The notes beneath the pieces are model-generated. The model did not search any database. It was not told the DNA's origin and saw only the letters and a program-made list of their open reading frames with translations. Shown here piece after piece: positions 1 through 64,000 of a stretch of DNA of 64,000 nt. The stretch lies in assembly GCA_019448385.1 (NCBI GenBank), contig JAGTXO010000031.1, positions 2,501-66,500 of the forward strand, in the 5' to 3' direction. A program made the translations under genes and the position numbers. This stretch comes from Diacronema lutheri (Eukaryota > Haptophyta > Pavlovophyceae > Pavlovales > Pavlovaceae). Within the stretch, counting starts at the first letter, position 1. Each line of letters opens with the position of its first letter.

Positions 1-146
<146 letters not shown>

Positions 147-927
147 TATGCTCGTCGCACGCCGCCCTAGCCGCCCGCTCCGCCTCGCGTCGTCGTCGTC
201 GTCGCCTGGGCCACCGCCCGCTCCGCCTCGCGCGCGCCGCACGTCGCTATGCTCGTCGCACGCCGCCGTGGCCGCGTCGTCGCCGCGCTCACGCACGCCG
301 AGCGCGGCGGTGGCGGCGACGGCGACGGCGAGCGTAGCGCGCCTGCGCGCGAGCGACGCTGCCTCGCACGCGTCCACCGCGCCGCCAGTGTACGCCACCT
401 CCCCGCACCGGAGCAGCGGCGCTCGGAGCAGCGGCGTTCGCAGCGCCACCGCGACGTCGGCATCGGCGCCGGCGCGGCCTGCGCGGCCGGCGGCGCGGCG
501 GTCGGCGCATCGCCTCGGCAGCGCGCCCGTCCGCATCACCGCCGCCCTCCTCCTCCCCTTCGACGTATTCGTCGCCCGCACCACCACCGCCCTTCAGGGC
601 GGTGCAACGGGGCGCAGGTGCGCCGCGCGCATCTGCGCGTTGCGTATAGCGTGCCGCTGCTCATCCTTGATGCGCGGAAGCTGCCGGAGCTGCAGCATCG
701 CGTCCGCGTCCGACGCGCGTGACCCTTTTCCGCGTCGTCCCTCCGAGGGCGCACCTCGTCGACGCCCGACGCCGTTTCTGCGGCTCACAGAACCTTGGTC
801 CTGGGATGACGAACCGTGCGTAACTGCATCGGTGGTGGGGGCCGAGTGCACGCCACGGAAAGGCAGGCCGCGGCTCGCAGCAGGCAGGCGCGGGCAGCGG
901 CCGCGCGCGGCGCCGCCGCGACGCCCG
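147..927. other. Subtelomeric stretch without a supported gene
   Basis: The frame of the downstream armadillo gene stays open through this stretch, but the encoded sequence is Ala/Arg/Ser low complexity with no domain, and the overlapping frames look alike. Two near-copies of a segment (around 148-200 and 249-310) both begin with the same ATG-CTC-GTC-GCA-CGC string, which suggests a local duplication next to the array. A promoter or 5' UTR for the gene starting at 928 probably lies at the right end. Confidence 0.5.
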
Positions 928-2438
928 ATGGCCGACGGCGCCGATGACGCCGACGTCCAACGGCTTCTCGACCAGGTCTGGTCGTCCGATCCGGCCACCA
1001 GGCTGCGCGCGGCTGCGACGCTCTCCAGGATCGCGGCCAAGGCGAGCGACATGGTGCTCGAGGAGATGAGCGCCGCGGCGCCCATATTCATCGAGCTCCT
1101 CACCGAGGTACATCACCGCGCCGCGCCCGACGCGCCCGACGCGCCCTGCGCGCGCGCAGGGGCCGCGCGCGCGCGCCCACGCGACCTCGCGCGCGCGCGC
1201 CCACGCGACCTCGCGCGGCGTGTCGCCGCCGCGCAGGACGAGCCGGCGCTGCGCGCGTACACGGCGTGCATCATCGCCAATGTCGCGTTCCTCGAAATAG
1301 GCCAGGGGCGCGTGCTCGAGGCGGGCGGCGTGCCTCTGGTCGTGCGTCTTCTCAAACACAAGGATCGCAAGGTGGCGCTCCACTCGACCGCAGCGGTGCA
1401 GAACCTCACCTACAAGAGCGCAGAGTGCTGCGCGGCGGTGCTGCAGGAGGGCGGCGAGAAGGTGCTCAACAAGCTGCTCCGCCACAAGTCGGACGACATC
1501 CAGCAGTTCGCCGCGGGCGCGCTCGCCAACCTGCAGCTCTACCGGCGGAATCTCGAGCACACGCTGCAGCGCAACGCGCACAGGCAGGGCGCGAGCGGGC
1601 TCGCGCTCGACCAGCGCGCGCTCGCGGCGCGCGACAGGGCGGCGACGCTGATCCAGGCCGCTGCGCGAGGCCGGCTCGCGCGGCTGCGCTACGTGGGCGC
1701 GTTTCGCCGCCAGCACGCGCACGGCGGTGCGGCGAGCCGCAGGCCACAGAGCAGGGCGCGCGGCGCGCACGCGGCCGGCGGTGCGGGCGGCAACGGTTTT
1801 GGGCGGAGGCAGGTGGACGGCGGCGACATGATTGGCGCCAACAAGTGCGTGCCGCGCCGCCGCCGCCGCCGCCGCTGCCGCGCGTGCCGCCACATCGCCC
1901 CCCCCCCATCCCCCCCTTTTGAAAACTCGGCGCCGCTTGCTCGCAGGTACGACACGTTCCGCGTGAAGGACGTGCGCACGCAGCTCGATGTGCTTCCGCC
2001 ATCGCTCCCGCCCATCGGTTCGCTTTCCGGCGGCCGCGGCGGCGTTGGCTTGATAGCGGCCGTGCCGTTGCAGCTGCCGGGCCCAAAGGGGCAGGCGCGC
2101 AAGCTCGCGCCGCTGCAGGCGATCAAGCAGCCGCCCTCCAGTGCGTGCCGCGTGCACGCAGCGCGCAGCGCGTAACGCGTAGCGCACCGGCTCCCGCAAC
2201 GCGCAGTGCGCCGGCGTGCCGTGCTCCGCCTCGTGGCCCTTGCTTTCGCATGCCTGACCCCGCCCCCCCTCTCCCCTTGTCCTTCTCTTTTTTTTTCGCT
2301 GCTTTACGCGTAGTCGACCCGATCTCACTCGTGGGCGGCTTGCAAGGGCCACCGGCGCGAGGGAATCTGCCCGGCGTTGTCGCCCCGCAACCACACGGGC
2401 GGCCCGTGGGCAATGCGCTGCCGGTCCTGCGGCCTTAA
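928..2438 (+). CDS. Armadillo-repeat protein with IQ motif
   Basis: Predicted exons are 928-1107, 1237-1844, 1947-2140 and 2314-2438, all with GT-AG introns, giving about 368 residues. The start is the ATG opening MADGADDADVQRLLDQVW. The N-terminal half has armadillo helices (LLTE joins DEPALRAYTACIIANVAFLE across intron 1, then GGVPLVVRLLKHKDRKVALH and the LQEGGEKVLNKLL segment). It is followed by an IQ motif, AATLIQAAARGRLARLRY, the usual calmodulin-binding type. The C-terminal tail is Pro/Gly rich. Introns 1 and 2 are 129 and 102 bp and stop-free, so an intron-retaining frame also exists. The architecture suggests a scaffold or cytoskeletal/ciliary adaptor, but no exact orthologue is recognised. 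Confidence 0.75.
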
Positions 2439-2488
2439 TCGGTCAGAGGTCACGCGTGTCTGTGTGCTCGACCCGCCAAGTCACAAAG

Positions 2489-3568
2489 TCAAAATGGCGG
2501 TAGCGGGCGCCCGCAATTCGTTGAACCTTTGACCGATCGGCCCGAAACGGCGCGACGGCGCCGCTTGGCGGGCGCCGCCGCCGGCGCAGGCTCATCCGCC
2601 GGCGCGCCGGCGCTCGCGCGCGGGCATCCGCCGAGCGGCGCGACGGCAAAGCCCAACGGCGATGGCCCGTCGATCGCGCCATCGGCGGGCAATAAGTACT
2701 GCGCTTGGTAGGCGCAGTGGCGCGGCAATAAGTACTGCGCTTGGTACGCGCGGCGCGGCGCGGCCGTGCGGTTGGGCCCCGAGCGGTGCCAGAGCGTAGC
2801 GCCGAAGAGCACGCAGTCGCCGGGCGCCAGTCCGCTCAACACGACCGCGCCCGCATGCGGCGGCGCGCGCCGCGCGGCGCGGTCGAGCCACGCGGCGGCG
2901 GCGCTGGCGGGCGCGTCAGCGACACCAGGCGGCTGCGGCCGGTCGCGCGGCCAGAGCACGAGGCATCCGTTGCGCTCGCTCATCACGTCGAGCGGCAGCC
3001 ACGCCGACACGTACGCCTCGCCCGCGGTCGCCTCGCCCGCCGCCTTGCGCTCGCGCGCGCCGAACGCGAGCTGCTCGGCCGCGTCCGTGTGCCAGCTGTA
3101 GCTGCCTGAGGAGCGCGGCCGCTTCCGGATGAAGTGCTCGCCAAAGAGCCGGCACGGCGCCAGCGCGTTGGGCGCGCACGCGCGGCCGACGAGCGCGGGC
3201 AGCTCGACGAGCAGCAGCCGCGCGAGTGCGCCGCTGGCCGAGTCCCACGGCTCGGTGGCGCGCGCGCCGCCGGCCGCACGCTCCATCGCGCCCGCGCGGA
3301 CGCGCAGCCATGCGAGCGGCTCGACGCGAGCCGCGTCCGCCTCGGGCACGCCCGTCCACTCGAACGGGTCGAGCAGCGGATCGTCGCACTCGCCGCCGCC
3401 GTCCGCGCCGCCTCCCGCCGCCGCCGCCGCGTGCGTGCGCCGCCGGCGCTCGTGCTCGGCCGCGAGCAGCTCGCACTCGACGACAAGCGCGCTCACCGCC
3501 TCCGGCGCGATGCGCCCGCGCAGCACCACGTACCCGTCCGTGCGCATCGCCTCGTCGACGGCCGCCAT
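2489..3568 (-). CDS. Phytanoyl-CoA dioxygenase (PhyH) family protein
   Basis: This is a single-exon gene of 359 residues, starting at MAAVDEAMRTDGYVVLRG, which is the typical PhyH opening. Fe(II)/2-oxoglutarate ligands are visible: the HxD pair in YSWHTDAAEQ, a distal His in LWHRSGPNRT, and a basic 2-oxoglutarate-binding Arg in the following RRAYQAQY. A cysteine/glycine-rich strand (MSERNGCLVLWPRD) fits the double-stranded beta helix. The family hydroxylates lipid or small-molecule substrates; the substrate here cannot be told. There is an in-frame 12-residue tandem duplication just after the catalytic Arg. The tail is basic (AKRRRRAV) and may act in nuclear targeting or may simply be a divergent end. 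The gene is head-to-head with the FCP1-like gene, 33 bp apart. Confidence 0.8.
   Translation of the reverse strand: MAAVDEAMRTDGYVVLRGRIAPEAVSALVVECELLAAEHERRRRTHAAAAAGGGADGGGECDDPLLDPFEWTGVPEADAARVEPLAWLRVRAGAMERAAGGARATEPWDSASGALARLLLVELPALVGRACAPNALAPCRLFGEHFIRKRPRSSGSYSWHTDAAEQLAFGARERKAAGEATAGEAYVSAWLPLDVMSERNGCLVLWPRDRPQPPGVADAPASAAAAWLDRAARRAPPHAGAVVLSGLAPGDCVLFGATLWHRSGPNRTAAPRRAYQAQYLLPRHCAYQAQYLLPADGAIDGPSPLGFAVAPLGGCPRASAGAPADEPAPAAAPAKRRRRAVSGRSVKGSTNCGRPLPPF
2690..2746. repeat. 36-bp-period tandem duplication inside the PhyH gene
   Basis: The 21-bp core CAATAAGTACTGCGCTTGGTA (positions 2690-2710) is repeated exactly at 2726-2746. The period is 36 bp, so the reading frame is kept and 12 residues (YQAQYLLP followed by four) are duplicated. 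Confidence 0.9.
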
Positions 3569-3601
3569 TTCTTGGGCGGCGTCTGGTCGCCGTGGCGCAT
3601 C
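3569..3601. promoter_or_regulatory. Minimal bidirectional start region between PhyH and FCP1 genes
   Basis: Only 33 bp separate the two divergent ATG codons. No TATA-like motif is visible. Any core promoter must lie within this gap or inside the opposing coding sequences, unless one of the true starts is further downstream. Confidence 0.4.
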
Positions 3602-4838
3602 ATGGAGTCGACCCGCCCGGTGGTGACTCCGCGCGCCCCGGCGCTCGTGCAGTCGCCGCGGAGTTATGCGATGCGCGGGCACCGGCTGGAGCAGCCGCCA
3701 GACAAGCTTGTGCTCGTCGTCGACCTCGACGAGACGCTCGTCTACGCACTGCGCAAGGACCGCGCGCCGCCGCCCGTGCTGTCGGCCGCGGACGAGACGC
3801 CCGGCCTGGCGCAGCTCGATTGCACGACGGTCGTGCTCGGCGACGAGCAGTTCGACGTGCTGCTGCGGCCCGGCGCGGTCGAGTTCCTGCACCGCATGGC
3901 CAAGCACTATGAGATCTTCCTCTACACGATGGGCACGCAGGAGTACGTGTCGCAGATCCTGCCCGTCCTCGACCCGGACGGGCTCGTCTTCACGCCGGGG
4001 CACGTGTGCGTTTGGACGCCCGAGCACGACCGGACCACCAAGGAGCTCGCGCGCGTCGGTGCGGACGAGCGCCAGGTCCTTATCCTTGACGACGCCCTCT
4101 ACGCCTGGTACGGCGCACGCGCGCCCACGCGCCGCCGCGCGCCGCTCCCGCGCGCGCCGCGCGCTGCGCGCTCACGCCGCGCCGGCGCGCGCGCGGCACA
4201 GGCGCGAGCACGTAGCCAATCTTGTCCTGATCACGCGCTTCGTCGGCGACCGGCGCGACTCGGCGCTGCACGTGCTGCCGCAGTACCTTCGCCAGATCCA
4301 CGCGAGCTACTTCCACGCGCGCACGCCCGCGCGCGACAGGGACGTGCGCGTGCTGCTCGCGCAGCTGTGCAAGCCGCTGATGGCGCGGTGCGAGCTGTCG
4401 TTTACCGGGTACAAACACCCGAGCCCCGAGGCGATGCGCGACGAGCCCATATGCCAGCTCGCCGCACGGTTTGGCGCAACGCTCTCCTTCGCCGTCCGCC
4501 CGTCGACGACGCACCTCATCATCCGCGACGGCGGCAGCGCCGCGCGCGGCACCGACTGGGCCACGTCGCCAAAGGTTCGGCTCGCGCTGCGTGAGTCGGC
4601 GAGCCGCGCGCCGACCGATGAGCCGATCCTCGTCGTGTCCGAGCAGTGGCTGCACGCGTCGATCTGCTCGCTCTGGCCTGTCGACGAGCGGCCGCACGTG
4701 CTCGTGCACGCGGACGGCACGCCAGTCACGCAGCAGCCGGCGCAGACGCCACTGCCGCACAGCGCGGACGAGGAGGCAGCCGCGGAATGCGGGGGCGCGG
4801 ACGGCGCGAGGCGGCCACGGCCGCCGTCGGCGTCATGA
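3602..4838 (+). CDS. FCP1-type RNA polymerase II CTD phosphatase with BRCT domain
   Basis: Exons 3602-4107 and 4202-4838 (GT-AG intron of 94 bp) encode 380 residues. The catalytic DxDxT signature is clear: VLVVDLDETLVYALR. It is followed by the family motifs VLLRPGAVEFLHRMAKHYEI and LYTMGTQEYVSQIL. The splice joins LDDALYAW to REHVANLVLI, matching the FCP1 block in which Asp-Asp precedes a Trp. The C-terminal part (PICQLAARFGATLSFAV, TTHLIIRDGG, VVSEQWLHASICSLWPVDE) is a BRCT domain. Family members dephosphorylate the RNA polymerase II C-terminal domain in the nucleus to recycle the enzyme. The protein is shorter than yeast or human FCP1 and resembles the compact plant/protist CPL-type architecture. 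Confidence 0.88.
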
Positions 4839-5423
4839 CATGCGGACGTTGTGACGCCGACCCTCGCCTTCCGTGATATTATACGCGTGTGACACTGGCT
4901 GTTTCGATGCACAACGGTGCACAGGCTCTGTCTCGAGCCACACGTGCGCCGGCGCGGCGCACTGCGCGACCCGCCGGCGCCGTCCCGCGCGTTGGGCAAC
5001 AAGCGGCTGCGCGCGGCGGCGCGGCGCGGCACGAACGGCAAAACGGGCGCGTGAGCGCAGGCCGGGGTGCACGCGACACGACGAATCGCGGCCCCGCGCA
5101 CCCGGCCGCGCGCGAGGGCGATCGCGTCTGTTCCACGCCTGAAACGATCCGCGCCTCACGGGGCGATCGGCACGAATAGCTGAGGGTGGGGTGTCTATGG
5201 GCAGAGTCAAGAATCCGCAGGCCGAGGGGCAGCCGCGGATTTTGGATTCTCGCTGCCGGGGCGGCGGGCGGGTGGGTGGGCGCGCGCCACGTCGCGCACC
5301 TCCCCCGTGACGGAACAGCAGCCACCATTATTCCTCGGCGCGTGGCCAGCCAAGGAAAGTTGAAACGGCCAGGACTCCTCGACTTTTCAAGTTCGGATCG
5401 ACCCGGCCGCCCTCCGCTTGAAA
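4839..5423. other. Intergenic, no supported gene
   Basis: Several overlapping ORFs of 80-150 codons exist on both strands, but none has domain-like composition. A short stem could form between GAATCCGC near 5210 and GCGGATT near 5233. The right end should hold the 5' region of the gene starting at 5424. Confidence 0.4.
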
Positions 5424-7091
5424 ATGCGCCCGTCGCCGGACGGGGCGTCGGCCGCGTACGTCGACTTTGGCGCGAGCGCGCCGCCGCTCAGCCGGACCAT
5501 GCTCGCGCGGCTCGATGGTCAATCGCGCGCCTCGCCGCGGGCCGCGCTCACGCCACCGACGGCGCGCGGCTTGGCCAACGGCACCGACACGCGGCTCGCG
5601 CGCGGCGCGAGCGACGCGGGCGCGAGCGGGCCGCTGAGCTCGGCGGTGGACGAGACGGAGTACATGGGCGAGCTGTGGGAGGCGTGCCGCGCTGAGCATC
5701 TCGGCCGTTGCCGGTTGTCCGGCGCCTTCAACGCCTGGCGGCTTCGTCGGGCGCCATCGCCGCCCGCGCCCCCCGCGCCACGCGCGCGGCCGCCGCGCGC
5801 CGGCGCCGCGGCCGGCGACGGCGCGTCGCGCGCTTCGATCGGCGCGCTTGTGGCCGCATCGCCGCCCAGCTCGCGTAGCGCCTCGTCGCTCTCCGAGCGT
5901 TCGGGCGTGGCGCCGAACTCGCGCACGCCGGCCGATGGGCTCGCGGACGTGCGTCGCGTGCTGCGCGGCATCGACGAGCTGCGTGAGCGCGTGCGCAGCC
6001 TGCCGCTCGCGAAGAACTCGTACACGCTGCGCAGGTTGAGTGCCGCGCTCGCCCTCGCCGACGAGGAGGTGCGCCGTGCCGCCGCGTTGCGCGCGACGCC
6101 GCCGGGCGCCTCGACGCCGCCGCGTGCGTGCGACACGCCGCCATTGCTGGCGGCATGTGCGCTGCAGCGCGACAACCTGCAGCAGCTGCTCATCGCGGCG
6201 GCCGAGCGCAACGCCGCCTTTCGCGCGCGGCGCACGACCTACGCGGGCGCGCGTGGCGCCTCCGCCCGCCCGCCCAACCTCGCGATGCCCGGCGCCGGCA
6301 GCGCCGGCGCGACGACGAACGCGCGGCCGGTGCGTGCGCTTGGCTGCGGCCGCCTCGCGCGCGGTGTCGTCCGTGTGTGCGCCGCGCTGCTCGCTCTGCC
6401 GCTCGCGCTCGCCCGCGCCGCGCTCTTCGCAAGCGTGGCCGCGCCCGCGTGCGCGGCCGCAGCTGCGCTGCGAGCGGTCGGACGGCTGCGGCCGCTGCCA
6501 CCGCCGCCACCGCCGCCACCGCCGCGGCCGCCTTCGCCGCCACGCGCGCCGCCGCTCGGCCCCTCCCTGGCCAACGCTTTGCCCGCGCATGCGCGGCTGC
6601 CAACCGCCGCCGACGGTTGGCTGGCGGCGCTCGTCTGCGCCGGCCTGCACTCGCCGAGTGAAGGCGCGGCCCAGCGCGCGGGTGCAACGCCACCGCCGTC
6701 CAAGTCGGCGGATGAGACGCGCGCACACACGCCGGAGACGGCTGCGGACGGCGCAGGCGCGGTGGCAGACGAGGCGTCGCGCCGCGCGTGCGCGCCGCCT
6801 CGGCCCTCTTTCGTCGGCACGCCCGCACCGCCGCACGCTCCGCTCGTCCGGCTGGCCGCGGAGCCGCCCGCCTGCAGCTGCGCGCCAACGCCGGCGCGCG
6901 CGCGCGATTGGGCACGCCCGCGCGCGGACGCTTCCGCGCCGTGTGGCGGCAGCGCGTCGATGCGGCCACGGCACGAGCTTGGCACACCGCGCCCGGCGTG
7001 CGCTGCGCGCGCGCTCCGCTGGCACGTGGCGCTCCCGTTTGGGCTGGGCGACGTTGGCGCCACTTGGAGCCTGCCCGCTCCGCAGCTGTAG
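5424..7091 (+). CDS. Unknown Ala/Arg/Pro-rich protein
   Basis: A single ORF of 555 residues from ATG at 5424 (MRPSPDGASAAYVDFG). No family is recognised. Non-random segments are EYMGELWEACRAEHLGRCRL followed by SGAFNAWRLRR (the AFxxWR core recalls an Sfi1-type centrin-binding repeat), an amphipathic helix LADVRRVLRGIDELRERVR, and a stretch near residues 310-350 rich in Ala/Leu that could be a membrane segment. A poly-Pro tract follows. The C-terminal half is low complexity. Its 3' end faces the PTGES2-like gene 169 bp away. The reading frame is favoured over the antisense ORF because that ORF is only the continuation of the PTGES2 exon past its splice donor. Confidence 0.5.
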   Translation: MRPSPDGASAAYVDFGASAPPLSRTMLARLDGQSRASPRAALTPPTARGLANGTDTRLARGASDAGASGPLSSAVDETEYMGELWEACRAEHLGRCRLSGAFNAWRLRRAPSPPAPPAPRARPPRAGAAAGDGASRASIGALVAASPPSSRSASSLSERSGVAPNSRTPADGLADVRRVLRGIDELRERVRSLPLAKNSYTLRRLSAALALADEEVRRAAALRATPPGASTPPRACDTPPLLAACALQRDNLQQLLIAAAERNAAFRARRTTYAGARGASARPPNLAMPGAGSAGATTNARPVRALGCGRLARGVVRVCAALLALPLALARAALFASVAAPACAAAAALRAVGRLRPLPPPPPPPPPRPPSPPRAPPLGPSLANALPAHARLPTAADGWLAALVCAGLHSPSEGAAQRAGATPPPSKSADETRAHTPETAADGAGAVADEASRRACAPPRPSFVGTPAPPHAPLVRLAAEPPACSCAPTPARARDWARPRADASAPCGGSASMRPRHELGTPRPACAARALRWHVALPFGLGDVGATWSLPAPQL

Positions 7092-7260
7092 GCGCGCGGC
7101 AGTGTGTTGTGTCACAGTCTGAGGCCGATCGAAAGCGTCATCCCGCATCCTCCCGAACCCCTCTCTCTCCGACAAAGACTCATCCGTCGCTCCTGATGCT
7201 GTCTGACCCAACCCCGCCCCCCCCCTCCCCGCCCGACGTACATCGCACGCAGGCACGCGC

Positions 7261-8270
7261 TCACGTGCGCGAGATGCGCGACGAGCTGCCGACCGCCGCT
7301 TCCACGCGCTGCGGCGCGCGCGCGGCGCGGCGCGGCACGCGCGGCGGTCAGCGCAGCGGTCAACGCACCCTGCGACGCGGCGCGCGCCGCTCGCGCGCGC
7401 GCCGCGCACCTGGTACCACGGCTGGAGGTCGGTCTCGGCCATGATCTGCGCGTGCGTTGACGTCGCTTTGATCCCACGCAGGCATCCGTAGACGCTGAGG
7501 TCAGCAAGGTCGGGTTGGTCGCCGCCGTGGAACCTCCGGTCGCCGACCTCGACGCTCCACTCGCGCAGCTTGGCGAACATCTCGGCGCGCTCGTCAACGA
7601 TGTTGTACTTTTTTTTAATCTTGCCCTGCGCAAAGACCATCGCGAGCGCGCCGACATACCGGTTCGCCAGCTTGTCCAGCGCCGAGAAGTGCGGCACGTC
7701 CTCGACGTAGGCGAACGCCTGCTGCGACTCGTGGAAGGAGCGCGTGATGTTCGGGTAGATGTAGACGGCGAGCTGCTTGTCGACCCACGCGGACCAGCGC
7801 TGCGCCTCGGGCGAATCGAAGGCGGCGCGCTCGGGCAGCGCGCCCGCCTCCTTGAGCTGCGTGAGCACGTGCGCGAGGATGTCTGCAGAGTCGTTGAGCT
7901 GCAGGTCGGGCGACGCGGCCGTGAGCACGGGCACCTTTTTGTAGTCGGCGGAGAATTTGAGCTCGGCCTTAGTCAGCGGATTGACGTCGACCGTCGCGTA
8001 CGGCACGTCAAAATAGTCGAGTACCGCCTTCACCTTGTTGCAGAACGGGCAGATCTCGTACTGGTAGAGCGTGAGCGCGCGCGATGCGAGCGCTCCGCCG
8101 GCGGCGGGCGGCGTAGCGGCGGCGGCGGCGGTTGTGAGCGCCTTGGCTTGGCAGACCGCACGCCGCTCCAGCTCAAGCACGCCGCCCGCCAGCGCGAGCG
8201 CGCCGCCCACGCCCACGCCCGCGCGCGCCGCGAGGCGTCCGAGGCTCGCGCTCCTTCGCAGACGCAGCAT
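7261..8270 (-). CDS. Prostaglandin E synthase 2-like protein (glutaredoxin/GST fold)
   Basis: Exons 8270-7410 and 7308-7261 (101-bp GT-AG intron) give 302 residues. The N-terminus is basic and hydrophobic (MLRLRRSASLGRLAARAG), fitting a mitochondrial or membrane anchor. The glutaredoxin-like motif YQYEICPFCNKVKAVLDYF carries the CxxC pair, and KVPVL and NDSADILAHVL are the GST-N glutathione-site blocks. The C-terminal helical domain (QRWSAWVDKQLAVYIYPNIT, GGDQPDLADLSVYGCLRGI) is typical of membrane-associated PGES2. The splice joins DLQPWYQ to RVEAAVGSSSRISRT and a stop, matching the family's usual C-terminus. Animal PGES2 isomerises PGH2 and binds heme-glutathione; the algal role is unproven. 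Confidence 0.88.
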
Positions 8271-8418
8271 GGCGGCCGGAGGGCGCGGTCCGCCTCATTT
8301 CAAAGGGCGGCGGGGGCGGGAGCCAAAATTTTAAATTGAACATTTCGTTGAGAACAGGTCAAGCCCTAAATGGCACCGAGATTACCGCGCGGTTGAGAAA
8401 CGGCGTTCTCAAAATTAT

Positions 8419-8979
8419 ATGGACAGCACCCGTGACAAATTCGTCCCTCGCACGTTTGGCGGCGGCCTTTCAACCCCCCCAACGCCGCGCGCCTGGATGA
8501 GACTCGCGGTTGTGGCCGCGCTCGCGATCACGGGCGGCGCCGAGGCGCTCTCGTGGCCGATGTCGGGCGCCTCCCGTATCTACCGCGGCGTCGCCGCATC
8601 TTCCGCGCGCTACCGCCTCCACCGACAGCCGGACGCGTCGTCCGGCGCGCCGCCCTCGTCGTCCGACGGGAGCGCGACGCGGCTGCTCGCCGTGCAGTCG
8701 GCGGCTGAGGCGAGCGCGCCGGAGCTTTTGTCACGCAACTTTGTCGCTGCGGCGCGCCAGCTCGTCGCCCGCATCGTTGCTGACGTTGCCGCGCTTCACT
8801 CGTGGCGGCGGATGGCCTCGACCGTCTTTGTCGCAGTGCTCGTCGTCGCGTGGCGCGAGGGGCTGCGCAAGGGCATGGCGACCAACCCGTTCCAGATCGC
8901 ACTGATGGGCATGTGCGTGCTGCTTGAGGTCATCCACCTCGCCGAGCCCGACGGCACTCCAAGCTCGCCCGCGCGCTGA
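8419..8979 (+). CDS. Small hypothetical membrane protein, possibly organelle-targeted
   Basis: The ORF runs 186 codons from ATG at 8419. An internal in-frame ATG at 8497 gives a cleaner start, because MRLAVVAALAITGGAEALSW reads as a signal peptide, followed by a Ser/Arg/Ala-rich stretch like an algal transit region. A mid-to-late hydrophobic segment (MASTVFVAVLVVAWREGL) and another (FQIALMGMCVLLEVIHLAEP) could span a membrane. No domain is recognised. It is divergent from the PTGES2-like gene (148 bp between the outer starts, 226 bp if 8497 is used). Confidence 0.55.
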   Translation: MDSTRDKFVPRTFGGGLSTPPTPRAWMRLAVVAALAITGGAEALSWPMSGASRIYRGVAASSARYRLHRQPDASSGAPPSSSDGSATRLLAVQSAAEASAPELLSRNFVAAARQLVARIVADVAALHSWRRMASTVFVAVLVVAWREGLRKGMATNPFQIALMGMCVLLEVIHLAEPDGTPSSPAR

Positions 8980-9415
8980 CCGAGCGCGCGCGTGCCGGCG
9001 CGCGACCGCGCGCGCCGGCGCACTCTGAATCCGCTCGCTGCGCCGGCCGCTCTAGCTGCCGGCGGCGATGACGCGCTCGACGCGCGTGCACACTATCGGA
9101 TCGCCGCCCGCCCTCGCCGCCGCGCGCCGGGGCCAAGCAGCGCGCTAGCCCCGCGCCCGCGCGCGCGCACTGCACACCACCACCGCAACCCGATCTTTTT
9201 TTTTTTGACAATGACCGGCATAGCCCATGTATACCACCGTTTGTCCAGCCTCGGCCCCGTGCGCGCCCCTCCTGCTGACCCGCCTGTAAGCGTCGTTAGT
9301 ATGTATACCACCCGGATGATTGGCATTGCGCCCTGCGGCACGAGCCGGACGACCAGACTGCGGACGACGACTCTGTCCCTTCTAGTCGCCCAAGTCCTCC
9401 GATAGGGGTCGCAAT
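8980..9415. other. Intergenic with T-run; 5' region of transporter gene
   Basis: A run of about 11 T occurs near 9196. The part from 9200 to 9415 is less GC-rich than its surroundings and contains two copies of TGTATACCACC (about 9228 and 9303), which could be promoter elements. No RNA gene fold or ORF could be supported. Confidence 0.4.
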
Positions 9416-11119
9416 ATGGCGACACCATTAATAGCGCCGCCCACGGCGTGGCGCCATGGTCACGCCAGCCTGCTCTCGAGCGTGGCCAACCTGTGCAACA
9501 CGATCGTCGGCGCGGGCATCCTCGGCCTACCCTACGCGCTCGCCCGTTGCGGCTTGTTGCTTGGCGTCGGCCTGTTGCTCGGCTGCGCGCTCGGCTGCGC
9601 GCTCTCGCTGCACCTGCTCGCGCGCAGCGCGCACACGACTGGCGTGCGCCCGGCATCCTTTTACTCGGTGGCCAATGCGGCGATCCCGCGCTGGGCCTTT
9701 GTGATCGACCTCGCCGTCGCGGTCAAGTGCTTCGGCGTCGCGACGTCGTACTTGATCGTTGCGGGCGACATGCTGCCGCTCGTATGCGCGCACCTTCGGC
9801 TGCACCCGGCCTTCTCCTCGCGCGAGCTGTGGGTGGTGCTCGCGAGTACAGTTGCCGCGCCCCTCGCATGCGCGTCGCGGCTCGACGTGATGAAGTACAC
9901 CTCCGCCCTCGCCATCGCCTGCGTCGTCTACCTCGCCGTGCTCGCGCTCGCGACGCTCGCGTGGCCGTCGCTCGCGTGCGCGCACGCGCGCGGCGCGTCG
10001 GACTGCCGCGGGCCCGTGCGGCTGCGCCCCGACGATGGCGCGCTGCGCGTGCTCTCGATTTTCGTCTTTGGCTTCACCTGCCAGCAGAACGTCTTCTCCG
10101 TCGTCAACGAGCTGCGCAAGCCGACACTTGCGCGCATCGACCTGGTCGTGGGCGCGTCTGTGCTGCTCGCCCTCGCGCTCTACCTGCCGGTGGGCGTGGG
10201 AGGCTACCTCACGTACGGCAGCCACGTCGCGCCCGACGTGCTGCTCTCGTACCCGCCCGACTCGCCGTGGGTCACGGCCGCACGCGCCGCGCTCGCCGTC
10301 GTGGTCGTGCTGAGCTACCCGCTGCAGGCGCACCCCAGCCGCCGCTGCTTTTTAACCCTGCTCCGCTCAGCGCGACGCGGCGGCGGCGGCGGCGTGCGCG
10401 CGCTCGGTGCGCTTGGTGCGCTCGACATTGACGCGGAGGCCGTGCCCGTCGCGACGCTCGTCGCCGACGCGCACACCGCCGCCGCCGACGGCGACGTCGG
10501 CGCCCCGACGCTCGCCGGTGCCACGTGCGCTCGCGACCGCGCGGCGCACGCCGTCGCCGCCGCTGCTGCTGCGCCGGCGCGCGCGGACGAGGGCGGCGAG
10601 GGCGGCGAGGGCGAGCGCATCGAGCGCCCTGCCGACGGGCGCTGCGCGCGGCGCCTTCTGATTGGCTCGGACGAGCAGCGCTCGGATGCGATTGGCTCGG
10701 ATGCGATTGGCTCGGATGCGATTGGCTCGGATGCGATTGGCTCGGATGCGATTGGTCGTGGCGCGACCACAGCGGCGGCGGCGTCGCCGTTGGCGGCCTC
10801 AACCGTGCAGCTGCAGCCCATTGTCCTCTCCGGGCTCGGCTTCCCCGAGTCCGGTGGCGCGTACAGCGCGTACACGGCGGCCTTCCTCGCCGGGTCGCTC
10901 CTCATCGCACTCGCCGTCGACGACCTCGGCGTTGTGATGGCGGTGGTGGGTGCGACCGGCTCGACGGCGGTGAGCTACATCCTGCCTGGCGCCATCTACT
11001 GGGTGCTCCATCCCCATCCGCACGCCATGCGCTTCGCCGCGGGCGCCATGTTTGCGGCGGGCGTGTGCATCACGCCCGTGTCGCTCGCGGCCATCTTGAC
11101 TTCACACGGGGACAGCTAG
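9416..11119 (+). CDS. Amino acid transporter, AAAP/SLC38 family
   Basis: A single exon encoding 567 residues. The opening SLLSSVANLCNTIVGAGILG is the hallmark first helix of AAAP/SLC38 transporters (N-x-x-V/I-G-A-G-I-L-G-L-P). Further family blocks are the helix around FVIDLAVAVKCFGVATSYLI, the FVFGFTCQQNVFSVVNEL segment, and GGYLTYGS. About ten to eleven hydrophobic helices can be counted. The protein likely moves neutral amino acids across the plasma or vacuolar membrane. Between helices 8 and 9 lies a long cytoplasmic-type low-complexity insert (about residues 320-465) with an IGSDA pentapeptide repeat. The 3' flank contains AT-rich strings (AATAAAAAAAT) that may serve polyadenylation. Confidence 0.88.
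   Translation: MATPLIAPPTAWRHGHASLLSSVANLCNTIVGAGILGLPYALARCGLLLGVGLLLGCALGCALSLHLLARSAHTTGVRPASFYSVANAAIPRWAFVIDLAVAVKCFGVATSYLIVAGDMLPLVCAHLRLHPAFSSRELWVVLASTVAAPLACASRLDVMKYTSALAIACVVYLAVLALATLAWPSLACAHARGASDCRGPVRLRPDDGALRVLSIFVFGFTCQQNVFSVVNELRKPTLARIDLVVGASVLLALALYLPVGVGGYLTYGSHVAPDVLLSYPPDSPWVTAARAALAVVVVLSYPLQAHPSRRCFLTLLRSARRGGGGGVRALGALGALDIDAEAVPVATLVADAHTAAADGDVGAPTLAGATCARDRAAHAVAAAAAAPARADEGGEGGEGERIERPADGRCARRLLIGSDEQRSDAIGSDAIGSDAIGSDAIGSDAIGRGATTAAAASPLAASTVQLQPIVLSGLGFPESGGAYSAYTAAFLAGSLLIALAVDDLGVVMAVVGATGSTAVSYILPGAIYWVLHPHPHAMRFAAGAMFAAGVCITPVSLAAILTSHGDS
10681..10755 (+). repeat. 15-bp coding minisatellite, five copies
   Basis: The unit CTCGGATGCGATTGG is repeated five times without mismatch within the transporter ORF, each encoding SDAIG. 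The length is a multiple of three, so copy-number change would not break the frame. Confidence 0.95.
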
Positions 11120-11373
11120 CTCAAGGCAGTCCGCAAAAAATAAAAAAATATGTATATCCATATAAAATAAAAAAATGCTCCCTTCCCCACGCATTGGGAC
11201 GTTGCCGCCGGGGGGGGGTACACACACTTTGGGTTGTTTCATTCATGTCTTCTCATGCTGCTGGTCAGCGTCGCGTGCTCGACGCTCGCGCGCCGCCGTC
11301 CGTGGCGCCGTCCGTGGCGCCCTGCGCGCGCCGCACAGTCGTGCACTTCTGTCGCGCGCGTCAGTCAAGCGCG

Positions 11374-19892
<8,519 letters not shown>

Positions 19893-20025
19893 CGGCGCGG
19901 TTGGAGCAAAGCGGCCCCTCCCGCGGGTGCTCCCGGCGTTTGGCGGGTTCACCTACCGAGTGACGTCGTGTCACGCACGTCACGCCGGTCGCAATTGCTG
20001 CGACTGCTTTGGTCACTACCCTCAT

Positions 20026-21819
20026 AAAGAAGCCATCCAGCCCGCGCTCGTGGCCCTCGACGCCGAGCTCGCCGCGGTCGGTGGGGCCGCGCGCGCAGGT
20101 CATGACGACGTCTACGCCGTCGGCCCGCCCGCTCTCGTCGCCGCTGCGCTCTCGCGCTTCGAGGCTGCGCTCGCCGGCCTCGGCCTTCACGCCAATCTGG
20201 CCAAGTCGGCGTGCTGGATCGATCCGCGCAGCGCTGATGCGCTCGAGGGCTGCCGGGGGGCCGTTCCCCTCGGCTCGGTGGCGGACCCGGCCACTGGCGC
20301 TCTCCACTACGGCCTCAACATCTACGGCGTGCCGGTGGGCTCACCTGGCTACGTGGGCAGGACACTCGCGACCAAGACCGACGAGATCGCTGGCATCTCG
20401 AACAAGCTGATCACAACGCTCGGCTCGTCGGCCAAACAGTCGCTGTGGGTCCTCACCCGCCGCTCCACCATCTTCCGCTTCTCCTACTTGATCTCCCACT
20501 CGTACCTGTCAGACTCCCTGCAGGCCGCGGCTGCCTTCGACGACATCCTCGCCCGGCAGGCTACCGTCGCTCTCGGCGTCTCCGTCTCGACGGATGCCAT
20601 CGCGAGCCGCCGGCTGCCGCTCCCGATTGCGATGCATGGCACCGGCCTGCGCAAGCAGGTCGACCTCGCTCCCGCCCTGATCTGGAGCGCCGCCAGCCTC
20701 GCCCTGCCGCACCTGCTCGACACGCGCGCCGCGGACGGCTCGGTCCTGGAGGCGGGCGTCCTCGACCGGCCTGCCATCGCGGCGCGCGTCGGGCACGACG
20801 CCTTCGCCGACATGGACGCGCACGGGTGGCGCTCGTTCCTCGCCTCGGGCTCGCGCCTGGGGCGCGATCTCGCCTCCGCCTGGCACGCCATGCAGGCCGA
20901 GCTCGGCGGCGGCCAGGGCGACACGGAAGTGCGCGTCCTCCGCCTGCCGCCCGGCTCCGTCGCGCCCGCCGCTCCCGCCGCCGGACGCCGGCCTAGCCTC
21001 TTGGCCGACATCACTGGCGACCGCGAGCGCTGCCGCTTCGACATGCTCAACGCTGAGCACGCCGCCATGCCGCCGGGCTCGCGCCCACGCGGCCTCTGGT
21101 TTGGCCTCGGCAAAGAGAGCGGCCTCTTCCTCGAGGCCCTGCCGCGAGCCTATGCCGCTTTCTCTCCGGCGGAGTGGGCCGAGGCGGTTGCGCGCTACTT
21201 GGGTCTGCCGAGCCCCGTGTGCGCGCAGCTCGCGGCGGCGGGCGCGCGCCTCGCGCGCAGCGGCAGCCAGCGCCCGATCCCGGTCGATGCGTTCGGCGAC
21301 GCGCTCGCGGCGGCACCGGGCGTCGCCCACGACCACGTCGCGAAGCTTCGCCACGACCCCGCTCTCAACCTGCTCGCCTCGCTGGCTCGCGGATACGCCG
21401 GGACCTACGCGCGGCGCGAGGACGCGGACATCTTTGGCTCCGTGCTCGCCGGCGTGCCGCCGGCCGGGCGCGCGGCCCTGCGTCGTCGGCGCGTGCCCAC
21501 CGTCGATCTCGTCGTAGTGCTCAACGGTGCGGGCTCGGCCCCTCAGCTCGTGCAGACACTGTGCGAGCTCAAGTCGATCTCGTACTGCCCCACGCGCTAC
21601 GGCCAGTCGGACACGCGCCGCTGCCAGGCCGCTGAGCGGCGGGCGGCGGCCGTCGGCGGCGAGCGGCGGCGTGCGTGCGCTCAACTCGACGAGGAGCTCT
21701 TCGGCATGCAGCCGGGCCAGGTGGGCGTCGACCCTGTGCACGCCGGCAGCGGGAACGGCCGGGACGGCAAGGACGTGGCAGGACGCGTCATGGGCGGACA
21801 CCCACACACGCCTATGTAG
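20026..21819 (+). mobile_element. 5'-truncated non-LTR-like retroelement: RT end plus nuclease-like tail
   Basis: The supported frame starts near 20026 (HKEAIQPALVALDAELAAVG) and runs to TAG at 21817. AGHDDVYAVGPPALV with the downstream GLHANLAKSACW is the reverse transcriptase catalytic box: a DD pair where YxDD/MDD is expected, then the RT thumb-side Lys-Ser block. The upstream fingers/palm are missing, so this is a truncated copy. The C-terminus has a D in PTVDLVVVLNG and E-x-K in LCELKSISYCPTRYG, spaced like a PD-(D/E)XK restriction-like endonuclease. After 21590 the frame seems to slip, since coherent residues continue in another frame (AVHTAAGVHIRLDATTLM, about 21875-21932). Probably inactive; it sits head-to-head with the scaffold gene. 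Confidence 0.7.
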
Positions 21820-22342
21820 CCACCCCTCGCCGGCCCCCGCCGGCCGCCGCCGCCGTCGCCGCGCCGGAAGCAGAGGCCGTCCACACCGCCGCAGGCGTCC
21901 ACATCCGCCTGGACGCCACTACCCTCATGTGAAACACGTATAGATGGTCAAGCCAAATCCGATCAGGGGCACGATCGCGCCCCGAGTGCAGCGCGGGCCG
22001 TTCGGAAGGACGTCCTTGTGAGGGAGCTCTTCGCGTTTGGCGAGCGGGGGAGCACGACGCGCAGCGTTGCTGCGGCGGCGTGCGGGCGGCGAGCAGCGGT
22101 CGGGCTGCTCGCGACGAGGCCGGAGCAGACGGCGCCGTGGCCGCCGGCGCAGGTGACGCGCGCCGACGAGCCGTAGCGAGCGTCCGTGATCCGCACGGCG
22201 GTTGGAGCGGGCCGGCTGGTGCGGCGCGCTCGGCCACGGGTGGCGGCGTGCACGGTCGTGCCGCGCGCGGCACGCGTCGCCAGCCGCGCGCGACCTGGGC
22301 AGAGCCCGCAAAGCGTCGACCGCTGCGCGGCTCGGCCGTGCG
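21820..22342. other. 3' flank of the Fanzor gene and end of the retroelement
   Basis: 21820-21935 is a shifted-frame remainder of the retroelement tail. The rest is immediately downstream of the giant gene's stop. It contains a palindromic-looking GGGGCACGATCGCGCCCC at 21964-21981 and other GC stems. Fanzor guide (omega) RNAs are known to derive from the region overlapping or following the nuclease 3' end, so this is where one would be expected, but nothing in the sequence proves a transcript. Confidence 0.35.
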
Positions 22343-25300
22343 TCAACGCCGGCCGCGCTTCGGCCCGCGCGCGCTGCCGCCGCCGGCACTGGCGCTGGCA
22401 GCTCCGCGGGCGGGGGTGCGGGCGCGAGAGCCGCCGCCGCCACCGCCGCCGCGCCCGCCGCCGTCGTCGCCACCGCCGTCGCCGCCGCCGCCTCCCCCGC
22501 CGTCATCGTCATCGTCGCCGCCGCCGCCTCCGTCGCCGTCGCCGTCGCCGTCGCCCTCGCCGCCGCCGCCGTCGCCGCTGCCATCGTCGTCGTCGTCGTC
22601 GTCGCCCTCGTCGTCGCCCTCGTCGTCGCCGTCGCACTCGTCGTCGCAGTCGTCGCCCTCGCCGTGCACCATGCGCTCCTCACGCTCCCACACCTCGCCG
22701 CGCGCCCACCAGGCGAGCACGAGGGCAAAGCGCTCAGGCGTCGACGTGGTGTCGCGCCCGGCCGCGTGCGCCGCCATGTCGTGCACGTCGTAGAAGATGT
22801 TGCGCGCGGCGTTGTAGTCGCGGTGCACGGGCTTCTTGCCGCCGTTGCACGCCGGGCAGATGACGAGCGCGTGCACCGTGCGCGTGCCGCCCTTTGCCAC
22901 GGGCAGGCGCGGGTTCTGCGCGAGCTCCGCGCCGCAGCGCTGCAGCCTGCCGCCCTTGGCGAGCCGCGGCATCGAGCAGTGCATCGACGTGTACGGCTCG
23001 GGCACGAAGACGGCCGCGACGCCGCGCCGCCGCAGCTCGCGCAGCAGCCCCACCTGGAAGGCGGGCGGCGCGCCCTTGGGCTGCGCGCCCTTGTGGTCGC
23101 GCAGCCACTTGCCCACGCACACGAGCAGCCGGTCGCGCGTCACGCCGTCGACACAGTGCGCCGCGATGAGCGCCTCGGCGACGCGCGCCGCGTTGGACCG
23201 CCCGCCGCTGTCGCGCCGCCAGCGCTCCTTCCGGCGCGCCGGCGCGTCGTACACGTGCTCGGCGGCGCGCTCGCGCACCCGCGCGCTCTCGCGGTGGAAG
23301 GCGATGTATTTGCCCGCGTCGAGCACCTTGGCGCTGTGCGCCTCGCCAAGCCGCGCCTCGTCCGCCTCCACGCTGAACTCCTCGCCGCGCCCGTCGGTGC
23401 GCACGCGCCGCCGCGCCGCGTTGGTCTTGGCCGTCTCGCGCGCAAAGCCCGCGGCGCGCGCGCGCGCGCGCTGCGTGAACTGCCGCCAGACGGCCGCCCG
23501 CCCGACGTGCGCAGAGTAGGTGGTGATGTTGCCCATGTTCGGGTCGGCCGCGACGACGACCGCCGCCTCGACGTCGATCGCCCGCCGCAGCTCGGAGCCG
23601 AGCGCGACGGCGATGCGCCCGTCCGGCCGGCGCCAGCGGTGCAGGACGCCCGAGCCGCCGGCCGGCGCCTGCGCCTTCGGCACGAGGACGGTCCCGACGG
23701 CGTGCACGGCGACGCCATCTGTCACCACCGACTTGACGGGCTGCCGGCCCGGGAGCGGCACGCGCGGCAGCGGCGCGAGGCCAACCCACGAGCGCCGCGC
23801 GTGCCACGGCAGATCGGCCGGCGGCCGCTCGCGCCCGGCGTAGTCGAAGACGCGGTTGGAGATGTCGAAGCGCGTCGCAAAGACCGCGTACCTGACGCGC
23901 ACGTCCGACATCGGCGGGGTGTTGCCGTTTGTGCCTGTCCACTTGATCGGCTCGCCATCGTGGTCGCGCAGGTCCAGCGCCTTGAGCCGCGCGCGCAGCT
24001 CCTTGCGCTCGTCATCCGAAAGCGTCACCCAGATGGCGCTCGCGGCGAGGCGCACGTTGCGCGGCACCTGCGCGCAGCGCGCGGCGCGCGAGCGCGCGGG
24101 CGCGTGACCAACCTGGCCGCGGGGCGGCGCGCACGGCGGCGGCGCGCGCGCGCTTGGGCGCTCGGCGGCGGCAGCGGCAGCCACGCCTCGCGCGCACCTT
24201 GTGCGTGCGCAGCGGCGCCACATTGTACCGCGGCGGCCGTCCGGTCAGCTGCGTGTGGATGTGCGCGAGCCGGCAGAGCAGCGCCTGCCCCTCGGCCACG
24301 TGCTGCAGGGTGCGGATCTGCACGAGGAAGTAGCGCGTCGTGTGCCGGTCGTAGTTCCACCTTTTCGTGGGCGTGCACTTGTAGTCGATCTTGTGGAGGA
24401 CCATGTCGGGCAGGTGGCGGTCGAGCGCGGCGGGGCAGCCGACGCGCGCGCCCTCCACGTCGCCGCGCAGCAGCCGCTCGCACAGCTCGCGCACGCGCGC
24501 GTTTCGCTGCATCTCGGGCAGCGCGACGAGCGCCTCGTCGCGCTCGACTGCCGCGCGGACGACGTCGCGGAGCAGCCCGTTCACGACGCGCGATGGATGC
24601 ATCAGGCACGCGGTGGACACCTGCGTCGCCTCCGCCTCGAGGATCTCCGTGAGGCCCACCGCGCAGACGGGCTGGACGCCCTCGGCCATCTCGCCGACGG
24701 CGCGCGCCGTCGCCGCCTTGGTCTGCGCGGCGGCTTGCTCGGCGGGCTTGCCTCGGGGCGCTGCACCGTACGTGCTCTCGTCCTTGTGCCAGCCGATGGC
24801 CGAGAAGATCGCACGGACGGTTCCCTTGTCCATCGTGGTCGACGTGTGCACGCTGGTCGACGGGCCGCCCGACGCCGCGCCGACGGCCTGCGCGCTCGCC
24901 ACCGCAGCCTCGTCGCGCACCACCTTGTTGATGACGCGGTACGCCTGTGTCGTGAGCCTGTGCACGGCCGCCGCGATGCGCCGCAGCTCCTTCCGCGCAC
25001 CGGGCTGCGCCGTCACCGCCTGCGGCCCCGCGTTGAGCGTCGAGCGCTTGACCACGAAGCCCGGGAGCACGCTGCCGCGCGTGCGCGCCGTCGCGCCGCC
25101 GGCGGCGCGCGCGCTCGGCGCAGCGGGCTCGTCCACGCGCGCGCGCTCGACGCCGCGCGCGCGGGGAACGCTCGGCGCGCGCGCGCCCGCGGCGTCGCGC
25201 GCGCTCGCGGCGGCACCCGCCGCGGCGCGCTTGCCCGCGGCGCCCGACTCGCCGTGCGCGCGAAGCGGCGCCGACGCCAATGCCGACGCCGCGCCCGCGC

Positions 25301-28300
25301 CGCCGCTGCCGCTGCCCGATACGCCCGCGCGCCGCTTCTGCTCGTCGCGCGTCTTGCGGAACTGGGCGACGAGGTCGCTGCTCACGTTGGCCTCAGGCTC
25401 CCACGTGTCGGCGCTCTCGTCGTAGCCCCGCCACCTGATCCGGAACTGGAACGTCACCTTCTTGCCCGCCTTGCGGCGCTCGTCGACGACCGCCTCGACC
25501 TCGTACGTGCGCGCCTCCTCGTCGACGCTCGCGCCCGCCGCGCTCGCGCCCGTGTCCGGCCACCCAGCGACCGTGCCGCCCAGCCTCTCGGCGGCCGCGC
25601 GCAGCTGCCGCTCGCGCTGGGCGGCCGCGGCGCCTCGCGCGACCAGCGCGGGCAGCATGCCCGCGCCGCCCGCGAGGCCGTGCGCGCCGACGCTGGCGGT
25701 CATCAGCGCGTCGAGGCACGCGAACGTTGCGAGCGCACGCGCGCCATCGTCGCCGCCGCGCGGCTGCGAGCGCACGACGGGCGATGGCCGCGGCTCCCCC
25801 TCGGCCGCGAGCAGCGGCCAGATCGCACTGGCCAGCGCGACGGCATGCGCGCCGACCGCGACGGCCACGTCCGCGTCGAGCGGCGCAAAGTCGTAGCGCA
25901 CGAGCGCGGCCGGGCGCGAGTCGTCCGTCGGCCGGTCGGCGACGAGCAGCCCGACCGGGCGCGGCGGCTCGCCGGACGGCGCGGCGACGGGCACGCAGAG
26001 GAGCACGACGAGCAGGCGCGGCGTGCCGCCGAGCAGCGCGCGCGCGGCATCCGCCCCGTCGGCTCCGCCGCGCGCGGCCGCGGCGAGCAGCTCGGCCGCG
26101 CGCGTCGGGCCCAGCGCCGTGCGCGCGTCCTTGCGCGCGCGTGCGCGGGCCGTGTACGCGGCGCAGGCGTCGTCGAGCACCGCCGCGCTGGGCGCGGTGC
26201 CAGTCGTCGCCCACGCGCGCAGCGCGTCGCGCACCCGCGTGACGATCGCCTGGTCGACCGCCGCCTCGCCGGCAGCGTGCGCCGGCGCGCACGCCGGCGG
26301 TGCGGCGGCAGGCGCGAGCGCGGGCGCGCCGTCGGCGCCGTCAACGCCGACGGCGCCGTCGGCGCGCCGCCACGCGAGCTTCGCCTCGATCTGCTGCCGG
26401 ACGGCGTGGCAGTGCCGGTCGATGCCGCGCGCGTCGTCGAGCGCGGCCAGCGCGTCCTCAGCGGCGGGACGGCCGCTCGCGTCCGCGACGGCCTGCAGGC
26501 AGAGCAGCGCGGCCGCACGCGCGTTGCACGCGCTCTGCGGCTCGGGCGCGAGCGCGAGCTCGAGCTCGAGCGGCGACGCGCCTCGCGCCGCGGCGATCGC
26601 GTCCATCAGCACGTCCAACCGCTGCACCAGCGCCCTGTGCGCGTCGCGCGGCGCGCCCGTCGACGGCGCGCGCGAGCGCGTCGCCACGAGCCCGAGCGCG
26701 CGCGCCGGCGCGCCCGCCGGCGTGTGCAGCACGAGCAGCGCCGCGCCCGCCAAGCTCGCGTTGCGCGTGACGAGCGCGAAGATGCGCGTCGCCTCGTGCG
26801 CGCCCACCGACGCCCAGATCGCAGCGCGATCGGCGTCCGTCTGCGCGTCGCACAGGTCGCGCACGTCGTCCGGCGCGAGCAGCGCGCCGCCGCCGGCGGA
26901 GCGCGCGACGATCGCCCGCGCCTCCGCCACGAAGACGGCCTGCGGCAGGTCGGCGTGGCGCGCGTCGACGATGGCGCGCGTCGCGTGCACGCCGAGCTCC
27001 ACGCCGCGGTAGAAGGCGCGCGCGTTGGCCGCGCGCGCGTGCGCCGGCCGTCCGTCCGCGTTGCGCCTCGCGCGCGCCTGCTTGCTCGTGCGCGCGAGGC
27101 CGTCGCGTGGCGGTGGCGGCAGCGTGGCGAGGAAGCGCGCGGCGGGCGGCGGCGCGCGCACGCCGCGCTGCCGCCGTGCGATGGCCGCGAGCCGCCGGCC
27201 CGCCGCGCTGCCGCCCGCGCCGACGTGCTGCCGGCGGCCGAGCGCCGCCGGTGGCGGCGGCGGCGGCGGCGCGGCGGCGGGCGGCGGCGCGACGGCGGGC
27301 GGCGGCGCGGCGGCGGGCGGCGGCGCGGCGGTGGGCGGCGGCGCGGCGGCGGGCGGCGGCGCGGCGGCGGGCGGCAGCGGCGGCGGCGCGGCGGCGACGG
27401 CAGCACCAGTCGGCTTGTCCGCCCACGCACCCGAGACTCTGTCCCAGACCTTGCCCCATGGCGCGCGCCCACGCGGCCGCGCGAACTGCCCCGGCTCGAG
27501 CGCCTGGCCGCGCTTGGCGGCGGCGGCGGCGGCAGGGGGCGGGCGGCCGGCGCGCCAGTCGAAGACAGGTGCAACCGTGGCGGCAGGCGCCGAGTGCCGC
27601 GCGTCGGTCACAGAGCGCGTGGTGCGCGCGGCGACCGTGGCACGCCTGGCGGGCGGGCGGTGAGCAGCGCCCGCCGGCGCGCCGGCGGGCGCGGCCGCCT
27701 CGAGCCCGGCGGAGGCGCCGCGCTTGCGCTTGCGCGTGCCGCCGCGCGTGCGCCTGCGCGCGCGCCCGCCGCGCGCCCGTTCGGCCTGCGCGTCGCCAGC
27801 CGCGTCGCCGGCCGCGTCGCCGCGCCGCACGTAGACGACCGCGAACGCCTCCTCGCCGGTCCCGTCGACGCCGCCGCGCGCGCGGCGCAGGACCGACCGC
27901 CACTGCAGCCGCCGCGCGCGGCCGGGCTCGCACGCAAACCAGCGCCCACCGCGCCTGACGACGGCCACAAAGTCGTCGTCGCGCCGCCCGCGCCGGCGCG
28001 TGCGCAGCAGCACGCACTGCACGTCGAGCCAGCCCTCGTGCCAGTCGGCCGTGCTGGGGGCGACGCGAATCGACTGCGGGAGCTCGACGCCAAAGCCGGC
28101 GAGCCGCACGATGTGCGCGACGATGACGCTCGAAATGGCGGGGGCGCTCGACGGGTCGCCCGCTGCAGCGAGCACCGCCCCGCCCCAGTGCTCACGCGTG
28201 ACGCAATCCGCGTCCTCGACGTGCACGTGCGCCACGCTCGCGCCGAGCTGGTGCAGCAACGCGCAGATGTCGGCGTCGACCGTCCTCTCCTCCTCGGCCG

Positions 28301-31300
28301 CCTCGGCCGTGCCGCGGGCGGCGGCGTCGCCTGCCGGCTGCCCGAGGTACGCGATCGCCCGCTCGACGGCCGCGCGCTCCGCACGCGCTGCGCTGTCGAT
28401 CGCCGCATTGCCGACGGGCGCGCGCAGCGCCGCGATCGCGTCTTGCAACGCCGTCGCGTCGCCCGTCGCCGCCGTCGCCGCCACCGCCGCCGCGCTCGCG
28501 GTGCCGTGCGCGACGGCGTGCAGCGCGGCGGCGCGCGCGGCGGGGATGCGCCCGTCCAGCGCGAGCACGAGCGGCGGCCCGGCCGGCGTCCGCTGCCGCC
28601 GGTGCCGCCGGCTCGCAGCCGGGTGGTCGGCGCGCGCGCGCTCGAGCCGCGCGCGCCGCTCGACGACGCGCGCCCAGAAGGCCTGCACCCTCGGCTGCGC
28701 GAATGCAAGCCAGCCGACGCCGCGCGTCACGACGTGCACGACGATCCGGTCCTCGTGCCTGAGGTACTGCACGTAGAGCGCTTTGCGCACGCCGAGGACG
28801 TGCATGCCGAGCTGCAGCTGATCGCGGTGCGGCTGCGGCGGCCCGTCCTCGTGCGCCTTGGCGTCCGCCTTGGTGAGCGTCTTCACCTCGACGAGGACCT
28901 GCTCGTTGTCTTCGGGGAGGATGGCGAGCCCGTCCGGCGAGAAGGCGAACGGCGCGCTCTTGTCGTGCGGGTCCGCACGCACCATCGGCAGGTTGCACAC
29001 GACGGTGATGCCGTACGCGGCCGCCAGCTTGCGCAGCGCGACGGCCTCGCCGAGGATGCCCGCGGTCGTCGCCTTGGTCCGCACCTCGCGCCGCCGCCGG
29101 TGCACGTACTCGTCGGTGAGCGTCTCGTGCGCGACGCCGGCGTTGTCGTTCACGACGTCGCCAACCTTGCTGCCCGTGACCTCCTCCCATCGCTCGTCGT
29201 GCCAGCGCGGGCTGCGCTGCGCGGGCGCGCCCGCGCCGACGGCGTCGAGCACGCGGCGCAGCGCTGTGCCGTCGGGCGCAGCAGGCACGCGCGCGCGGTC
29301 CTGGGCCTCGCGAGCGTCGAGGACGCAGCCCGTAGTGGAATCTTGGGGTAGGTCGAGCTTGCTCGCCTCGCCGTAGCGGCTCTCCAGCTGGCGCGGTGCG
29401 TCGGCAGGGCCGCCGTCCGTGCGCGCACCCGACGCGCCCGCCGGTGCACGGGGCGCAGCGTCCGAGGCGCCCGCCGCGCCCGCGCCGCCGCCAATCGCGC
29501 CAGCGCACGCGCGCGCCGCGACCTGCGGACGGCCAGCCGCAGGGACCTCGTCCGCTCGGCCGGCCGCTGCGTCGGCCGTCCGCTTGGCCACCTCGCGCAC
29601 GTCTCCGAGCGCGAGCGTGGCTGGCGCCGTCGAGCTCCCGTGGCGTTTGTTCCAAAACTCGAGCAGCCCGCCAAGGAAGGGCGTGCCCGTCGGGCGGTCC
29701 TCGGGCACCTCCGCCAGGATCGCGTCGACGCGCAGCGCGGCCGCCACATCGCAAAACGCGCGCGCGGCGCGCGCCATCCGCTCGGCGCGCGCGCCGCCGT
29801 CGTCCGCCGCGCGGCGGATGGCGTGGCTCACGTGCGCGACGCGGAGCGAGACGACGGCGTGCGCCGGCGCGTCGGCGCCCGTGCCGAGCGTGTGCCGCCG
29901 GATGGCCAGCTGCCCATCGCCCATGCGCGGCGGGAGCGACGCGCACGCCGCGACGGTCGTCGTGCCGGCCGCGCTGTCGCACAGCCAGCTCGCCTCGCCG
30001 CCGCCCGCAAACTCAAAGGTCGCGAAGCCCTCGCGGCCGAAAAGCGCGACGAAGTGGTCGAGCACCGCCTTGTTGATCGCGCGCGCCGCCGGCCGCGTCG
30101 ATGCGCCGCGGGCAGCGCCACCCGCCGCGCCGCGCGCATCGCTGCACGTCGCAGGGCAGGTGCAGCCGGACGCGCGCACGCCGTCCGACCGCGTCCGCGG
30201 CAGCTCGAGCTCGCGCACCTTGGGGCAGAACCAGAGCGGGTTGGACGCCTCGAGGCACAGCACGACGAGCCGCCCGTCCGTGCCGGCCAGCGCGCGCGCG
30301 TCGCGCAGCAGCTCGACGGCGAGCTCGGACGTCGCCGCGTGCACCGCCGGCTCGCCCGTCGCGCGGTCGGGCGGGAAGAGGCCGCCGCCGACGAGCGGGC
30401 TGGGGCAGCGGCCGAGCATCACGAGCAGCGGCGGCGGCGGCGTCTGCGGCGCCTGCTGCCCGACCGCAGCCGCCGTCAGCCCGGCCAGGTCGGAGCTCGT
30501 GCGGAGGGCCTTGAGCGCGACGCGCGAGCCGGTGCCCGCCTGCTCGGAAAACGTGGCGAGCATGGCGCACGTGCTCGCCCTCGCGCCGCACTGCCAGCTG
30601 ACGCGCGCGAGGAGGCCTTCCAGCGTGTCGTTTTCGCGCGGCCGCGTGACCGCGTCGAGCGCCGCCGGGCCGAGCTGGAGGCTGCCGGGCGTGACGCACA
30701 GCACCGCCTCGTGGTAGGCGCGCAGCAGCTCCCTCGGCAGCTGCTCGGCGGGCGTCGCCGCCTGCCCGCCCACCCACCGTGCACCGTGGCCGCCGTCGCC
30801 CGCGCCCGCGAGCCGCACCGCCGGCCCGCCCGTGATCGCCGAGGTCGGTGGCGTGCCGAGCGCGTCGACGAGCGCGCGCACGGGCGCGACACGCCTGCGC
30901 GCAGCGTCCGCGCCGACGGCGAGCGCGGCGATCTGAGCGCCCTCCCATGCGCGCTCCCTCGCGTCGTCCCGCGCGGCCGCCGGCGCGGCGCCCGGCCGCG
31001 CGCCGTGCGGCACCGCGCACGCCGCCGCGACGACCTCCGCGCGCGCGCCGGCGGCGTCGGGCGCGTGCAGCTGCGCGAGCGCGCCAAAGAGCGCGGCGGC
31101 CGAGCGGTAGCGGCCGTGCGCCGCGACGAGCGCGTAGAGCACGCGCAGCGCGGCCACGCCCGCCTGGTCGGGCGCGTCGTCAGCGATGCGCTCGACCTCC
31201 CACGTGCGCGTGGGCGGCGGGCTGCCGTCGGCCGGGTCCGGACGCAGCGCCCACGCGCGCTCGACGATCGCGTTGAACACGCCGTGCGCGGCGCCCTCGT

Positions 31301-32913
31301 CAAACTCGGCGGCGCCCGCCGCGTGCGCGCACCACCCGTGCACGCGCGACGTGGGCGCGTCCACGGCGCGCTGCACGACGAGCACCGCCGGCCGGTCGAC
31401 GCAGCCGAGGCTCACCGCCGCGTGCTTGCCCTCGAGCAGCGCCGCCGCCGCAGCCTCGACCAAGGCGTCACCAGGCGCGTCGCCGACGACGACGGCACAG
31501 CCGTCGCCGTACTCGGCCTGCATCGCGGCGACGCACGACGCGACAAAGTCGCCGCCCGCGGCCGCCGCGTGTCGCGCCGCCAGCATCCGGCGCGCGATGG
31601 CAAGCCAGACGTACTCGGCCGGCGCGCGCGCGGCGCGCGCGCGAGGCGCGCCGGCCGCGCCGCGTGCGCCCGCGCGTGCGCCTCCAGCGGCCGCAACGGC
31701 CGAGGCGGCTGGAGCGGCGGTGAGCGTGCGCCGCGCGCGCTTCGCCGGCCGCGTGATGGGCGATGCACCCGCCATCGCACCGCCCGCAGCAGCCGGTGCG
31801 GCCGCCACAGCGCCCGCCGCAACGCCACTCGTCACGACGCCCGTGGCGGGCGGCGCGGCGTCGGACGCGGCCGCGTCGACGGGCGTCGCGCAACTACCGC
31901 CAGCGGTCGCGGACGCGCCCGGCGACGCGTCGGCGAGGAGGTGGCGCAGCACGCCGCGCGCGAGCGCGACTCGCACGGCGAGCGTCAGCGCGCGCAGGCG
32001 GTCGGAAGGCGAGGCGTCGCGCTCGGCGTCGGCGGACGTGGCGGCAGCAGGCGGGGCGGCGGGCGGCGCGGCGGCGGACTGGGCGGCCGCCGGCGCAACC
32101 TCGTCGGCCTTGGCCAGCCAGACGAGCCCGGCGACTGCGAGCACGACGCTGTACGCGCCGACATCGTCACCCGCAACGCGCGCCAGCCGGGCGTGGGCGT
32201 CGGCCTCGGACACGGCGACGCGGAAGAGCACGTCGTCGCGGGCAGCTTGCTCGGCAAACTGACGCAGCTGCTTGGCCATCGTCACGCCGGCGACGCACGC
32301 CTCGCCCGCCTCTGCCTCGACCTGCTCGTCCTGGCCGATGGCGGACGCGCCGGCCTCGGCGCCAGCGTCGAGTGTCCGGCGGCGCTCGAGGGCAAAGCCA
32401 CGCACACAGACGCTCTGGAGGCCGCCGAGCGCGCCCGCCTTCTCGTGCAGCGCGCACGACAGCTCGACCACCGAGTCCACGCGCCTCGCGGCGGCGCCCC
32501 CCCGCTCGCCGCGCGTGGCCGCGCGCACGACGAACACCGTGAATTGCGCGCGCTTCGCCGCGCGCGCCGACGCGCACGCGTGCTTCAGGAGCCGGCAAAG
32601 CGCGGGCCTTTGCGCCGCTGCGCCCCGCGTGCACAGCAGCAGTTGGCCGCGCTCGTCGCCCAGCTCCTGCTCGACGGCGGCCTCGAGCGCGTCGTCCGTC
32701 AAATCGCCGTGCTCCGTCGAGGCGAGCGCGCGCGCAGCCGCGAGCGCCAGCTCGCCTGCGCCCGCGCGCCGCCGGCGGCGCGCATCGGCGGGCGCGTGCG
32801 GCGCCGACGCGTGTGACGACGCCGCCGCGTCCGCGCGCGCACACGCGGCGCGCAACGCCTCGCGCGCCGAGGCGGCCGCGCGCGCCCTGGGCGCGAGCTT
32901 CAAGAACGTGCGC

Positions 32914-32961
<48 letters not shown>

Positions 32962-35900
32962 TCGCCCTCGTCGCCGGCACGCGGCGGCGGTGGCGGCGGT
33001 GGCGGCGCGGCCACGGCGGCGGCAGCAGCGGCAGCGGCGGTGGTGGTGGCGGCGGCGGCGCCCAGCGCGGGCGGCGGAGGTGGCGGCGGCGGCGGAACGG
33101 CGGCAGCGGCGGCGGCGTCTGCGGCGGCCTTGGCGCCGCGCGTCTGCCGCGGCGCTTCGGCAGCGCGATCGCGGCTGCCCCCGCCGCGCACCGCGCCCGC
33201 CCCGGCGCAGGCGCCGCTCGGCGCACGCCCGCTGACCGCGCCAGTCAACGCGACGCGGAGGTGCTCGCCAACAGCGTACATGTCCGCCACGCTGAACGTG
33301 CGCGGCGCGGATGCACCGCCCGCCGCAGCGAGCGCGGCGTCGTTGAGCGCGCCCACCACGGCGAGGCCGCACGTCGCGCCACGCTGCGCCGCGTTGTCGA
33401 GCAGCCGCGCGCGGCGCACGGGCAAGACGTCGAGGCCCGCCGCGTGCAGCGTGGCGGTTATCGACCTGGCACGCTTGAGCGCCTGCCTGCTCGGCGACGC
33501 GAGCGTGTCGACAAGCACCGCGTCGTAGCGATGCTCGCCCGCGCGCGCGACGCGCACGAGGCGCAACGCGGTGAAATGGCCGGAGGCGGGCGGCGTGCCA
33601 TCGTCACTGCCCGCACCGCCGCGCCCGCCCGGCGGGCTCCACATGCCGATGACCGCCTGCGTCGTCGCCTCGCTGTGCAGGCGGTGCAGCAGCGCGGCGC
33701 GCTCGGCGCCGTCCTGGAACACCGCGGGCTGAGCGGCAAGCGGTACGTGGCAGACGCGCCCTTCGCCGGCCTGCCCGTGCACGCGCAGCACGACCTCGCA
33801 GCAAGCGTCCACAGTGGAGGCGAGCATGTCGCCGCCCGCAATGCAGTCCACCTCTGCCTGCGGGATGCCGGCGCGCGCGGCGGCATCGGCCAGCCGGAGC
33901 GCAGCCGCGTCGCCCGCCCACGCGAGCAGCGCCGGGGCGGCGGACTGGACGTCGCGCTGCGCCACGGCGGGCTCGGCCGCGGCGGGCTGGGCAGCGGCTG
34001 GCTCGGCAGCGGCGGGCTGGGCGGGGGCTGGCGCGGCGGCGGTGGGCTCGGCGGCCGACGATTGCGTGGCAGGCTGCGGCGCGGCCAAGGCGGCGGTCGG
34101 GCGGGCGGCGGAGGCGAAGGCGGCCCATGCGGCGGCCGAGCACACGGCGACGAGCCAAAAGGCGGTGGCTGCAGACGGGCGAGCGGCCGGAGCAATGGCG
34201 GCCCGGACGGCAGAGGCGGCGACGACACTCGCGAAGATGCCGACGGCGCACCGGACAGTGGCGACGGCGACGGCGGCACCGGCACACGGGCGGCGGTGGG
34301 GGCTGTCGGGCTCGGCGGCAGGCTCGGCGGCATGCTCGGCCGAGGGCCGATCGGTGCGCGACGGCGGGCTGCGACTCGCGCGGCGGAGCGGCTGCGGTGC
34401 GTGCTGGCCGCCCGTCGCGCACCTGCGCTTGCGCTCGCGGCGCGCGTCGCCGCCACGCAATCGGCGGCCGACAGCCCGCTCTGACCTGTCGATTGATCTC
34501 CGCAGCCGGTCGCGCGCGCGCTTTGCCGCCCGCCGTGCGCGCCGCGGCGGTGCGCGCGGGCACTGGTCGGGCGAGCTGCGCGCGGCAGGCTCGCAGCAGC
34601 CGCCGTCGCGTGCGTGCGCGCAGCCTCGGTCGCACGGCGCGCAAACGAGGTCGTCGGCGCCATCGACGCCGTCGAGGCCGTCGCCGCGCGCTGCGGCTGC
34701 GAGCGCGCGTGCCACGCCGTCGTCGCCGGCCGCCGGCGCCGCTGCGGCGGCCGCGGCGTCGGCTGCACGGCGCTCGGGCTGCGGCTCGAGCGGCGGGACG
34801 GCGCCGGCCGCCGCGGGCGGCGCCGTGTCGAGCGGAGCAGCCGCGGCGCGCGCGCGCGCGCGCGCACCCTTTGCGCCTACCGCGAGACGCCACCCGCGCG
34901 GGCGCCACGCGCGCCGCGGCTCGGCGGCCGCGCGACCGGCGGTGCCGGGCGTGGCGGCGAGCGCAGCGCTCGAACTTGCGTCTGGCTCGGTGGCGGCGAG
35001 CCGGCGCAGTTGCCGCGCAATGCAGGGCTGCACGTCGAGGTGCGCCTCGTCGAGTCGCGAGAGGAGCTCGCGCGCGCGAGTGCCGAGCGCGGCGCCGTCG
35101 CACTCGGCACGCGCGCCCGCCGGAGCCACCGAGCCTTCGGGGTCGCGCGGCGCGAGCAGCTCGCGCGCAGTCGCGAGCAGCTCCGCCTGCTCGGCGGTGG
35201 GGATGCAGGCGCGGCGCAGCGCGAGCTCTGTGTGCGCGGGCAGGTGGGCGCCCACGGCCTCGGCGTGCATGAGTAGCGCGCGCGCCTCCGCAGGTGCGTC
35301 CGCCTCGCCCATCTCGGACGCGGCGAGCACGCCCGCCGCCTCAGCGGCGAGCGCGAGCCGCGGCGACGCGAGGTCGCGCAGCGACCGCAGCAGGTGCGGA
35401 GGCAGCGCGTGGCCACGCGCCTTGACGCGCTCGAGCAGGGCGCGCGCGCGCGCTGCATCGTCCGCAGAGCCCAGCGCGCACTGCTCGATCAGGCGGCCGG
35501 CCGCGCGCTTGTCCTCGCGAAAAAGCTGCTCGCGGTGGAGCGCGCGGCGGGTCTCGCGCTTGGCGAGCGCGTCGGCACGCGCCCTGCAGCCCTCGTCGGC
35601 GGCGGCGGCGAGCTCGGCAACGCCGCCAGGCTCGGTGGCGGCGGCAAGCGTGGCGGCGACGGCGCCTACCTCAGCGGCAGCAATGCGGTCGTCAGCGCGC
35701 TTGGCGGCAGCGCATTTGACGGCGGGCTGGTCGGCTGGCTTGGCGTCAGGCACGGTGGGAGGCTGGGCCGTGGACTGGGCGGCGGGCTCGGCGGTGGGCT
35801 TGGCAGCGGCTGGCTTGGCGGCGGGCTCGGCGGCGGGCTGGGCGGCGGGCTGGGCGGCGGCGGGCTCGGTGGCGGGCACGTCCGCCTCGGCCAACAAGAG

Positions 35901-37787
35901 CGGCTCGAAGCGGTTGCTCGCGCGCATGCTGGCGCGCGGATGGCTCGGCGGCAGAGCAGCGGGCCGAACGCCAGCGCCCGCGCCGAGGCCTGGCCGCGCT
36001 GGCTGCCAGGGCTGCTCGCGCTGCTCGCGCTGCTCGCGCTGCACGCGCTGCACGCGCTGCTCGCGCTGCTCGCGCTGCTCGCGCTGCTCGCGCTGCTCGC
36101 GCTGCTCGCGCTGCTCGTGCTGCGGGCACCACGTGCGCTTGCGCCAGTTGTGCTGCGCATCCCCGCCCTCCGCTGCCGGCTCAAAATTTGCGCATGCCCA
36201 GATTTGGCCGCGCCCAACAATTGGCGTGCGCTGGTCCTGCGCGCGGCCGGCGGGCAAGAGGTCGGGCGGGCGGGAGGCGTAGGGGATGCGTGAGGGTGCT
36301 GCACGCTATACGCGCAAACTTTACCTGGCGCGAACGCAAGCGCCGGGCGCCACGCTGTGGACAGCGGACGGCGTGCGCGTGCGAGGCACTCACCGCCATT
36401 GGCAATGCGCGCGTCGCGGAGACAACTTGGCGGGCCTCGCACGCAGCTGGGCCGATCGCCGCCGCAGAGGTGTCTGCAGCCGTCTCCGCGATGCCGATCG
36501 TCGCATCTGTTGGCACCGCTGCCATCTGCCGCACCCGCGACCAGGCTGCCGACAGGGTCGGCGCGTCGGGCGCCGAGCTCGGCCACGCAGGCGATGCGGC
36601 CGACGGCGGTGACGCTGAGCCCAGCGCCGGGTCCAACGGTTCCGCGTCGAGCCGGCTGTAGAAGAGCATGCTCGCACCACTTGCCCACGCCAGCGCGTCG
36701 GACTGAGACAAGTTGTGCATCTGCGCGGGCAACGCGCGTGCGTGCGGCAGGCGCGCGGCGCGAGCTTTCAGGCCACGCGCGCGTGCCGCGCGGGAGGACG
36801 GGGCGGCTGCGGCTGCGATCAACCGCCGGTCGCGGCGCCAAGCGGCCGTGCGCGCCGCCGCACGTTGTCGTCGTCGCACAGAAACCAAGCCCCGTTGCGG
36901 AGCACGATGGCGACAAGGTGCCCGCTCGTCGACTCCTCGCCCAAGTGCACGACGGCGGCGACGAGGAGGTAGTCGCGCCCGCCGAGTAGCAGCCGCGGCG
37001 CGCACACGAACGCGTGCTTGTTCTTGCACTGCGAGCCATTGCCGCGCGTCGTGCGCGGCACCTCGACGGCAATGCTGGCTGGCATGAGCACGTCCGAGCG
37101 GCACGCGTCCGGGCTGCCACCCTGCGGCGGCCCAGCGACGCCCCCCAGAGCGTGTGCGAGCGTGCGCGCCGCATCGCCGCCAATGCTGACGAGGATGGCG
37201 ATGCCCTCACCGCGCTCGCTCGAGGCCACAGCGATCGGCTCGAGCACTACGCGTCTGTCGTCTTCGAAGGCAGCAGCGAGCCCGGGCACTCGGCCGAGTA
37301 GCATCTGGAAGAACTCAGCAGCGTCCTGCTGCGTCCCTCGCGTGCCACGGCCCAAGATGACGTCGACGACGGACACAAGACACAGCTGTGCCGGCGCCTC
37401 GGTGTCCTCGAGCAGCGTGCCAAAGTCCCGAAAAAGCGCCTTCTCGACTCTTCCCGCACGGCGCGAAGCGGAGCGGGGCATCGGACGGAGCACGTTCAAG
37501 GCGACGAGCGATTGCGCGAGGGCGTTCACGTAGCACGCGTTGCCCTCGTTTTTCACGCCTGCGCCGCGCCGCGCAGCGCCGGGTGTGCGGGGTGCGCACG
37601 CAAGGTTTACGGCGGGTCGGAGAGAGGCCGACTGGGAACGCGCCGAACCCGGCGAGCCGTGCAGGCGCTCACCACGCGGCACGTCGGGCACTCTCACCGG
37701 CCACATCGGGCCGATGAACGCGCCCCCCACAGGCTGCCGGCCGACGACTCGGAAGTTGCTCCAGGCGCTGCGCCGTGCACGCGTCAT
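22343..37787 (-). CDS. Giant fusion: USP deubiquitinase, Ulp1-like, YqaJ nuclease, chromodomain, Fanzor
   Basis: Proposed exons 37787-36864, 36720-36325, 36236-24198 (12 kb without a stop) and 24067-22343 encode about 5,027 residues. All three introns (143, 88 and 130 bp) are GT-AG and phase 0; the second has a strong donor CAG/GTAAAG and a pyrimidine-rich acceptor. Domain order: USP catalytic domain (about 80-345), EQR repeats, an Ulp1-like protease (about 1326-1400) plus several decayed relatives, a YqaJ-like nuclease (about 2780-2950), a chromodomain (about 4010-4060) and a Fanzor nuclease split by the last intron (about 4190-4890). It ends with an acidic Gly/Asp tail and a basic PKRGRR, which could be a nuclear signal. 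ATG 37787 (MTRARRSAWSNF) is the first ATG upstream of the USP domain; the 5' end is uncertain. It may be a mobile-element polyprotein. Confidence 0.6.
22740..25000 (-). other. Fanzor (TnpB-related, RuvC) nuclease module
   Basis: The N-terminal part in exon 3 (RKELRRIAAAVHRLTTQAYR to DYKCTPTKRWNYDRHTTRYF) joins in phase to VPRNVRLAASAIWVTLSDDE in exon 4. RuvC-like triad candidates are Asp in VVVAADPNMGNITTY (about 23545), Glu in AVFVPEPYTSMHC (about 23000) and Asp in VHRDYNAARNIFYDV (about 22820). Between the last two is a zinc-ribbon region with CPAC; the first knuckle shows only single, widely spaced Cys residues, so it may be degenerate. Fanzors are eukaryotic RNA-guided nucleases carried by transposons. 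The catalytic residues look intact. Confidence 0.75.
25370..25530 (-). other. Chromodomain module
   Basis: TYEVEAVVDERRKAGKKVTF, then QFRIRWRGYDESADTWEPEA and NVSSDLVAQFRKTRDEQ, form a canonical chromodomain: the aromatic cage residues (Tyr at the start, Trp in RWRGY, Trp in TWEPE) are all present. In chromoviral integrases such domains steer insertion to modified histones. In this fusion it may guide the C-terminal nuclease to chromatin, which is inference. Confidence 0.85.
28700..29215 (-). other. YqaJ-type PD-(D/E)XK nuclease module
   Basis: The segment opens with SPRWHDERWEEVTGSKVGDV and continues with GILGEAVALRKLAAAYGI, FAFSPDGLAILPEDN, VLVEVKTLTKAD and PHRDQLQLGMHVLGVRKAL, then a hydrophobic strand LYVQYL. 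This gives the family set of an upstream Glu, the SPDG Asp, the ExK pair and the QxQ motif, in correct order. YqaJ/lambda-exonuclease proteins act on double-stranded DNA ends in viral or mobile-element recombination. All core residues appear intact. Confidence 0.75.
33360..33610 (-). other. Ulp1/C48-like cysteine protease module
   Basis: The order of catalytic elements matches clan CE: His in SGHFTALRLVRV, Asp in YDAVLVDTLAS, Gln in DNAAQRG and Cys in ATCGLAVVGALNDAA, followed by a helix VADMYAVGEHL. Ulp1-type enzymes process SUMO or NEDD8-like modifiers and occur in some eukaryotic DNA transposons. The spacing from His to Cys (about 70 residues) is on the short side but within family range. 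Weaker relatives nearby on the same strand (about 31140-31400, 26460-26850, 25690-26030) look decayed. Confidence 0.55.
36005..36120 (-). repeat. 9-bp coding repeat (EQR)n
   Basis: About 13 copies of the unit CGCTGCTCG (plus strand) with two variants encode EQR or VQR on the minus strand, immediately after the HNWRKRTWCPQH segment of the giant protein. It probably forms a charged helix. Confidence 0.9.
36570..37560 (-). other. USP (C19) deubiquitinase module
   Basis: The Cys box is VKNEGNACYVNALAQSLVAL (about 37550-37495), with catalytic Cys in NACYVNA. GTRGTQQDAAEFFQMLLGRV (about 37345) is the QQDAxEF block. The His box is VHLGEESTSGHLVAIVLRNG (about 36965-36905), followed by WFLCDDDN. Splicing of the 143-bp intron then adds MHNLSQSDALAWASGASMLF and YSRLD, completing the classical USP ending in which Tyr/Phe residues follow an Ala-Tyr-x-Leu-Phe-Tyr-like block. 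Catalytic Cys, His and the following Asp all appear present. Family members cleave ubiquitin from substrates. The zinc-binding insert is short or absent. Confidence 0.8.
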
Positions 37788-39499
37788 GCGCGCGCTGTTG
37801 CGGGCTACGCAGCAGAAACGACGGGGGAATAGGCGAGCGAGGGTTGGGCGCAGATCAGCGTGGTGGCGCGGCAAGACGAGCGCGCGCCGGGCGCCTGGCG
37901 CGGAGGCGCCCCGCGCGAGGACGCGAGCCGCTTCTCGCACCGGACGGGCGCCCACGCGCAAACCGGCTTTAGAGGGCCAGATGGATGGTGGCCGATGACG
38001 AATCAGCGCGGCACCCGCCTTTGAAAAAGGGCGTCGCGGCACTGCCCGAAAGCGGTACGGACGAGCCGGGCGCCATGCATGGAACGATGCGACGGCGGCG
38101 TGAGCGCGGGACGATCTTGCCCAGGCAATTGTGCGCGTTCAGCGGGCGGCGCGCGCGTTGCGCGTGACGGGGCGCCGAGCGGCACACCGGCGGGGACCCG
38201 CTCGCCGCTGCCGTGGCATCCTCCGCTGCCGGCGTGCTGGCACGCACGCGCATTGCCGGCGCGAGGGGACGGCGAGTGCGCCTCGGCCGAACAGGCGCGA
38301 ACGTTACGCCCGAGCGCGTGGCCGAGCACCGGATGGAAGCATGCTTCGTCATGCGGCGGCGACCCGCGCCGATTGCACGCAGCGCCGGCCTAGGCGCGCA
38401 TCCGCCCGACGCGGATTTGGACGACGCGTCGACCGGCACGCCGAGCGTCTGCGTCTGCCTCGCGGCCGGTCGCGCCGGCCCCTCTTCGGCTCGCGGCCGC
38501 ACGTGCGCCGCGCGCCGCTTCGGCGCGCGGCGCGGCGCGCCTGGAACGCGCGGAACATACGCGCGGTGCGCGGGCACGCCCGCAACGCGCCATTTTAGCG
38601 CGAGCAGTTCGGCAAGCTTGCAGCTCGCGAGCAGCCGGGCATGTGCCGCGGACACACAGTTCGCTGTGTGCGCCGGCCGCGACGACACGGCGTAGCGGCG
38701 CGAGGCTGGCGGCCGGGGCCACGGGCGTAATCGTGGCGCGACGCCATGGCATGAGTAATAAATCCATGAGTAATAAATCACGGGCCCAAGCTCACGCGCT
38801 GTACGGCCTCTCCCGCATGGCGTGTCGGATCCGCCCCGCAGCCAGGACCGCATTTTCGCTCGGCCACGCAGCGGACCACGGCGCGTTGTGCGCGCCCGGC
38901 GCGAGTGGTGCGAGTGGCGGGCCAAGCCGCGTCGCCCACGGAGCCCGCCCCCGGCTCGGCGGCACCGCTACCGCTTGCTCGCCGGGCCGCGCACCGCCGT
39001 CGCCGCCGCTGCGCGCTTGCCCTGCTTGCCGGCAGGCGGCGGCGGCGGCGGCGGCTGAGGTTGCGGCAGCGGCGCGAGCGCGACGCCGGACGGCGGCAGC
39101 GCCGACGGCACGCGCGCGGCGGCGACCCACGCGGCGTCGGGCAGCGCGCCGGCTTGAGGCCCCTGCTTGCCGGCCGCATTGGCGCCGCCCTGCGCGCCCT
39201 AGAAGGGCGCGCAGGTACGCGGGCCAGTCGCGCGGCGCGCGGTGTTGGCGAGCACCCGCCGGCTGCGCGTCGGCCGCGAGCGGCGCGGCGGGCGTCGCGC
39301 CGGCGGGTGCTGGGCAGCACCGCGCGCCGGCGTCGCGCCCGCCGCCAGCGCGCCGCCCGCCGCCGGCGCCGCGCGCGCCGTCCGAGCCGCGCCCGCCGCG
39401 CCCGCCGCCACCGCGCGCCGCCGCCGCGCATTCGCGCGCGGCGGCGACGGCGGCCGCGGCGAACGCCGCCGCCGCCGCCGCCGCCTCGCCACCGCTGAC
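37788..39499. other. Region between giant gene and PIF1 pseudogene
   Basis: The frame of the helicase C-terminus stays open to a stop at 38792 but is Ala/Arg/Gly low complexity. A minus-strand ORF (37969-38925) has mixed composition (ALKWRVAGVPAHRAYVPRVP) but no domain. A 15-bp direct repeat, CATGAGTAATAAATC, occurs twice at 38750-38779, AT-rich against the background. Upstream exons of the giant gene could lie here. Confidence 0.35.
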
Positions 39500-41094
39500 C
39501 GCGCGGAGCACCTCTTTGAAGACGACGGTGCGCGTCACAGGGTCCGGGCCAAGCGCAAAGCGGATGCGCGACGCGTGCCCGACGCGCGAAGCGGCCACGT
39601 AGAGCTGGCCGTGCGTGAAGCACGGCTCGGCGAGCCACACGCCCGCGCACCCGAGCGCTTGACCCTGCGCCTTGTTACGCCGGCCGCACCGGGAACTGGC
39701 GGTGCAGCCATGCAAACGCGAACGTGCCCTCGTCGGGCGAGTGGTGGTCGATGCGCGCGATGAGCACGGTGCTGTCGCGCCCGGCGGCCGCGCCGGGTCG
39801 CGCGCACTCGAGCAGCCGGCCGCCGGCGCGCACGCCGCGCACGACCAGCCGCGTGCCGCTGCACAGCCCCTCGCCGAGCGAGAGGAGGCGAGTGGCTACG
39901 AGCTCCGCCGGGTAGGCCGAGACGCCTCGGGCAGCTGCACGGGATCGAGCGGGAATGCGCCGGGCATGGCCCCCGCAGGCGGCACCGCCGCGGGAAAGGC
40001 GCCGTCGCCGAGGCTGCGCGGCAGCTTCGCCCACTCGCCCGCGCCGAGCGCGTCGCCCGTGTCGCGCGCCGCGTTCGAGGCGCGAGAGTTCTCGACCAAG
40101 GCGTACGGCCGATCGTGCTGCCACGATGCCGAGTACTCGAGGCAGGAGCGCACGATCTGCGCGCGCGAGCCGCGCCGCACCACCGGCAAGCACTGGCAAA
40201 AGTCGCCGGCGAGCAGCAACGTCTTGCCGCCGAAGCGCTCGTCGACGCCCGTCACGTCGCGCAAACACCGATCGAGCGAGTCGAGGCGGCCCCGCTTCTG
40301 CATCGGCGCCTCGTCCCCCACGATCATTCGCCGCGGCGGCCACGGAGCGCCCGCGCTCGGAGCGCGGCACGCCATTGAACGGCTTGCCCGTCCGAGTCGG
40401 CGCCGACGGGCACCTTGAAGGTCGAGTGGAAGGTGCGGCCGTCGGGCAGCAGCGTGGCGGCGACGCCCGAGGACGCGCACACGACGACCGCGTGCCCATC
40501 CGCGCGCACGGCGGCGATGATGGCGCGCTCGACGAACGTCTTGCCCGTGCCGCCCGGCGCGTCGCAAAAGTGCAGCCGGTCGCCCACGCCGCGCAGCGCC
40601 GAGTCGACGACCGCGCCGTGGAGCGCGCGCTGCTGGCCGGTCTCGGCCATCGCCGCGCGCGCCGCCGCCGCGCTCGCAGCCTGCTCGGCGCGATCGTAGC
40701 CCTGCGCGCGCGCGAGCTCGCGCCCGCCCGGCCCGGCCGGCGCGCGCGCCGTGCGCAGACCGGCCACCGCCGCGAGCGCCGCCGCGCGCTCGCGCTCGTC
40801 GGGCACGTACAGCCCCGTGGAGTCGAACGTGTCGGCCCAGGCGGCCACGCTGTACGAGGCGAAGGCGTCCGAGCCGGGCTGCGGCCGCTGCTCGGCGCGC
40901 TTCGGGAGCATGACCCCGCACACGTTCCACTTGGTGCCAAACATCGAGCCCGTGAGCCCCGTGTAGACGCAGTCGAGCTGCGTGGCGATGGCGCAGACGT
41001 CCTCGTGCCGGATCTCGTCGACCGGTTCGCCATCCGTGGCGTCCAGGATGGCGACTGCGCCCGGGCCGTGACGCCGCGGCGTCGTTCGGCTGCG
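39500..41094 (-). pseudogene. Decayed PIF1-like (Helitron-type?) helicase
   Basis: Helicase motifs are present but in three different frames. Frame 1 (41094 to about 40325) holds Walker A in CDAPGGTGKTFVERAII and ASSGVAATLLPDGRTFHSTF, then hits a stop. Frame 2 (about 40330-39900) holds Walker B IVGDEAPMQKRGRLDSLDRC and LLLAGDFCQCLPVVRRGS. Frame 3 (about 39910-39680) holds SGTRLVV and FAWLHRQFPVRPA. The last frame holds NKAQGQALG and HGQLYVAASRVGHASRIRFA. The residues normally linking FPVRPA to the NKAQGQ block, and a larger block after GDFCQ, are missing. The 5' end is cut by a stop at 41095-41097; no HUH Rep domain is visible. Confidence 0.8.
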
Positions 41095-41213
41095 TCACGG
41101 AGGAGCGCCATCCGTGCGCCACGGAGGAGCGGCAGGACCACGACGCGGCGTGACGCTGGACGACGCCATGCTGTCGAGGCGCCATGCTGTCGAGCCGCCA
41201 TGCTCCGAGGCGC

Positions 41214-41528
41214 CGCCGCTTTCTAAAAGGGTGTAGGGTGTAGGGTGTAGGATGCAAAACAAGCCCTCCCCACATTTGGGCCCGACGTCATTCCTTCTTT
41301 CGTCACAGCGTCATTCCTTCTCCCCCCTATGGGACTTTCATAACCGTACGTATCCTACACCCTACACTATGCAAATACCTAGAGAATAGATACATCCTAC
41401 ACTAAGTAAAGGTACTCGTATGTGAGTAACGTCACGGCTTCGAAGAAGGAATGACGTCGGGCCCAAATGTGGGGAGGGCTTGTTTTGCATCCTACACCCT
41501 ACACCCTACACCCTTTTAGAAAGCGGCG
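41214..41528. mobile_element. Foldback/MITE-like element with 86-bp perfect inverted repeats
   Basis: Positions 41214-41299 and 41443-41528 are exact inverted copies (86 nt, no mismatch) around a 143-bp spacer. The arms contain tandem GGGTGTA units and the strings GGATGCAAAACAAGCC and GGGCCCGACGTCATTCC. The spacer repeats fragments of the arms (TCCTACACCCTACAC, GTCATTCCTTCT) and is far more AT-rich than its surroundings. No ORF of its own is supported: both ORFs reading outward just translate the arm. No clear target-site duplication could be found next to the arms. Confidence 0.85.
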
Positions 41529-41945
41529 CCGAAGGTGGGAGGATGCCACCCGTATGCGCGCGTTTGAACGTGCGCGGACGGCCGTTGGCTTCGCGCCCTT
41601 TCGCCCACGGTTTGCGCGCCAACGGACCAGTCCTCCGCGGGCGCCGCGCATCGTCTCAGGGGCGGTCGGTGTGGTACGCCGCGCGCATCGTCAGCGCCGC
41701 GGCGTCGAGCTCGGCGAGCGAGGGCGCGTACGTGACGCCGCTCAGCACCTCGTCCGCGCCCGCCCTCGTCGCGCTCGCCGCCTCCGCAGTGCGCGCAGGC
41801 GGCTTCGTGACGGCACGCGAGGCCACGCCGCGCGCCGCAGGTGCCTTCGCGCGCTGCATCGTCTGTCTGCCGGTCCGACGCGCTCTGCTCTGAACGAACG
41901 GACGGCACGCCCGACGAGATCTCGTCGCGTGCACGCTCGCACAGC
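41529..41945. other. Between inverted repeat and decayed ORF
   Basis: A minus-strand ORF ending at 41656 has protein-like composition near its end (DEVLSGVTYAPSLAELDAAA) but no known domain and no start context. Otherwise nothing is supported. Confidence 0.35.
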
Positions 41946-42778
41946 ATGTACCCCCAGAACGTCTCCGAGCTGCTGCCCGACGAGATCTTCGGCGACGAGC
42001 TGCTCGTCGACCGGCACTACCGCGTGCGCATCCTTCAGCGCGTCGCCCGCCGCCGCGATGCGGCCGAGGCCAACTTTTGGCTCGACGGCGGGCCCGCCGA
42101 CTCGGTCGTCGGCGCGTGCATGTGCGGCCGAATCTACGCGCTCAAGTGCATGGGCCGGCTCGTCCGCGGCGCCCGGATCCTCGCGCTGCTGCGCAAAAAT
42201 GTGGCGCTCGCCACGTGCCGCGCACACCTCATGGGCCACATGCTCCAGCGCATCGTCGGCGACAGCGGCGTCGCGCGGCTGCTGCAGCTGGTTGCAGCTC
42301 GTTCGCGAGGATCACGACACGCTCAACGCCGAGCACCAGGCCTTGGAAGCACAGCATGACACCGGCCAAGTCATGCGACGGCATGTGCGCGCGCGCCGAC
42401 GCGCTCTCCAAGGACCTCGCACGGGCGCACGAGCACGCTCACAAGCTCGATGGCTATCTGGTGTGGTGCAGCGAGCGCCTCGGTGAGAGTGACTCTTTCA
42501 ACGGAGCGCTCGAGAACCTGAACACGCGGTGCAGCATGAGATGTGCTGGCTCCACGCCGAGATGTCGTCGCTCGTTGCGAGTTCGCCCGAGGCTTACGCG
42601 AACGACAGCGAGGCCACCGACTTCAAGGACCACGGCGTGTGCGTCGAGTTCGATGTCTTCAACCGCGACGGGGTCGAGGGCGCGCCCGTGCCCGCGACCG
42701 CGCCCACGAAGGCAGAGCCGGGCATCGAGTCCGAGTGCATCGCGCCCGCACAGGCAGAGCCGGGCAGCGAGTCCGAAG

Positions 42779-42811
<33 letters not shown>

Positions 42812-43085
42812 GGCAGAGCCGCGCACCGAGCCCAAGTGAGCCAACGTGCCGCCGAACTCGCCCAAGCTCTCGTCGGTCGACAGTCAGGCCACCGAGTACA
42901 AGACCTCCTACGCGAACTCACGTGCTCGCCACCTGCAACGCCTCGAGTTTACGCACGCGTTCGAGTCTGTGCAGGCCGAGGTCGCTTAGCCAAAGCGCGC
43001 CAAGGTTCCGGCCACCGGCGCATCCAGCCGCTGGCTGCGCAACACGGCGGTGCGCAACACCCGCAGCTCGGCCAACGGCAAGTAG
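41946..43085 (+). pseudogene. Decayed gene of unknown family, several frameshifts
   Basis: A coherent protein can be followed only by changing frame. From ATG 41946: MYPQNVSELLPDEIFGDELL to MGHMLQRIVGDSGVARLLQL. After a 10-bp GGTTGCAGCT insertion near 42290 it continues as VREDHDTLNAEHQALEAQHD, then in another frame CARADALSKDLARAHEHAHK and LDGYLVWCSERLGESDSFNG, then MCWLHAEMSSLVASSPEAYA with KDHGVCVEFDVFN, and finally NVPPNSPKLSSVDSQATEYK with a TAG before PKRAKVPATG. It was probably a helical DNA- or chromatin-associated protein of the same island. No family is recognised. Confidence 0.6.
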
Positions 43086-43634
43086 CGCGCCGGCGCAGCG
43101 CACGGTATGCCGCGGCGAGCTCAGTCGCGAAGAGTGTCCGACTGGCCGCGCCCTCCACGGGGTGCACGCGCACTCGGCGCGGTCCGGTCAGTCAGGGGGC
43201 CTCAGCTTGCGCGATGCCAGTTGCGAGCCCCCCCGGAATCCGCCATTCTATTCTACTAGGCGTAAATCACCCAAGCCCTTCCGGTCGCCCGCATTCCGGG
43301 GTCGGACCCTCCGTCGGCCCGGCTCGGGCCCTCCGTCCGCCGCGCCCGCTCGACCCCGAATTCTACTCCAAATCGGCCGGTCAGGAGGGTGTCTCGGTCC
43401 TAGGCTCGTCATAAGCCTCGCCCCGACCCCTCGAGCGCTCATTGGCTGGCTTTTAACCCTTGATTGTACGACCCGGGTCGTACTCTCAGCCTTACACTGG
43501 CCGGACCAGCCCGGACCGCGCCTATTGAGTATTGACTCTATCAGCAGGGCCGTCGGGAGACGCCAGACGCGGGACCGCTGCAGCGCTGTTCGACCACGTG
43601 GCGCGCTCGACGGCGGCTGAGCGCACCGCCGCGC
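43086..43634. other. Intergenic boundary of the mobile island
   Basis: This stretch is less GC-rich, without coding support. It contains an 18-bp perfect palindrome, GTACGACCCGGGTCGTAC, at 43466-43483. The palindrome could be a protein-binding site or part of an element end; no terminal CTRR or terminal repeat could be assigned. Confidence 0.4.
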
Positions 43635-45461
43635 TCAGTCAGCGTGCGGCACGCCGTTGGCGTCGCGCGCGGCCGCGGCCGGCGCCGCCTCTGGCGCCGG
43701 CCCGCCCGCCTGCTTTTCCTTCTCGAGCTCGGCGCGCCGGGCGGCCGACATCTTCATCGACGCCATGCACGCCGCCTGGAAAGCGGCGAACGCCTTGAGC
43801 AGCCCCTCGTCGCCCTTGAACCGCTCGGGCACGAGCGCCAGCTGCCGACAGCCAAAGTCCTGCGCATGCCATCCCCTCGCCACCGCGCGGCGCACGGGGG
43901 GGTCGGCGGCGCGCGCGCGGCGTGGAGGCGCGCGTGGCGCGCGGCGCGCGGCGCGCGGCGCGCGGCGCGCGGTGCACGGTACCTGCTCAACGCCGAGGTG
44001 CTCAAGATACTCTCGCTGCCACGACACGGAGAGCGGGCCGCGCGTCGCATCGTCGACGCGCGCGAGCATCTCGATGGACTCGCGCTCGAGGAGCCAGCGC
44101 GCGGCCTCGGTGGTGAAGCGCATGACCTGCTCGCGCGTGAGTGAGCCGCTGCTCTGCAACGCCTCGCCGCCCTCCACGTTGGCCGGCTTGAAGCGGCGCA
44201 GCGCGATCTCCTTTGGCGTCGGGCGCGTCACCTCGATCGTCGCCTCGCGGCCGAGGTGCTCGAGCTTGTCCGCCATCAGGCGGAGCGCGCCAAAGGCCAT
44301 GCCGAGGGCGCTCTCGTCGAGCTCGGGCACGGCGGCGGCGGCGGCGCCACCGCCGCTGCTGGGCGCGACGTCGGCGGCGGGCGCGGCGGCGAGGCGGGCG
44401 GCGCGCTCTGTTTGATAGCGGAGCGGCAGCCTGCGCAGCTGCGCGACGCCAAAGTCCTGCTCGAGACCGACGCTCTCGAGATACTCGCGTTGCCAGCGGA
44501 TCAGGATCGCATCCGCCGAGTGCCCCGTGCTGCGCATCAGCTCGACGAGCTCCGCGTGCAGCGCCGAGTCGGCGACGATCGCGTCGGTCGCCTCGATCAG
44601 CTCGCGCAGCCGCTCGTCGCTCAGCGTGCCGTCGCGCTGCAGCTCGGCGGCGGGCTTGAACTTGCGCATCTGCGGGTCGGCGGGCGCGCGCTGCAGCGCC
44701 GTGTGCAGCGCGATCTGCGCCGCCTGGTTGCAGTTGGTCATGAACGAGCCCATCATTTTAAAAAGCTGCTCGTCCGACGGGAAGCGCTGCTGCAGCACGT
44801 GCGGGCTCATCAGCGTGACGCCGAGTGAGCGATCAATGCCCCTCGACTCCATGAACTCGAGCTGGTGCGCGAGCATCACGTTGCCGACGTCGCCCGCGCC
44901 ATCCGCCGCTGCACGCGAGACAATCTGTAACGACTCCTCCGAGGTGACCATGCGCGTCATGCCGATCAGCAGCTCGATCATCCTCGCGCGGTCGATCTCG
45001 CCCTCGGTCTGCAGCGTCGGCGCCGGTGGGAAGCGCCGCTCCTCCAGCGGCCGCGGCTTGGGCAGCGCGTCGATGTGGCACGCGAGCTTGTCGCCCGTCG
45101 AGGGCTCGTGCGCGACGAGGACGGCGTGCACGCGCGAGAAGTAGTGCCGCCAGAAGGCGCGCTCCGTGACCTTCTTGGGCACGAGGCGGTCGACGCGCTT
45201 CTGCAGCAGCCTGTCGCGCTTCCGCGCCGCCGTCACCAGGCCGATCGCCGTTGGCGACGAGAGCGCGTGCTCCTCAGGCCAGAGCGTCGCGAAGCGCCGC
45301 TGGATCGCCGGAAATGTCTTGGTCGTCTCGCCCTTGTCGAGCGTGAGGAAGGAGTCGTCGGACTGCGAGAGCGAGAGCAGCAGCTGCAGCGACTCGCCCT
45401 CGGGCAATTTGGCGAAGCGGCCGGCGAGCTCGGCGAGGAACTCCTCCGGCTTGGTCTCCAT
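43635..45461 (-). CDS. BSD-domain protein with three internal repeats
   Basis: Exons 45461-43983 and 43859-43635 (123-bp GT-AG intron, phase 0) encode 567 residues from METKPEEFLAELAGRFAKLP. ERAFWRHYFSRVHAVLVAHE is a BSD motif (Phe-Trp then Tyr-Phe). Three related units of about 110 residues follow: ANVMLAHQ-type helix with LEFMESRGIDRSLGVTLM, then IRWQREYLESVGLEQDFGVA, then SWQREYLEHLGVEQ spliced to DFGCRQLALVPERF. The splice restores the repeat exactly, supporting the intron. BSD domains occur in TFIIH p62, synapse-associated proteins and other factors; here the specific role is unknown. It is divergent from the Tubby gene. Confidence 0.75.
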   Translation of the reverse strand: METKPEEFLAELAGRFAKLPEGESLQLLLSLSQSDDSFLTLDKGETTKTFPAIQRRFATLWPEEHALSSPTAIGLVTAARKRDRLLQKRVDRLVPKKVTERAFWRHYFSRVHAVLVAHEPSTGDKLACHIDALPKPRPLEERRFPPAPTLQTEGEIDRARMIELLIGMTRMVTSEESLQIVSRAAADGAGDVGNVMLAHQLEFMESRGIDRSLGVTLMSPHVLQQRFPSDEQLFKMMGSFMTNCNQAAQIALHTALQRAPADPQMRKFKPAAELQRDGTLSDERLRELIEATDAIVADSALHAELVELMRSTGHSADAILIRWQREYLESVGLEQDFGVAQLRRLPLRYQTERAARLAAAPAADVAPSSGGGAAAAAVPELDESALGMAFGALRLMADKLEHLGREATIEVTRPTPKEIALRRFKPANVEGGEALQSSGSLTREQVMRFTTEAARWLLERESIEMLARVDDATRGPLSVSWQREYLEHLGVEQVPCTARRAPRAARRAPRAPPRRARAADPPVRRAVARGWHAQDFGCRQLALVPERFKGDEGLLKAFAAFQAACMASMKMSAARRAELEKEKQAGGPAPEAAPAAAARDANGVPHAD

Positions 45462-45561
45462 AGCTCGAGGTGGCGCCGACGTTGGTCGCTCACCAAAGGC
45501 TGGCTGGCGATGATGGGCGCCAGTGGACGTGGCGCAGAAAGCCAACGGTGCTCTGAGCACG
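45462..45561. promoter_or_regulatory. Shared 5' region of BSD and Tubby genes
   Basis: The region is 100 bp between divergent ATGs. The Tubby frame is open further upstream, but only a GTG begins it, so ATG 45562 was chosen. No specific motif is recognised. Confidence 0.35.
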
Positions 45562-47287
45562 ATGGAGCGACCGCCCGGGCCGAGGGATCCGGCTTGCGGA
45601 TCCCTCGCGCAAGCGCTCGTGCGCGAGGCGTCGGGCGCCGGGCAGGTGCTGCGCTCGCCGCTCTCGCGCAAGCCGCCGTTGCGTGTCGACATTCCGCGCG
45701 GGCCGGGCACGCCGCCCGCCGGCCAGCCCGGCGGCGCGCCGCCCGCGCCCGTGGCGCGCGGCGCGCCGGCGGCCAACAGCTCGACCGACCGTGCAGCGGG
45801 CGGCGAGCTCGCGCAGCCCGCACAGCCCGCGTCGTACGCGTTGCACGGGCAGCCGCACGGGCAGCACGGGCAGCACATGAGCGGCTTCGCGCACGATCCG
45901 GTGCCCACGCCCGTCACCCCCGTCGACGAGCGCGCCGCGCTGCTGCCGCACGACGAGATGTTCTCCGAGACCTCGCCCGCCGCGGTGCTCGGCGACCAGG
46001 TCGCGCGGATGCGCGTTGAGCAGCGCTCGAACGCGACCGTCCGCCGGCCGCCACCCCGTCCGCAGCCGGTACACCATGACCGCGACGAGGGCAGTGGCGA
46101 GGTGGTGATCGACATACCCGTCGACGTCTCGCCCTACCTCGAGATGTTCATGCGGCCGGCCCCGCCGTCGCAGGGCCGGCTGCTGTGCACCGTCGAGAAG
46201 AAGCAGCTCGCGTCGGGCGACGTGCTGCATCAGCTCGTCATCGAGGAGTCCAACGTGCTGCTGCTTGTCGCGCTGCAGCGCGCGAAGCAACGCGATGTGC
46301 TCATCTCGATGTACGAGAAGCATATCGAGGCCAACCACATCGGGCTGCTCCGCTCGCTGCAGGCACGCGCGCGCGCACACACGCCGCGTGCCGCGCCGCG
46401 CGCCCTTCTGTTGCCGCGCCGCGCGCCCTTCTGTTGCCGCGCCGCGCGCCCTTCTGTTGCCGCGCCGCGCGCCCTTCTGTTGCCGCGCCGGCTCGAGCGC
46501 GCGTGCGCGGCCGCCCGGCTGCCGTGCCTGCCGACGGAAGGCGCAGCCGCGCGAGCCGCGCGCCGTCGCGCGAGCCGACCCGCCTGCGCCGCGCGACGCG
46601 CGCCGCGCGCCGGCCGCGGCTCGCGCGCAGCCGGGCATGTTTGTGCTCGAGGGCAGGAGGCGCGGCCCGGCAGCGGAGCCTCCGTGGCAGTATGCATGCA
46701 TCGCGCACGGCGTGCACGGCGGCGAGCGCGAGGGCGAGATGCCCGTGATGAACATGCTCGAGGTGGCCGTCCCCAACTGCGCCTACCTGCACGCAGACTT
46801 CTCGAACGGCGCGGGCGGGCACGCGCCGCTCCCTTCGCCCTCGGCCGTCGTCGCGTGGCCGCCTGGCGAGCTGCAGCGCTGGCTGCACGAGCACGACGAC
46901 ACGCAGCCGCAGCGCGACGCGTCGCTCCTCACGATGCGCCTGCCCCAATGGAACCCGGTGTGCGCCCAGGCCACGCGCCGCGCCGGCGCGCTCGCCGCGC
47001 GCGCGCCTGGCGCCGTCGCGCGCGCGCTCGCGCCTGAACGCATGGCGGGTTGGCGACGCCGACGCACGCCGTGCGCCGCGCAGGAGACGAAGCTGCTCAC
47101 GCTCAACTTCTTCGAGCGCGCGCACTGCGCCTCGTCGCAAAACTTCCAGCTCACGCCCTACAACGCGCCGGACCGTCCGGTGCTGCTCTTCGGCATGCGC
47201 TCGGAGAGCACCTTCTCGCTCGACTTCATGGCGCCGCTCTCGCCCTTTGCAGCCTTCGGCATCGCGCTCAGCGTACGTGACTGGTGA
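45562..47287 (+). CDS. Tubby-like protein
   Basis: Exons 45562-46362, 46631-46969 and 47084-47287 give about 447 residues. Both introns use GC donors (CAG/GCACGC and CAG/GCCACG) with normal AG acceptors; intron 1 carries a 23-bp repeat. The N-terminal half is Pro/Gly-rich with a helix VLHQLVIEESNVLLLVALQR. The C-terminal Tubby beta barrel shows PGMFVLEGRRRG, MPVMNMLEVAVPNCAYL, LTMRLPQWNPVCAQ, LLTLNFFERAHCASSQNFQL and LFGMRSESTFSLDFMAPLSP with FAAFGIALS. Tubby proteins bind phosphoinositides and act in ciliary trafficking or transcription. The final codons (VRDW) overlap a strong GTACGT donor, so a short last exon such as the family's usual SSFDxKLAC ending may be missing. Confidence 0.8.
46397..46490. 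repeat. 23-bp intronic tandem repeat, four copies
   Basis: Four copies of a 23-bp unit containing CCCTTCTGTTGCC lie inside intron 1 of the Tubby gene. They are pyrimidine-rich on the sense strand. Confidence 0.9.
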
Positions 47288-47383
47288 CTGATTGTCCGTC
47301 GTCGGAGTCTGCGGAGGGCACGTCCGAGTCCAGACAATGTGTGTAGTGTGTACAGAGACGGCCATGCGGCCATGGCTTGCCGT

Positions 47384-48526
47384 TCAGCTTGGGCCGCCGT
47401 GGGCACCTGCCTCGTCTGTGCTGCCGTAGCCAAACTCGGCGGCGAGCGCCTCGACTTGGCGCCGCACCTGCGCGCCCGCGAGCATCTCGATGTCGTCGTA
47501 CGAGAGGCTGAAGCCGTCCAAGTTGTGCCGACCGTGGTAACCGTGCGCGCGCGCGCCGCTCGCGCCGGGCGCTCCGTCGGCCGCGCCGTCCGCACGGTCC
47601 AGCGCGCCGGCGCACGCGGCGCGGAGGGCCGGCGACTCGCGCGCGGCGCTGCTCACATCGAGGAGGCCAGCGAGGCGCAGCACGGCACACGGCCGCGTGT
47701 CCTCGACGCGGTACCACGCGCGCACGCGGCTGCGCACCGCCGCGTGGTACCGCGCCCAGAGCAGCGCGAACTGGCCGCCGCAGCTGCGCACCTCCGCCCA
47801 TGGCGCCGACGGCAGGAGCGCGCGCGCTGTGCCGAGCAGCCGCGCGCCCGCCGCGTCCGACGCGGCGTCGCCGCGGCAGAAGCCGCGCACGCACGAGGCG
47901 ATCGTGCGCAGCGGGTGCCGCACCTGCAGCAGCGTCGCGCCAAACTGCGGCACGCACCGCCGCTCGTCCTCGGCGCGCAGATCGCACCCGTACTGCCGGC
48001 GCACGACGAGCGGGCACGACTCCTTCCAGCAGCGGCCCCAGCCGCCCACCTGCCCGTCAGCCGGGCAGTGGCCCGGCTCGAGCATCATCGGGTGCCACGC
48101 ACCCGCCTCGGGCCGCGCGCACAGGTGGCGCACGTCGGCGCCGAGCGGGTCGTCGAGCAGCCTAAGGCCGTGCAGCCACGAGATCGTGCCGCCGTCGGCG
48201 CTGCTACTCTCGTGCCCAATGTTGAGGCCGAGCGCGGCGAGCTCCTTGGCCATCTGCTGCGTGCCGCTCGCCATCGTGCCGACGATGAGCAGCGGGCGCG
48301 CCTGCCAGAGCCGAGTCGGGCGCGCGAGCAGCACGCCGTGCTCGCGGCACCACAGCACGAGCCGGTGCAGCGCGGCGAACATGCACCCAAAGAGCAGCCA
48401 GCGGCGCGCCCACCACCACGTGCTGCGCGCGTGCGCGCGTCGGGCGGCGCGTTGTGCGGCCGCACGCGCGCTCTCCTCGTCGGGCACTTCTTCCCGCCCT
48501 ATCGTCGGCCGTGCCCGGCACGCCAT
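47384..48526 (-). CDS. Sulfotransferase-like type II membrane protein
   Basis: A single exon encoding 380 residues. A basic N-terminus precedes one hydrophobic segment (WLLFGCMFAALHRLVLW), the layout of a Golgi type II enzyme. The lumenal part has LLIVGTMASGTQQMAKELAA with GLNIGHE, corresponding to the 5'-phosphosulfate loop region of sulfotransferases, though the usual Arg/Lys-Ser-Gly-Thr is changed to Ala-Ser-Gly-Thr. TLLQVRHPLRTIASCVRGF corresponds to the 3'-phosphate motif, with Arg and a Ser nearby. Cys residues are frequent, as in lumenal enzymes. It probably transfers sulfate to polysaccharide, but substrate and activity are inferred. Its 3' end faces the Tubby gene 96 bp away. Confidence 0.7.
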   Translation of the reverse strand: MACRARPTIGREEVPDEESARAAAQRAARRAHARSTWWWARRWLLFGCMFAALHRLVLWCREHGVLLARPTRLWQARPLLIVGTMASGTQQMAKELAALGLNIGHESSSADGGTISWLHGLRLLDDPLGADVRHLCARPEAGAWHPMMLEPGHCPADGQVGGWGRCWKESCPLVVRRQYGCDLRAEDERRCVPQFGATLLQVRHPLRTIASCVRGFCRGDAASDAAGARLLGTARALLPSAPWAEVRSCGGQFALLWARYHAAVRSRVRAWYRVEDTRPCAVLRLAGLLDVSSAARESPALRAACAGALDRADGAADGAPGASGARAHGYHGRHNLDGFSLSYDDIEMLAGAQVRRQVEALAAEFGYGSTDEAGAHGGPS

Positions 48527-48732
48527 GCTGGGTTCGCTGGCGGCAGTTTCATCATGATTTGCTCTGATGATTTGCGTGGCGCAGTGCGCTCAGATGTAAA
48601 ATATGTGGACGGCGCACGCAGCGCGCCGCGCACGGCGCACCCCGCGTCCCTGGGCGCCGACTGCGCGCCGCCCGAGCCGCGCGCGCACCGAGCCGTGGCG
48701 CCCAAGCCGGCGGCCTCGCAACACCGTTCGAT

Positions 48733-51255
48733 TTACGCCCGCGCGGCCATTCGCTTGGAAAGCGGGAGCACTTCCGAATCGTCGTCGTCGTCATCGTCGT
48801 CGCGGTGGCGCACGAGCGCCTGGTTCCGCTTGCCCGCCGCGCCCTTGCCGAGGGGCAGCGCCGGTGCGGCCGCCTTTGCCACGCCGGTGCGCTCGTTGTG
48901 CGCGCACGGCTGCGCAACCGGCCGCTCGGCGAGCGCGGCGCGCGGCGGCACGGCTGCAGGCGCGGCGGGCGCGGCGGGCGCGGCGGGCGCGGCGGGGGCC
49001 TCGCCCGCGCCGCCGCTTTTTCCGCCGCCGTGCGCGTAGCGCGCTTTCTGATCGTCGGGCAGCGCGCGCCAGAGCTCGCCGAGCTTCTTGCCCAGCTCGG
49101 CGAATGAGAGCGTCGGGTGCGCCTGTCGCACCGCCGACCGCTGCTCGGTCGAGAAGGCGATGAAGCTGCCCCCACGGCCGCCGCCCGCCGCTGCGCCTCC
49201 ACTCGGCTCGCCGGCGCGCGCTGGTGCGGCCTGCTTGTCGGCGCGCGCGCTCTTGTGCGCGCCCTTCCCCTTGTGCTCCGCGCCCGCGCCCTTGTGCTCC
49301 GCCTTGGGCGCGGCGCGGCGCGGCGGTGGCGGCAGCTCGTCGGGCGCGAGCTGCACGTCGACGATCGCCGCAAACTTGGCCTGGCGCGCGGTGCGGCGGG
49401 GCGGGTGGGGGGGCGCGGCGGGAGGCGCGCGCGCTGAGCGGCAGGACAAGAGGCCACGCCCAGCCTGCGCTCTGCTTGGCTGCGCACGGCGAGCGCTCAC
49501 CGACTGCCTGCGGCCGTAGACGACGCGCTCATTCCGCCAAAACTCGAGGACGGGCATCTTGCGACGCGTCGACTGGCGTGCGCCGTCGCCGCCAGCGGCC
49601 AGGCGCGCGGCTGCCTCCTTCGCCTCGAGCTCGCGCAGCGACGGGTGGATGCACGACGCGTCGGCCCGCCTGCGCCTCTTGCGCTCGCCCAACCGCTCCT
49701 TGCGCGCGCGCGCCGCCTCCGCCTCATCGACCGACATGCGCGCGGGTGGGCGCGCGCCTTCGGCCGTGAGCGTCGGCGTCGGCGGCTCGGCTGCATCGGA
49801 GCCGCCATCGTCCTCGGCTGCATCGTCCCGCGAGGCGCTCTCGTCATCGCACTCATCCACTGCAGCACGCGCGCCGTCGCCGTCGTCCTGCGCCACATCA
49901 TCAAGGTCGACTTGCCCAAAGCCCTCGTCGTCGTCGTCGTCGGTGGCGGTACCGCCGTCGCCATCGTGCTCGTGCGCGGCGGCCGCACTGCCGGCGTCCG
50001 CACTGCCGGCGGCCGCATCGGCATCGGCCGCATCGGCGGTGTGCGCGTCATCGGGCGTTGGCTGCTGCGGCTGCTCGCCACTGGCCGCAAAGTCAGGCGG
50101 CGGTGGCGGCGAGTACGGTGCTTGGGGCGCGGCTGCATGCGTTGGCGGCGGCAGCAGCACCATGCCGGGCGTGGGTGCCTGCGTGCACATGTCCACGGCA
50201 CGCGAGGGCGCTGGCTTCTGCGCCGCGTCGGCGGCAGGCGGCGAGCGTGCGTGGTCGCTTGCGGCGCCCACCGCTGCTACCTGCATTTCGTCCTCCGCCT
50301 CCACCTCCGCCTCCGCCCCTGCGAGCGTCGCCGCCTCCGCCTCGGCCGCCGCCTCCTCGAGCAGCGATGCAACCGTCGCCGCGCACGCGGCGGGCGATGG
50401 CGCAGCCCTCGCGCCCTTCGAATCGGCCGAGCTCGGCACCTTTGCGACCGGCGTGCGCGCGAGCAGGTAGCCGCCCATCTTGCCGCCCGCCTTGCCACCG
50501 CCGCCGGGTGCGTCCGCGCCGGCGGCCGTCGCACCGGCCGCGTCGTCGGCCGCGTCGGGCAACGCGGCGGCGGACTCGAGCGGCGACGAGAGCCGCGACG
50601 ACGAGGCCGGCAACTTGGCCGCCGCGGCTGGCTCGGCACCGCGCGAGCGCGGCGTGCCGCCCGCCCCATGCGACGCGGACGCGGCGGCCGCCTTGGAGAC
50701 GGGCGTGCGTGCGAGCAGCAGCCCGCCGGGTGGCCGCGGCGCGAAGGGCGCGGCATCATCGTCCACGTCGGTGGCGTGCGCCTGGCGCTCCACCGCGCAG
50801 TCGCGCGCCTTCTCCGTCGCGCTCGTCGGCAGGCCGCGCGTCGCCGAGGCCGCCGCCTCGCCGCCGGGTCCGCGAGGCTCTCGCGCCACGGACGCGAGCG
50901 TCCTCGCATTGGGCTCGGCGGGCGGCGCATCGAGCTCGGCGGCGGGCGCGTCGAGCGTGGCGGGTGGCTCGTCGCGCCAATACTCGTCCAGGCTCTCCAT
51001 CCCGTGCGCGTCGCGCGGCCGCGCATCCGCCGTCACGCGCTTGGAGAGCGCCGCGCCAAAGACCACCGACCGTAGGCTCGTCTCGCGGCCCGTGCCCTGC
51101 GCGGCGTCGAAGGCGCGGAACGGGGCGGGCGGAGCAGCGCGCGCGCATGAGCGCGCGGGCCACCGAGCGGCGACGCCACCGCGAGCCGCGCATGGGCATA
51201 CCTTGCGCAGCACCACGTGCGCCCGTCGCGAGCCCGTCGGCAGGTAGCTCGTCAT
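48733..51255 (-). CDS. CENP-C-motif protein with HMG box
   Basis: Exons 51255-51202, 51096-49501 and 49380-48733 (GT-AG introns of 105 and 120 bp, phase 0) encode 765 residues. The central motif RQSTRRKMPVLEFWRNERVV with following YG matches the CENP-C signature: Arg-x-Ser-x-Arg, then Pro-x-Leu-x-(Tyr/Phe)-Trp. A second, weaker element lies near the N-terminus (MESLDEYWRDEP). Two copies of a GG(L/Y)LLARTPVxK box are also present. The C-terminus has an HMG-box-like segment, SFIAFSTEQRSAVRQAHPTL with ELGKKLGELWRALPDDQKAR. CENP-C motifs bind the CENP-A nucleosome at centromeres. No cupin domain is visible, so the protein is unlike full CENP-C. Confidence 0.65.
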   Translation of the reverse strand: MTSYLPTGSRRAHVVLRKVCPCAARGGVAARWPARSCARAAPPAPFRAFDAAQGTGRETSLRSVVFGAALSKRVTADARPRDAHGMESLDEYWRDEPPATLDAPAAELDAPPAEPNARTLASVAREPRGPGGEAAASATRGLPTSATEKARDCAVERQAHATDVDDDAAPFAPRPPGGLLLARTPVSKAAAASASHGAGGTPRSRGAEPAAAAKLPASSSRLSSPLESAAALPDAADDAAGATAAGADAPGGGGKAGGKMGGYLLARTPVAKVPSSADSKGARAAPSPAACAATVASLLEEAAAEAEAATLAGAEAEVEAEDEMQVAAVGAASDHARSPPAADAAQKPAPSRAVDMCTQAPTPGMVLLPPPTHAAAPQAPYSPPPPPDFAASGEQPQQPTPDDAHTADAADADAAAGSADAGSAAAAHEHDGDGGTATDDDDDEGFGQVDLDDVAQDDGDGARAAVDECDDESASRDDAAEDDGGSDAAEPPTPTLTAEGARPPARMSVDEAEAARARKERLGERKRRRRADASCIHPSLRELEAKEAAARLAAGGDGARQSTRRKMPVLEFWRNERVVYGRRQSVSARRAQPSRAQAGRGLLSCRSARAPPAAPPHPPRRTARQAKFAAIVDVQLAPDELPPPPRRAAPKAEHKGAGAEHKGKGAHKSARADKQAAPARAGEPSGGAAAGGGRGGSFIAFSTEQRSAVRQAHPTLSFAELGKKLGELWRALPDDQKARYAHGGGKSGGAGEAPAAPAAPAAPAAPAAVPPRAALAERPVAQPCAHNERTGVAKAAAPALPLGKGAAGKRNQALVRHRDDDDDDDDSEVLPLSKRMAARA

Positions 51256-51379
51256 GCTGGTTTGCCGCGCCCCGGACGCCTTCGAGGTGCGTTTGAAAAA
51301 AACCACCGGACCCGCTCGCCGGACGGCCGCCGAGTCGGCGACCCGCGAAAGTATCGTCCGTCCCCGACCGTCCGCGCGG
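51256..51379. promoter_or_regulatory. Shared 5' region of CENP-C-like and PPP phosphatase genes
   Basis: The region is 124 bp between divergent starts. The phosphatase frame is open back to 51254, where an ATG overlaps the opposing start codon, so the plus-strand start could be further upstream. ATG 51380 (MGDAAARERFARIAGR) was chosen for its non-repetitive continuation. Confidence 0.35.
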
Positions 51380-52122
51380 ATGGGCGACGCGGCAGCGCGC
51401 GAGCGGTTCGCGCGCATCGCCGGGCGCTCGGCCGAAGCGGGCATGTCGTACGAGTCGTTCGTCGCCGACTTATTCCAGCGCGATCTGCCGTCCGCGTTCG
51501 CCAACGCGGCGTACGCCTGCCTGCGTGCGCAGCACGCGCCGTCGCTCGGGCGCGCGCTCGACGTCGCGCCAGACGGCCACGGCGTCTCGGCCGATGGCTA
51601 CGCGTTCATCGTGGGCACGCTTGCGCCAATAGGTACCGCTGCGGCCGACTCCGCCGGCCCACGCGCCGCGCTCGAGCTGTACGCCGTGACCAACCGGTGC
51701 GCGCGCCACTCGGCGCGCGAGCTGCTGCGCGAGCTCGCGGCCGGCGACGGCCACCTCGCGTGGCTCGAGCACGCGCTGCTCGGCACGGATGTGGACGCGC
51801 CGTCGCAGATCCCCGCTGCCGCGCTCCTCGCGCCCGATGGCGCGCCGCTGGCGCGCATGCGCGCCCTTGGCCTCGAGCCGCGCGCGCTCCTCCGCCGGCC
51901 GCGTCGCGCGCGCGCGCGCGTCGTCCTCGACGGCCGCGCGGCGATCGCGCGCACGCGGCGCGCGCCGAGCTCGGCGGGCGGTGGATCGGCCCTGACACCT
52001 CATATTGCGCTCGCTCACACGCCGGGCCCGCCGCCCAGCGCCACGTTCGCCGGCTGCGCCTCTGCAGCCGCGCCGCTTGTCCGGACGGCGGCGGACGCGT
52101 CGCTGTGCGCGCCTGTCGAGGA

Positions 52123-52203
<81 letters not shown>

Positions 52204-53629
52204 CGGCGGTAAAGAGTGCGGCGGCGCGTTGCACGCCGCGCTGTGCGAGCCGCTCTCACCGCCGACAGCGACGCACGTCGTCTCGCAGCGCGTCGGCGCC
52301 GAGGCGATGAGCGCCGGGCTCGCCGTCGACGCGGAGTTGCTCACCGCCGCGCGCTGGCGCGGGCCGCTCGCGCCCGCGCGCGGCAGCGCGCAGTTTGAGC
52401 TCGCGCAGGCGGTGATCTCGCGCGCGCACGCGCTCAGCGCCGAGCTGGGCGCGCGCCGGCCGACGATCCTCGCGCCTGCCGCCGCCGCCGCATCGTACGG
52501 CGGGCGCTCCACGCGCGCGCCGCGCGCGCCGCCCGCGAGCGCGCCCACTCGCGTGCCCGGCGCGCCGGGCGCGCCAAGCGGCAGCCGCGCGCTGCTGTGG
52601 CTCCTCGGCGCGAGCGACGCGGCGGAGGCTTGCGCGTCGATCGCGCTGCTCGCGCGCGCGTGCGCGCTCGTGCTCGCGGCGCAGCCCGCGCTCGTGCGCG
52701 TGCGCGCGCCCGCCAAGGTGCTTGGCGGCGTGCACGGCCAGCTTGCGGAGCTGCTGCTGCTGCTGCACGCGCACGGCTTCCCGTCGTCGCGCGGGCCAGG
52801 CGGCGACGTGGAGACGTGCAGCTACGTGTTCAACGGCGACTTTGTCGACCGCGGGCCGCACCAGCTCGAGTGTGCCGTGCTGATGCTCGCGCTCAAGCTC
52901 GCGTACCCCGCACGTGTTGCGCTCGTGCGCGGCAACCACGAGGTGCGCGCGACCAACGCGGCGACACACGCGGCGGGCGCGCTCGGCTTCGGCGGCGCGT
53001 GCGCTGCGGCGCTCGACGACGCGGTGCTCGGCACGCAGGCGTACGCGCACGTGCACGCCGCCTTCGACTGGCTGCCGGCCGGCGCGCTGCTCGCGGGCGG
53101 CGCCATCGCCGTGCTGCACGGAGGGCTCGGCGACGGTTCGTGGGGCCTGCGCGAGCTCGAGCGCGCGGCGGAGGCAGCGCGCCCGCTCGGCGACGGCCAC
53201 TCGCTCCCCACCGCGCTGCTCCACGCGCTCTGGTCCAACCCTCTCGAGTCGGACGAGCGCGCCGCGCCACCCGCGCCCGCGCCCGCACCCGCCGTGCCCG
53301 CCGGCGCGCGCGACTTCGACGCCAAGCTGCCGCCGCCCTTCGCCGCCGAGCTGACGCGCGCATGGTGCGAGCGCGAGGGCGTCGGGATGGTGATCCGCTC
53401 GCACCAGTGCGTGCCCGGCGGCTTCCGCGTCGCGCACGGCGGCCGACTCGTGACGGTCTTCTCGGCGCGCGACCATCGCCGCGCCTGCGCCGCCGACGCG
53501 CGCGGCGCGCGCGGCAACGCGGCCGCGCTGCTGCTCATCGCGGAGGACGACGAGGGCTGCATGCGCGTGCGCGCAAAGGTGCTCGCCTCGGCCGACGACG
53601 AGGTGGCGACGGATGGCGCGGCCGAGTAA
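51380..53629 (+). CDS. PPP-family Ser/Thr phosphatase-like protein lacking one metal-ligand Asp
   Basis: A single-exon ORF of 749 residues. The N-terminal region (ESFVADLFQRDLPSAFANAA) is followed by a poly-Gly tract, and the C-terminal third is the catalytic domain. Motifs in order are VLGGVHGQLAELLLLL, FNGDFVDRGPHQLECAVLML, VRGNHEVRAT, IAVLHGGLGD and VIRSHQCVPGGFRVAHGG. The first motif should be GDxHG; here Gly replaces the metal-coordinating Asp. The C-terminal FSARDHRRA replaces the common Ser-Ala-Pro-Asn-Tyr. The enzyme may be a pseudophosphatase or use altered metal binding. The order and length recall PPEF/PP5-type proteins, but no TPR or EF-hand domain can be asserted. Confidence 0.75.
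52127..52203 (+). repeat. GGC microsatellite encoding poly-Gly
   Basis: About 25 uninterrupted GGC units in the phosphatase ORF encode a Gly run, framed by Asp residues. Confidence 0.95.
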
Positions 53630-53789
53630 GGCCGGTCTGCTAGCCTGTGTGCGCTCTGGCCAGCTCAGCGACTCCGAGCGCCGCGAAGAAGGCCCGACAG
53701 CCGAGGGTGTCGACTCGCGCGTGACTCGTCTGTGGTCACTGGGAGAAGTCGGCAGCAGCTGTGCTCACGAGGAGAGAAGCGCGCGAAAA

Positions 53790-56700
53790 ATGGCGGGGGC
53801 GATGGTCTTCGCGTGCCCGCACTGCGAGAAGCGGATGAAGGCGGTTCCGCCCGCGCCCGCCTTCAGCGTTACGTGCGTCGCCTGCCGCAAGGTCTTCACC
53901 GTACACACCGCGCCGGCCGCCGAGGCGCGCCCGCTCGCGCACGCCGACGAGCCCACGCAGCCGCCGCCCGCCGAGGACTCGGGTGAGGTGGAGGTGACGG
54001 AGGGCGTGACGCCGTCGTCCGAGGTCTTCGCCGAGTACCGCCCCTCGCTGCAGATCGCCGGCGCGCTGCCGCACCCCGCTGAGATCGTCGAGTCGCAGTC
54101 GCTCGCCGCGACGAGCGCGCCGCACGTCCTGTACACCTCCGTCTATGAGCAGCCGGGCGGCCCGCTCCACGCGGTGCTGCTGGACGGCAGGCTGAGCGCG
54201 CTGCAGCTGGAGACGGTCGTGCTCTGCGGCGCGCGCCACGCGCGCCTTCTGCCCAACGGCCGCCGCGCGGGCTTCTTCCTCGGCGACGGCGCGGGCGTGG
54301 GCAAGGGGCGGCAGATTGCGGGCGTGATCCTCGACAACCTCGCGCGCGGCCGGAAGAAGCACGTGTGGTTCTCCACGTCGACAGACCTGCGCCTCGACGC
54401 GGAGCGCGACTTTGCCGACCTCGGCGCGCCTGGCGTCGGCGTGCACAATGGCTGCCAGAAGCTGGACAGCGAGACGCGCGGCCTCGGCCTCTCAGCGTCG
54501 CACGCCGAAGGCGCGCGCGCGCGCCGCGCCGGCACGAGAGCGCGCGCCGCGCCTTCGCGCGAGCATCGTGCGGAACGCGCACCGGTCGCACCGCACGAGC
54601 GTGTACTCGCGCGCCTCGCCGCGTCAACCGGCGCCGAGCCCGCGCGCCGCCATGCCTACCAAGTGTGCCGCGACGGCCGCCATCCCCGTCCCCCCCTTTC
54701 CCCCCCTTTCGCTCTAGGCGTGCTCTTCTCGACATACGCTGCGCTCGTCTCGGCGAGCCGCGTGGGCAAGGGCGGCGTCTCTCGCCTCGAGCAGCTCGTC
54801 GAGTGGTGCGGCGGCGCCTCCTTCGATGGTTGCCTCGTCTTCGATGAATGTGCGGCGCACCGCACCGAATTGCCGCCTGCGCGCACCGCGCCGCATTGCC
54901 GCCCGCGCCGCGGCACAGCCGCCGCCGCCGCGGCCGCCGCGCCGACGGCCGACCACCGCGCCGCGCGGCGCGCGCGCAGGCCACAAGGCGAAGAACTACA
55001 AGGAGGGCAACGCGGGCGGCAAGGCGGGCGCTGAGTCGGCGGGCGCCGCCGACGGCGAGGGGGACGGCAACGCGTCGGGCGGCTCCAAGGTGGCCGCGGC
55101 GGTGCTGCAGCTGCAGGCGAGGCTGCCCCTCGCGCGCGTGCTCTACGCGTCAGCGACGGGCGTCTCCGAGCCCGAGCACCTCGCGTACATGGAGCGGCTC
55201 GGCCTGTGGGGCGAGGGAAGCGCGTTCGGCGCGGACTTTGCCTCCTTCCTCGCCGCGCTCGAGCAGCGCGGCGTGGGCGCGCTCGAGCTGCTCGCGCTCG
55301 ACCTGAAGGGGAGCGGCGCGTACCTCGCGCGCTCCCTCGCGTACACCGGTGCCGAGTTCCGCGTCGAGCCGATCCGACTCTCTGCAGAGCAGCGCGCGGT
55401 CTACGATGGTGCCTGCGCCTTCTGGCGCAGGACGTGCGAGCAGATCCGCGACGCCAAGGCGCTGCTCGCCGAGGCGGGCGGCGCGGAGAAGGTGGGGGGC
55501 GGTGGCGCGGCGGGCGGCAAGGGCTCGGGTGGCTGGGGCGTGGGACAGCGACTCTTCCAGCAGCTGTGCGTCGCGGCGAAGGTGCCGGCCGTCGCGCAAC
55601 TCGCGCGCGACGCGCTGCGCGCCGGCCATTGCGTCGTGATCGGTTTGCAGACGACGGGCGAGGCGGCGCTGCTCGCCGAGCTGTCGCGCGACCTGCGGCT
55701 CGACCACTTGCCCTCCGCGTGCCGCGAGATGCTGCGCAGGCACATCGACGCCGCCTTCCCGACGCAAGTCGACGGCTCGGCGCTCGCCAAGCGGCGCGAC
55801 GCGCTGCTCGCGCAGCAGCTCGCGCTCGCCACCGAGATGATGCGAGGCGCGCGCGCGTCGAGCGCGGGCGAGGACGCGGCGGTGGCGTGCGCCGAGCTGC
55901 GCGCGCTGCAGGCGCGGCACGAGGCGGGGCGGCGCGAGCTCGAGCTCGTGGAGCGACAGATCGCAGCCGCCCCTGCGGGCGGCGGCCCGTGCGCTGAGTG
56001 CGTCGTCGCAAAGGCGCGGCTGCTTGCCGAGCTGGACGAGTTGCCGCTCCCGCCGTCGGCGCTCGATTGGCTCATCGACGAGCTCGGCGGGCCGACCGCC
56101 GTCGCCGAGATGACCGGCCGGAAGGGGCGAATGGTCCGTGCGCGGTGCGACGGCGGAGCCTTCGCCTTCGCGCCGCGCACGCCCGCGGACGCGCTCGGCA
56201 GCGCGTCGCAGGAGGCGGCGGCCGTCGCCGCGCAGCTGGCGCCCGGCGCCGCTGTCGGCGGCAGTCGCTGCGCCGCCGCTCCGCTGAGCGGTGGCACGGG
56301 CCCTTTTGACGAGACGGAGCAGCTGAACGTGCTCGAGCGCAAGGCCTTTGCGCACGGGCGCAAGCTCATCGCGATCATCTCCGACGCTGCGAGCACGGGC
56401 ATCTCGCTGCACGCCGACCTGCGCTGCGCCAACCGCCGCCGGCGCGTGCACATCACCCTCGAGCTGCCTTGGTCCGCGGACAAGGCGGTGCAGCAGCTGG
56501 GCAGATCACACCGCTCCAATCAGGGCAGCGCGCCCATCTACGTCCTCGCTCTCACCGAGCTGGGCGGCGAGGCGCGCTTCGCCTCCGCCGTCGCTAAGCG
56601 GCTGCAGTCGCTCGGCGCGCTCACGCGCGGCGACCGGCGCGCCGCATCGGGCGCCGACTTGTCCGAATTCAATTTTGAGACGGTGTGGGGCGCGACAGCA

Positions 56701-58665
56701 CTCGCGCAGCTGCTCCACTCGGCAGCGACGGGCACGATGACCGCCGCCGTCGACTACGTGCGCATCGCGGCGCAGCACGCGACGGCCGAGGCGGCCGCCG
56801 GTGGGCGCGCGGTCGAGCCGCTCCGTCCGACGGAGCTGCACGCGCAGCTGCGCTCTGCGGCGGAGGCGCTCGGCTTTTCGGAGCAGCTCGCCGCTGCCGC
56901 CGCGCTCGGCAGCGCGGGGGGCGATGGCGGCGGCGGGGGCAAGGCCAAGGGCGGCGCGACCGTCAAGCAGTTTCTCAACCGCCTCCTCACGTGAGCGCCG
57001 CGTAGATTGCCTCACGCGCGCGCGCGCGCGCGTGCGCGTGTGTGCGGCGGCGGCCGTGTGGCCAACGCGACCGCTGGCGGCCGGGTGGACCCCGCGACCG
57101 CCGCCGCCGCCGCCGCCGCGCGTTGGGCGCAGGCTGCGTGTGAGCGAGCAGAGCTTGCTCTTCACCACGTTCACCGCGACGCTCGACGCGCTCGTGTCGC
57201 GCGCCATGCAGGCGAGAGCAGGCGCCGCAGCTGCGCGGTCCAGCCCCCAGCCACCTTCGCCCGGTGCCCGCCGCCCACCCCCCCCCACCCGCCCCCCGCC
57301 GCCAGGCCCCAGCCCCCCGCCGCCCGGTCCCGCCGCCCGCCGTGCGCCGCACGGCCGCGGCGGCGACGACCCACCCTCCCGCCCTCCCGCCCTCCCGCCC
57401 TCCCCGCGCGCAGGAGGGCAAGTACGACGCGGGCGTGGGCGACATCGTCGCGACATCGATCCGCAAGAGCGAGCAGCGCGTCGTGTGGACCGACCCGACG
57501 ACCCTCGCCGACACGCGCCTCGTGGCCGTTGCAATCGACCGCGGGCTGAGCTGGGAGGCGGCGCTTGAGCGACACGAGCAGGCGCGCGCTCGCGCGGACG
57601 TGCACGCCGAGCGCGGCGCGAGCGATGGGGCCGGTGTTGGCGGGAATGACACGGCGGCTGACGACGCGGAGAATGAGCCGGAAGACGAACCGGACACGGA
57701 GTCGGACGCTGGGCCGGACGGCGCGGCGGACGGCGCGGCCGACGGCGGAAGGCGCAAGCGCGCGCGCGACCGGCGTGGCACTGATGGCGTCGACGGCTTT
57801 TACCGCTCAACGTTCCGCTTTCAAAAGCGGCACACGCTCTACCTGCTCGCCCAGCGCACGGCCCAGTCGCCGCGCAAACTGCTCATCTTTCGGCCCAACA
57901 CGGGCGCCTCGCGCACGGAGATGCACCTCGACGATCTGCTCGCAAAGTACGAGCGTGTGCCGTCGGCGCAGGCGGAGCCCGGCTGGCGCGCGCTGCACGA
58001 GTTCACCGCGCGAGACGGCGCGCCCACCGGCCTCGCGCCGCGCCGCTGCGAGCTGTGGCTGCTATGCGGCACTCTCACGCCGCTCTGGGCGGCGCTCGGT
58101 GCGGTCGTGCGCGAGCATTCGACGCAGCTCACGCGCGCCGAGCGGCAGCTGCGCGCGGTCCGGCTGCAGACAACGGACTCGGCCGAGCGACTCGTCGGCG
58201 TGCGCTGGCCGCAGCAGCTGCACGCGCCGCTCGCCGCGCGGCTCGCGCAGCTCCGCCTCGCCAAGCAGCAGCACCAGCCCACGGATTCGGCCGCCGCCAC
58301 GTCGAGCGGCGACCCGATCGACACGCGCGCCCTCGAGCGCGCGCTCAAGCCCAAGCCGACGATCACGGCCTTCTTCAAGCCCGTGAATGGCTCCAACGGC
58401 GGCGCGCGCGGCGGCGAGGCGGGCAGCGCGGATGGCGCAGCAGCGCACGCCGTGCGGCCCGGCGCGCGCGCTCATCCGCTCGAGTGCGCGACAGACCTCT
58501 CGGCCGACGAGGGCGACGGTCGGCACCACACGCCGCAGCCAGGCCGTGCGGGCCGCGCGTCGGAGGTCGTCGACCTCACGTCCGCCGAGCCGACCGTCCG
58601 CCAGCAGCAGCGCGCGGCAACGGTGCACGCAGGCGGCAAGCGCGCGCTCGAATCGCTCTCGCTCG

Positions 58666-58697
<32 letters not shown>

Positions 58698-58778
58698 GGT
58701 GGCGGGCCCAAGCGGGGCAGGGCGCCGGCGTCTGGGCGCAGCGCAGGCGGCATCGCGCACTTCTTCAAGAGGAGCTGA
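53790..58778 (+). CDS. SBNO: Strawberry notch-type helicase
   Basis: Exons 53790-54510, 54718-54849, 54980-56990, 57133-57211 and 57414-58778 encode about 1,435 residues. Introns 1 and 4 have GC donors (GAAG/GCGCGC, CAG/GCGAGA), and the others GT. An N-terminal zinc-finger-like [10 protein letters not shown] with [10 protein letters not shown] is present. Helicase blocks: [20 protein letters not shown] (Walker A), [15 protein letters not shown], then DEC joined to HKAKN across intron 2 (the DECHK box), [37 protein letters not shown] and [20 protein letters not shown]. Splicing restores [20 protein letters not shown] next to [16 protein letters not shown], the family's C-terminal region. Strawberry notch acts in nuclear transcription/chromatin. 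The tail carries [10 protein letters not shown] and [10 protein letters not shown], resembling PIP boxes, which suggests PCNA contact. Confidence 0.88.
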
Positions 58779-58976
58779 GGAGACAAGGCGAGTGATGATG
58801 ACCGAACCCCCCCCCCCCCCCGCCCCCCCTTCCGTGATGATGAACGCTGTTTCTTTCAGGCGGCGGCTGGCCCACGGTCGCTGCACATGCAGCCACGCCT
58901 GCCTCGGCGGTATCGTGCCACCGTCATCCCGCGCGCCGGCAGGGCAGAGCGTCGGCGGCGGCCTCTCAGCGATGGC

Positions 58977-59348
58977 CTATTCCATCGGCGGCGCGCCGGC
59001 TCCGGAGGTGTCAATGAAGCCGCTGAAGAGCGGGAAGAGGGCGACGACGATGCAGCTGACGAGCATGAGGGGGAAGAGCACGTTGAGCGACAACTCGAAC
59101 CCGTCGAGCTTGCCCGGCACGAGCCCGCCGAGCGTCGCCGCGCGCCGCTCCTCGTCGGTCGCCTCCCAGCTTTTCATCTTCTCCTCGAGCGAGCTCCCGC
59201 CCGACGCGCCCCGCTCCTGGCTTTCGGGCTCGGGCGGCGCGTCATTGGCGTGCACGCGCACGGCGCGCGCGTAGCGGACGGTCCGAAGGGCCACCGGGGA
59301 CGGGCGAAGGGCGTGCGTGGCCACGAGCACGAGAAATGCGAGCGCCAT
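58977..59348 (-). CDS. Small candidate plastid membrane protein
   Basis: An ORF of 123 residues from ATG 59348. MALAFLVLVATHALRPSPVA reads as a signal peptide followed by a basic stretch, the bipartite presequence of algae with secondary plastids. The mature part has an acidic helix (SLEEKMKSWEATDEERRAAT) and one transmembrane segment, LSLNVLFPLMLVSCIVVALF. Function is unknown; a thylakoid or envelope protein is plausible. The ATG overlaps the divergent PAN/cyclophilin gene by 13 bp if that gene starts at 59336. The SBNO stop is 198 bp away, with a C homopolymer near 58806-58822 in between. Confidence 0.65.
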   Translation of the reverse strand: MALAFLVLVATHALRPSPVALRTVRYARAVRVHANDAPPEPESQERGASGGSSLEEKMKSWEATDEERRAATLGGLVPGKLDGFELSLNVLFPLMLVSCIVVALFPLFSGFIDTSGAGAPPME

Positions 59349-60571
59349 CGTTCGCGGACGCGATGGCGGCGCCTCCAAGGTCGGCGCGGCGTGCGGACTA
59401 CCCTGCTGGCCGCTCCGCGCTGAAAACCCTGGTCGTCGCCGCCTTCTCGGTCGGCCTGTTCTCGTTGGCGACGCTGATGGTGACGATGGCGCCCGCCATG
59501 GACAGCCGCTCGCGCCGGCGGCTCGCGCACGGTGACGCGGCGACGCCCGGCGCGCGCGATCGCCATGAGAGCGCCGCGCGGGGCGCGCGCGCCGACGAGG
59601 CGGCGCGGCCCGCGGCGGAGGCCGAGGCGGCCGATCTGGCCGCGGCGCCGCGCTGTCGCGCGCAGCTCTTCGCCGAGACCGAGCTCGGCGGCGACGTTGT
59701 GCGGTGGGGCGCCGACCATCTGACCGACTCGGCGGCCGAGTGCTGCGCGGCGTGCGCGCGGGAGGCGCGGTGCAACGTGTTCGTGCACTGCTCGTCCGCG
59801 GTGGCGTGCGGCGAGCTGCACCGCCAGTGCTGGCTCAAGCAGCTCGACGATGCGTGGCCTGAGGTCGACGCGCTGCGCGGCAAGTCGTCGCGCTGGACGT
59901 CGGGCGTCGCGGGCGAGCGGCCGCCGCCCGCCGCGCCTCGCAGCGCGGCGGATGGCCCGCCGCCCGAGGTAGCGCTCGTGACCGAGGCCGGCGAGGTGCG
60001 CATCCGGCTCTTCGCCGATGCCGCGCCCCTCGCCGCCGCCTTCATCCGCGCGGTCGCGCACGCCGCGCCATCGTGCGATGGCTGCCGCTTCTACCGCGCG
60101 GAGCCCGTGCCCGCCGGCTGGGGGTCGCGCGCGCTGCCCGACACGTGGAGCGGCGGGCGGTGGGGTCCGCCGTATGCGCTCATGCAGGGCAGCTTCATGC
60201 CTTCCCGGCCGGACGAGCCGAGCCTGCCGCTGCCCGCAAAGCCGCCCGCCGAGCCGTCGCAACGGGCGCGGCCGCTCATTCGCCGTGGGATGCTCGCGTG
60301 GGCCGGAGGCGGCGGCGGACCGGACGGCTTCATTGCGCTCGCCGAGCACCCCGAGTGGGGGCATGGGCACACGGTCTGGGGTGAGGTGGTTGCGGAGGAT
60401 ATGATCGTCGTCGACACGCTCATGGCGCGGCCGATCCGCACCGAGGACTGGGGGTCGATCATGGCGAGCGTGTTCGTCACGCCGCTCCCCTTCCGGCTGA
60501 GGGCGCTCCGACCCGCGGCGCGAAATGGCGAGGCGGGGACGCCGCCCGCGGGCGGGCTCGCGGGCGATTGA
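59336..60571 (+). CDS. Membrane-anchored PAN/Apple plus cyclophilin-like protein
   Basis: The ORF has 411 residues from ATG 59336; an in-frame ATG at 59363 would avoid overlap with the divergent gene. A hydrophobic segment ALKTLVVAAFSVGLFSLATL gives a type II membrane topology. The Cys-rich part (AECCAACAREARCNVFVHCS then CGELHRQCWLK) is a PAN/Apple-like module. The second half (LVTEAGEVRIRLFADAAPLA, GCRFYRAEP, LMQGSFMP, RRGMLAWAGGGGGPDGFIAL, VWGEVVAEDMIVVDTLMARP) follows the cyclophilin fold. The catalytic Arg-Phe-Q block is altered, so isomerase activity is doubtful. It is likely a secretory-pathway protein binding glycans or proteins. Confidence 0.7.
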   Translation: MRAPSFADAMAAPPRSARRADYPAGRSALKTLVVAAFSVGLFSLATLMVTMAPAMDSRSRRRLAHGDAATPGARDRHESAARGARADEAARPAAEAEAADLAAAPRCRAQLFAETELGGDVVRWGADHLTDSAAECCAACAREARCNVFVHCSSAVACGELHRQCWLKQLDDAWPEVDALRGKSSRWTSGVAGERPPPAAPRSAADGPPPEVALVTEAGEVRIRLFADAAPLAAAFIRAVAHAAPSCDGCRFYRAEPVPAGWGSRALPDTWSGGRWGPPYALMQGSFMPSRPDEPSLPLPAKPPAEPSQRARPLIRRGMLAWAGGGGGPDGFIALAEHPEWGHGHTVWGEVVAEDMIVVDTLMARPIRTEDWGSIMASVFVTPLPFRLRALRPAARNGEAGTPPAGGLAGD

Positions 60572-60703
60572 GCCCGCGCGGCCGCAGCGCACCGCCTCAG
60601 ACTCCGCCTCTCTCATCAACTGCCGCCAACCAGCCTTGGGCCGGGAGTGTGTGGGTGTGCTGAGTCCGTGTGACTGGCCAGGCAGTGAAACGGTGCGCCC
60701 ACG

Positions 60704-62221
60704 ATGCGCGCCGGCGGGCGCCCGCGCGCCGCGCCCTCGGCCTCGGGCGGCAAGGCGGCGCAGGGACCCTTCGCGCCCTCGTCCGACACGTTCGCCGCCT
60801 TCCTCGCGGCGGAGGTGGGTGACCTCGCCGACCTCGCCGACCTCGTCCAGCGCGGGGTGGCGCCGGCTGAGCTGCGCGACAAGTTTGGCTCGACGCCGCT
60901 GCACGTCGCGGCCGCTGCAGACCGTGGCGCGGTCGTGGACGAGCTCGTCCGACTGGGCGCGCAGGTAGATGCAACAGACCTATCGGGGGCGACGCCGCTC
61001 CACTCCGCCAGCTTCAGCGGCGCGCGGCGCGCCGTGGAGCGGCTGCTTGCGCAGGGCGCGCGCGTCGACGCGCCCGACCACGCGGGGCGCACGGCGCTGC
61101 ACTGTGCGTGCCGCGAGGGGCACCTGGGCGTGCTCGCGATGCTGCTCGATGGTGGCGCGGACCCAAACTTCGCCTCACCGGACGGCAAGACGCCGCTTCA
61201 CCATGTGATCGACGCCGCGCCGTCGCATTCGGGCGAGTTTGCCGCGCTGCTCCTCGAGCGCGGCGCGCGCGCGGCGGCGCCGGACGGTGCGGGCGAGGAC
61301 GCGCTCGCTCTCGCGCTGCGGATGCGGCGACGACCAGTGCTCGACGCGCTCGACGCGTGGGCTGCCGCACGGCGTGGCTCGGATGGCGCGCAACCGTCGC
61401 CGCAGCCGCAGCCGCAGCCGCCTCCGCCGCAGCAGCCGCAGCCCGGCCGGCGCGCCTCGCTCCGCGCCGCGCACGCGCGGGCGCTGCAGCCGCGGCTGTG
61501 CTCAACGCGCTCGGCGACGAGCGTCGTCGTGCTGGGCGGAGGCATCGACGCAGGCGCGCGCGGCGCGCTGTGCGCTGCCTCGACCAGCCGCGCGCTCTCA
61601 GGCGCGCTGCCGCCGCGCGTGTGGCGCGCGCGCTCGGCGCACGCGCGCGGCGGTGCGGCCACCGCCGCACCGCCCGCGCGCAGTCCGGTGGCCGTCGCGG
61701 CGCGCGGCGATGGCGTGGGCGCGCCGCTCGTGGTGTGCGGCAACGCGCGCGGCGCCGCCGACCCGATCGGCCCCGCCTCGCCGCCGTGGCCGCCAACGGC
61801 GCTGCCGCCGGGCCCCGCCGCCGCGGCCACGGCCACGGCCACCACCGCCGCTGCGGAGCGCCGGCGGCCGCGCACTGTCGCCGAGCGCGCGGCGCGCGTG
61901 ATCCGCTCGCACGGCGCCGTCGCGCCGGAGGAGCTCGCGCGCATGGCGAGGGCGGAGCGGGAGGCGGGCGAGGAGGGCAGGGGCGGTGCGCCATCTCCGC
62001 CCGGTGCCCACCCTCGTGCGCACGTTGCGGCTGGACGCGGTGGACGCAACGCGCCAGGCGCGGGCGAGCTCGCCGCGCAGCCCGCTGCAGCGCTCGCCGT
62101 GCTCGAGGACGAGGCGGAGGACGAGGCGGAGGACGAGGCGGAGGACGAGGCGGAGGACGAGGCGGAGGACGAGGCGGAGGACGAGGCGGAGGACGAGGCT
62201 GACGCGGCGGAGGCCGACGGA

Positions 62222-62254
<33 letters not shown>

Positions 62255-64000
62255 ACGGGCGCGGACGACGACGACGGGGCGGACGACGAGGCGGAGCGAT
62301 TGCACGCGCTGAGCGCCGCGCTGCAGCTGCTCGAGGGCGAGGCGTACATGCACGAGCTGTCGCACTTCGAGGCGCAGCCGAGCAACTTCGCGCCCTTTTT
62401 GCCACCCTCTTCGCACAGTGACTCAAGCAAGCCGTCCTCCTCCTCCTCCTCCGACGAGTTCACGCTGATGCAGCTCGAGGTGCACCGCCGTTACGCGGCG
62501 CTTATGCACGAGCTGCTCTGCAAGCAGCTGCAGAGCGCGCACGCGTCCTTCGCCGCCTTCTCGCGCGCGCTCATCTGCGCCGCTTCGACACGCCGCTGCA
62601 CCGAGCTGCGCTGGCGCTGCCTGCAGCGCATCGCCGCCGCCGACGACCTGCCCGCGTTCGCGGCGCTCATGCGCTCGCGCGCCCTTAGCGCCACGCCAGC
62701 GCACGCGCGCGCGGATCAAGGCGACGCGAGCGGCGACGGCACGCACGGCAATGCGAGCGGCGCGCTGGCCGCCGACGCGCTGCGGCCGGCGCGCGCGCCG
62801 GCGCACGCGGCCGCCGCTCGGCTGCTCGCGCGCGCCGCCGAGCCGGCGCGCGCGCTGACCGGAGTGGACGGTCCGGGAAGTGGTGGTCCGGGAAGTGGCG
62901 GTCCGGGAAGTGGCGGTCCGGGAAGTGGCGGTCCAGAGAATGGCGGCGCGGATGGCGAGCTGCCGCTGCTGCAGCTCGCCGCGCCGCCGCGCGCGCGCGC
63001 GAGCGAGGCCGCTGCCGCCGCGCCCGCGCCGCCGCTCGGCCCCGTGGGCGGAGCGCTGCTCGACGGGTCGCTGCCCGCCGAACTGCTCAGCGGCGAGTGG
63101 GAGGCGCTCGACCTCAGCCCGAGCTGCTTCGGGCTTTCTGAGGCGCTGCAGCCCACGCCGCGCGTGCAGCCAAGCGCGCCGCGCGTGCAGGCGTGGTCCG
63201 ACAGCGGCGCCGACTCGGCCACGGCGGGCAGTAGCGGTGGCAGCTGCAGCGGCAGCGGCGGGCAGCGGGCGACGGCGGACGGCGGCGCGGCTGTCGGCGC
63301 CGCCGCCGCCGCCGTCGCCGCCGAGCTGCGCGCCGCCGACGGCACGCTGCCGCTGCCGCCGCCGTGGCGCGGCGGCGCGGCGGGCGGTCAAGCGGAGGAC
63401 GATCAGCAGCCCACTCCGCCATCGTGCGGCCAGCTCATCGGCGCGTCGTGGGGCGAGCCAATCATCTCCGAGTTTGGCGAGCGCATTGAGCGCGGCGCCG
63501 TCCTGGGGCATGGGGCGTCCTCCGTCGTGTACGCCGGGCGCGTGCTCGAGAGCGGCGCGACGCTCGCGGCCAAGATGTTTGTGGGCGCGAGCGGCCGCGG
63601 CGGCGGCTGGGGCGCGCTCGTCGCCGAGGCGCGCCTCGCGAGCGCGCTCGAGCACCCGCACGTGCTGCGCTACCTGGGCGTTGGCGAGCGCGGGCCCGAG
63701 CTGTATGTGCTGATGGAGCTGGCCGAAGGTGGCTCGGTGCGGCAGGAGCTCGACGAGTTGCGCGCGGCGCAGCCCGCGGCGCACCAGCCGGGCGCCGCCG
63801 CGCCGCCGCCGCCCGTCGGCATGCCGCTCGGCCGCGTGCGCGCCCTCGCGCGCCAGGCGCTGCTCGGCGTCGCGTTCCTGCACGCGCGCGGAGTCGTGCA
63901 CCGCGACATCAAGGGCGCCAACCTGCTCTTCCGCACGCGCGCACGCGACGAGCTGCTGCTCGGTGACTTTGGCTCGTCCACCGCGCTGCGCGGCCTCGAG
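60704..64000 (+). CDS. Ankyrin-repeat MAPKKK-like protein kinase (partial, runs off window)
   Basis: An open frame from ATG 60704 to the window end, at least 1,099 residues, with no stop. The N-terminus has four to five ankyrin repeats (DKFGSTPLHVAAAADRGAVV, SGATPLHSASFSGARRAVER, AGRTALHCACREGHLGVLAM, DGKTPLHHVI). The middle is a long low-complexity linker with acidic EDEA and DG repeats, then a helix EFTLMQLEVHRRYAALMHEL and a PGSGG repeat. The kinase domain begins near 63480: VLGHGASSVVYAGRVLESGA (Gly loop), LAAKMFV (Lys), LEHPHVLRYLGVGERG, YVLMELAEGGSVRQEL, VVHRDIKGANLLF (HRD/Asp) and LLGDFGSSTALRG (DFG). The HRDIKGAN and GSV features place it in the STE11/MAPKKK group. Confidence 0.82.
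62105..62200 (+). repeat. 12-bp acidic coding repeat
   Basis: About eight copies of GAGGACGAGGCG encode EDEA in the kinase linker, directly followed by a GACGGC run encoding DG pairs (62218-62253). Confidence 0.9.
62873..62935 (+). repeat. 15-bp coding repeat encoding PGSGG
   Basis: Four near-identical units GGTCCGGGAAGTGGC occur in a row in the kinase linker, encoding GPGSG. Confidence 0.9.

Follow-up and report, generated by a model that had tools for sequence, protein, structure and literature searches.

Giant eukaryotic transposons (Teratorn, Starship, and others) span tens of kilobases, carry accessory cargo, and have a known transposase or recombinase. The RecE/YqaJ exonuclease is usually a small phage protein found beside an annealing protein. 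CRe-1, CRe-2, and CRe-3 are Fanzor1 elements of Chlamydomonas and belong to the Helitron2 group (Bao and Jurka 2013, PMC3627910). Related Chlamydomonas Helitrons insert after TTTT without a duplication, and the Fanzor1 motif is given as D-x(125,275)-[TS][TS]-x-x-C4 zinc finger-x(5,50)-RD (PMC3627910). A displaced RuvC-II glutamate (Ealt), six residues before the zinc finger, is a Fanzor feature, and a TDG motif is defined in the wedge domain (PMC10711439). That Fanzors aid the spread of eukaryotic transposons is a proposal (PMC10432273).

Diacronema lutheri is a marine alga kept in aquaculture. Its published genome has 43,502,671 bp in 103 contigs, the longest of 3.042 Mb, with 73.25% GC (PMC8379373). 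Repeats make up 22.9% of it, and LTR and LINE elements account for only 36.5% of the masked bases (PMC8379373), which leaves room for a further element family in the repeat fraction. The main text of the genome paper contains no word starting with "transpos" or "Helitron" (PMC8379373). At full-text level, and among the matches listed, the literature on Fanzor (Helitrons, haptophytes, chromodomain, ubiquitin, Ulp1, or YqaJ) and on Pavlova lutheri transposable elements does not report the element described here.

The window is the whole stretch of 64,000 nucleotides of D. lutheri DNA that was analyzed. Within it lies a copy of a repeated mobile element, ~21.6-31 kb long and with fixed ends, which has a giant gene near its right end. 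The product of this main gene is a very large protein that combines a RecE/YqaJ-type exonuclease and a chromodomain with a Fanzor1-like nuclease at its C-terminus. Two exons just upstream of the giant exon code, in phase, for a USP. The window copy of the element is laid out as follows.

43522..21938, minus strand: whole element copy of the 21.6-kb class, 21,585 bp (first base 43522, last base 21938).
43466..43483, minus strand: perfect palindrome of 18 bp near the left end, about 40 nt inside; an arm this long occurs in 3 of 2000 shuffles.
41811..42356, plus strand: open frame that runs on the opposite strand, within the 2.4 kb at the left that both element types share.
39506..40635, minus strand: PIF1-like helicase remnant (PF05970, 2.7e-23 and 6.5e-19 in two different frames).
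21966..21983, minus strand: putative imperfect hairpin with 8-bp arms and one mismatch, 28 nt before the right end.

Copies were sought in the D. lutheri genome of 43.5 Mb and 103 contigs. A 4-kb gene probe recovered 37 full-length copies at 99-100% identity among the candidates scored (37 of 1,193). With up to 2 mismatches, the left-end pattern occurs at 200 places genome-wide and the right-end pattern at 218; control patterns gave 0. The right end is identical, ...CTATAC, in 22 of 22 copies read, two of which reach a contig end and have one flank base or none. The left end at 43522 was placed from copy comparisons (16 of 1,498 and 40 of 287 candidates scored) and from the left flanks read. 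Among the 100 first-listed left ends of the 200, 64 pair with a right end among the 100 listed of the 218. The paired elements have a mean size of 28.0 kb (31 at 30.0-31.7 kb, 13 at 21.3-21.7, 8 at 28.5-29.9, 7 at 26.0-26.8, and 5 others) and fall into classes of ~21.6, 26, 29, and 31 kb. By extrapolation, the family would total ~3.6-5.6 Mb, roughly 8-13% of the genome.

Terminal inverted repeats were rejected, since the best match is 6 bp and 716 of 1000 shuffles do as well. Away from the 21966..21983 hairpin, the best perfect arm at the right end is also 6 bp and is matched by 479 of 2000 shuffles. DNA folds of the element ends give z values from -1.98 to 0.07. Frames 41455-42486 and 41894-43414, which overlap the open frame at 41811..42356, have no Pfam match. 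The PIF1 helicase is broken by frameshifts in the window copy and is split over two frames in a 31-kb copy too.

The insertion point lies immediately after [CG]TATATA[CG], and no duplication of the target is seen. This motif is the left flank in 14 of 15 copies read, two of which (C39 and C45) have the same 140 bp as left flanks. The window copy is the exception.

43523..43531, minus strand: left flank of the window copy, CTCAATA... instead of [CG]TATATA[CG].

The exact left junction with the motif is found at 164 places genome-wide and at 80 of the 100 first-listed left ends. Right flanks share no motif and show a mild G excess at the first base (11 of 25). Across ~190 kb of fetched right flank, [CG]TATATA[CG] occurs twice only, each time directly before another left end. 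The junctions read STATATAS/GGCG on the left and CTATAC/ on the right (the slash marks the junction). TATA[CG] is thus found at the left junction, at the right end of the element, and in the target. No empty site was seen, and the repeats examined in the flanks are members of a different repeat family. The copy number, the constant ends, and the target rule all support the initial annotation in treating the giant gene product as an element protein.

The gene is composed of four predicted exons and occupies the right part of the element.

37787-36864, minus strand: exon 1, USP with Cys and His boxes.
36720-36394, minus strand: exon 2, C-terminal USP strand ASMLFYSRLD, with GTGAGT at its end; alternative end 36325 at GTAAAG.
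36236-24198, minus strand: exon 3, giant open frame of 12,039 nt.
24197-24068, minus strand: intron between exons 3 and 4, GTGCGC...GCGCAG, 130 nt (128 nt in 5 of 8 copies).
24067-22343, minus strand: exon 4, remainder of the Fanzor, then an acidic/glycine tail.

Each exon is made up of whole codons, the joins are in phase 0, as the first description of four minus-strand exons had it, and the only stop is terminal. The joined frame has 5,004 residues if exon 2 ends at GTGAGT and 5,027 if it ends at GTAAAG. Both the exact length of exon 3 and its absence of stops were recomputed: there are 0 stops in its 4,013 codons, against 5 to 37 in each of the other five frames. The longest ORF in 200 second-order Markov resamples of the element, both strands, is 1,838 codons, whereas 4,097 are observed. 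In the giant frame third-position GC is ~0.86-0.96, and in the Fanzor exon it is 0.96. The reading frame is genuine. With the whole giant frame as query, no relative was found among 1,675 candidates scored; the middle of the frame matched one D. lutheri protein (8,000 candidates scored).

The modules of exons 3 and 4, and the non-coding end that follows, are located as below.

33081..33983, minus strand: stretch with GHF/VDTL/ATCGL boxes (at 33581, 33512, and 33380), read earlier as Ulp1-like.
28653..29228, minus strand: RecE/YqaJ-type exonuclease domain (phrog_434, TIGR03033, PF09588).
25353..25505, minus strand: chromodomain (PF00385, 6e-12).
22343..25070, minus strand: Fanzor1-like nuclease, end of exon 3 and exon 4, then an acidic/glycine tail.
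22796..23035, minus strand: Cas12f1-like TNB, C4 zinc and RuvC-III region (TSMHC...CPAC...HRDY; PF07282, 2e-6, above the cut-off).
21938..22342, minus strand: non-coding right end of 405 nt, by position a candidate source of the Fanzor guide RNA scaffold.

The Fanzor part carries the Bao-Jurka motif, with D-x184-TSMHC, cysteines 654, 668, 694, and 697 of the piece, and HRDY. The RuvC-II glutamate lies six residues ahead of the zinc finger (EPYTSMHC in the window, EPYTTKHC in P0010, a 43% relative of the Fanzor part on a 2.8-kb contig). The TDG wedge-domain motif is present as SVVTDGVAVH. RuvC-I reads DPN instead of the near-universal DPG, which P0010 has. Together with the PF07282 match, these features uphold the assignment as a Fanzor with RuvC motifs, the DPN being a deviation. 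When the Fanzor piece was compared by sequence with solved structures, no Fanzor was matched, and the nearest relevant hit was Cas12f1 (E 0.42). The right-end RNA of about 405 nt folds no better than shuffles (z -0.90, 15 of 100 as good).

The exonuclease, first read as a YqaJ nuclease, carries SPDG and E-x-K boxes. Its Pfam match (PF09588 YqaJ, 0.015) is below the cut-off, as is TIGR03033 (6.9e-6), and the call is rescued by the RecE-like exonuclease family phrog_434 of PHROGs, 9.1e-16 over frame residues 2360-2551. The chromodomain call also stands, with CDYL and HP1 chromodomain structures matched by sequence. The USP has a UCH/USP profile match in Pfam (PF00443, 7.3e-15) and matches USP46/USP12 structures by sequence. 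Its Cys box, His box, and conserved last strand are all present, the last strand in exon 2, which bears out the reading of these boxes as a USP.

The Ulp1-like module is a different matter. The boxes are present as described, but the stretch has no match in Pfam, NCBIfam, or PHROGs, and H-D-C order alone is weak evidence for an Ulp1/SUMO protease. Structure prediction of the modules, proposed in the initial annotation, returned low values: AlphaFold2 gave pLDDT 44 for the Ulp1-like piece and 39 for exon 4 with two relatives.

Indels in eight copies give good support to the join of exon 3 to exon 4. Over its last 3.6 kb, exon 3 is free of stops and keeps its frame in 8 of 8 copies compared, and 4 of the 8 differ from the window copy by indels of +24, -33 (aligned as 29 and 4), and -18, net multiples of 3. 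In the predicted intron, 5 of 8 copies have a 2-nt deletion relative to the window copy. Exon 4 is whole in 7 of 8 copies and the Fanzor core keeps its frame in all 8; the C12 copy has a 1-nt deletion at 22498, in the glycine tail of exon 4 and after the nuclease core. Two annotated D. lutheri gene models are related to this region. P0011 spans the junction of exons 3 and 4 and is 93% identical in its first 106 residues. P0012 has three co-linear matches within residues 1790-4033 of the protein of exons 3 and 4; it is a diverged paralogue (36.5% over 389 aligned residues) that has the middle part and the N-terminal part of the Fanzor in order in one model.

The front of the gene differs between two element types. 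The C9 copy is the sole 31-kb copy read inside, in all but ~6 kb, and one comparison covered its first 18 kb; the 31-kb class makes up 31 of the 64 paired elements among the listed ends. The C9 copy matches the window at 99.9% over 43525-41153 and at 90-96% over the region from PIF1 to USP. After the USP it has ~10 kb unlike the window copy, and then the giant frame from about 33934. Its last 5.9 kb is 99.7% identical to the window over aligned bases. A giant frame reads into the join in this copy as well, and its front part is not the same. The corresponding stretch of the window is as follows.

34045..36361, minus strand: stretch specific to the 21.6-kb type, covering the intron before exon 3 and ~730 residues of the front of exon 3.

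Of 1,547 candidates, 20 copies were scored; in 12 the match, at 97%, is confined to the part from 34045 toward the 3' side, and in the other 8 it spans the whole. The types part ~33 nt after the GTGAGT donor kept in both, at about 36361, and this looks like an exchange inside an intron.

The join of the USP exons to the giant exon is plausible from phase, donor, and indels, and unproven. The strongest rival explanation, which we hold to be only somewhat less probable than its opposite, is that the USP is its own gene and that the giant exon opens a second one, e.g., at the ATG of MRASNRF (35927). Only the RecE-like exonuclease, the chromodomain, and the Fanzor would then be one protein. This would fit the C9 copy, where the USP region is common at ~90%, ~10 kb of unrelated DNA follows, and the shared giant exon resumes. 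It would also fit the pN/pS of the USP, where ~1.2 shows no constraint. On the other side, all four exons are in phase 0, the GTGAGT donor of exon 2 is also kept in the 31-kb copy, and the types part beyond it as if exchanged inside an intron. Indels between the types in USP exon 1 are +6 and -3, and three single-base indels lie outside the predicted exons if exon 2 ends at 36394; if it ends at 36325, one lies inside exon 2.

Between the two element types, pN/pS is ~1.2 in USP exon 1, 1.9 in exon 2 (from 17 differences), and 1.35-1.48 in PIF1, so this test sees no purifying selection on USP or PIF1. When the frame is shifted, exon 1 gives 0.7-1.0 and exon 2 gives 0.3-1.0, and the test does not favor the USP frame. 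The giant exon has 18 differences between the types, 16 of them non-synonymous, too few to judge selection. The single giant fused gene of the initial annotation stands for the RecE-like exonuclease, chromodomain, and Fanzor, which share one exon set, and is unproven for the splicing of the USP onto exon 3. The half made up of deubiquitinase and SUMO protease keeps its USP profile; no profile matches the Ulp1-like part, purifying selection is not seen on the USP, and the DNA after the USP is exchanged in the 31-kb copy read. The idea of one coordinated act, in which the protein would sense chromatin, cut DNA, and remove tags, was an inference, and we leave it at that strength.

How the element may spread can be outlined. 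We give about an even chance to a Fanzor1-bearing, site-specific element that would copy itself by RNA-guided cutting of empty sites and recombination, the guide step being one that we infer. The element would move via a nick after TATA[CG], a sequence present at the left junction, in the right end, and in the target; such movement would be like single-strand transposition of the HUH type. The nicking enzyme would be supplied in trans or go unrecognized here, because the copies have no known transposase and the PIF1 helicase is broken. Fanzor, with a transcript running from the right end into the flank as its guide, would cut sites that do not have the element, and TATATA[CG] would be its target-adjacent motif. 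The exonuclease domain may prepare the ends, and the break would be repaired from an element-bearing copy. The chromodomain may tether the protein to chromatin. As for the USP and the putative Ulp1-like part, they may shield the protein, help it mature, or target host modifiers.

No known transposase was recognized in the ORFs scanned or in genome-wide profile searches. Helitron_like_N (PF14214) occurs at one place genome-wide (C63), so it is not a gene of the ~200 copies, and canonical Helitron membership was rejected on this ground. A Rep (HUH) fused to a helicase was not found in the element, which has a helicase remnant without Rep; supply in trans is possible. Three HUH-like H-x-H motifs in the giant protein were considered, and none is convincing.

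A second rival, unlikely in our view yet ahead of those that follow, is that the giant frame is passive cargo. The element would be non-autonomous and spread by another, and the protein would have no current role. The helicase split over frames in both copies read, and the lack of a recognized transposase, point this way, and the copies are too alike for current selection to be measured. However, ~4,000 codons are still open, and the indels of exon 3 between types are in frame. The diverged paralogue P0012 likewise keeps its parts in order at 36.5% over 389 aligned residues.

Integration by a tyrosine recombinase, as in Cryptons, would give the same junctions by a crossover at a short TATAC core of the right end and the target. 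Recombination at a TATA[CG] core common to the right end and the target would leave just the two junctions given above. Phage_integrase (PF00589), however, occurs at 16 places genome-wide, too few for the copies, and has no match in the ORFs scanned. None lies within 32 kb inside any of the 23 left ends checked, among those listed, on the same contigs. Crypton membership was rejected on the 16 places, and we regard this route as improbable.

PIF1-like helicases occur in large DNA viruses. It is just as improbable that the RecE-type exonuclease, PIF1, USP, and Ulp1-like part are remnants of a virus-derived or plasmid-like replicator turned transposon, since, although the RecE-like module matches a phage protein family and the element has a PIF1-like helicase match, the ORFs scanned, with all but ~6 kb of the C9 31-kb copy read, include no polymerase, capsid, or packaging families and the Fanzor part has no match in IMG/VR contigs or phage records.

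Self-copying by RNA-guided cutting remains the preferred reading. Its boldest form, which we judge unlikely and only slightly ahead of the recombinase and viral explanations, is a eukaryotic transposon of a new kind, whose entire spreading machinery would be a single polypeptide of 4,500-5,000 residues. In it, Fanzor with a flank-reading RNA would cut empty TATATA[CG], the RecE-like part would resect and pair the ends, the chromodomain would pick the chromatin, and the proteases would trim the protein or host modifiers. This would be RNA-guided homing of 21-31 kb without a classical transposase. With ~200 copies, a target motif that may double as the target-adjacent motif of Fanzor, and a Fanzor beside a recombination exonuclease, the cut-and-copy idea is directly testable.

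In size and cargo, the element resembles Teratorn and Starship; here no transposase or recombinase is recognized. It is like the CRe elements and Helitron2 in having a Fanzor1 in an element family that inserts at a fixed T-rich motif without duplication, with interior-deleted copies and an algal host (PMC3627910). It is unlike them in its target, which is TTTT there and [CG]TATATA[CG] here, and many CRe copies, the 5'-truncated above all, have duplications (PMC3627910). It also differs in its size of 21-31 kb and in having the Fanzor as the tail of a giant protein; neither RepHel nor inverted terminal repeats were found in this element.

The RuvC-zinc-RuvC order, the glutamate six residues before the zinc finger, and the right-end position are shared with TnpB of IS200/IS605 and IS607 and with Fanzors (PMC10432273, PMC10711439). 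The protein differs from these in its RuvC-I DPN and in its fusion with other domains, a chromodomain and a RecE-like exonuclease at the least, and the accounts of TnpB and Fanzors drawn on here mention no giant fusion (PMC10432273, PMC10711439). The exonuclease is like the RecE/YqaJ/lambda-exonuclease family in its profile match over ~190 residues and its SPDG and E-x-K boxes. Unlike the usual RecE/YqaJ protein, it sits inside a very large protein as one of its domains.

The Diacronema lutheri genome assembly (G000) was probably broken by the element repeat, which is longer than the published read N50, because element ends lie within a few bases of the start or end of contigs C1, C12, C14, C32, and C49. 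A further stretch of the genome, L015, holds a relic of the giant exon, the 12,039-nt third exon of the element's main gene. The features are as follows.

L015, 2118-3921: giant-exon relic at ~94-96% identity; its indels disrupt the frame, and its third codon positions show no bias
Window, 41211-41299 and 41443-41531: inverted repeat of 89 nt, 99% complementary, inside the element, with TGTAGGG-like repeats
Window, 1-147: perfect (CCTCAC)24.5 array
L010, 7400-7526; L018, 9314-9483; flanks of the C4 copy: repeat family with GTTAGTATA ends
L049, 1764-5798: a distinct open frame, 1,345 residues long, in the 31-kb copy on C9

The L015 relic is read as an older, decayed copy. The GTTAGTATA-ended repeats form a second family that recurs beside element insertion sites. 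The annotated protein KFE25_006464 (P0011) has SAM domains and begins at its N-terminus with a 106-residue piece of the element's Fanzor N-part, possibly element sequence captured by a host gene model.

In a profile search of the genome, the sole match to Helitron_like_N is G000:C63:35738-36019 (8e-23). A Rep enzyme acting in trans might be supplied from this locus.

The C9 31-kb copy, a member of the larger element type, carries a further partial duplication of the 89-nt inverted repeat. A Pfam search of its 1,345-residue frame returned no match. By eye, this frame has an H...D...C order that recalls the Ulp1-like stretch of the window copy.
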